Source: an uncultured Actinomycetes bacterium
GTDB taxonomy: Bacteria > Actinomycetota > Actinomycetes > Nanopelagicales > Nanopelagicaceae
Reading direction: 5' to 3'
Assembly (NCBI GenBank): GCA_903895995.1
Contig: CAITVX010000011.1
Span: forward strand, 1 to 32,960
Length of the DNA stretch: 32,960 nt
A model generated the notes under the pieces. That model worked only from the letters and a program-made list of their open reading frames with translations, had not been told where the DNA came from and made no database searches. How positions within the stretch are numbered: the first letter of the stretch is position 1; every line of letters begins with the position of its first letter. Both the position numbers and the translations under genes were made by a program. Of this stretch, positions 1-32,960 are shown in pieces.

Positions 1-293
1 CCATCGATATATTCCATGACTATAAAGACAGCTGGACTCCCGCCTTCATTCCACCCTTGATCTTGAATTGCAACAATATTGGGATGAGAGAGCGCAGCCG
101 CTGCCTTCGCTTCGCGAATAAAACGATTAACAAATTCTTCATCGTTGGCAAGATGTGGATGCATAATCTTTACCGCAACAAATCGGTCCAGCCGCGTATC
201 CATACCAATGTAGATAGAAGCCATGCCACCAGCAGCAATTAAACGCTGAAGCTGGTAACGCCCATCAATGAGTTCACCAGTTAAATCAGACAC
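1..293 (-). CDS. Ser/Thr protein kinase, PknB-type, N-terminal part (cut by window edge)
   Basis: The visible 97 residues are the N-lobe of a Hanks-type eukaryotic-like Ser/Thr kinase. Reading from a GTG at 293, a glycine-rich loop (AAGGMASIYIG) is followed by the VAVKIM strand with the ATP-binding lysine, a helix with REAKAAAALSHPNIV that carries the conserved Glu, and the hinge-leading FIVMEYID. The rest, including the catalytic loop and any membrane or PASTA part, lies beyond base 1. An in-frame TTG at 299 is also possible. I prefer GTG 293 because TAAACT sits 6 bases before it and there is no Shine-Dalgarno sequence, the same arrangement as several other genes here. Such kinases usually control cell-wall growth or metabolism. 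The substrate cannot be judged from this fragment. Confidence 0.88.
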   Translation of the reverse strand, partial: MSDLTGELIDGRYQLQRLIAAGGMASIYIGMDTRLDRFVAVKIMHPHLANDEEFVNRFIREAKAAAALSHPNIVAIQDQGWNEGGSPAVFIVMEYID

Positions 294-299
294 GCTCAA

Positions 300-305
300 A
301 GTTTA
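300..305 (-). promoter_or_regulatory. Putative -10 box of leaderless kinase mRNA (TAAACT)
   Basis: On the minus strand TAAACT is followed by 6 bases (TTGAGC) and then the GTG start of the kinase gene. This is the spacing expected if transcription starts at the start codon. The bases upstream are pyrimidine-rich (CCCTCCTT) and cannot act as a ribosome binding site. Inferred from pattern only. Confidence 0.45.
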
Positions 306-313
306 AGGAGGGG

Positions 314-330
314 GAGGGCTGATAGCCCTT
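314..330 (-). repeat. Short hairpin at the end of the P-loop kinase gene
   Basis: AGGGCT (315-320) and AGCCCT (324-329) form a 6-bp stem with a 3-base loop, extendable by one G-U pair. It starts at the stop codon of the P-loop kinase gene and lies just before the downstream protein kinase. No T-run follows on the minus strand, so it is at best a weak terminator or a 3' stability element. Confidence 0.35.
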
Positions 331-830
331 TAAGGCGCGCTCTTTACCTGGTAATCCGCAGCACTCTTCGTTCCCTCTTTCAGGAAGTGCTCAGATTCTT
401 GTAGCCGCCAGTTCTGCATCTGGGCTCGGAAATTTTCACCATCCCGTGCTAAGACGCGCGCAAGTGCTATCTCTGCCGGTGCCTCAATCCAGAGTTTGAT
501 ATCAGCGCTCTTTCGCGTAACTCTCTCTCCACTTCCAACGCCTTCGATAATGAGAACGGCAGGGGAAGTTATTGTGAGTGGATCACTGAAACTTCGAGCT
601 ACCCAGTTGTATTGCGGGATAAGGAGGTCACTGCCCGTTTCATAAGCGTTAAGTATTTCTTTGATCGAATCCGTTAGCGCTGGTGAGAGTGCATGATCCC
701 AACCTGAATACAGATCATCCATATGGATAGTTGCGACCGATTCACCACTCTTCGATATGCAGTCGTGAATCTGCTCGGCCAAGGTTGTCTTCCCGGAGCC
801 CGCCGGCCCATCAATAGTTATCAGGAACAT
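330..830 (-). CDS. P-loop nucleoside/nucleotide kinase-like protein (uridine kinase-like)
   Basis: This 166-residue soluble protein opens with a hydrophobic strand and a Walker A motif GPAGSGKT (residues 8-15). HMDDLYSGWD follows around residue 36, with an acidic-aromatic segment like the substrate pocket of uridine kinases. A second strand LIIEGVG (about residue 92) resembles Walker B, and an arginine-rich LID-like segment (ARVLARDGENFR) follows. Length and layout fit the small uridine-kinase/AAA_18-like kinases common in Actinobacteria, which phosphorylate a small substrate with ATP. The substrate is not identifiable. The ATG at 830 lies 3 bases after the pnuC stop, so the two genes are probably co-transcribed. 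That makes a nucleoside or nicotinamide riboside substrate conceivable, but this is only a context inference. Confidence 0.75.
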   Translation of the reverse strand: MFLITIDGPAGSGKTTLAEQIHDCISKSGESVATIHMDDLYSGWDHALSPALTDSIKEILNAYETGSDLLIPQYNWVARSFSDPLTITSPAVLIIEGVGSGERVTRKSADIKLWIEAPAEIALARVLARDGENFRAQMQNWRLQESEHFLKEGTKSAADYQVKSAP

Positions 831-833
831 GAA

Positions 834-1448
834 TTATGAAGCTGTTGCACTTTGCGCCTCGGCTTCGCGCTTCCAACGTACCCAACCAGCTACTGCAATT
901 GCGACGAAGATGATGTAGAGAATCGATGTGAGGTATTGACCACCTCGCCAGAATTGAACGCTGTAGACAGCATCTACGACAAACCAGAGGGGCCATGTCT
1001 CAAATTTCTCTTTCACCATGAGCACCTGAGCAATACAACTTCCAACGAAGCCAAAGGAGTCGGTGAGAGTTGCCGCAGCCCCAAGATGAATGAGTAGTGG
1101 ATTAAGAGCAATCCAGCTGATAGCAAAGCCTGCGAGCCAGATTGAATTTGCTTTCAAGGAGAGCTTGGAAGGCTTTGCGCCCTTCGCCCCCCAACCAAAC
1201 CAACCCCAGAAACCGCCAAGGATAAAGATGAATTGGAGAAATCCACTTGCATAATATTTCTCTTCAAAGAAGAGCACTGCGTAGAGAAGGCTGCTGATAT
1301 TCCACCAAGGCCAGGTCGAACGTGGCCCAAGGACTCCAAGCCAGACCCCGACTACCGAGGTAAGAAAGGCGAAGAACTCCAGGATGCTGAGGTGATAACC
1401 CCAAGCTGAGAAGAGTGTTGTCATAATCAGTGAATTAATGGAATGCAC
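834..1448 (-). CDS. pnuC: PnuC-family nicotinamide riboside/NMN transporter
   Basis: This 204-residue protein is very hydrophobic, with about seven predicted membrane segments. It contains the PnuC signature region around residues 45-85 (WPWWNISSLLYAVLFFEEKY, then QFIFILGGFWGWFGW), where conserved Trp and Asn residues line the substrate site in known structures. The family carries nicotinamide riboside (or NMN) into the cell by facilitated diffusion, with trapping by an intracellular kinase. The adjacent P-loop kinase might serve that role, but this is unproven. The start is uncertain. GTG 1448 has an AAGGGGG ribosome binding site about 7 bases upstream, while an ATG at 1424 gives an N-terminus (MTTLFSAW) closer to the first helix. 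The gene diverges from crtYc. Confidence 0.88.
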   Translation of the reverse strand: MHSINSLIMTTLFSAWGYHLSILEFFAFLTSVVGVWLGVLGPRSTWPWWNISSLLYAVLFFEEKYYASGFLQFIFILGGFWGWFGWGAKGAKPSKLSLKANSIWLAGFAISWIALNPLLIHLGAAATLTDSFGFVGSCIAQVLMVKEKFETWPLWFVVDAVYSVQFWRGGQYLTSILYIIFVAIAVAGWVRWKREAEAQSATAS

Positions 1449-1494
1449 GATCTACCCCCTTTCCAATTCGCATTACCGAACTGGTCTTACGGTC

Positions 1495-1511
1495 GACTTG
1501 TAGGTCAAGTC
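1495..1511. promoter_or_regulatory. Dyad GACTTG-N5-CAAGTC between pnuC and crtYc
   Basis: A perfect 6-bp inverted repeat with a 5-base spacer lies roughly 50 bases upstream of both divergent starts. Its position suits an operator for pnuC, crtYc or both. No regulator can be assigned from the sequence. Confidence 0.3.
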
Positions 1512-1547
1512 CTCTCAGCCAATAAGCGGCTCCCGTTGATGAAAGGT

Positions 1548-1553
1548 TACCAT
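1548..1553 (+). promoter_or_regulatory. Putative -10 box of leaderless crtYc mRNA (TACCAT)
   Basis: TACCAT is separated by 7 bases from the crtYc ATG at 1561, and there is no purine-rich ribosome binding site in between. This matches the TANNNT-to-start spacing seen at eight other genes in the window. Confidence 0.4.
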
Positions 1554-1560
1554 TACATCT

Positions 1561-1893
1561 ATGGGTAAGTGGGGCTATGTCGGAATGCTTGCATTCACAG
1601 TTCTCGGCTCTTTCTGGTTAGAGATCGCCTTTCGTGTCAGAGTCCTTCAACGTATCAAGCGCGCATTATTCGCGATTGCGCCTGTCGCGCTAGCATTCTT
1701 AATCTGGGATGCACTTGCTATCGCTCACCATGATTGGTCCTTTGACCCACAACAGATACTTGGAATTTTTGGACCGTTCAATATCCCCCTTGAGGAGTAT
1801 CTCTTCTTTCTCATAGTTCCTCTTGCGGCAATCATGACTCTCGAGGCCGTCAGGCGAGTGAAGAGTCACTGGAATATTGGTGATGAGTCATGA
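1561..1893 (+). CDS. crtYc: Lycopene cyclase subunit CrtYc
   Basis: This 110-residue, three-helix membrane protein belongs to the heterodimeric lycopene beta-cyclase family of Actinobacteria. With CrtYd it cyclises the psi ends of lycopene to beta-ionone rings. The family hallmark is the segment NIPLEEYLFFLIVPL (about residues 78-92), with the paired acidic residues in E-E-x-L-F-F. WDALAIAHHDWSFDP precedes it and is also typical. The length is normal for a CrtYc half. The ATG at 1561 is the only sensible start and seems leaderless. The stop overlaps the start of crtYd by four bases (ATGA), so the two halves are probably made in equal amounts. Confidence 0.9.
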   Translation: MGKWGYVGMLAFTVLGSFWLEIAFRVRVLQRIKRALFAIAPVALAFLIWDALAIAHHDWSFDPQQILGIFGPFNIPLEEYLFFLIVPLAAIMTLEAVRRVKSHWNIGDES

Positions 1894-2183
1894 GCTACAC
1901 GATTACTGCTGCCATATTTTTTCTTCTCAGTATTCTCTTTGACCTCTTTGGTACAAGGGTAGGTCTACTTAGGAGAAGAGCATTCTGGAGTTCCTACGCG
2001 ATAATTCTTCCCTTTCAACTCCTAACAAATTGGTGGCTAACTTCGCGCGACATCGTGATGTATCGCAGCGGGGCGATCATCGGAGTGCGAATCGCTAGTG
2101 CTCCACTTGAAGATCTCTTCTTTGGTTTTGCCCTTGTTCTCTCAGTCTTAACTATCTGGGTGAAAGCTGGAAAGAAACCCTAA
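1890..2183 (+). CDS. crtYd: Lycopene cyclase subunit CrtYd
   Basis: This 97-residue protein with about three membrane segments is the second half of the split lycopene cyclase. The diagnostic segment is RIASAPLEDLFFGFALVL (about residues 66-83), whose P-L-E-D-x-F-F matches the P-L-E-E-x-x-F-F of CrtYc. The two halves are ancient duplicates. It starts at 1890 in an ATGA overlap with crtYc. It ends tail to tail with crtB: the four bases CTAA at 2180-2183 provide TAA for this gene and TAG for crtB on the other strand. The gene should act on lycopene made by CrtB and CrtI, encoded close by. Confidence 0.9.
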   Translation: MSYTITAAIFFLLSILFDLFGTRVGLLRRRAFWSSYAIILPFQLLTNWWLTSRDIVMYRSGAIIGVRIASAPLEDLFFGFALVLSVLTIWVKAGKKP

Positions 2184-3079
2184 CGAGCAGCAATCGCACG
2201 AGCTAGCGCTGGGAGTGCAACCTTTGCACGACGCCACTGGGATGTCTTTGCTCGCTCTGTAAAGATTTGATAATCAATCTTCTCGACTTCATCGACAATC
2301 CCACAGTAGAGCTCACTCGCCGCTTGAATGCAAGGGCGACTAGATGGCTCCAAGAGATGAATACCGGCGTCAGCTTCAAGCTTGAGTCTGCGCACGCGTG
2401 CTATCTGTTCTTTCAGGGCCGCTCTGATCTGCGGAGTAACAACGCGTTCGCTCAGCATCTCCCAACTCACACCGTGACTTTCTAATTCTTGAATGGGTAG
2501 ATAGATGCGACCGCGATCTAAATCCTCTCCGACATCGCGGATAAAGTTGGCGAGTTGAAATGCTGTACCTAATTTTTCGGCCAGAGGGTAAGCATCGGGG
2601 GAGAGAGGGCCAAGTATTGGAACCATCTGGAGCCCAATCACGCTCGCGCTCCCATAGACATATTCCATGAGTTCTTCGAAAGTTTGGTACTCACTGACGG
2701 TGAGATCCATCGTCATGGAGTGCATAAAGCTTTCAAAGTATTCAACTGGGATATCAAAACGGCGAACAGTATCGGCGAGCGCCATTCCAATGGCATCTCT
2801 ACTCGCCCCAACTCTTAAATCATTGAGAACTCCATCGCCCCAACTTTTAAGGGCGTCTGCCTTCTCATCAAGGGTAAGAGTGGATTCCAAGTCGTCAACA
2901 ATTTCATCTGCATATCGTGCAAAGCCGTAGAGAGCATGGACAAATGGACGTTTAGCTGCGGGAAGTAAGAGTGTTGCTAGGTAGTACGTCTTGCCGTGCA
3001 GTGAGTTAAGACGCTTGCATTCTGCGTAGGAGGCTCGCAGCTCTGTGCCAACGATTCCAGCTGCATCTAGCTCCTTCAT
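2180..3079 (-). CDS. crtB: Phytoene synthase CrtB
   Basis: CrtB condenses two geranylgeranyl diphosphates head to head into 15-cis-phytoene, the committed step to C40 carotenoids. The 299-residue protein has both aspartate-rich sites of the squalene/phytoene synthase family: DEIVDD (about residues 58-63) and RDVGEDLDRGRIYLP (about residues 181-195). It also has the N-terminal HGKTYYLATLLLP substrate-channel segment. Length is standard. The ATG at 3079 has TAAGAT 7 bases upstream and looks leaderless. The gene is transcribed alone, towards crtYcYd, and its substrate comes from CrtE, encoded about 4 kb away. The carotenoid genes here are thus spread over several units. Confidence 0.95.
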   Translation of the reverse strand: MKELDAAGIVGTELRASYAECKRLNSLHGKTYYLATLLLPAAKRPFVHALYGFARYADEIVDDLESTLTLDEKADALKSWGDGVLNDLRVGASRDAIGMALADTVRRFDIPVEYFESFMHSMTMDLTVSEYQTFEELMEYVYGSASVIGLQMVPILGPLSPDAYPLAEKLGTAFQLANFIRDVGEDLDRGRIYLPIQELESHGVSWEMLSERVVTPQIRAALKEQIARVRRLKLEADAGIHLLEPSSRPCIQAASELYCGIVDEVEKIDYQIFTERAKTSQWRRAKVALPALARAIAAR

Positions 3080-3086
3080 AAGGGTG

Positions 3087-3092
3087 ATCTTA
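3087..3092 (-). promoter_or_regulatory. Putative -10 box of leaderless crtB mRNA (TAAGAT)
   Basis: On the minus strand TAAGAT is followed by 7 bases (CACCCTT) and the ATG of crtB. No Shine-Dalgarno sequence is seen. Confidence 0.4.
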
Positions 3093-3172
3093 GTGAATTA
3101 CTTTCTTCTTTCACGCTCAACCCTCAAGGATTGATAGAGAGTGGCGCTCTCTGGAATCCCACATTTTCCTTA

Positions 3173-3259
3173 TACGGTTTACCTATTCCCACGGTCTGTG
3201 AGCCGACATTTCACACGGGGTCGCAATCACCCCCGATAACAAAATCAGGAAGGTCCCTC
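3173..3259 (+). promoter_or_regulatory. Promoter and structured 5' leader of the NCS2 permease gene
   Basis: TACGGT (3173-3178, or TATACG at 3171) can serve as a -10 box, giving a leader of about 75 bases. Within it are two consecutive small stems. TGTGA (3197-3201) pairs with TCACA (3211-3215). GGGGT (3217-3221) pairs with ACCCC (3229-3233). A good ribosome binding site AGGAAGG (3247-3253) lies 6 bases before the ATG at 3260. The leader does not show the pattern of the classical purine riboswitch that I would expect, so a regulatory role is only a possibility. Confidence 0.4.
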
Positions 3260-4702
3260 ATGCTTGATACGTTCTTCAAGATCTCAGAGCGTGGATCAAC
3301 AGTTGGCCGTGAAGTACGTGGCGGATTCGTCACATTCTTCACAATGGCTTACATCGTTGCCCTCAACCCGCTCATTATTGGACTCGCTAAAGATGGCGAT
3401 GGAAAGTTTCTCGGCGGAAGTGGAGATCATCCAAATCTAGCGATGGTTGCAGCAATGACTGCACTTATGGCTGGAATTATGACGATCCTCATGGGCGCTG
3501 TTGCTAATTTCCCACTAGCACTTGCAACCGGACTAGGACTCAACACATTCGTTGCAGTCGGTATCGCATCGAAGATGACATGGGCAGATGCAATGGGTCT
3601 GATCATCATCGAAGGTCTCATCATCACAGTGCTTGTACTGACAGGTTTCCGAACCGCAGTATTTCGTGCAGTCCCTGCTCAGCTGAAGATTGCAATCTCA
3701 GTTGGTATCGGTCTCTTCATTACATTGATCGGCCTCGTTGATTCAGGTTTCGTTCGTCGCACAGGCGCTGGACCAGTTCCAGTAACCCTTGGCGATAATG
3801 GCAATCTTGTTGGTTGGCCAATCATCGTCTTTGCACTCGGCCTCTTCTTGATGATCGGTTTGATCGTGAAGAAAGTTAAGGGTGCTCTCCTCATTGGAAT
3901 CACTACTTCTACTGTTGTCGCAATCATTGTTGAGAAGGCTTTCAAGATTGGTCCGAACTTCGATGGCGCAACTGGTGCTGTAAATCCAAAGGGTTGGGGA
4001 CTAAACGTTCCAAAACTTCCTTCTAAGATCTTCGCAACCCCAGATTTCAGCCTCTTCGGTCACATCAACCTCACTGGCGCATTTAACCGCGTCACTGTGA
4101 TCACTGCTGTTCTCTTTGTCTTCACCTTGCTTCTCTCTGACTTCTTCGACACCGTTGGAACAGTCACTGCGATCGCAACTGAAGCTGGATTGATCGATAA
4201 GAATGGAAATATTCCAAATAACGATCGCATTCTCCTAGTGGACTCACTAGCAGCCGTCGGTGGCGGACTTGGGAACATCTCGTCAAACACCAGCTACATT
4301 GAATCAGCATCAGGAGTTGGCGAAGGCGCTCGTACAGGCCTTGCATCGATCGTTACAGGAGCCCTATTCCTTCTTACAACCTTCCTCTCACCGCTTGTCG
4401 CAGTCATCCCTTACGAGGCTGCAACACCTGCTCTTGTGATCGTTGGATTCCTCATGATGAGCCAGATCAAGGATCTCGATTGGGCTGATCTAGGAATCGC
4501 AATCCCAGCATTCTTAACAATGATCTTGATGCCATTTACCTACAGCATCTCTGTTGGTATCGGCGCTGGATTTATCTCACACGTATTGGTCCGTGTCGTT
4601 CAAGGTCGCGCTAAGGAAGTTCATGCGCTGCTCTACGGCGTCACAGCCCTCTTCGTGATCTACTTCTTGCAGTCTCCAATCAGTATCTGGATCGGCAAGT
4701 AA
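3260..4702 (+). CDS. NCS2-family purine permease (AzgA/PbuG-like)
   Basis: This 480-residue membrane protein has some 12-14 hydrophobic segments and imports purine bases by proton symport. The N-terminus (RGGFVTFFTMAYIVALNPLI, about residues 18-37) and the FDTVGTVTAIATEAG segment near residue 300 are typical of the AzgA branch of NCS2 (hypoxanthine, guanine or adenine transporters) rather than the UraA/xanthine branch. SSNTSYIESASGVGEGARTG, near residue 345, is the conserved substrate/ion region of this branch. I chose ATG 3260 because it has a clear AGGAAGG site. The longer reading from TTG 3131 runs through the structured leader. The downstream apt gene encodes the matching salvage enzyme, which supports a purine substrate, perhaps adenine. 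Confidence 0.9.
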   Translation: MLDTFFKISERGSTVGREVRGGFVTFFTMAYIVALNPLIIGLAKDGDGKFLGGSGDHPNLAMVAAMTALMAGIMTILMGAVANFPLALATGLGLNTFVAVGIASKMTWADAMGLIIIEGLIITVLVLTGFRTAVFRAVPAQLKIAISVGIGLFITLIGLVDSGFVRRTGAGPVPVTLGDNGNLVGWPIIVFALGLFLMIGLIVKKVKGALLIGITTSTVVAIIVEKAFKIGPNFDGATGAVNPKGWGLNVPKLPSKIFATPDFSLFGHINLTGAFNRVTVITAVLFVFTLLLSDFFDTVGTVTAIATEAGLIDKNGNIPNNDRILLVDSLAAVGGGLGNISSNTSYIESASGVGEGARTGLASIVTGALFLLTTFLSPLVAVIPYEAATPALVIVGFLMMSQIKDLDWADLGIAIPAFLTMILMPFTYSISVGIGAGFISHVLVRVVQGRAKEVHALLYGVTALFVIYFLQSPISIWIGK

Positions 4703-5250
4703 TCACTACATCTCATCACTCCGATCAGGCTTCGAAGGATCTCCTTCGGAGCCTGATTCGTGATGTCCCTAATTTTCCGCAAGAGGGAATCCTCTTTAAA
4801 GATATAACCCCCCTTTTGCGCGAAGGTGCAGCGCTCAAGCAGGCCGTCGAACTTTTTGCCGGGGTCAGCGATTCATATGACATCATCGCTGGAGTTGAAG
4901 CCCGCGGATTTATCTTTGCAACAGCGGTTGCGCAGTTGACCGGAAAGGGATTTGTTCCTATTCGCAAGAGCGGCAAGTTGCCTGCAGCGGCCTTCTCACA
5001 TAGTTACGCACTTGAGTATGGCGAGGCTACTCTGCAAATTCATCAGGATGCCCTGAAGAAAGGGGAGCGGGTGCTCCTCATTGACGATGTCCTCGCAACT
5101 GGTGGAACCCTCGGGGCAGCAGCAGCTCTCATTGAAAGATGCGGTGCGAGCGTCGATAGCATCGCCGTTCTGATGGAGATTGAAGGCTTGAACGGCCGTC
5201 AGAATTTTCTCGCGAGTGGAAGCCTTGTTCCGATCTCAGTCTTGCTTTAA
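4702..5250 (+). CDS. apt: Adenine phosphoribosyltransferase, start codon non-canonical (ATC?)
   Basis: Apt converts adenine and PRPP to AMP. The frame contains the family N-terminus IRDVPNFPQEGILFKDITPLL, the substrate segment GVEARGFIF and the PRPP loop VLLIDDVLATGGTL. The core is complete and ends normally at 5250. The start is odd. The conserved N-terminal segment begins by about 4738, yet this frame has no ATG, GTG or TTG between an upstream stop near 4612 and a TTG at 4816, which lies inside the conserved core. The best candidate is ATC at 4702. It overlaps the permease stop as TAATC, one base away from the common TAATG junction, and would give MTTSHHSD and 182 residues. CTG 4753 or ATT 4756 are alternatives. 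A sequence error or a decayed start is also possible. Confidence 0.82.
   Translation: MTTSHHSDQASKDLLRSLIRDVPNFPQEGILFKDITPLLREGAALKQAVELFAGVSDSYDIIAGVEARGFIFATAVAQLTGKGFVPIRKSGKLPAAAFSHSYALEYGEATLQIHQDALKKGERVLLIDDVLATGGTLGAAAALIERCGASVDSIAVLMEIEGLNGRQNFLASGSLVPISVLL
4724..4757 (+). repeat. 15-bp hairpin straddling the permease/apt junction
   Basis: Arms ATCAGGCTTCGAAGG (4724-4738) and CCTTCGGAGCCTGAT (4743-4757) pair over 15 bp with one G-U pair and a 4-base loop. It begins 21 bases after the permease stop but also lies in the apt reading frame, where it encodes the poorly conserved N-terminal tail. No T-run follows, so it is not a standard intrinsic terminator. It could limit or time apt translation, or protect the permease mRNA. 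Confidence 0.6.
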
Positions 5251-5259
5251 AAAAACTCT

Positions 5260-6744
5260 CTACGCGATCGTGCCGACGATACGCTCGGCAGCTAACCTTC
5301 CAGAAATTAATACCATCGGTACGCCAACGCCTGGTTGAGTTCCAGAACCAGCAAAGACGACATTCTCAAAGCCCTTGGCGATATTGCTGGGCCTAAAAGG
5401 ACCTGTCTGCATAAAGGTATGCGCGCTCGCAAAGGGAGCACCGGCTTCCATTCCCATTCGCTGCCAATCAAGTGGCGTTGTCATATGATCGAATTCAATG
5501 GAGTCGCCAAATCCGTCATACCCTCGAGATTCAAGGGTTGCAATCATCTGATCGCGATAGCGCGCTCCTTCGGTCTTCCAATCGATATTAGCGGTGAGAT
5601 TAGGTGTAGGAAAGAGCACGTAATAGGAAGTCTTGCCGGCAGGTGCCAGAGATGAATCATCCATACTTGGAACTGTGACAAGAAGGCTTGGATCGGTCAT
5701 GAGGATCTTCTTATTGATGAGTTCATCAAAGACCCCATCCCATGATTTTCCAAAGTGAATATTGTGATGGGCAAGACGGTCATAAGATTTATTTGACCCC
5801 ACTAGAAGAGTGACGCAAGAAGGGGAGTACTCCAACTTCGACACCTTCTTTGGAGTGCTCCCGAGAAGCTCTCTCCATGCAACGGGTAGATCAGGGTTGA
5901 GTACAACTGCATCACAGGTGAATCGCTCGCCGCCTTCAGTAATAACTGCAGTTGCACGACCATTGTGATGTTCGATAGTAGAAACCGTTGTGTTGTAATG
6001 AAATTCGACGCCATGCTTCGCGGCTGCAGCAGCCATTGCACGAGGCACAGCATGCATTCCGCCCTTAGGGAAGAAGACTCCGTTTACTGAATCCATATAT
6101 GCGATCACTGCGTAGATAGCTAACGCTTGTTGAGGGCTGACGCCGGCATACATCGCTTGGAACGAGTAGACCCTCTGAGTGCGTGGATCTTTCAGGTACT
6201 GCTCAACTTTCGGGGCAAGCCTTCTAAATCCGCCCAGTGCTACAAGTTTTGCAAGATTAGGGGTGAGTAAATTAAGTGGATTATCAATATTGCGATCGAT
6301 AAAATCTTTCATCTCATATTTATAGAGCTTTGTTACAAAATCAACATACTTTGCATAACCAGCAGCCTCATCCGCTCCAATGACGCTACGGATCTCTTCC
6401 TGCATACGAGCCGTATCTGCATGGACATCGAGCTGACTTCCATCGTCATAGAAAGCTCTGTAGAGAGGTGAGACGGGCATAAGTTCTAGCCAATCTTTCA
6501 TATCTTCGCCGACGCAGGTAAAGGCATCTTGAATGAGAGAGGGCATGGTTAAAACACTGGGGCCAGTGTCGAAGGAGTATCCATCTTGCTGTAGGAGTCC
6601 ATTTCGACCACCAGGGACACCTTCGCGCTCAATGACTGTGACTTTTCGGCCAGCTCCTGCCAGGCGAAGGGCGGTACTCAGCCCCGCAAGTCCTGCCCCG
6701 ACAATAACGATGTGATCGGTAGGCCCTTTAATGCGTTTTGGCAT
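5260..6744 (-). CDS. crtI: Phytoene desaturase CrtI
   Basis: This 494-residue FAD-dependent desaturase converts phytoene to lycopene (or to a less desaturated product) in successive steps at the membrane. The N-terminal dinucleotide-binding motif VGAGLAGLSTALRLAGAG (about residues 15-32) is followed by GVPGGRNGLLQQDGYSFDTGPSVL, where the family motif D-T-G-P-S-V-L is exact. The C-terminus has the carotenoid desaturase signature VFAGSGTQPGVGVPMVLISG. Length is typical. The gene follows crtE with an 8-base gap and has its own AAGGAAG site, so crtE-crtI form an operon. It converges on apt with a 9-base gap and no visible terminator. Confidence 0.93.
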   Translation of the reverse strand: MPKRIKGPTDHIVIVGAGLAGLSTALRLAGAGRKVTVIEREGVPGGRNGLLQQDGYSFDTGPSVLTMPSLIQDAFTCVGEDMKDWLELMPVSPLYRAFYDDGSQLDVHADTARMQEEIRSVIGADEAAGYAKYVDFVTKLYKYEMKDFIDRNIDNPLNLLTPNLAKLVALGGFRRLAPKVEQYLKDPRTQRVYSFQAMYAGVSPQQALAIYAVIAYMDSVNGVFFPKGGMHAVPRAMAAAAAKHGVEFHYNTTVSTIEHHNGRATAVITEGGERFTCDAVVLNPDLPVAWRELLGSTPKKVSKLEYSPSCVTLLVGSNKSYDRLAHHNIHFGKSWDGVFDELINKKILMTDPSLLVTVPSMDDSSLAPAGKTSYYVLFPTPNLTANIDWKTEGARYRDQMIATLESRGYDGFGDSIEFDHMTTPLDWQRMGMEAGAPFASAHTFMQTGPFRPSNIAKGFENVVFAGSGTQPGVGVPMVLISGRLAAERIVGTIA

Positions 6745-6752
6745 ATCTTCCT

Positions 6753-7829
6753 TTACGAATTCCTCTTGGTGGCGATAGTCGCCATTTGAACAAGCATTGT
6801 TTGAGCAGCAGGATCGATCAGCGAATTATCAATTGCGGTCACTGATTCTTCAAAGAGTGATGAGATCAACGTCTCCAGATGATCGCTAGCGCCGGTGTCA
6901 ACGATAATCGATCGCAACGTTTCGACTCCCACGCTATCAAGGTCGGCTCGTCCAAAGAGAGATTTGATCGTTTCACGCTGGGCAGCTGTTGCTCGCTCAT
7001 GCGTCATAGCCATGAGCACTGTGCGTTTTCCTTCACGGAGGTCATCACCGGCAGGCTTTCCTGTTGTTGCAGAGTCACCAAAAACTCCAAGTAAGTCATC
7101 ACGCAATTGGAATGCTTCACCAAGTGGCAGTCCATATGCGGAGTAGATGGGATAGAAGCTTTCAGGGTTCTTGTTCGCTAATGCGGCGCCAAAATGTAGT
7201 GGTCGTTCAATGCTGTACTTACCAGATTTGTAGCGAGCAACTTTAAGCGAGCGTTCGATACTCTCACTTGCAAGAGCCTGCTCATAAATATCAAGATACT
7301 GGCCAGCCATCAGTTCTACTTCCATCTCATCAAAGATGGGCAGTGAAGCTACTAAGTTGCTTGCTGGAATTTTAGATTCATGAAGCATCTTCGCAGACCA
7401 GACAAGTGCGAGATCTCCGAGCAAGATCGCACTTGCGATTCCAAATTGTGCGGCTGAACCAGATAACTTCTCTTCCTCATGAAGTCTCTCAAAATGCTTG
7501 TGAATGGAAGGAGCACCGCGACGGGTATCTGATGCATCCATAACATCATCATGAATAAGTGCACAGACATGGATTAACTCAACGGATGAGAGCGCAGAAT
7601 AGAACTCATCGGAGATGTGACTTCCTGTTCCGAGAAAGCCGGCGACTGCAAAGAGTGGGCGAAAACGTTTCCCGCTATCGAGGAGGAATCCTCGAAGAGC
7701 CTTTGCGACTGGTTCGAGTTCTTGACCAATCTCAGTGAGGTAGTGATTATCGGCTTCGATAAAGGTGCTCAGCGCTTGGTTTATGCGCCCACGCAACGCT
7801 GCGATATCGAGCTGTTCGCGTGAATCCAT
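6753..7829 (-). CDS. crtE: Geranylgeranyl diphosphate synthase (polyprenyl synthase) CrtE
   Basis: This 358-residue trans-isoprenyl diphosphate synthase makes the C20 precursor for CrtB. The first aspartate-rich motif DDVMD is at residues 94-98, followed by TRRG. The second, DDLLGVFGD, starts at residue 244. KSGKYSIERPLHFGAAL is the typical segment of actinobacterial GGPP synthases. I start at ATG 7829 (MDSREQLD). The upstream extension of the frame, to about 8087, runs antisense through metF and is not protein-like. TACCTT lies 6 bases before the ATG, suggesting a leaderless message. The neighbour crtI and nearby carotenoid genes point to GGPP for carotenoids rather than quinone tails, but chain length cannot be read with certainty. 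Confidence 0.92.
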   Translation of the reverse strand: MDSREQLDIAALRGRINQALSTFIEADNHYLTEIGQELEPVAKALRGFLLDSGKRFRPLFAVAGFLGTGSHISDEFYSALSSVELIHVCALIHDDVMDASDTRRGAPSIHKHFERLHEEEKLSGSAAQFGIASAILLGDLALVWSAKMLHESKIPASNLVASLPIFDEMEVELMAGQYLDIYEQALASESIERSLKVARYKSGKYSIERPLHFGAALANKNPESFYPIYSAYGLPLGEAFQLRDDLLGVFGDSATTGKPAGDDLREGKRTVLMAMTHERATAAQRETIKSLFGRADLDSVGVETLRSIIVDTGASDHLETLISSLFEESVTAIDNSLIDPAAQTMLVQMATIATKRNS

Positions 7830-7835
7830 GCGGTA

Positions 7836-7845
7836 AAGGTACCCT
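7836..7845. promoter_or_regulatory. Overlapping divergent -10 boxes for crtE and metF
   Basis: Only 24 bases separate the crtE and metF start codons. TACCCT (7840-7845, plus strand) lies 8 bases before the metF ATG, and TACCTT (7836-7841, minus strand) lies 6 bases before the crtE ATG. The two hexamers overlap by two bases inside the palindrome GGTACC. Both messages would be leaderless and their polymerases could not bind at the same time. Confidence 0.45.
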
Positions 7846-7853
7846 GCATCTCT

Positions 7854-8744
7854 ATGGTTACGCCTGTTGAGAGCACCTTCGCAAGGAAGGCCACGATCTC
7901 CGTCGAGCTCTTTCCGCCGAAAGATGGCGAAGGGGAGGCAAAACTCTGGGCTGCTGTCGAGAGCCTGAAAGAGCTCCACCCTGATTTTGTCTCTGTGACC
8001 TATGGAGCAGGTGGCAGCACTCGAGATCGAACGATTCGAATCGCTGAAGAGTTCACCTCTCGCACTGGGGTTTCTACCGTCGCCCACCTCACATGTGTTG
8101 GGTCAACAAAGAGCGAACTCCTAGAAATTTTGCGTCACTACAAATCTGCAGGCATCACTAGCGTTCTCGCATTACGAGGAGATCCAACTGGTGGACCAAG
8201 CGCTCCATGGGTCACAACACCCGGCGGCTTTGACCATGCTGATCAACTCGTTGAACTTGCAGTGCACGAAGGTGGATTTACAGTGGGGGTGGCAGCATTT
8301 CCAGATGGGCATCCTGCATCTTACGGAGATCTCAATCTCGATGTAGATACCTTGATTCGAAAAGAGAAGCTTGGTGCAACATTTGCAACAACTCAATTCT
8401 TCTTTGAATTTTCTGCATATGAGCAATTAGTTGATTCACTGGAAGCAAAAGGATCAAAACTTCCTATCATCGCCGGAATTCTTCCGATCACAAATATCAA
8501 ACAGCTTCAGCGGATGGCCGAGCTTTCAGGCATACCCATTCCTTCAAAGATCTCAGATAAATTTACATCCCTTGCCGATGATCCAGATGGCGTACGCAAG
8601 CTTGGCATAGAACTTGCGACGCAACTTTCGCGCGATCTCCTTGATTTTGGGGCGCCTGGTCTCCATTTTTATACGATGAACACCGCAACTGCCACAATGG
8701 CGATTGCGAAAAATCTTGGCCTTAATAATCGTGAAGAGAGATAA
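7854..8744 (+). CDS. metF: Methylenetetrahydrofolate reductase MetF
   Basis: This 296-residue FAD enzyme reduces 5,10-methylene-THF to 5-methyl-THF, the methyl donor for methionine synthesis. Recognisable segments are the N-terminal SVELFPPKDGEGE with the conserved acidic residue of the active site, VSVTYGAGGSTRDRT (about residues 47-61), LRGDPTGG for folate/FAD contact, and the C-terminal GAPGLHFYTMN. The length and the TIM-barrel-like series of strands are normal. The ATG at 7854 is fixed by the divergent crtE start 24 bases away. The gene is followed with overlap by a CDP-alcohol phosphatidyltransferase, but no pathway link is evident. Confidence 0.93.
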   Translation: MVTPVESTFARKATISVELFPPKDGEGEAKLWAAVESLKELHPDFVSVTYGAGGSTRDRTIRIAEEFTSRTGVSTVAHLTCVGSTKSELLEILRHYKSAGITSVLALRGDPTGGPSAPWVTTPGGFDHADQLVELAVHEGGFTVGVAAFPDGHPASYGDLNLDVDTLIRKEKLGATFATTQFFFEFSAYEQLVDSLEAKGSKLPIIAGILPITNIKQLQRMAELSGIPIPSKISDKFTSLADDPDGVRKLGIELATQLSRDLLDFGAPGLHFYTMNTATATMAIAKNLGLNNREER

Positions 8745-9357
8745 TTTCTTCGCTCAATGGAGCGAACTTCATGGTGGCGCAACGGTATCTGGCGTAGTCC
8801 GGGGTTGGCTCACAATCTCATACGCTCTCGTTAAACCTTTGGCGCTGATGAGAATCTCACCCAGTGCAATCTCGCTCCTTGGTTTACTCTTTGGAGTTCT
8901 GACATGGATACAGTCAGAAACTATTTTTGGTCTCATCTTCCTTGCCCTCTCCCTTATTGCAGATGGGATAGATGGCTCCCTGGCGATCATTCGAGAGCGC
9001 GTGAGCACGTGGGGTGGACACCTTGATTCAGTTATTGATCGTGTGGTCGAGTTCTTCTGGGCGCTGACTTTTGTGCGGATCGGCGCGCCAGTAATTGTGG
9101 TTGGCATTGCATGGTGTGCGGCGCTCACTCAAGAATATGTGCGTGCTCGCGCGGCAGGACTTGGTTATCGAAGTATTGAAGTAATTACCGTATGTGAGAG
9201 ACCTGTCAGAGCAATTCTCCTTGCCTTTGCAATGATTGCTCATCTTTCACACCATCGTGGATTGAACGAAGTAGCGTGGATCTGGATGGCCCTACAAGTT
9301 GGTTCGCTAGTGGTGGTCCTTCGCGATGCCTACGCCGCCTTGCGCACGAATAATTGA
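8731..9357 (+). CDS. CDP-alcohol phosphatidyltransferase family membrane protein
   Basis: This protein of about 208 residues has around six membrane segments. It carries the CDP-alcohol phosphotransferase signature DGIDGSLAIIRERVSTWGGH with the downstream LDSVID. All four metal-binding aspartates and both glycines are in register. The arginine of the usual D-G-x-x-A-R is isoleucine here, which I believe also varies in some actinobacterial paralogues. Enzymes of this family join a CDP-activated lipid head (usually CDP-diacylglycerol) to an alcohol such as glycerol phosphate or inositol phosphate. The alcohol is unknown. I choose GTG 8731, which overlaps the metF end by 14 bases. TTG 8704 and 8716 are alternatives. 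Its last 51 bases overlap the end of the CrtD-like gene on the opposite strand. Confidence 0.8.
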   Translation: MKRDNFFAQWSELHGGATVSGVVRGWLTISYALVKPLALMRISPSAISLLGLLFGVLTWIQSETIFGLIFLALSLIADGIDGSLAIIRERVSTWGGHLDSVIDRVVEFFWALTFVRIGAPVIVVGIAWCAALTQEYVRARAAGLGYRSIEVITVCERPVRAILLAFAMIAHLSHHRGLNEVAWIWMALQVGSLVVVLRDAYAALRTNN

Positions 9358-10845
9358 TTCAGCAACTAACTCACCACTAATACCGACAAGTGGTAAACCA
9401 CCACCTGGGTGTGCTGAACCACCGACGCAATAAAGATTTTTAATATCGCTCGTATTCTTCGCCCGAAGAAATGCCGCTCTCTTCCCATTACTCGATGTTC
9501 CATAGATAGATCCACCTGGCGCACCTGTTGAAAGTTGAAGATCGAGTGGAGAGCGAAATTCCATGAGATCAAGTCGCTCGGAGACTCTTAACCCCAAGGC
9601 ATCGAGTTTTGCAATGAGATGATCAGCATATTTCTTAGGATCCGCGCTCCAGTCCCAACCGACCCCAGGTTCATGGCGCGGGGCATTGACCAAAACAAAC
9701 CATGCCTCTTTATTCTCACCTCGCACCATTGTCGGATCCTGTGGTGCGCAGATATAGATTGTCGGATCATCAACCGGGTTTTTCTCTGTGAAGATTTGAT
9801 CAAATTCACGCTCATAATTCTCTGGGAAATAAACATTGTGATGCTTCATGAGTGGAGGAGCGCCTTGGATCTTTGAATTATCTAGACCGAGAAGAAGAGA
9901 GAATCCGGCGAGTGATTTCTCTGCCTTTGCAAGCTTCTTACGCTCACTCTTTGCTGCCCGTTCTTGAGGTGCAATCAGTGAGTTAAAAGTAATCTCTGCA
10001 TCAGCATTCGAGATGATGTAATCAGCGAGGTGTGTGGTCCCGTTTACGAGAACCCCGGTTGCGGTACCCGAGTGAGTCAAAATCTTATCCACGGGGGTGT
10101 TGAGATGGATCGTTACACCAAGCTCTTCACACCTTTGCCCGAGGGATTGCGCGAGTGTTCCAATTCCACCTTTGACGTGCCAAGCCCCAAAGGTTATTTC
10201 AACAAAAGCAATCGTTAAAAGAACTGCAGGAGCCTTACGCGGATCAGAACCTGTATAAGTTGCATACCGTTGGATGATCTTCTTTAAATAAGGATTAACT
10301 GTGTATTCCGAGGTGATTGAATCGAGCGTCTGCATGGGAGAGATCTGCTGAAGGTCTTTTAAGAAGCCCTTACGACGAAGTAAGGCAGGAATTGATGCAA
10401 GTTCAGATTCAATAAATGGCCCTCGTGCAACATCCCACATCGCCTCAGCACGTTGCAGAAGCGCATGCCAATCATCGCCAGTCTTATTACCAAGCACACG
10501 GTCCATCTCTTCGCAGATTTTAGGAAGTGAGAGATTGGCAAAGTCGAGAGATGTTCCATCTGCAAAATGGTAGACAAAGGCTGGATCAACAGGCACAAGC
10601 TCTTTCACCAGCTCTAGTCGTTTGCCAGTCTTCTTAAAGAGATCTCGATAGACCGCAGGGATTGTCAGAAGTGATGGGCCAGTATCAAAGGCATAATCAC
10701 CGATCCACTCAGTTCTGCATTTACCACCGACAGCATCACCAGCTTCAAAGATTTCGACTTCTAGCCCAGCGCGAGCGAGTCTGGCCGCTGCAGAGAGTGC
10801 TCCCATCCCTGCACCAACAATTATTACCTTCTTTGGAGCGCTCAT
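9307..10845 (-). CDS. CrtI/CrtD-family carotenoid desaturase (possible C-3',4' desaturase)
   Basis: This second carotenoid FAD oxidoreductase is 512 residues long. It has the dinucleotide-binding motif VGAGMGALSAAARLARAG near the N-terminus, then GGKCRTEWIGDYAFDTGPSLLTIP, and the C-terminal signature LYCVGGSAHPGGGLPLVGISG. It differs clearly from the neighbouring CrtI. The C-R-T-E-x-x-x-x-x-x-F-D-T-G-P segment reminds me of CrtD-type 3,4-desaturases that act on hydrated acyclic ends. The CruF-like hydratase in the same operon supports that role. A carotene ketolase-like or CrtN-like role is not excluded. The gene begins with a TGATG overlap with the glycosyltransferase. Its last 51 bases are antisense to the end of the CDP-alcohol transferase gene. 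Confidence 0.85.
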   Translation of the reverse strand: MSAPKKVIIVGAGMGALSAAARLARAGLEVEIFEAGDAVGGKCRTEWIGDYAFDTGPSLLTIPAVYRDLFKKTGKRLELVKELVPVDPAFVYHFADGTSLDFANLSLPKICEEMDRVLGNKTGDDWHALLQRAEAMWDVARGPFIESELASIPALLRRKGFLKDLQQISPMQTLDSITSEYTVNPYLKKIIQRYATYTGSDPRKAPAVLLTIAFVEITFGAWHVKGGIGTLAQSLGQRCEELGVTIHLNTPVDKILTHSGTATGVLVNGTTHLADYIISNADAEITFNSLIAPQERAAKSERKKLAKAEKSLAGFSLLLGLDNSKIQGAPPLMKHHNVYFPENYEREFDQIFTEKNPVDDPTIYICAPQDPTMVRGENKEAWFVLVNAPRHEPGVGWDWSADPKKYADHLIAKLDALGLRVSERLDLMEFRSPLDLQLSTGAPGGSIYGTSSNGKRAAFLRAKNTSDIKNLYCVGGSAHPGGGLPLVGISGELVAESIIRAQGGVGIAKDHH

Positions 10846-11930
10846 CAGTTAACCCTACGGCCTCTCCACTCTAAGGTGCCAAGAGAGCGTCTCCTATAAG
10901 ACTCTGCAATGAGGGCAATCAATGCAAGAACAGCGATCGGATGTGCAATGGTATTTGTCAGCGGTGATCGAGTTCTGCGTGCTGCAAGCAGGTGAGTAAG
11001 AGCTACGGCAGCGAAGGGGATTATCGCAAGGGGATAACCAGCTACTATCAAAATAATTGGGAGTATCTGGGTTGCAAGGAGTAGTGAAACCGTCAGGAGA
11101 GTCCCGATCGGTCCGCCAAAGGCTTTCCAGAGCGATTTTGTATAACCAGTAATAAGCTCATTATTACTTTCATACATTCTGCATCGTGCCACTGCACTTG
11201 CATCTGCAACTCCACCTTTGTAGCCACTCTTTGCCAGGAGCCTCGCAATCGATAAATCTTCCAGAATTTCATTGCGGACAGCGCTGTGGCCATTGATCGC
11301 CTCGTATGCTGATCGTTTTACAATAAAGAACTGTCCATTTGCGATAATCATTGATGCTCGTCTACCCGATTCAGCAAAGCGAAGTGGCACTGAGGTAAGC
11401 CATGACCATTGGAGAAGTGGCTGAACTAACTTCATCAAGAGTGAATTTCCTTCTTCTGCTGGATATGGTGAGAGGAAATCCCAACCAAGTTTCTCCATGG
11501 CAGAGATTGATGATGAGATAGCTTGAGGTGAGAGCCTTACATCAGCATCAATAAATACTAAATACTCTTCCTTCGATGCGGCAGCGAGTTGAGAACAGGC
11601 AAAGGGCTTGCCCAGCCAACCATTTTCTAGAGGATGACCAATAATCGTTTCAATACGAGCCCCAAAGGATTTGAGAATAAGTGGTGTCTTATCTGCGGAA
11701 GCATCATCTAGTACTCGAATTCGCAGATCTGCAAGACCAGCGGAGGAGATGCAAGATTCAATTACTTCATGAGCGTTCTTCTCTTCATTGCGCATCGGAA
11801 TTAAAATCGCGATTGAGCGCGAAATCAAAGTATCTTGAGGCGCAATGACCCTCACCAAGAAGTAATTTGATAGTGAGATGAGCAATCCACCACACGAGAG
11901 TATGGTGAGAGTTGTTAAGAGAGAGTGCAT
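10845..11930 (-). CDS. Family 2 glycosyltransferase, carotenoid type (CruC/CruG/CrtQ-like)
   Basis: This 361-residue membrane-bound GT-A glycosyltransferase has an N-terminal anchor helix (about residues 5-25). The nucleotide-sugar domain begins with SIAILIPMRNEEKNAHEVIE and VLDDASADKT, and the metal-binding DAD motif is in VFIDADVRLS near residue 135. A typical acceptor-side NEILEDLSIARLLAKSGYKG follows, with the E-D of the catalytic base. The last 100 residues hold about three more helices. This layout matches glycosyltransferases that sugar-coat hydroxylated carotenoids, and the gene sits inside a carotenoid operon between CruF-like and CrtD-like genes. The sugar and the exact acceptor are unknown. 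It starts 25 bases after the cruF-like stop, with no obvious ribosome site. Confidence 0.82.
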   Translation of the reverse strand: MHSLLTTLTILSCGGLLISLSNYFLVRVIAPQDTLISRSIAILIPMRNEEKNAHEVIESCISSAGLADLRIRVLDDASADKTPLILKSFGARIETIIGHPLENGWLGKPFACSQLAAASKEEYLVFIDADVRLSPQAISSSISAMEKLGWDFLSPYPAEEGNSLLMKLVQPLLQWSWLTSVPLRFAESGRRASMIIANGQFFIVKRSAYEAINGHSAVRNEILEDLSIARLLAKSGYKGGVADASAVARCRMYESNNELITGYTKSLWKAFGGPIGTLLTVSLLLATQILPIILIVAGYPLAIIPFAAVALTHLLAARRTRSPLTNTIAHPIAVLALIALIAESYRRRSLGTLEWRGRRVN

Positions 11931-11955
11931 GCGGTTTGGTGGCTTCTAGAGGCGT

Positions 11956-12768
11956 TCAGTAATTATCAGGTCTGCCGAAGCGCAATACAAAGAAGTATGG
12001 AGCGAGGATGAGACCGAAGGCAACTCCTCCTACAAGTGCAACCCCAGGCCGGTTGAAGAAGAAGAGATTGCCAACAATTCCGGAGAAGAGAGTCCATCCC
12101 AAGAAGATATTAGGGATTGCAAGGCTTGCGCCGTGCTTCTTTCGACCTTTAGGTAGCGTCCAATGCAAAAGTGCCATCAAGCCCATCCCTGCCAATAGCC
12201 ATCCAGCGTTATTAGAAAGTGGAATCTCTTTCACTAAGGGAGTTGATGCTCCTGTAAAACTCCAGCTCCATCTGTGCGCATCAACCAACTGTGGATCGAG
12301 AAAGAGGTCCCATGCCATCAAGCCAAGGCCTCCGTAGAGAAAGACCCAGCTCTTGCCGACCTTCCTTGCTGCGATCAGAAGTGGATAGGCGAGCATCATC
12401 CATGCAAAGGGGACGAGCAAGGGCACATCTGCTATCGAGAATCCAAGTGAATGATCGTACTTATAAGTACCAAATGGCCAACCGGTTTTACTGCCAATAA
12501 TTTCTACAGCCAAGGCATATGCAAAGGTAAGAAATAGAAATGTGAAGGCGAATCGTGCACCAAAGGCAAAGAGGGAGTGCAGCACCATTACAGCAGCTGC
12601 AGAGTAGACAGTACAGATTGTGATGATGGTGAGCAGATCGCCATGGACCAATGGGTACGCAATTTGTAATCCAATTGCCAGAGTGAAGAGAATGTAGAGA
12701 AAAGTTGCTTTGTTGCCAGAGAGATTTCGACGGCTTGTAGCGCGCGGTCGATACTGGCGGATACTCAT
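11956..12768 (-). CDS. CruF-like carotenoid hydratase (DUF422 family membrane protein)
   Basis: This 270-residue protein has seven or eight membrane segments and belongs to the carotenoid biosynthesis family that includes CruF (gamma-carotene 1',2'-hydratase) and bisanhydrobacterioruberin hydratase. The hallmark is AVEIIGSKTGWPFGTYKYD (about residues 87-105), with the conserved Glu and P-F-G-x-Y, then VPLLVPFAWMMLAYP. Later MAWDLFLDPQLVDAHRWSW keeps the family Asp residues. It would add water to the acyclic psi end of a carotene, giving a 1'-hydroxyl. Start ATG 12768 (MSIRQYRP) is chosen over a longer reading that overlaps the crtA-like gene. The gap to that gene's stop is 4 bases, with AAGGCAG as a possible ribosome site. 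Confidence 0.86.
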   Translation of the reverse strand: MSIRQYRPRATSRRNLSGNKATFLYILFTLAIGLQIAYPLVHGDLLTIITICTVYSAAAVMVLHSLFAFGARFAFTFLFLTFAYALAVEIIGSKTGWPFGTYKYDHSLGFSIADVPLLVPFAWMMLAYPLLIAARKVGKSWVFLYGGLGLMAWDLFLDPQLVDAHRWSWSFTGASTPLVKEIPLSNNAGWLLAGMGLMALLHWTLPKGRKKHGASLAIPNIFLGWTLFSGIVGNLFFFNRPGVALVGGVAFGLILAPYFFVLRFGRPDNY

Positions 12769-12772
12769 AGAT

Positions 12773-13444
12773 CTATTCTGCCTTAGTTGGGCTGCTTTTA
12801 TGAGAGAGGATTGCAAAGCGGGCGAAGAGTTCTTCTGAATACCATTGAATCTCTGATGTAAGCCGAATCGCCTCCTGATGGGCCTCACCCTTATAAGCGA
12901 AAGCTCGTAGATCTGCCTGGGATCTCCAATGGGAGAAGGTTCCTTGAAGGCCGATCGGTGCTTCACCTATTCCAATTGCCCGTACTAATCCAGGTGCCTT
13001 ATGTAAGGAGTCAGTAACCGAAGGGACTGCTCGCCAGAATCGAAGGTTGTGATTCCACCGAATCTTTGCGCGCGTGATTGCAGCGATTTCGCCATCCCAT
13101 TTACCCTCATATAAGGCCGAGAAAGGTTCTGCACCACCCCATAGCCCATGTGATGAGAGTGGAGCGAGGGTATAGATCTCTTCACTCACTGCGAACTTTC
13201 TCCATTGCTTAACGGGTGCAGAAGCGGTGAGACTTTCTAATTCTCCATCACTTTTTACCAAGAGAGCCCAGGTTCGCGTATCAGCATCGCGGGGAGTAAA
13301 TCTCTCGCCGGTCCCAGTTCCTAAGAGTTTAAAGAAGCTCACGTGAGAGTTCTTTCGCAGGGTTCTACGGTCGAGCGCCATATGCACGAGCGCTCGCCCA
13401 ACGCTTCGTCGTTCAATCTTCCAGATGAAGAGATAGATCTTCAT
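12773..13444 (-). CDS. CrtA-like (spheroidene monooxygenase-like) protein
   Basis: This 223-residue soluble or membrane-peripheral protein resembles spheroidene monooxygenase CrtA, a haem enzyme that adds a 2-keto group to acyclic carotenoids. Features seen are SFFKLLGTGTGERFTPRDAD near residue 39, the repeated W...W framework, and the C-terminal FSHWRSQADLRAFAYKGEAH followed by IQWYSEELFARFAI. These match the conserved C-terminal region of CrtA, including H-x-x-A-I and W-Y-x-E-E-L-F. I cannot prove the haem ligand. The start is ATG 13444, overlapping the stop of the hydrolase gene in ATGA. The position before the CruF-like gene supports action on an acyclic carotenoid end. Confidence 0.8.
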   Translation of the reverse strand: MKIYLFIWKIERRSVGRALVHMALDRRTLRKNSHVSFFKLLGTGTGERFTPRDADTRTWALLVKSDGELESLTASAPVKQWRKFAVSEEIYTLAPLSSHGLWGGAEPFSALYEGKWDGEIAAITRAKIRWNHNLRFWRAVPSVTDSLHKAPGLVRAIGIGEAPIGLQGTFSHWRSQADLRAFAYKGEAHQEAIRLTSEIQWYSEELFARFAILSHKSSPTKAE

Positions 13445-14229
13445 GCTTGCGCAGTCGTAAATTCGATCTCTGCAATAACTTCTGGCGCACGGTCCCACAT
13501 AGGAGCATGTCCACATTGGGGAAGTAAAACCCACCTTGCATGTGCCGGTACTAAGGATCGCTCTTGAGAATATTGAGCAGGTAAAGTGTTGTCGGTATCG
13601 CCGAAGAGAATAGTTACCGGAACACGTGCATCAATCTCTTTATCAAAACGTAATCCAAGCATTGCATCCCACGCAGGAAAGTAACCGCTCGCTGTGCCGA
13701 TAGCTTTTGTAGCATCTACACATATCTGTAATGGAAGCGATTCCCATTGTGGGCTCACCTGAGAGAAACCAAGCTTTCTTGCCCAGCGAAAACGTAGAAG
13801 TTGTGGTGCAACAACGTGTGTTGTAGATGCCATATAGCGAGAAACCGCACCAAGTGGTGCACGTTTACTCTCAGGAACCAGCCATAGACCCGCAGGCGCT
13901 ATCCCGACAAGCGTTCGAATTCGCGTGGGCGCAGCAGCTGCCATTTCGAGTGCTGCCCATCCGCCGAGTGAGTTTCCGGCAACGTGAAAAGTTTCGAATC
14001 CCCATGCACGCATCTGGGCAAGTAGTAGCGCAGCTAGCGATGGGGGATCCATACGCGTGCCACCCGGTAATTTGCTAAACCCATGGCCAGGAAGATCAAC
14101 CGTTATAACTTTAAATCGTTTCGACAGCTCTGGAACTACAAGTTGCCAGGCGGTATGAGATGAGCCCATTCCATGAATGAGCAATAGTGGTTCGCCTTCA
14201 CCACGAATCTCATGCCACAACTCCATCAT
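13441..14229 (-). CDS. Alpha/beta hydrolase, first gene of carotenoid modification operon
   Basis: This 262-residue single-domain alpha/beta hydrolase has the oxyanion segment LLLIHGMGSSHTAW (about residues 15-28), VDLPGHGFS, and the nucleophile elbow GNSLGG with the catalytic Ser near residue 90. An acid candidate is FGDTDNTLP, and the C-terminal His is in PQCGHAPMWDRAPE. The triad therefore looks complete. The substrate is unknown. As first gene of a five-gene carotenoid operon it may act on a carotenoid ester or acyl group, but it could also be a housekeeping esterase. ATG 14229 (a second ATG follows at once) has TAAACT 6 bases upstream, so the operon probably begins with a leaderless message. 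Confidence 0.85.
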   Translation of the reverse strand: MMELWHEIRGEGEPLLLIHGMGSSHTAWQLVVPELSKRFKVITVDLPGHGFSKLPGGTRMDPPSLAALLLAQMRAWGFETFHVAGNSLGGWAALEMAAAAPTRIRTLVGIAPAGLWLVPESKRAPLGAVSRYMASTTHVVAPQLLRFRWARKLGFSQVSPQWESLPLQICVDATKAIGTASGYFPAWDAMLGLRFDKEIDARVPVTILFGDTDNTLPAQYSQERSLVPAHARWVLLPQCGHAPMWDRAPEVIAEIEFTTAQA

Positions 14230-14235
14230 GTGATG

Positions 14236-14241
14236 AGTTTA
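14236..14241 (-). promoter_or_regulatory. Putative -10 box of the leaderless carotenoid operon (TAAACT)
   Basis: TAAACT on the minus strand is followed by CATCAC and then the ATG of the hydrolase gene. The same hexamer and spacing occur before the protein kinase at 293. It lies 15 bases beyond a strong terminator, as expected for a fresh promoter. Confidence 0.5.
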
Positions 14242-14256
14242 TAACATGTAAAACGT

Positions 14257-14286
14257 AAAGAGCCCCCGGGTTAGCGGGGGCTCTTT
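14257..14286 (-). terminator. Intrinsic terminator hairpin, GC-rich
   Basis: AAAGAGCCCCC (14257-14267) and GGGGGCTCTTT (14276-14286) form a perfect 11-bp stem with an 8-base loop. On the minus strand it ends in CTCTTT followed by ACGTTTTA. It lies 19 bases after the stop of the membrane protein gene and just before the promoter of the carotenoid operon, so it insulates the two units. The A-rich flank could also let it work on the plus strand, but no plus-strand gene precedes it. Confidence 0.85.
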
Positions 14287-14305
14287 CCTCACGGAGAGAT
14301 GAGGC

Positions 14306-14896
14306 CTAGATCGCGGCATCCTCTGAAGTACGACGAGAATGAGCGAATCCCATGAGGGCAAGGATTAAGAAGATCAATCCGCCTAGGTATGAGACCCATG
14401 AAGCGATCATTGCAATTTGGCCAAGTTGCCAGAATGCATATGCGTTCAACAGCATTCCTCGCAAACTCTCACCTTTAAAGACAGTATTCACTTGCCCGTC
14501 GAGAGTTGCGACTTGAGCAGCAAGTGTTGCATTCTTTGGATCAGCAGCTAACTGCGCTTTGACACCTATCTCTTGGCCAGAAAGTTCTGAGTAGACCTTT
14601 CCTCCGCCAATACCTGTGAGATGGAATGCTATGTAATGATCAGCATACATTTGAGCTTGCTTACCTGTGGTCATGAGTTTTCCACCATTAGCAGCAAAGA
14701 ACGCCGTCACATCTGCGCTCTCTTTAGGATTGTGGGTTGCAGCAGGAAGTGTGATCTTCTGTGCAGCGAGCTGATCCTTCACCTGATTGTTAGCAAAGGT
14801 TCCACCCCAAGTGAGGAGAAGTCCTGCGGATATTAAAATAACCGCTAGAAGTCCGCCGATCATACTTGCCAATTTATCAAAGGTCTTTCTCTTCAT
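14306..14896 (-). CDS. Actinobacterial membrane protein of unknown function
   Basis: This 196-residue protein has one N-terminal helix (about residues 13-32), a mostly extracytoplasmic middle part of about 120 residues, and one or two C-terminal helices (about 152-188). The middle contains the order TWGGTFANNQVKDQLAAQKI, then QAQMYADHYIAFHL and GKVYSELS. I recognise this pattern from actinobacterial membrane proteins that are often wrongly labelled aromatic ring-opening dioxygenase LigA. There is nothing enzymatic in it and no cysteine. The start ATG 14896 has GAGG about 8 bases upstream. It ends in a strong terminator and forms its own unit. Function unknown. Confidence 0.75.
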   Translation of the reverse strand: MKRKTFDKLASMIGGLLAVILISAGLLLTWGGTFANNQVKDQLAAQKITLPAATHNPKESADVTAFFAANGGKLMTTGKQAQMYADHYIAFHLTGIGGGKVYSELSGQEIGVKAQLAADPKNATLAAQVATLDGQVNTVFKGESLRGMLLNAYAFWQLGQIAMIASWVSYLGGLIFLILALMGFAHSRRTSEDAAI

Positions 14897-15078
14897 TTTT
14901 CTACCTCTTTCACCATCATCACTTAACTCTCCGAATTAGTAGAGAAGAAATATGGAGGTATTTCATCTCGCCTTAAGTATTAACCTGGTGGAGTTTGCGT
15001 TGAAGCAAATAGGCGAGTGCTATCACTAGGGTTTCTGTGATTTAGCAGATAGAGGTTTAACCGGTGAAGATTAAAAAA

Positions 15079-15393
15079 TTATTCGATGTGGCGATTGCAG
15101 TACACACGACCATCAGGACCGACCTCTGAATGAACACAGTCGACACCAAGTTTATCGAAGGAACCATCTCCGAACTGTGCGCGATAGGCGAGTGCAAGCA
15201 AGACGCGCAGATTAATATCTGGCCCCGACTGAATACTGAATGCTCGTGCCATGCGTGAAATAGTGTTTTCAATAACTTTTTCAGTATGTGCAGTTTCGCG
15301 AGCTATAGCGCCATTGGAAAGGCCATCACACATGTGTTGGGCAACCAGGTTTTCAAAAGGCGTGAGTTCACGCATCAATATTTTGATATCCAT
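15079..15393 (-). CDS. Small LuxR/GerE-type HTH regulator with Cys/His tail
   Basis: This 104-residue protein is little more than a LuxR-type DNA-binding domain. LTPFENLVAQHMCDGLSNGA followed by IARETAHTEKVIENTISRMA (about residues 10-49) matches the four-helix GerE fold, but no receiver or sensor domain precedes it. The C-terminus carries C86, H88, C99 and H102 (C-x-H-x10-C-x2-H), a possible metal-binding knuckle. I chose ATG 15393 because AAGGAAG lies 9 bases before it. A TTG at 15402 sits directly against that site. It diverges from the cytochrome b operon across about 210 bases containing a dyad, so it is a natural candidate regulator of that operon. This is an inference from position. 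Confidence 0.8.
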   Translation of the reverse strand: MDIKILMRELTPFENLVAQHMCDGLSNGAIARETAHTEKVIENTISRMARAFSIQSGPDINLRVLLALAYRAQFGDGSFDKLGVDCVHSEVGPDGRVYCNRHIE

Positions 15394-15545
15394 GTCAACC
15401 AACTTCCTTGCGAAGAACTAGAACTCTCTCCAAGTTCTATGGACCTCTGCATCCTCATTATGCTCCTAATTGAGTGCTAGCCCAAGCATTTTCGACCAAC
15501 TCCTCACTAAAAAAATTTAGATCAGGAGTACCTTCACGAGGAGAA

Positions 15546-15567
15546 AGTTCAATTAAACCTTTGAACT
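15546..15567. promoter_or_regulatory. Inverted repeat AGTTCAA-N8-TTGAACT upstream of the cytochrome operon
   Basis: Two perfect 7-base arms with an 8-base A/T-rich spacer (22 bases in all) lie 37 bases before the start of the first cytochrome operon gene and about 150 bases from the luxR-like gene. Size and symmetry fit a dimeric HTH regulator. TTGAAC in the right arm might also act as part of a promoter. Confidence 0.45.
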
Positions 15568-15603
15568 CAGGTAACTAGGCGCCCGGAGAGGAGCACCTTA
15601 ACT

Positions 15604-15783
15604 ATGAGAAATTTCTTAGAAATAAGTCTGAACCACCCTGCCCACTACATCACCTTTGGACCGTTTTCGGTCTCAGCGGGCAATCTCTCGATCATCATCG
15701 CAATGATGGTGATCTTTACCCTCGCACTCTTTATGCCATTTCCCAATCATGAAGATCATAAAGTGAAGGGATCAAAGAAATGA
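15604..15783 (+). CDS. Small one-helix membrane protein, cytochrome b partner (59 residues)
   Basis: This short gene encodes 59 residues: a polar N-terminus MRNFLEISLNHPAHYITFG, one hydrophobic helix SIIIAMMVIFTLALFMPFP (about residues 31-49), and a charged tail NHEDHKVKGSKK. A good ribosome site GGAGAGGAG lies 10 bases before ATG 15604. The stop overlaps the cytochrome b start by four bases (ATGA), and the downstream gene overlaps again, so three products are made together. Codon use looks normal for the window. A plausible role is a small structural subunit of the cytochrome b complex, like the single-helix subunits of b6f and bc1 complexes. Sequence similarity to those cannot be claimed. 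Confidence 0.8.
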   Translation: MRNFLEISLNHPAHYITFGPFSVSAGNLSIIIAMMVIFTLALFMPFPNHEDHKVKGSKK

Positions 15784-16388
15784 GCGAGAAGATCTCATGG
15801 ACCGGACGCGTTAGAAGTGCAACCTTAGAAAAATTTGAACCTGAAGATCTCCTTCCCGATCATCAGCCGGCATATGTTGCCTCGTGGATCTATGTATTTG
15901 GAGTAGCCACATTGGCGGCGTTCGTGATGCTGATTGCATCAGGTCTCTACTTAACTCTTGAGGGCCCTGCCTGGTGGCATACATCAAGTGTCGGACATTA
16001 TGTGAACTCAGTTCATCTATGGAGCGTCGAACTCTTCTTCGTCTTTATGGTCGTTCACCTCTGGGGAAAGTTCTGGATGGCGGCATGGCGCGGACGTCGG
16101 CTAGCTACCTGGATTACGGGATGCTTGGCCTTCTTCACATCGATCATTACTGGCTTCACTGGCTACATTATTCAATCCAACTTTGATTCACAGTGGATTT
16201 CCACACAAGCAAAAGATGGTTTCAACGCGATGGGTATCGGTGCCTTCTTTAACACTTTAAATACTGGCCAGGCGATTTTGCTTCATGTATCGCTACTCCC
16301 ACTTGTGCTTGGCGCAATCGTGGTTTGGCATGTGATCTTGGTGCGTCGAAGAGGCGTGGTACCGCCTATTGAAGTTGGAGGCGAGTGA
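15780..16388 (+). CDS. Cytochrome b6-type protein (N-terminal cytochrome b domain)
   Basis: This 202-residue, four-helix cytochrome b N-terminal domain carries all four haem b ligands. H79 and H93 are 14 apart in helix 2. H169 and H184 are 15 apart in helix 4. The 14/15 spacing is that of cytochrome b6 rather than the 14/14 of mitochondrial cytochrome b. SGLYLTLEGPAWWHTS and TGFTGYIIQSNFDSQW are the regions next to the quinone sites. The protein stops after helix 4, as b6 does. It would move electrons from quinol across the membrane through two b haems. The usual partners, a Rieske protein, cytochrome c1/f and a PEWY-containing subunit IV, are not next to it. It lies between the small one-helix gene and the gene at 16385, with 4-base overlaps at both ends. 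Confidence 0.9.
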   Translation: MSEKISWTGRVRSATLEKFEPEDLLPDHQPAYVASWIYVFGVATLAAFVMLIASGLYLTLEGPAWWHTSSVGHYVNSVHLWSVELFFVFMVVHLWGKFWMAAWRGRRLATWITGCLAFFTSIITGFTGYIIQSNFDSQWISTQAKDGFNAMGIGAFFNTLNTGQAILLHVSLLPLVLGAIVVWHVILVRRRGVVPPIEVGGE

Positions 16389-17335
16389 AAATGAGACGTG
16401 AACTTTCGTCAGTCGACCCATCTAAAAAATGGAGTGGGCCGGTCCGTGAATACGATCTCATCAAGGAACTTGTCGTTGCGGTAGTTGTTGTTGGACTTCT
16501 TGCACTCACACTTGCCGCTCTCTTTAGTTCTCCTGATGAGAAGGCCCTGACAATGAACTCATGGTCACACGAAGCACCAGCTGATTTTGTTCAAACAGCT
16601 GCTGCCGAACTTGCAGGGACAACGACAAGTGCAAGTTACGGCCCTCCGTACAACAAGAATGGTGAAGGCCAGAACATTGGACCAATAAACCTCTCCAAAC
16701 TTGCTGGAGTAAGAATTCCTATCGATCCTGCAAATAGCTTCGTGATTGAACCTCTGAAGTCACAGAGTGATCCAATAACGACGGCAGCGGTCTCGCAGTG
16801 GTTGGCGGCTCCCTCGAAAGAGCAGAGCAGTTGGGCTAATGCCTATTCTGATGCGCTCCTGAAAGATGGAAAAGCTCTCACTTTGACCGATGCTGCAGGA
16901 ATGTATGGTCCGGTCCCAACCTTGGTTACTGCGCTTTACGCAATGGCTAAGAGCGGGGCACTTGATGGAGCACTTACAACGAGTGACACAACTCTTCCAA
17001 CAAACTTCACCAAGCCACTTCTCTTCTTGGGCGATAGCGGAACATACTTCCCAGATAAGGCCTCTGCGCAGCACTTAAGTGGAGATCAATGGGGCGTTAT
17101 GAATGAGACTGGTTCGTGGCCGGGTCAATCATGGCTATGGCTCTACTCCTTCTGGTATCAGATCGAACCATTTAAATCATCAGGCAATGCAGATATCTTG
17201 GTGATGTCTTTGATGGGGATACTCAGCCTGGGATTGCTACTACTCCCAATTCTTCCGGTGCTGCCAAGAATTCCTTATTGGATCCCTGTACACCGTTTGA
17301 TCTGGAGAAATTGGTACAACAAGAAGAAGAACTAA
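16385..17335 (+). CDS. Membrane-anchored partner protein of the b6-type cytochrome (unknown family)
   Basis: This 316-residue protein has a cytoplasmic N-terminus and one helix (about residues 28-47). A largely extracytoplasmic domain of about 215 residues follows, starting near YGPPYNKNGEGQNIGP and IPIDPANSFVIEPL. A second hydrophobic stretch (about 270-295) rich in Leu and Pro leads to a basic tail. It contains no cysteine, so it cannot bind an iron-sulphur cluster through Cys or a c-type haem, and there is no PEWY motif. It is thus not subunit IV, Rieske or cytochrome f. The aromatic segment SWLWLYSFWYQIEPF before the last helix may sit at the membrane surface near a quinone site. GTG 16385 (GTGA overlap with cytochrome b) or ATG 16391 is the start. 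I judge it the third subunit of an uncharacterised b6-type complex. Confidence 0.75.
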   Translation: MKMRRELSSVDPSKKWSGPVREYDLIKELVVAVVVVGLLALTLAALFSSPDEKALTMNSWSHEAPADFVQTAAAELAGTTTSASYGPPYNKNGEGQNIGPINLSKLAGVRIPIDPANSFVIEPLKSQSDPITTAAVSQWLAAPSKEQSSWANAYSDALLKDGKALTLTDAAGMYGPVPTLVTALYAMAKSGALDGALTTSDTTLPTNFTKPLLFLGDSGTYFPDKASAQHLSGDQWGVMNETGSWPGQSWLWLYSFWYQIEPFKSSGNADILVMSLMGILSLGLLLLPILPVLPRIPYWIPVHRLIWRNWYNKKKN

Positions 17336-18081
17336 GCGAGGACGAATGTCTTCAACAGCGTAAATGCCGAGAGGCTAAAGAGCAGATAAGCAAAGGAGCT
17401 CTTGAGCAACTTGGCATTTACCTTTCCACTGCGTTGCGAAGCTAGCCGTGAGATAACGATCGCGACGAGGGCGATGACGATCGGCGTCTTCCAGTCGACG
17501 ACATGCCAATTGCGATAGCGCTCCAAGAACGAGGTCGTGCAGTTCATGGTGATAATTAAAAGTGAAGTTCCTGCAGCCTTATTTTGAGGCGTGTTATAGA
17601 AGAGAACCAGCACAGGTATGGCGAGGAAACCACCGCCGATTCCAAAGAGTCCAGTCAGTGATCCGATGATGAGGGATACCAGAATCAAAACGGGAAGTGA
17701 CATTCGATGTTCGGGATCTGCAGTAAGTGGGCCCCTGAGCATGGATGCTCCTGCAACCACTAAGACGATAGCGAAACCTGTATGAAGAACTTTGACATTG
17801 ATATGGCTAGCTAAAGCTGTCATCGAGAGCGTTGTTACTAAGCCGATTCCCCAAATTGAGACCGCTTCACGTACTAGTACTTCTTTCGTCGTGAATTTAG
17901 GGATAACTCCCGAGAGTGCAGCAAGCCCTACAATCACAAGAGCTGCGATCGTTGCCTGCTCATTGGTGAAGTGGAAGATATAGAGAAGTATTGGGACTGA
18001 GACCATCGCCCCACCTGCGCCTACGAAGCCAAGGACCGAGCCGATAAATGCGCCAGCTAAGAGGGCCTCAAGAATGATCAT
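17332..18081 (-). CDS. TauE/SafE (TSUP) family membrane transporter
   Basis: This 249-residue protein has about eight membrane helices. It shows the internal duplication typical of the family: GSVLGFVGAGGAMVSVPILL (about residues 13-32) in the first half and GSLTGLFGIGGGFLAIPVLV (about 135-154) in the second. TSUP proteins export or import small sulphur-containing or organic anions such as sulphite, thiosulphate or sulphoacetate. The substrate here is unknown. I chose ATG 18081 (MIILEALLAG), with GAGGATGG before it. Longer readings run back into the LexA box. It ends tail to tail with the cytochrome partner gene, sharing the four bases CTAA. Confidence 0.88.
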   Translation of the reverse strand: MIILEALLAGAFIGSVLGFVGAGGAMVSVPILLYIFHFTNEQATIAALVIVGLAALSGVIPKFTTKEVLVREAVSIWGIGLVTTLSMTALASHINVKVLHTGFAIVLVVAGASMLRGPLTADPEHRMSLPVLILVSLIIGSLTGLFGIGGGFLAIPVLVLFYNTPQNKAAGTSLLIITMNCTTSFLERYRNWHVVDWKTPIVIALVAIVISRLASQRSGKVNAKLLKSSFAYLLFSLSAFTLLKTFVLA

Positions 18082-18145
18082 GGAGCCATCCTCGCAGAGT
18101 CGACGCCCCTCTGTGGGAGCCTGAGCGCTATACGCAGCCGCCTTG

Positions 18146-18158
18146 CCACTGTCAGTGG
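18146..18158. promoter_or_regulatory. Dyad CCACTG-T-CAGTGG
   Basis: A perfect 6-bp inverted repeat with a one-base centre lies between the TSUP gene and the SOS operon, 12 bases from the LexA box. It could be a second operator. There is no further evidence. Confidence 0.25.
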
Positions 18159-18165
18159 AGGAGGC

Positions 18166-18171
18166 TATCTT
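18166..18171 (+). promoter_or_regulatory. Putative -10 box of the SOS operon (TATCTT)
   Basis: TATCTT ends 8 bases before the ATG at 18180 and touches the left edge of the LexA box. This places the expected transcription start inside the box, at or next to the start codon. Confidence 0.45.
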
Positions 18172-18188
18172 TCGAACATATGTTCGAA
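18171..18188. promoter_or_regulatory. LexA-binding SOS box
   Basis: TTCGAACATATGTTCGAA is a perfect 18-base palindrome. Its core TCGAAC-N4-GTTCGA is the established actinobacterial SOS box (mycobacterial consensus). It controls the operon of the DUF6504 protein, a DnaE-type polymerase and DinB. The start codon ATG 18180-18182 is part of the palindrome, which is unusual and fits a leaderless message fully blocked by LexA. Confidence 0.92.
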
Positions 18189-18554
18189 TCAACCCATACC
18201 CCAGAGACCCCAGCCATTCCAGCCGTTCCAGTCGTTCCAGCTGTACTCGCCCCAGAAGGGGAGCCTGTTGAGTTCCTCTACAAGGGCAAGCGCTTTCATA
18301 TCCATGCCATCGTTTCGCGTTGGCGCGAATCCGGCGGATGGTGGAACCGGATCGATGATGGAGAGAGAGCCCATCATCAGAGACATCTTGAGCAATCTAT
18401 CTTTGACGATGGAGCTCGCGCGATCTGGAGAGTAGAGGCGGCCCCTGTTGGTGCGCTCGCTACCTTCGAGATAGAACTTGATGAGATCACCGGCAGATGG
18501 CAGGTCCGCCCAACATCTCGCCCAACATCAGGGCCAACACCAGGGGCCTTCTAA
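18180..18554 (+). CDS. DUF6504-type protein, first gene of SOS mutagenesis operon
   Basis: This small 124-residue protein has a core (about residues 28-105) of EGEPVEFLYKGKRFHIHAIV, SRWRESGGWW and WRVEAAPVGALATFEIELDE. It matches the DUF6504 domain that accompanies Y-family polymerases in many Actinobacteria. The core is flanked by repeats. An N-terminal Pro-Ala-Val linker is encoded by 9-base units (TTCCAGCCG type). The tail RPTSRPTSGPTPGAF comes from 12-base units. No catalytic motif is visible. It may bridge the polymerases or the sliding clamp, a role that ImuA' and ImuB play in mycobacteria, but this is inference. The only possible start is ATG 18180 inside the LexA box. The stop lies 2 bases before the dnaE start. 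Confidence 0.8.
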   Translation: MFESTHTPETPAIPAVPVVPAVLAPEGEPVEFLYKGKRFHIHAIVSRWRESGGWWNRIDDGERAHHQRHLEQSIFDDGARAIWRVEAAPVGALATFEIELDEITGRWQVRPTSRPTSGPTPGAF

Positions 18555-18556
18555 AA

Positions 18557-21500
18557 ATGTTTACCCATCTCCACCTTTCAAGCGGGTACTCCTTTAAATA
18601 TGGAACCGCACAACCCGACGCTCTTGTAGCTCGTGCTGCTGAAAATGGAATGGGGGCGATCGCTCTTACTGATCGCGACGGTATGGCTGGAGCAATTACC
18701 TTTGCACAAAGTTGCGAGGCTCATGGGATAGCACCGATCCTTGGAGTCAACCTTAGTTTTATCCAGAAGAAGTATCGAGTCACCTTACTTGCCCAATCAG
18801 GGAAATTGCCAGCTCTCTACCGTCTTATTACTGCAATGAATCGAAGCAACAATGAGAACCTCTTAACATATGAGATTCTTAAAGAGTATTCCGAATACTC
18901 TTCACAGCTCTTCTTACTACATGGCCATGAATCACAGCTGGCGCAGACCATTGCATCGCGTAAATATGATTCGGCGCTCTCTATCTATAACTCAACCCAA
19001 GATCTCTTTGCAGAACAAATAATCGAATGCACATCACACCTTGTACGCGGAGATGGCCCACTCTCCACCCCTTATGCAGCGCGGGCTCTTGGATTTGCTC
19101 GTGACCATAAACTTCCTGCTGTTCTTACCAATGCTGCACGAATGCTCAATCGAGCTGATGGTCCTGTTGCTGATGTCTTAGATGCATCAAGACTTTTGGT
19201 GCCACTTCATCAGAGCCGCGTTGAACGTAGCAATAGCGAGGGCTATCTCAAGAACGATACCGAGATGCGCTTTGTAGCCGATGAGATTGCACGGATGGCT
19301 GGCGAGAGAGATGGAGGCACCCTCTTAGCTCAGACTGAATCCTTTGCACAGATGTGCCATCTCTTGCCTAGACGAGATATCGGTATTGGAGGAGTCCACC
19401 TTCCAGAGAGCAGCGTTGTTGGCGCTAAGAACCATGCCGAAATGAGTGCCCAGTTACGCAGTAGGGCCGAGGCTGGGCTATCTAAACGCTACTCGTCGGC
19501 ACAATCAGTTGATGCATCAATACGTCTTGAAGAAGAGCTAGCAACGATCAGAACCCTCGGCTTTGAATCCTATTTCCTCACCGTTGCCGATATTACAGAT
19601 ATGGCACGCAGTAGAGGGATTCGCGTTGCAGCACGCGGTAGCGGTGCAGGCTCACTGACATGTTATCTCTTAGGAATATCTGGCGTTGAACCTATGAGTC
19701 AAGGACTTCTGATGGAACGTTTCTGTTCAACGCTAAGAGGAGAGCTCCCCGATATTGATATCGATGTTGAATCTGCACGTCGCTTAGAGATCTATGATGC
19801 AATATTTGAGAAGTATGGTCCCGAACGTACAGCGACTGTTGCAATGGTCGACACTTATAGAGCACGCCATGCAATTCGCGATGTCGGTGCAGCACTTGGA
19901 ATATCCCCGATGGAGATCGATCTGATCGCTAAATCTATGCCACATATTCGGGCTCGTAATATCGGTAAGGCACTTGAAAATCTTCCAGAGCTCAAACACC
20001 TTAAGCTCGATACTCCCATCATGAAAATGGCGATCGAACTCGCCTCTCGCATCGATGGCCTACCGCGCCACCTCTCGATGCATCCATGTGCAATCGTTCT
20101 CTCTGATGCAAAGCTCTTAGATGTCGCTCCCACATTGCGCAATCCAGGTAACTACCCGATGGTCTACTTCAACAAAGATGATGTCGAAGCAATCGGTCTT
20201 CTCAAGCTTGATGTGCTGGGCGTACGGATGCAATCTGCTATCTCTTACGCCCTCTCTGAGATAGAGCGAGTAGAAGAATCTCCCATCGATATTGATCTCA
20301 TTCCACTAGATGACCCCAATACCTTTGATCTCATCAAATCAACCAGGACGCTCGGCATCTTCCAAGTAGAGAGCCCTGGCCAGCGCGAACTTGTTGGCAA
20401 ATTTGCCCCCTCAACATTTACAGATCTGATTATTGATATCTCACTCTTCCGACCAGGCCCTGTGAAGAGCGACATGATTACTCCCTTTATTAACACTCGT
20501 CATGGCCATCGCTCTCGCATGACATTGCATCCAAAACTTGATCCCATTCTGGATGAGACAGAGGGCGTGGTTGTCTTTCACGAGCAAGTTATAAGGCTTA
20601 TCTCTGTCATAACAGGCTCCTCTCTCGCAGAGTCAGATGAACGCCGTCGCCAACTCGGTACTTACGAGAGCCAACAACTCGTCTGCGATTGGTTCTATCC
20701 CACCGCCCTTGCACAAGGTTTTGATATGAACGTTGTCGATAAGGTCTGGGAAGTTCTTCGAGCCTTTGCCTCATTTGGTTTCTGCAAGGCGCATGCCGCT
20801 GCCTTTGCACTACCTACATATCAATCTGCATGGCTTAAGGCGCACCACACTGCTGCATTCATCGCAGGAGCGCTGACACATGATCCAGGCATGTACCCAA
20901 AGCGCTTAATTCTCGATGAAGCTCGCCAATGGGGGATTGCGATAGCTCCTATCGATATCAATCACTCAGATCGAACATTTCGCATTGAAAAAATTAAGGC
21001 AGATTCACCCCATCTTTCAAGGGAGCCATATCTTGCACCAGATCTAGCCAGCACAGGACCCTCGCTCAATCTCCCTGATGCTCGTGGATATGCAATTCGA
21101 GTTGCGCTCAGTGAGATTCAAGGAATTAGTAGCGGTGAGATAGGGACCATTATCCAAGCTCGTCCATATCTTGATCTCGCTGATTTTGTAATGAGGTCTG
21201 GTTCTGCCTATCCCACAACTCAAGCACTCATTCTTGTGGGTGCCTTTGATCAATTACATAACTTGAGTAAAGAGCCAGTAGAAGGATCGCTCAATCGTCG
21301 AGATCTTCTCCTTCATGCACAAGATCTCTACAAATTATCTACCTCTAAAAAAGGAAATCTCAGTAGCAATCAATTAACTCTTGGGCTCACTCCGCCACCA
21401 CTTGAATCAACAGGCTTGCCGCACCTGACACAAGCAGAGAAGATCTTTCATGAAGTAGATCTGACTGGCATGGATATCTCTCATCATATGCTTGAGTTCT

Positions 21501-21868
21501 ACGGAGATTTTCTCAACCACATTGGAGCGATTCGATCTTCTGATCTCATCCATCAACGTTCAGGGGCCACTGTTCTCGTTGCTGGAGTGAAGGTTGCACT
21601 TCAAACTCCACCGGTACGTTCTGGAAGACGGGTCATGTTTCTTACCCTCGATGATGGTCATGGTTGTAACGACGCCACATTCTTTGAAGATGTTCAAGAT
21701 AGTTGTGCAGCACTGCTTTACAGCTCTTGGCTCTTCTTAGTCAGGGGAGAGGTCCGCAGGACAGGGCCTCGCGGTGTATCGATTCGCGCAACAAAGGCGT
21801 GGGAGTTAAGTGCTTCTTATAACAAGTGGCGTAATCTCAACTCTTATGAACGAGCAAGCGGTGAGTGA
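18557..21868 (+). CDS. dnaE2: DnaE-type DNA polymerase III alpha subunit, SOS-controlled (DnaE2/error-prone type)
   Basis: This 1103-residue C-family polymerase has an N-terminal PHP domain with HLHLSSGYS, but TDRDG in place of TDHDG, so the metal site looks partly lost. The palm holds PDIDID with D401 and D403, and LLKLDVLG with the third acidic residue D552, so the polymerase site is intact. HHH, clamp-region and C-terminal OB segments follow (VLVAGVKVAL near residue 1010). The protein lacks a proofreading exonuclease. Placement under a LexA box with dinB shows it is the damage-induced, mutagenic paralogue rather than the main replicase, though the replicase is not in this window to compare. 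ATG 18557 follows the DUF6504 stop by two bases. The end overlaps dinB by 23 bases. Confidence 0.9.
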   Translation: MFTHLHLSSGYSFKYGTAQPDALVARAAENGMGAIALTDRDGMAGAITFAQSCEAHGIAPILGVNLSFIQKKYRVTLLAQSGKLPALYRLITAMNRSNNENLLTYEILKEYSEYSSQLFLLHGHESQLAQTIASRKYDSALSIYNSTQDLFAEQIIECTSHLVRGDGPLSTPYAARALGFARDHKLPAVLTNAARMLNRADGPVADVLDASRLLVPLHQSRVERSNSEGYLKNDTEMRFVADEIARMAGERDGGTLLAQTESFAQMCHLLPRRDIGIGGVHLPESSVVGAKNHAEMSAQLRSRAEAGLSKRYSSAQSVDASIRLEEELATIRTLGFESYFLTVADITDMARSRGIRVAARGSGAGSLTCYLLGISGVEPMSQGLLMERFCSTLRGELPDIDIDVESARRLEIYDAIFEKYGPERTATVAMVDTYRARHAIRDVGAALGISPMEIDLIAKSMPHIRARNIGKALENLPELKHLKLDTPIMKMAIELASRIDGLPRHLSMHPCAIVLSDAKLLDVAPTLRNPGNYPMVYFNKDDVEAIGLLKLDVLGVRMQSAISYALSEIERVEESPIDIDLIPLDDPNTFDLIKSTRTLGIFQVESPGQRELVGKFAPSTFTDLIIDISLFRPGPVKSDMITPFINTRHGHRSRMTLHPKLDPILDETEGVVVFHEQVIRLISVITGSSLAESDERRRQLGTYESQQLVCDWFYPTALAQGFDMNVVDKVWEVLRAFASFGFCKAHAAAFALPTYQSAWLKAHHTAAFIAGALTHDPGMYPKRLILDEARQWGIAIAPIDINHSDRTFRIEKIKADSPHLSREPYLAPDLASTGPSLNLPDARGYAIRVALSEIQGISSGEIGTIIQARPYLDLADFVMRSGSAYPTTQALILVGAFDQLHNLSKEPVEGSLNRRDLLLHAQDLYKLSTSKKGNLSSNQLTLGLTPPPLESTGLPHLTQAEKIFHEVDLTGMDISHHMLEFYGDFLNHIGAIRSSDLIHQRSGATVLVAGVKVALQTPPVRSGRRVMFLTLDDGHGCNDATFFEDVQDSCAALLYSSWLFLVRGEVRRTGPRGVSIRATKAWELSASYNKWRNLNSYERASGE

Positions 21869-23078
21869 AGAGCGAGAGAAGGAACTCACCATTCTCCATG
21901 TCGATATGGATGCTTTCTACGCCTCTGTTGCAGAGAGGGATGATCCGACCTTAAAAGGGAAAGCGGTCGTCGTTGGTATGGGTGCTCGCGGTGTTGTCTC
22001 CTCTGCAAATTATGCAGCGAGGAAACTTGGCGTTCGATCTGCAATGCCATTAGGCCAGGCACGCAGACTCGCACCTCGCGCTATCTTCGTTCCGGTCAAT
22101 ATGGAGCGAAATGCCGAAGTCTCAAGCCATATCATGGAGATCTTTCAAGCATTTACCCCTCTCGTTGAACCCATTTCATTGGATGAAGCATTTCTTGATG
22201 TCACCGGAAGTCGAAGACTTCATGGATCTGGAAGAGAGATCGGTGCAAAAATTCGTGCACGTATTGAATCTGAAGAAGGCATAACCTGCTCTGTAGGAAT
22301 CGCAGGTTCAAAATTTATCGCCAAACTTGCATCGACCTATGCAAAGCCAAATGGAATGCTCGAGATTCATTCGGATCGAATCCTGGAATTTCTTCACCCG
22401 CTTCCGGTGAATGCAATGTGGGGGGTTGGACCAAAGACAAATGAAGAGTTGCAGAAGATTGGACTTCGCACAATTGGGGATATCGCAAAGACTCCACGAG
22501 CGACTCTGATTCGAGCACTCGGTCAATCTGCCGGAGAGACCCTCTACGAACTCTCGTGGGGCCGTGATTACCGAAGCGTGACTCTGGATGAACCTGATAA
22601 GAGCATTGGTGCTGAAGAGACATTTCTGATTGATCTAGATAATCATGATGAGATATTGAAAGAGTTGCTTCGCATGGTTGAAAAATCTTCGCAGAGACTT
22701 CGAGATGCCGGTCTTGTTTCAAAGACTATTTCCATGAAGATTCGATTTGCAGATTTCACAACGATTAGTCGTTCAAAGACCGTTCCACTTCCTATCAGCG
22801 GCGTTCAGGAGTGTTACGAAGTTGTTCGCACCCTCTATACCGCTCTGGGGCTAGATCGAGCGAGAATCCGATTAGTGGGCGTCTCACTAGAAAATCTCAG
22901 CGAGGGCTCTGGTTCACCCCAGCAGCTCCTTCTCGGTGAGCGTGAAAAGGGTTGGAGAGAGGCGACACAAGCGATGGATGCCGCTACTCGTCGATTTGGG
23001 TGTGGCTCCGTTCGCCCTGCGCGCTTGGTCACACCCGATGGTCCAGATGATCCAGGGGATGAGGATTCGCCAGAATAG
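21846..23078 (+). CDS. dinB: DNA polymerase IV, Y-family (DinB)
   Basis: This 410-residue translesion polymerase has HVDMDAFYASV with catalytic D20, SLDEAFLDV with D113 and E114, and a complete helix-hairpin-helix segment (MWGVGPKTNEELQKIGLRTI). The little-finger domain ends with RFADFTTISRSK and VRLVGVS-like strands. All acidic residues are present, so it is active, unlike ImuB-type pseudo-polymerases. QQLLLGE near residue 360 is a possible clamp-binding motif, and the acidic tail PDGPDDPGDEDSPE is disordered. I chose ATG 21846. GTG 21861 is also possible. The start lies inside the end of dnaE, so translation is probably coupled. The third gene of the SOS operon. Confidence 0.93.
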   Translation: MNEQAVSEEREKELTILHVDMDAFYASVAERDDPTLKGKAVVVGMGARGVVSSANYAARKLGVRSAMPLGQARRLAPRAIFVPVNMERNAEVSSHIMEIFQAFTPLVEPISLDEAFLDVTGSRRLHGSGREIGAKIRARIESEEGITCSVGIAGSKFIAKLASTYAKPNGMLEIHSDRILEFLHPLPVNAMWGVGPKTNEELQKIGLRTIGDIAKTPRATLIRALGQSAGETLYELSWGRDYRSVTLDEPDKSIGAEETFLIDLDNHDEILKELLRMVEKSSQRLRDAGLVSKTISMKIRFADFTTISRSKTVPLPISGVQECYEVVRTLYTALGLDRARIRLVGVSLENLSEGSGSPQQLLLGEREKGWREATQAMDAATRRFGCGSVRPARLVTPDGPDDPGDEDSPE

Positions 23079-23081
23079 AGA

Positions 23082-23087
23082 TAATCT
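23082..23087 (+). promoter_or_regulatory. Putative -10 box of leaderless DUF3040 gene (TAATCT)
   Basis: TAATCT is followed by ATAGAC and then the GTG at 23094. There is no ribosome site. It lies just after the dinB stop, so the next gene can be expressed without SOS induction. Confidence 0.45.
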
Positions 23088-23093
23088 ATAGAC

Positions 23094-23450
23094 GTGGCAC
23101 TCTCCGAACATGAACAGAAGCTCCTCGCCGAGATGGAGGCTGCGCTCTTAGCTGACGACCCTCGCCTTGTAGGCGCTCTCAGCGGTAAAGCTCGCACACG
23201 CCAAGCATCACGCGTTCTCTTTGGATTCTTCGCAGTTCTCGCAGGACTTGCAGTCATTATCGCTGGCCTCATTGCCAAGAGCACACCAGTTGGTATTGCA
23301 GGATTTGTCCTTGCACTCGCTGGCGCATTTACTGCAATCTCAAACTTCTCTCTGAAGCAGATGATGGGACGCAATACAGGCACTAAAAGTTCTGGCCCTC
23401 GCTTTGGTGATCGCCTTGAGCGACGCTGGGATGATCGCAACAACCAATAA
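23094..23450 (+). CDS. DUF3040 family small membrane protein
   Basis: This 118-residue protein begins MALSEHEQKLLAEMEAALLA followed by DDPRL, the standard opening of the actinobacterial DUF3040 family. Two hydrophobic segments (about residues 43-62 and 67-85) form a helical hairpin, and the tail is basic (RFGDRLERRWDDRNN). The function of the family is unknown. It is widespread near cell-division and DNA polymerase genes in Actinobacteria. The start is GTG 23094 with a TANNNT box 6 bases upstream, so a leaderless message is likely. It converges on the ABC permease gene with only 19 bases between. Confidence 0.88.
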   Translation: MALSEHEQKLLAEMEAALLADDPRLVGALSGKARTRQASRVLFGFFAVLAGLAVIIAGLIAKSTPVGIAGFVLALAGAFTAISNFSLKQMMGRNTGTKSSGPRFGDRLERRWDDRNNQ

Positions 23451-23452
23451 CT

Positions 23453-23479
23453 TTTTAGCGCATATCCTTTTAGCGCATA
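23453..23479. repeat. 15-base tandem duplication at the ABC permease stop
   Basis: TTTTAGCGCATA occurs at 23453-23464 and again at 23468-23479. On the minus strand each copy contains ATGCGCTAA, so the permease ends Met-Arg-stop and the next 15 bases repeat Met-Arg-stop in the same frame. It looks like a recent slippage duplication that left a spare stop codon. Confidence 0.7.
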
Positions 23480-24300
23480 AAGAGTGCGCGTAAGCGCCTA
23501 GTTGTAAAGAAGAGACCAGTAACAATCATCACGAAAAAGTAAGCGATATGTCCGAGCAAACTCCAATGAATAATTCCAAGGGAGAGCTCTCGAACAATTT
23601 GAATGCCGTGCCAGAGCGGAAGAGCTTCAATAATCATACGTAGCCAGGCCGGGTAGATCGAAAGTGGATAGAGCGCTCCCGAGAATAAGAAGAGGGGGAG
23701 CATCACAATATTCACCCAATCCATCTGCTGGAATGATTTTGCATACGATGTATAGAGCATTCCAATGGATGCGAAGCCAAATGCGATGATGACCGCAGCA
23801 GGAATTGCGAGCAATCCATACCAGCCCTTAATGATTCCAAGGGGCATCACGATCGCGGTAAAGCCAGTCGCGTAGATAAGCCCGCGAATAAGCGCCCAAC
23901 CGATCTCACCTAGTGCGACATCCAAGGGTCCAAGTGATGTTGCGAGCATCGCTTTATAGGTCCCATCCCATTTCAACCGAAAGAATACATTCCACGTAGA
24001 GTCGTAGATCGCACCGTTCATGGCAGAGGTAGCAAGGAGAGCGGGTGCGATGAACTGCGCATAAGTAACCCAGTGGTTTGGCCCAACTTGTATCTTTCCA
24101 ACAAGTTTTCCAACGCCATAGCCGAAAGAGAAGAGATAGAGAACCGGCTCAGTAAAGCCAGTAAAGACAACTATCCAATGCCCTTGTTTAAATGCAATTC
24201 TGCGATGTTCAAGGATCGCTCTCGCTCTACGAGAATAAGTACCTTCACCGATTCGGCCCTTGAGGTTCTCGGCTATTCGAACTGCATCGCTCACACTCAT
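23470..24300 (-). CDS. ABC-2 type exporter permease (second permease)
   Basis: This 276-residue protein has six membrane helices after a cytoplasmic N-terminus. The ABC-2 layout is clear: GTYSRRARAILEHRRIAFKQ before helix 1, FSFGYGVGKLVG between helices, and near the C-terminus FLFSGALYPLSIYPAWLRMI, then EALPLWHGIQIVRELSLG. The motif F-S-G-x-x-Y-P followed by P-L-W-H is typical of DrrB/NodJ-like permeases. It starts in a 4-base overlap (24297-24300) with the other permease, with which it probably forms the transmembrane pore. The exported compound is not known. These systems often move lipids, drugs or glycolipids. Confidence 0.86.
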   Translation of the reverse strand: MSVSDAVRIAENLKGRIGEGTYSRRARAILEHRRIAFKQGHWIVVFTGFTEPVLYLFSFGYGVGKLVGKIQVGPNHWVTYAQFIAPALLATSAMNGAIYDSTWNVFFRLKWDGTYKAMLATSLGPLDVALGEIGWALIRGLIYATGFTAIVMPLGIIKGWYGLLAIPAAVIIAFGFASIGMLYTSYAKSFQQMDWVNIVMLPLFLFSGALYPLSIYPAWLRMIIEALPLWHGIQIVRELSLGIIHWSLLGHIAYFFVMIVTGLFFTTRRLRALFMR

Positions 24301-25136
24301 TTGGAGAGCCTTCTCTTAAAGTGATGGTGGGAGAAGAGCAATCCAGATACCAACATGATCGACATGTAGGCGAAGTGAATTGAAATCCCCAAAGCGCTTA
24401 TGTGATGTCCGTAAGAAATCCAACGCCCAATCTCTGTTGCGTGCCAGAGAGGAGATAGCCAACCGATGAACTGTAAGAACTTTGGCATCGTTGAGAGTGA
24501 GTAGAAAGTTCCAGAGAAGAGGAAGAGAGGCATGATGAGAAGTCTGTTGACAATATTCATCAATAGATCTGAATTCTCAATAGCGGCACAGAACCCAAGC
24601 ATCATTGCAGCAAATGCTGCTGCCGAGAAGATGGTGGCGGGTAGAAGCCACAGTGAGTGAAGTCCGTTGACTCCGCCAAATAGGAGAAGTGCGAGGTAGT
24701 AAATAATCGTTCCGAAGAGAGCACGAGCTACTGCGGAAAGAAGTACTCCATTGGCAATTTGCCTCGCCGAAATAGGGGTCGAATTCATAGCGAAGAAGTT
24801 CTTATTCCACTTAAAGCCTTCGAGAGTCGGATGCATCACTGCATTTGATGCCCCAATGATGCAGGCGGATGCCAAAAGCGCTGGCGCAAGAAATACTAGG
24901 TATTTAACGCCATCGATCCCTTTTGCTTGGTGGGAATTAACGAACTTGCCGATGCCAATACCAACCGAAAGGAGATAGAACATTGGATTAGCGATCGCCT
25001 CGCCGATGATCGACCATTTCCATTGAAGCATGTTGGCGATGCGTGCTTGAGCTATATAGAACGAGCCATTTCTCAATACTTTGGGCACATCGACAATCTG
25101 AAGTGAACCTTTACGCGTAAACTCTTTCGTAGCCAT
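24297..25136 (-). CDS. ABC-2 type exporter permease (first permease)
   Basis: This 279-residue six-helix permease is homologous in layout to its neighbour. ARIANMLQWKWSIIGEAIAN precedes helix 1, VGIGIGKFVNSHQ follows it, and FLFSGTFYSLSTMPKFLQFI leads to GWLSPLWHATEIGRWISYG near the C-terminus. The two permeases are likely an old duplication that now works as a heterodimer. The gene overlaps the ATPase stop by one base (position 25136) and the second permease by four, so the three proteins are made together. Substrate unknown. A drug-type label would rest only on family resemblance. Confidence 0.86.
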   Translation of the reverse strand: MATKEFTRKGSLQIVDVPKVLRNGSFYIAQARIANMLQWKWSIIGEAIANPMFYLLSVGIGIGKFVNSHQAKGIDGVKYLVFLAPALLASACIIGASNAVMHPTLEGFKWNKNFFAMNSTPISARQIANGVLLSAVARALFGTIIYYLALLLFGGVNGLHSLWLLPATIFSAAAFAAMMLGFCAAIENSDLLMNIVNRLLIMPLFLFSGTFYSLSTMPKFLQFIGWLSPLWHATEIGRWISYGHHISALGISIHFAYMSIMLVSGLLFSHHHFKRRLSK

Positions 25137-26080
25137 TACTCAACCAAGGTTCTTCCTGTGAGTCGAAGGAAGACATCCTCAAGAGAGCTACGGCGGACAA
25201 GTGATGTTGTAGGAGCCAATCCGGCAAGCACCACCTGATGGAGCAACTCTTCACAATCATCTGAGTACATGAGAACGCGATCAGGAAGTACTTCAATCCG
25301 CTCACACATTGCACGGAGTTGATCTGAGTACTGAGCATTACGGTCAGAACCAAAACGAACTTCAAGGACTTCCTTCGTAGAATATTTTTTGATCAACCCA
25401 GCAGGAGAATCTTCTGCCATGATCTTGCCCTTATCCATCACGATAAGGCGATCACACAGCTGTTCTGCTTCATCCATGTAATGCGTAGTGATGAGAAGTG
25501 TGACTCCCTGCTCTTTTAATCTAAAGAGACGATCCCACAAAATGTGTCTCGCTTGAGGATCTAAGCCTGTAGTCGGTTCATCAAGCATTAAAATTTCAGG
25601 TTCACTCACAAGTGCGCGCGCAATGGTAAGGCGACGCTTCATTCCGCCAGAGAGTGCCTCAACTTTTACACCGCGCTTCTCTTCAAGTTGTGCAAAGGTG
25701 AGTAGCTCTTCAATCTTGGTACGAATATATTTTTTAGAGAGACCGAAGTAACGTCCGTAGACATAGAGATTGTCTTCAACGGTAAGTGAGTTATCGAGAT
25801 TATCTTGTTGGGGTACAACGCCAAGGTGCGCGCGAATCTCAGGCCCCGATTTTTCAGGATCTTTACCTAAGACGGTGATCTCACCAGCTGTTCGAGTAAG
25901 AGTCGCAGCGATGATGCGCATAGTTGTTGATTTACCTGCCCCATTGGGGCCTAAAAATCCAAAGGATTCCCCTTTGTTGACGTGAAAATCGATCCCATCG
26001 ACCGCGGTAAAGGCGCCGTACTCCTTGCGCAGACCCTTCGCTGAAATAAGTGGTCCCTGAGATGCATCTTTAACACTCAT
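25136..26080 (-). CDS. ABC exporter ATPase, DrrA/NodI-like
   Basis: This 314-residue nucleotide-binding subunit has Walker A GPNGAGKST (residues 44-52), a Q-loop in VVPQQDNLD, signature LSGGMKRR, Walker B ILMLDEPTTGLD and the H-loop in LLITTHYMDEAEQ. The extra C-terminal 80 residues (VLEVRFGSD through VLAGLAPTTSLVRRSSLEDVFLRLTG) are the regulatory domain of DrrA-like ATPases. I start at ATG 26080 (MSVKDASQ) because TAAAGT lies 7 bases before it. A longer GTG start at 26098 would cover that box. It powers the two permeases encoded downstream with overlapping ends. Confidence 0.92.
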   Translation of the reverse strand: MSVKDASQGPLISAKGLRKEYGAFTAVDGIDFHVNKGESFGFLGPNGAGKSTTMRIIAATLTRTAGEITVLGKDPEKSGPEIRAHLGVVPQQDNLDNSLTVEDNLYVYGRYFGLSKKYIRTKIEELLTFAQLEEKRGVKVEALSGGMKRRLTIARALVSEPEILMLDEPTTGLDPQARHILWDRLFRLKEQGVTLLITTHYMDEAEQLCDRLIVMDKGKIMAEDSPAGLIKKYSTKEVLEVRFGSDRNAQYSDQLRAMCERIEVLPDRVLMYSDDCEELLHQVVLAGLAPTTSLVRRSSLEDVFLRLTGRTLVE

Positions 26081-26087
26081 TTGTCGA

Positions 26088-26093
26088 ACTTTA
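26088..26093 (-). promoter_or_regulatory. Putative -10 box of leaderless ABC exporter operon (TAAAGT)
   Basis: On the minus strand TAAAGT is followed by TCGACAA and then ATG 26080. There is no Shine-Dalgarno sequence. It supports the shorter start for the ATPase. Confidence 0.45.
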
Positions 26094-26138
26094 GCCACTA
26101 CTCAGGGGTGGAGTGAGCCATGAGAAATCCCAGAAAAA

Positions 26139-26208
26139 AGGGGAGAAAGTGAAAGAAAGTGGGCAAAGATGGTTGAAAATGGAGAAAAGTGGAGTAAAGT
26201 GGGGTCAC
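26139..26208 (+). promoter_or_regulatory. MraZ-box array: seven 10-base direct repeats
   Basis: Seven units with an exact 10-base period run through this stretch. The last five are GTGGGCAAAG, ATGGTTGAAA, ATGGAGAAAA, GTGGAGTAAA and GTGGGGTCAC. Two weaker units (AGGGGAGAAA, GTGAAAGAAA) precede them. MraZ is known to bind arrays of TGGGN-type repeats with about this period in its own promoter. The array ends 56 bases before the mraZ start. One repeat contains TAAAGT (26194-26199), a possible -10 box, so binding would block the promoter. Seven units is longer than the three or four usual in other bacteria. Confidence 0.85.
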
Positions 26209-26211
26209 GGC

Positions 26212-26231
26212 CTTAAATCGGGGGATTTAAG
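26212..26231 (+). repeat. 8-bp hairpin in the mraZ leader
   Basis: CTTAAATC (26212-26219), a GGGG loop and GATTTAAG (26224-26231) form a perfect 8-bp stem directly after the MraZ-box array. It is A/T-rich and not followed by a T-run. It may be a leader hairpin or a dyad operator. Confidence 0.4.
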
Positions 26232-26264
26232 CGTGAAGCTGGGTAGAAAAGGGGGAGCCATTCG

Positions 26265-26696
26265 ATGTTTCTTGGCACCCATGAGCCCAAGCTGGATGAG
26301 AAGGGCCGCATTATCTTGCCGGCCAGATTCCGCGATGAGCTAGCCAAAGGCCTTGTTATAACCAAGGGCCAAGAGCGCTGCCTCTATGTATTCCCAGTCA
26401 AAGAATTCTCTGCCATCACCGATCGCTTGCGTCAGGCTCCCGTCACCGAGAAGGCCGCCCGCGATTACATGCGCGTCATGTTCGCGGGCGCCCATGATGA
26501 AGTGCCGGATAAGCAGGGTCGCGTCACGATTCCTGGTGGCCTTCGCACTTATGCCGGACTTGAAAAAGATTGTGTCGTCATCGGCGCTAATACACGTTTA
26601 GAAATTTGGGATTCCGCTGCTTGGAATACCTATCTCGCAGATCGCGAGAAAGGTTTTGCGGATGTCTCAACGGAGGTGCTGCCAGGACTCTTCTAA
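26265..26696 (+). CDS. mraZ: Transcriptional regulator MraZ
   Basis: This 143-residue protein has two AbrB-like SpoVT halves. The first starts [20 protein letters not shown] (residues 1-20), the second [20 protein letters not shown] (about residues 75-94). The D-x-x-G-R-x-x-(L/I)-P repeats are diagnostic. MraZ forms ring oligomers that bind repeats in front of its own gene and represses the division and cell-wall cluster. The start ATG 26265 has GGGGGAG 7 bases upstream. An autoregulatory array lies directly upstream. A 146-base gap with a strong RNA stem separates it from rsmH. Confidence 0.95.
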
Positions 26697-26701
26697 ATCT
26701 C

Positions 26702-26794
26702 TACTTAGGCCACTGCCGATCTTCAGTTATCGACGCCTCTTCCCCGGCGCCGATATCCCCCCCCAAGATCCGTCGGTCGGCGGTGACCTAAGTA
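26702..26794 (+). ncRNA. Structured RNA element between mraZ and rsmH (mraW-motif candidate)
   Basis: A 20-bp outer helix joins 26702-26721 (TACTTAGG...GCCGATC) with 26775-26794 (GGTCGG...CCTAAGTA), with one C-A mismatch and two G-U pairs. Inside it GACG (26732-26735) can pair with CGTC (26771-26774), right next to the outer helix. A competing pairing GATCTT (26718-26723) with AAGATC (26765-26770) is possible. A conserved mraW RNA motif is known in Actinobacteria upstream of mraW (rsmH), so this may be a member. The element ends 48 bases before the rsmH start. No T-run follows it. Identification as that motif is from position and memory, not from a model search. Confidence 0.6.
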
Positions 26795-26842
26795 AAGAAA
26801 GAGAAGGGCTGGTAGCACGATTAGCAAGGAAAGGGGAAGCAG

Positions 26843-27820
26843 ATGCAGCAAGCACCAGATGTTCAACCAAAGCATGTACCAGTAGCACTTGATCGATGCA
26901 TCGCACTTCTTGCACCTGCTATTGAAAAATCTATCGCTCAAAACAAAAGTGCAGTCATCATTGACGCAACGCTGGGCCTTGCAGGTCATACGCGCGAGTT
27001 ACTTATGCGCTACCCAGAACTAACCGTTATTGGACTTGACCGCGATTTGTCAGCAATTGCTATTGCGCAAGAGAATGTGAAGGATTTTGGTTCTCGAGCA
27101 GTCATCGTTCATGCGGTCTATGACACGCTAGAAACAGTACTTGAAGATCTCGAGATTGATTCGGTCGATGGAATCCTCTTCGATCTAGGCGTCTCCTCCA
27201 TGCAATTAGATGAAGCTGATCGCGGCTTCGCATACTCGCAAGATGCACCTCTAGATATGCGCATGGATCAATCTCAGGGAATTTCAGCATATGAGGTTTT
27301 AATGACGTATGAACGCAATGCACTTATTCGAATCTTAAGAAATTATGGTGATGAAAAGTTTGCTCCACGAATCGTTGATCGCATTATTGAGGCTCGATCA
27401 GCTGGAACTCTCAATAGCACCAAAGCCTTGGCCGAGATAGTGAAGGAGAGCATTCCTGCTCCTGCAAGGCGCACTGGCGGCAACCCTGCGAAGAGGACAT
27501 TCCAGGCCCTACGTATTGAAGTGAATCAAGAGCTTGCATCGCTCGAGAGAGCAATTCCTGCCGCACTTCGTGTGATCAAAGTTGAGGGTCGGATCGTGGT
27601 CATGTCCTATCAGTCACTTGAAGACAAGATTGTTAAAGCAGAGTTTGCAAAGGTCTGTAAATCTGGAACCCCACTTGGACTTCCAGTTGATCTTCCCAAC
27701 TCTGCGGCGAAATACCGATTGATATTTAGCGGAAGCGAATCTGCAAGTGCCAATGAGATCGAAAGTAATCCTCGCGCACAATCTATGAGACTGCGCGCAG
27801 TCGAAAGGTTGGCTGCATAG
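26843..27820 (+). CDS. rsmH: 16S rRNA (cytosine-1402-N4)-methyltransferase RsmH
   Basis: This 325-residue SAM-dependent enzyme (older name MraW) methylates N4 of C1402 in 16S rRNA. Motif I is DATLGLAGHTRELL (about residues 41-54), followed by IGLDRD. The family-specific segments are GILFDLGVSSMQLDEADRGF and PLDMRMDQSQG, then NPAKRTFQALRIEVNQEL and GRIVVMSYQSLEDKIVK. All are intact and length is normal. The ATG at 26843 has AAAGGGGAAG before it. The TAG stop overlaps the GTG start of the ftsL-like gene by one base. Confidence 0.95.
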   Translation: MQQAPDVQPKHVPVALDRCIALLAPAIEKSIAQNKSAVIIDATLGLAGHTRELLMRYPELTVIGLDRDLSAIAIAQENVKDFGSRAVIVHAVYDTLETVLEDLEIDSVDGILFDLGVSSMQLDEADRGFAYSQDAPLDMRMDQSQGISAYEVLMTYERNALIRILRNYGDEKFAPRIVDRIIEARSAGTLNSTKALAEIVKESIPAPARRTGGNPAKRTFQALRIEVNQELASLERAIPAALRVIKVEGRIVVMSYQSLEDKIVKAEFAKVCKSGTPLGLPVDLPNSAAKYRLIFSGSESASANEIESNPRAQSMRLRAVERLAA

Positions 27821-28212
27821 TGGCGATTGCACTTCTCTCTCCAACGATTGCACGCTCTCGTGCTGCTGTTATTGATCGCTCTACGAAGGTAGTTCTTCGA
27901 ATCGTCCCAGAACTGAGAGTTGAAGCTGGCGAAGAAATCCACCTTCGTGCATTTATGACAATCTTAGGAGCAGTTTTCATGGCCACCTTATTGGCTCTTC
28001 TCTTTATTAACACTTCACTCAACCAAGATGCATTTGCTCTCCAACATCTGAAACATCAGATGAATGTAGTCAACGATCAGAGAGATGCAATTCTCAGAGA
28101 CGCCGCACTCAAGGCATCACCAGATGCGCTTGCAGCTGCTGCGACCAAACTTGGAATGGTTCCTAACACAACCCCTTTCTTTATCGACATGAGCGGTACA
28201 CCAGGACAATGA
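27820..28212 (+). CDS. ftsL: FtsL-like septal protein
   Basis: This 130-residue bitopic protein has a cytoplasmic N-terminus of about 45 residues, one membrane helix (FMTILGAVFMATLLALLFIN, about residues 46-65), and an extracellular coiled coil (DAFALQHLKHQMNVVNDQRD, about 71-90). A short tail contains AATKLGMVP, typical of FtsL/DivIC proteins. FtsL joins FtsB and FtsQ to activate FtsW-FtsI at the septum. The sequence is poorly conserved, as is usual, so the call rests on topology and on the place between rsmH and ftsI. The start is GTG 27820. It ends in an ATGA overlap with ftsI. Confidence 0.8.
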   Translation: MAIALLSPTIARSRAAVIDRSTKVVLRIVPELRVEAGEEIHLRAFMTILGAVFMATLLALLFINTSLNQDAFALQHLKHQMNVVNDQRDAILRDAALKASPDALAAAATKLGMVPNTTPFFIDMSGTPGQ

Positions 28213-29996
28213 GCGCACATCAGATAAGTTCGAAACGTATTCGTCAACTTGTCACATGTGCTGCCGCAGTATTTTTACTCTTTGGCCTTCGGCTCATTGA
28301 TGTCCAAGCAGTTCAAGCTGGTGGCTACACGGCGAGGGCAAATTCGGAGCTACTCAATTCATCGATCCTGCTTGCCCCACGAGGAACAATCACTGATATC
28401 AATGGGGTTCAGCTTGCTCGAAGTGTTGCAGCAATTAATATCGTTGTTGATCAGGTGCAGATCGCCGATCCACTCAAGAGCGCGACTCTAGCTGCACCGT
28501 ATCTATCGATGAAGGTCAGCGAGTTACTTCCCCTGCTCACTGGTACAAAGAGATATCAGATCATCGCAAAACAGGTTCAACCAGAAGTATGGAACACCCT
28601 TAATGCCGCCCTCTTGGCTTACAACACCTCAATCATCAAGACACCTGGGGGATTAGCAAAGCGCATGCTCGGCTTTTACTCTGAAAGATCCTACGTGCGC
28701 GATTATCCAACTGGGACTCTCGCAGCATCTCTGATCGGTGAGATTAATGCATCAGGTGTTGGTGCCGGTGGAATTGAATCGAGTCTTGATTCAACACTTG
28801 CTGGCGTCAATGGACGATACCTCTTTGCAAATGGTGCGGGAACGATCATCCCTGGCTCTCAAGAGATCTTGACCCAAGCGAGAGCGGGTACAGGTGTACA
28901 ACTTACTATCGATCGCGATATTCAGTGGGTTGCACAAGATGCAATCTCTGCCGCCGTCAAGAAAGCCCATGCACTCTCAGGAACTGTCGTTGTCATGGAT
29001 CCAAAGACTGGTGCGATTCTGGCACAGGCATCTGCACCAACATTTGATCCAAAGAAGCCAATCAAAGATATTGCAGTCCTGAGAAATCCTGCAGTTACTG
29101 ATGCATACGAGCCAGGGTCTGTAGGAAAGATCATTACCTACTCTGCTGCGATGGAGGAGGGCAAGATAACTCCTCAGAGCGTTTTAACAATTCCTTACGA
29201 GTTGAAAGTAGGTGGGACTGTATTTCATGATCATGAATCTCACCCGACGCAGCAACTCACAGCAACTGGTGCGCTAGCAGTTTCAAGTAACACCGGAGCA
29301 ATTAAAGTAGGCGAGATGATTTCAAGCGATACTTTATATTCTTACCTTCATAAATTTGGAATTGGACAGGTGACTGGTTCACATCTGCCGGGTGAGACTC
29401 AAGGAATTCTGCACCCAGTCTCAGCCTGGTCGGCAACATCGGCCCCAACAATCGCTTTTGGTCAGGGTTACTCATTAACAGCGCTTCAAGCTACGAGCGT
29501 CTTTGCAACGATTGCTAATGATGGCGTGCGAGTCACTCCGAATGTTGTGGCAGGTTATTTTGATCCAAGCGGAAACTTCACACCATCCAAACCTGCTCAG
29601 ACAAATCGCGTGATTAGCGCAAGTACTGCACAACAGATGCGGTTGATGATGGAGAGCGTCGTAGGGCCAAATGGAACTGCTGCAGAAGCAGCTATTCCTG
29701 GATATCGCGTTGCAGGTAAGACTGGAACAGCGATGCGGGCAAATGGCACAGGCGGATACAGTGGCTACACAGCCTCATTCATTGGTTTTGCTCCAGCAGA
29801 TGTACCTCGCTATGTGGTCAGCGTTGTCGTGCAGGCTCCACAAGGTCAACACTTCGGAGGTCTTGTCGCGGCCCCAGTCTTTAAGAAAGTTATGAGTTTT
29901 GTACTCCAGACAAAACATATTGCTCCCACCGCACCATCGAAGATTTCATATCCACTCACTGAGGCAGCTCTAAAGGCAACTAATGCGTCCCATTAA
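28209..29996 (+). CDS. ftsI: Septal peptidoglycan transpeptidase FtsI (PBP3)
   Basis: This 595-residue class B penicillin-binding protein cross-links septal peptidoglycan. A membrane anchor (about residues 12-30) is followed by the dimerisation domain with RGTITDINGVQLA and the RDYPTGTLAASLIG region. The transpeptidase domain has the active-site S304-V-G-K307, S359-S-N361 and K504-T-G506. All catalytic residues are present. There are no PASTA repeats at the C-terminus. The gene overlaps the ftsL-like gene by four bases and murE by 14, so these proteins are translated as a set. Confidence 0.95.
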   Translation: MSAHQISSKRIRQLVTCAAAVFLLFGLRLIDVQAVQAGGYTARANSELLNSSILLAPRGTITDINGVQLARSVAAINIVVDQVQIADPLKSATLAAPYLSMKVSELLPLLTGTKRYQIIAKQVQPEVWNTLNAALLAYNTSIIKTPGGLAKRMLGFYSERSYVRDYPTGTLAASLIGEINASGVGAGGIESSLDSTLAGVNGRYLFANGAGTIIPGSQEILTQARAGTGVQLTIDRDIQWVAQDAISAAVKKAHALSGTVVVMDPKTGAILAQASAPTFDPKKPIKDIAVLRNPAVTDAYEPGSVGKIITYSAAMEEGKITPQSVLTIPYELKVGGTVFHDHESHPTQQLTATGALAVSSNTGAIKVGEMISSDTLYSYLHKFGIGQVTGSHLPGETQGILHPVSAWSATSAPTIAFGQGYSLTALQATSVFATIANDGVRVTPNVVAGYFDPSGNFTPSKPAQTNRVISASTAQQMRLMMESVVGPNGTAAEAAIPGYRVAGKTGTAMRANGTGGYSGYTASFIGFAPADVPRYVVSVVVQAPQGQHFGGLVAAPVFKKVMSFVLQTKHIAPTAPSKISYPLTEAALKATNASH

Positions 29997-31461
29997 TCCT
30001 CAGAGCAAGAGCTTTCGCGAGCTCGGACGATTCTTATCGTTAGATCTCGAGATGGATGGTTCATTCTCTGGAGTCACGACCAGTTCGACCCTGATCGAAC
30101 AGGGAGATCTCTTCGTAGCTCTTCCTGGAGCAAAGAGCCATGGCGCAACATTTGCTTCGAAGGCAGCCGAGAATGGCGCAGTTGCCATACTCACAGATTC
30201 TGAAGGTGCGAAGCTTGTCGCAGGAAAACTTCCGGTATTAGTTTGTGAGAATCCTCGCAATCTTGCTGCAGATATCGCTTCGTGGTTTTATGGTCGACCT
30301 TTCTCCTCGATGGAGAGCGTGGGTATCACCGGGACAAATGGCAAGACAACTACCGCCTCACTGCTCTTCCAATTATGGAGACTTCAACAGCGCAGTGTTG
30401 GAATGATCGGTACAACTGGTGTTGAGATCGACAGTGATCAATATCCATCAACTTTTACAACGCCAGAAGGAAGTGAACTTCAGGCGATCGCAGCAACGAT
30501 GCGCGAGCGGTGCCTCACACATGTAGTTATGGAAGTTAGTAGCCATGCCTTGGCCCAGAAGAGAATGGTTGGAACAAAATTTAGGTTGGCGGCATTTTCT
30601 AATTTGACACAAGATCATCTAGATTTTCATGGCACCATGGAGGAGTACTTTCACGCGAAGGCACTTCTCTTCACTCAGGAGTACTCAGAATCAGCGCTCA
30701 TCAATATCGATGATCCATGGGGCTCGAAACTCACCCAGATAGCTTCAACTCCTTACCAGACGCTCTCTCGTGAAAATCGTGGAGCTGATTGGCACTACAC
30801 AGCGATTCGCTCGATCTCTCATGGATATGAAGTCTCTATTCGTGGCACTGGGGGAATATTGATTGAAGGAAGAATTCCACTCGTTGGTCTACATAACCTC
30901 GATAATGCACTCATGGCAGTAGCCCTGGGAGTGACGACAGGGCTGGACCCACTCGCAATCGGCGAGGATTTATCACGTCTGGTTGGGGCGCCGGGGCGGC
31001 TGGAGAGCGTTGATCTCGGACAGAAGTTTTTGGCACTCGTTGATTATGCACATACACCTGATGCAGTCGTTCGCTCCTTAAGCGCCGTTCGTGAGATTAC
31101 ATCTGGTCGTGTCATAGCTGTGCTCGGTTGCGGTGGAGATCGCGATACAACAAAGCGGCCACTGATGGGTGATGCTTTAGTAGCAGGATCAGATCTTGCA
31201 ATCTTTACCAGCGATAATCCACGAAGCGAAGATCCATCAAAGATCTTGGAAGCAATGTCGAATGGTAGGACTTCAGATGAGAAAGTCGTTCTTGAGATTG
31301 ATAGACGCGGAGCAATTGCTATTGCAGTGAGTGAAGCGATAGCTGGCGACACAGTGATCATTCTGGGCAAGGGCCATGAAGTTGGACAAGAGATCGCAGG
31401 GATCAAGCACCCATTTGATGACCGACTCGAACTTGCTCGCGCGATTGAGGCGCTCTCATGA
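29983..31461 (+). CDS. murE: UDP-MurNAc-tripeptide synthetase MurE, meso-diaminopimelate type
   Basis: This 492-residue ATP-dependent ligase adds the third amino acid to the UDP-MurNAc dipeptide. The ATP loop is ITGTNGKTT (residues 115-123). The substrate-choice motif DNPR is at 411-414, which by established rules selects meso-diaminopimelate rather than lysine. VMEVSSHALAQKR, the DHLDFH segment and CGGDRDTTKRP are the other family marks, and the C-terminus has ILGKGHE. Start ATG 29983 lies inside the end of ftsI (14-base overlap). The end shares ATGA with murF. Confidence 0.96.
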   Translation: MRPINPQSKSFRELGRFLSLDLEMDGSFSGVTTSSTLIEQGDLFVALPGAKSHGATFASKAAENGAVAILTDSEGAKLVAGKLPVLVCENPRNLAADIASWFYGRPFSSMESVGITGTNGKTTTASLLFQLWRLQQRSVGMIGTTGVEIDSDQYPSTFTTPEGSELQAIAATMRERCLTHVVMEVSSHALAQKRMVGTKFRLAAFSNLTQDHLDFHGTMEEYFHAKALLFTQEYSESALINIDDPWGSKLTQIASTPYQTLSRENRGADWHYTAIRSISHGYEVSIRGTGGILIEGRIPLVGLHNLDNALMAVALGVTTGLDPLAIGEDLSRLVGAPGRLESVDLGQKFLALVDYAHTPDAVVRSLSAVREITSGRVIAVLGCGGDRDTTKRPLMGDALVAGSDLAIFTSDNPRSEDPSKILEAMSNGRTSDEKVVLEIDRRGAIAIAVSEAIAGDTVIILGKGHEVGQEIAGIKHPFDDRLELARAIEALS

Positions 31462-32861
31462 TCGCAATGACTGTTGCGGAGATTGCAGAAGCTATTGATG
31501 GAAAAATTCTTCATCTAGACCCAGCGCGCGTTATTACAGAATATCCAGTGATCGATTCACGAACAGGCCAGAGTGGAACTTTCTTCATCGCCCTACCTGG
31601 TGAGAATCTTGATGGTGCTAATTTTATTGAGGATGCGATCTCTCGCGGAGCAAGCTTTGCGGTGACTAATAAACAGAGCAGTTCCCCTTCGATTGTCGTG
31701 AAGGATGTTGCTGTGGCGCTACTTCGACTTGCCCAAGTAGCCCGAGAACTCAGCACAGATACAAAATTTATTGGCATTACTGGCTCGCAAGGTAAGACCA
31801 CAACAAAGGAATTGCTAGGGCATATTTTGAGTACATCAGGTGAAACTGTTGTCCCGGTAGGTTCATTCAATAATGAAATTGGAGTTCCGCTCACAATTCT
31901 TCGTTGTACATCGAAGACTAAATATTGTGTGCTCGAAATGGGAGCTCGTCACGAGGGCGACCTGGCGATGCTCTCAAAAATTGCCCAGCCTCACGTTGGA
32001 GTGGTTCTCGTTGTAGGTCGCGCACATCTAGGGGAGTTTGGAGATCAAGCTGCAATTGCTCGAGCAAAGGGTGAATTGATTGAGGGCTTGCCTCAAGGGG
32101 CGATCGCTATCTTAGGAAAGTATGATGATTTCACCCCGAAGATGGGGCAGGCTCGAACAGATCTCACAAGAATCTCTTTTGGTGAGAGTTCTGATTGCAA
32201 AGTCCGTGCTAGCGATGTCGAAATGCGCGAAGGCAGAGCTCACTTTGATTTAGTTACACCAGCAGGGCGATCGGCCGTTAGCTTACGTTTGCTCGGTGCT
32301 CATCAAGTTGCAAATGCGTTGGCCGCGGCAGCAGTCGCCACAACTCTCGATATCCCACTAGACACAATTGCAGCTACTCTTTCAACGGCAGAATCCACCA
32401 GTAAAATGAGGATGGAGCTGCACGATATCGGAGACTACATTCTGATTGATGACTCTTACAATGCAAATCCAGAGAGCATGGCAGCCGCACTCTCCACTCT
32501 CATTCTCTTTGCGCAAGAGCGCGGAGGTTCATCGTGGGCATTTCTAGGCAAGATGCATGAACTCGGCGAGTCAGAGGCCACATCCCACCAAGAAATTGGC
32601 AGACTTGCCTCTCAATTAGGAATTGATCATCTGGTGGCGGTCGGCACTGATATGTACAAGCTCGAAGGCATGAATTCTTTTGATGGCGGGTCAATCTCGT
32701 ATCACTGGTGCTCAACTCAAGAAGAAGCCCTCGAAGTTGCACGACATATCGAGCCTGGCGACAGCATCCTTGTGAAAGCTTCTCGCGCAGAGAAATTAGA
32801 TCTTCTTGCCAGAGAGATCCTCGCACTGTGCACAGAGAGATTGACGGAGGTAGAAGAGTGA
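31458..32861 (+). CDS. murF: UDP-MurNAc-tripeptide:D-Ala-D-Ala ligase MurF
   Basis: This 467-residue ligase attaches D-Ala-D-Ala to complete the pentapeptide precursor. Its ATP loop is ITGSQGKTTTKE (about residues 107-118). VLEMGARHEGDLAMLSKIAQ near residue 155, LGAHQVANALAAAA and the C-terminal DDSYNANPESM are the family signatures, with all parts present. It begins in an ATGA overlap with murE. The in-frame ATG at 31467 is less likely. It ends in a GTGA overlap with mraY. Confidence 0.96.
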   Translation: MIAMTVAEIAEAIDGKILHLDPARVITEYPVIDSRTGQSGTFFIALPGENLDGANFIEDAISRGASFAVTNKQSSSPSIVVKDVAVALLRLAQVARELSTDTKFIGITGSQGKTTTKELLGHILSTSGETVVPVGSFNNEIGVPLTILRCTSKTKYCVLEMGARHEGDLAMLSKIAQPHVGVVLVVGRAHLGEFGDQAAIARAKGELIEGLPQGAIAILGKYDDFTPKMGQARTDLTRISFGESSDCKVRASDVEMREGRAHFDLVTPAGRSAVSLRLLGAHQVANALAAAAVATTLDIPLDTIAATLSTAESTSKMRMELHDIGDYILIDDSYNANPESMAAALSTLILFAQERGGSSWAFLGKMHELGESEATSHQEIGRLASQLGIDHLVAVGTDMYKLEGMNSFDGGSISYHWCSTQEEALEVARHIEPGDSILVKASRAEKLDLLAREILALCTERLTEVEE

Positions 32862-32960
32862 AGGGCGTTCTCTATGCAGGGGCGAGTGGATTATTCCTCT
32901 CTCTCTTTCTCACTCCTCTCTTTATAAAACTCTTAGTGAGGCGACAATATGGCCAGCAAA
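32858..32960 (+). CDS. mraY: Phospho-MurNAc-pentapeptide transferase MraY, N-terminus only
   Basis: The visible 34 residues (VKGVLYAGASGLFLSLFLTP, then LFIKLLVRRQYGQQ) form the first membrane helix and the basic turn with YGQ, as in MraY. MraY transfers phospho-MurNAc-pentapeptide to undecaprenyl phosphate to make lipid I. The GTG at 32858 overlaps the murF stop (GTGA). Gene order rsmH-ftsL-ftsI-murE-murF-mraY confirms the call. The rest lies beyond the window. Confidence 0.88.
   Translation, partial: MKGVLYAGASGLFLSLFLTPLFIKLLVRRQYGQQ

What the first reader, a model, noticed from the sequence alone, without database searches (positions are those of the whole stretch)
15604..17335. Three-gene b6-type cytochrome complex without Rieske, cytochrome c or subunit IV
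The operon encodes a one-helix 59-residue protein, a b6-like cytochrome with four intact haem ligands (14 and 15 spacing) and a cysteine-free membrane-anchored protein with a large outer domain. All three genes overlap by four bases. None of the normal quinol oxidase partners is next to it, and the partner protein cannot carry Cys-bound clusters or haem c. This suggests an uncharacterised quinone-linked redox module, perhaps an electron shuttle or a coupling or sensing device. The partner belongs to no characterised family that I recognise.
Basis: partly seen in the sequence, partly recalled or inferred. Interest (0 to 1): 0.75.

Follow-up and report, generated by a model that had tools for sequence, protein, structure and literature searches.

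The report
Rieske-less cytochrome b6-like three-gene module
Many actinobacteria carry a small, always-together three-gene membrane complex built on the two-haem cytochrome that normally works with an iron-sulphur partner, but here that partner is missing and its place outside the membrane is taken by a protein domain with no detected relative; what it does is unknown.

Summary
Three ORFs (59, 202 and 316 aa) overlap by 4 bases at 15604-17335. The middle one is a genuine b6-type di-haem cytochrome b. The module is not local: all three genes stay together in every uncut locus found by similarity, and at least 568 stretches in public genomes encode the third protein. In one genome both copies are a single ORF in the order small-b6-large; in another b6 and the large protein are fused. 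They are therefore parts of one complex. No fourth gene is conserved beside it, and the genome also has a normal ctaE-qcrCAB/ctaCD set, so this is an extra complex. Haem-cradle residues are kept; Rieske-dock and Qo signatures are lost. Best reading: a two-haem transmembrane electron wire linking menaquinone at the inner face to an unknown partner at the rebuilt outer face. In high-GC actinobacteria the operon often carries DevR/OsdR-like hypoxia boxes. The reaction itself is not shown.

The parts
15604..15783 (+). small subunit P0001, 59 aa, one transmembrane helix; conserved N in the helix and C-terminal PFP
   Evidence: fused in front of b6 in L160/L161
15780..16388 (+). b6-like di-haem cytochrome b P0002, 202 aa
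   Evidence: hhalign to Rieske-type b6 P 1.8e-19
16014..16016 (+). haem ligand H79
   Evidence: invariant
16056..16058 (+). haem ligand H93
   Evidence: invariant
16284..16286 (+). haem ligand H169
   Evidence: invariant
16329..16331 (+). haem ligand H184
   Evidence: invariant
16385..17335 (+). large subunit P0003, 316 aa, two transmembrane helices flanking a large outer domain; no Cys
16457..16525 (+). P0003 residues 25-47, helix resembling subunit IV helix E, beginning with Y23-D24...K27-E28
16541..17122 (+). P0003 residues 53-246, helical outer domain without a detected relative
17189..17239 (+). P0003 residues 269-285, second helix, tentative helix F equivalent
   Evidence: weak
15079..15402 (-). 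divergent 107-aa protein, LuxR/GerE-like helix-turn-helix below the Pfam cut-off; candidate local regulator, not part of the complex
   Evidence: (beside the module in 15 of 30 loci)

Best explanation
The operon encodes a three-subunit (in some species one-polypeptide) di-haem membrane complex that descends from the cytochrome b6/subunit IV core of a Rieske-cytochrome b complex and has lost the Rieske protein, cytochrome c and the third helix of subunit IV. The cytochrome carries two b haems across the membrane. The quinone site at the inner face appears to be kept. The outer-face site that docks the Rieske protein and splits electrons has been rebuilt: two outer loops of b6 are shortened, and a ~190-residue helical domain grown between helices E and F of subunit IV would cover it. 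Without a Rieske cluster, Q-cycle bifurcation is not possible, so the complex should work as a linear wire between menaquinone at the inner face and one other redox partner at the outer face (an exported small molecule or protein, or a second quinone). Shown here: gene set, fusions, ligand and loop conservation, co-existence with qcrCAB. Inferred: haem loading, inner-face quinone use, descent of P0003 from subunit IV, the outer partner and the direction of flow. In many high-GC actinobacteria it is probably switched on by a DevR/OsdR-type hypoxia regulator; in the window's lineage a small LuxR-like gene takes the adjacent position.
For: Strict three-gene linkage. Natural b6-large fusion and small-b6-large fusions. 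Haem cradle kept: G41, G55, G72, H79, W81, H93, R107, W111, G114, G128, Y129, H169, P174, H184 and R189 shared with Rieske-type b6. Outer-face signatures lost: 'LPWDQ' replaced by Q132-x-N134-F135, about 11 residues missing in the cd loop, the ab loop shortened, and the invariant R before the third ligand replaced by Q164. Helix E match, with invariant E28 and near-invariant K27 in the place of the K-E/K-D that begins helix E in several subunit IV sequences. Single clade on a very long branch apart from Rieske-type b6 (100/100). Complete ctaE-qcrC-qcrA-qcrB and ctaC-ctaD elsewhere, and QcrB in nearly all module-bearing relatives. DevR-like boxes: 13 of 45 high-GC operons versus 31 of 541 control upstream regions, Fisher P 5e-6. 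USP genes near 10 and DevS-like kinases near 9 of 50 high-GC loci.
Against: No biochemical data. The helix E match is one short helix, and the C-terminal match is not significant alone (P 0.04). The DevR-box test counts related operons as if they were independent and the motif was adjusted after a first look (one search used stricter forms with little excess); low-GC loci show no such signal. The outer domain has no conserved metal ligand and no detected relative, so an outer redox partner is an assumption. Inner-face quinone use rests on a K-E motif and recalled bc1 structure.
Confidence: 0.55

Rival explanations
1. It is a bc-type quinol oxidase that uses a Rieske protein and cytochrome c encoded elsewhere in the genome, with P0003 only a decorated subunit IV.
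For: Four Rieske-domain matches exist in the genome, one of them QcrA; subunit IV-like helix E.
Against: The Rieske-docking cd loop is shortened and the LPWDQ and PEWY signatures are absent. The genome already has its own qcrCAB. No Rieske gene recurs beside the module: clustering of flanking genes and Pfam scans of flanking ORFs showed none.
Confidence: 0.1
2. It is an energy-conserving dehydrogenase: an outer-face donor reduces haem bL and menaquinone is reduced at the inner face with proton uptake (redox-loop direction). This is a directional special case of the best explanation.
For: Inner-face features kept, outer face rebuilt with conserved polar residues (K145, D146, N149, Q164 of P0002; E241, Q248 of P0003).
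Against: No catalytic donor subunit (flavin, molybdenum, nickel, iron-sulphur) is linked; the direction of flow cannot be told from sequence.
Confidence: 0.25
3. It is a redox or hypoxia sensor, or a quinone-pool safety valve, rather than a respiratory enzyme.
For: DevR/OsdR-like boxes and neighbouring stress regulators in part of the family; accessory, patchy presence beside qcrCAB.
Against: No signalling domain in any subunit; regulation by hypoxia does not show a sensing role.
Confidence: 0.15

Closest known systems
Cytochrome b6 (PetB) plus subunit IV (PetD) of b6f and related menaquinol-cytochrome c complexes
   Same: four-helix di-haem domain, ligand spacing 14/15, R-x-x-G...P end of b6, gene order b6 then subunit IV, helix E match
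   Different: no Rieske, no cytochrome f/c, no PEWY, short cd loop, two helices instead of three in the second protein, a ~190-aa outer domain, an extra one-helix subunit in front
Actinobacterial QcrB (NF050120) of the bcc-aa3 supercomplex
   Same: weak match over helices B-D (E 2.4e-7)
   Different: 30 bits against a cut-off of 500; full-length QcrB is a separate gene in the same genome
ExtP of the Geobacter selenite/tellurite operon (NF040969)
   Same: short b6-like cytochrome, E 1e-12
   Different: 48 bits against a cut-off of 290; ExtP sits with a Rieske protein (ExtO) and multihaem cytochromes c (PMC5877670)
SoxC cytochrome b (NF041076)
   Same: P0003 252-308 aligns in the same register to SoxC 287-342 in the members shown; 9 of 65 members match weakly
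   Different: E only 0.002 at best, far below cut-off; SoxC is a single full-length cytochrome b

Membership tests
Cytochrome b/b6 N-terminal superfamily (PF13631/PF00033) | profile match over the curated cut-off | tested here: met
   45.2 and 29.1 bits against 27 and 27.2
Cytochrome b/b6 N-terminal superfamily (PF13631/PF00033) | two His pairs and glycine packing for two b haems | tested here: met
   H79, H93, H169, H184, G41, G55, G114 and G128 invariant
Cytochrome b/b6 N-terminal superfamily (PF13631/PF00033) | two b haems actually bound | not testable with these tools
   needs purified protein
Rieske-cytochrome b complex | Rieske gene in the operon | tested here: not met
   none in the window; no linked gene family in 80 loci
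Rieske-cytochrome b complex | Qo signatures (GYxLPWxQ; PEWY) and Rieske-docking cd loop | tested here: not met
Rieske-cytochrome b complex | inner-face K-E/K-D at the start of helix E | tested here: met
   E28 invariant, K27 at least 90%; same place in several subunit IV sequences
Subunit IV (PF00032) | Pfam match | tested here: not met
   no PF00032 hit in 65 members at E 0.1
Subunit IV (PF00032) | homologous helices E and F | tested here: inconclusive
   helix E P 2.8e-5 against worst control 5.8e-4; helix F P 0.04
Subunit IV (PF00032) | three transmembrane helices E-G | tested here: not met
   two membrane helices in the AlphaFold2 model
ExtP (NF040969) | equivalog cut-off of 290 bits | tested here: not met
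   48.4 bits

The most novel reading that the evidence does not exclude
A widespread, never-characterised class of actinobacterial quinone-linked complex in which the Rieske/cytochrome c half of a bc complex was discarded and replaced by a new outer-face domain, turning a bifurcating enzyme into a linear two-haem transmembrane oxidoreductase with an unknown outer substrate, used under oxygen limitation in part of its range.
Probability: 0.4. Interest if true: 0.8.

Novelty: new variant of a known kind. Interest (0 to 1): 0.62.

Why it matters
If right, it is an unnamed respiratory-type complex encoded in at least 568 stretches of sampled genomes, including Streptomyces, Kitasatospora, Cryobacterium and freshwater actinobacteria, present in addition to the ordinary bcc-aa3 chain. 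It would show how a Q-cycle enzyme can be taken apart by evolution while its two-haem core is kept. The cultured hosts make it directly testable.

Tried and rejected
Viral contigs: no relative of b6. Plasmids: no relative of P0003. PDB by sequence with P0003 alone and as a profile: chance matches only. Foldseek and VIA-align with the whole P0003 model and with its outer domain alone: nothing with E below 1, best VIA Z 2.2; absence of a match does not prove a new fold. A conserved fourth gene: clustering of flanking ORFs in 80 loci and Pfam scans of flanking genes found none; an iron-sulphur flavoprotein pair beside L051/L052 is local to two close relatives. Pfam SafA on helix 1 (13 of 65 members, E 0.001, below cut-off) looks like a single-helix similarity and was set aside. 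Boxes for Rex, FNR, CRP, SoxR, NsrR, Zur and IdeR upstream: no clear excess. Promoter/terminator consensus scan: nothing above chance. Literature: no paper found on this module.

Full report
Observation. The middle protein passes the Pfam cut-offs of the cytochrome b/b6 N-terminal families, its best solved relatives are cytochromes b6, and its four haem ligands have spacings 14 and 15. P0001 and P0003 have no cysteine. The window belongs to a 1.36 Mb, 39-contig genome estimated 99.9% complete. The genes next to the operon encode a LuxR-like protein, a TauE-type exporter and a DnaE2-like polymerase, not respiratory proteins.

It is a real, widespread module. A search of 100 relatives found strong P0002 matches in 37 of them, including 24 of 31 genomes of the same genus (counted by eye), and all 30 fetched loci have the small gene, b6 and the large gene in that order. 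In the best 80, the large gene always follows b6, and the small gene precedes it in all 75 that are not cut by a contig end; most junctions overlap by four bases. Hosts include Streptomyces, Kitasatospora, Cryobacterium, Intrasporangium, Terrabacter, Amycolatopsis and Solirubrobacterales. In an even sample of the phylum only 11 of 396 genomes have it, so it is patchy. The most divergent copy seen (52% identity, G080) still has a one-helix ORF directly in front.

The three proteins are one machine. In G092 b6 and the large protein are one ORF of 526 aa. In G071 two separate copies are single ORFs of about 640 aa that run small-b6-large. No other gene family is linked: clustering of all flanking ORFs in 80 loci gave only the three genes and ORFs overlapping them at high counts, and Pfam scans of 85, 88 and 91 flanking proteins found no recurrent partner. 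An iron-sulphur/flavoprotein pair occurs only beside two close relatives.

It is an addition to the normal chain. The genome has ctaE-qcrC-qcrA-qcrB and, next to them, ctaD and ctaC, and QcrB is present in nearly all module-bearing relatives.

What the large protein is. Sequence libraries give no family and the PDB gives no relative. AlphaFold2 on a 65-sequence alignment gives mean pLDDT 85, with two membrane helices (25-47 and about 269-285) and a helical region between them, much of it above 90. Modelled alone the outer domain has pLDDT 84 and pTM 0.80. Foldseek finds nothing below E 1 for either model. Profile-profile comparison with subunit IV sequences from other actinobacteria (20 used) places P0003's first helix on helix E with P 2.8e-5; reversed templates and other helices reach 5.8e-4 at best. 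The C-terminal segment aligns in the expected register to the PEWY-helix F stretch but not significantly (P 0.04); 9 of 65 members match SoxC cytochrome b, best E 0.002, and the members looked at individually match one and the same stretch, 287-342. Together with the fusions, the large protein is most simply subunit IV reduced to helices E and F with a large insertion between them. This is probable, not proven.

What changed in b6. Compared column by column with 20 Rieske-type b6 sequences, the module keeps the haem cradle but has lost the outer-face signatures: the ab loop is shortened, about 11 residues are gone from the cd loop that docks the Rieske protein, LPWDQ is replaced by Q-x-N-F, and the arginine before the third ligand is replaced by an invariant Q164. 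New invariant residues appear there (K145, D146, N149). The inner face keeps R107, W111, R189, G192 and P196, and P0003 keeps K27-E28 at the start of helix E, where several subunit IV sequences have K-E or K-D; from recalled bc1 structures this pair belongs to the inner quinone site. The assignment of faces and loops also follows established knowledge of bc structures. The module's b6 forms one clade (100/100) on a very long branch.

Mechanism. With no Rieske cluster, one electron cannot be sent to a high-potential chain, so Q-cycle bifurcation is excluded if the complex acts alone. The simplest function for two kept haems, a kept inner quinone site and a rebuilt outer face is a linear electron wire between menaquinone inside and one partner outside. 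The partner, the direction and the coupling to proton movement are not known; rivals are listed.

Regulation hint. Upstream of the operon in loci above 60% GC, DevR/OsdR-like boxes (GGGMCNNNNGKCCC, at most one mismatch; written after the consensus in PMC5069765) occur in 13 of 45, against 31 of 541 upstream regions of other ORFs in the same loci (Fisher P 5e-6). Two cautions: related loci are not independent, and the pattern was loosened after a stricter form had shown little excess. USP genes occur near 10 of 50 high-GC loci and GAF-type kinases near 9; no background rate was measured for these. Lower-GC loci, including the window's lineage, show no such box; there a 107-aa LuxR-like protein is divergent from the operon in 15 of 30 loci.

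Verdict. Observation confirmed; interpretation partly supported, with 'no subunit IV' probably wrong. A new variant of a known kind, with a reaction still to be found.

Noticed in passing
window 1561-14229: Carotenoid-type genes (phytoene synthase-like, two phytoene desaturase-like, prenyl transferase, lycopene cyclase-like, judged by eye) lie upstream of the module.
   Followed up: no
window 15079-15402: LuxR/GerE-like 107-aa protein, below the Pfam cut-off, divergent from the operon and conserved there in 15 of 30 loci.
   Followed up: partly
window 17332-18192: TauE/SafE-type exporter, convergent with the operon; found beside it only in close relatives.
   Followed up: partly
window 18497-23078: DnaE2-like polymerase followed by a DinB-like polymerase, an apparent mutagenesis pair (judged by eye).
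   Followed up: no
L051 and L052, downstream of the module: An iron-sulphur flavoprotein gene pair on the opposite strand, in two close relatives only.
   Followed up: partly
L160, L161: Two copies of the module in one genome (G071), each a single fused ORF of about 640 aa.
   Followed up: yes
L123, L124: One genome (G188) carries two copies of the large gene.
   Followed up: no
L021-L032 versus L004-L008: Two module subtypes (about 65% and 85-92% b6 identity to the window) occur within one genus, both with the LuxR-like gene beside them in most loci.
   Followed up: no
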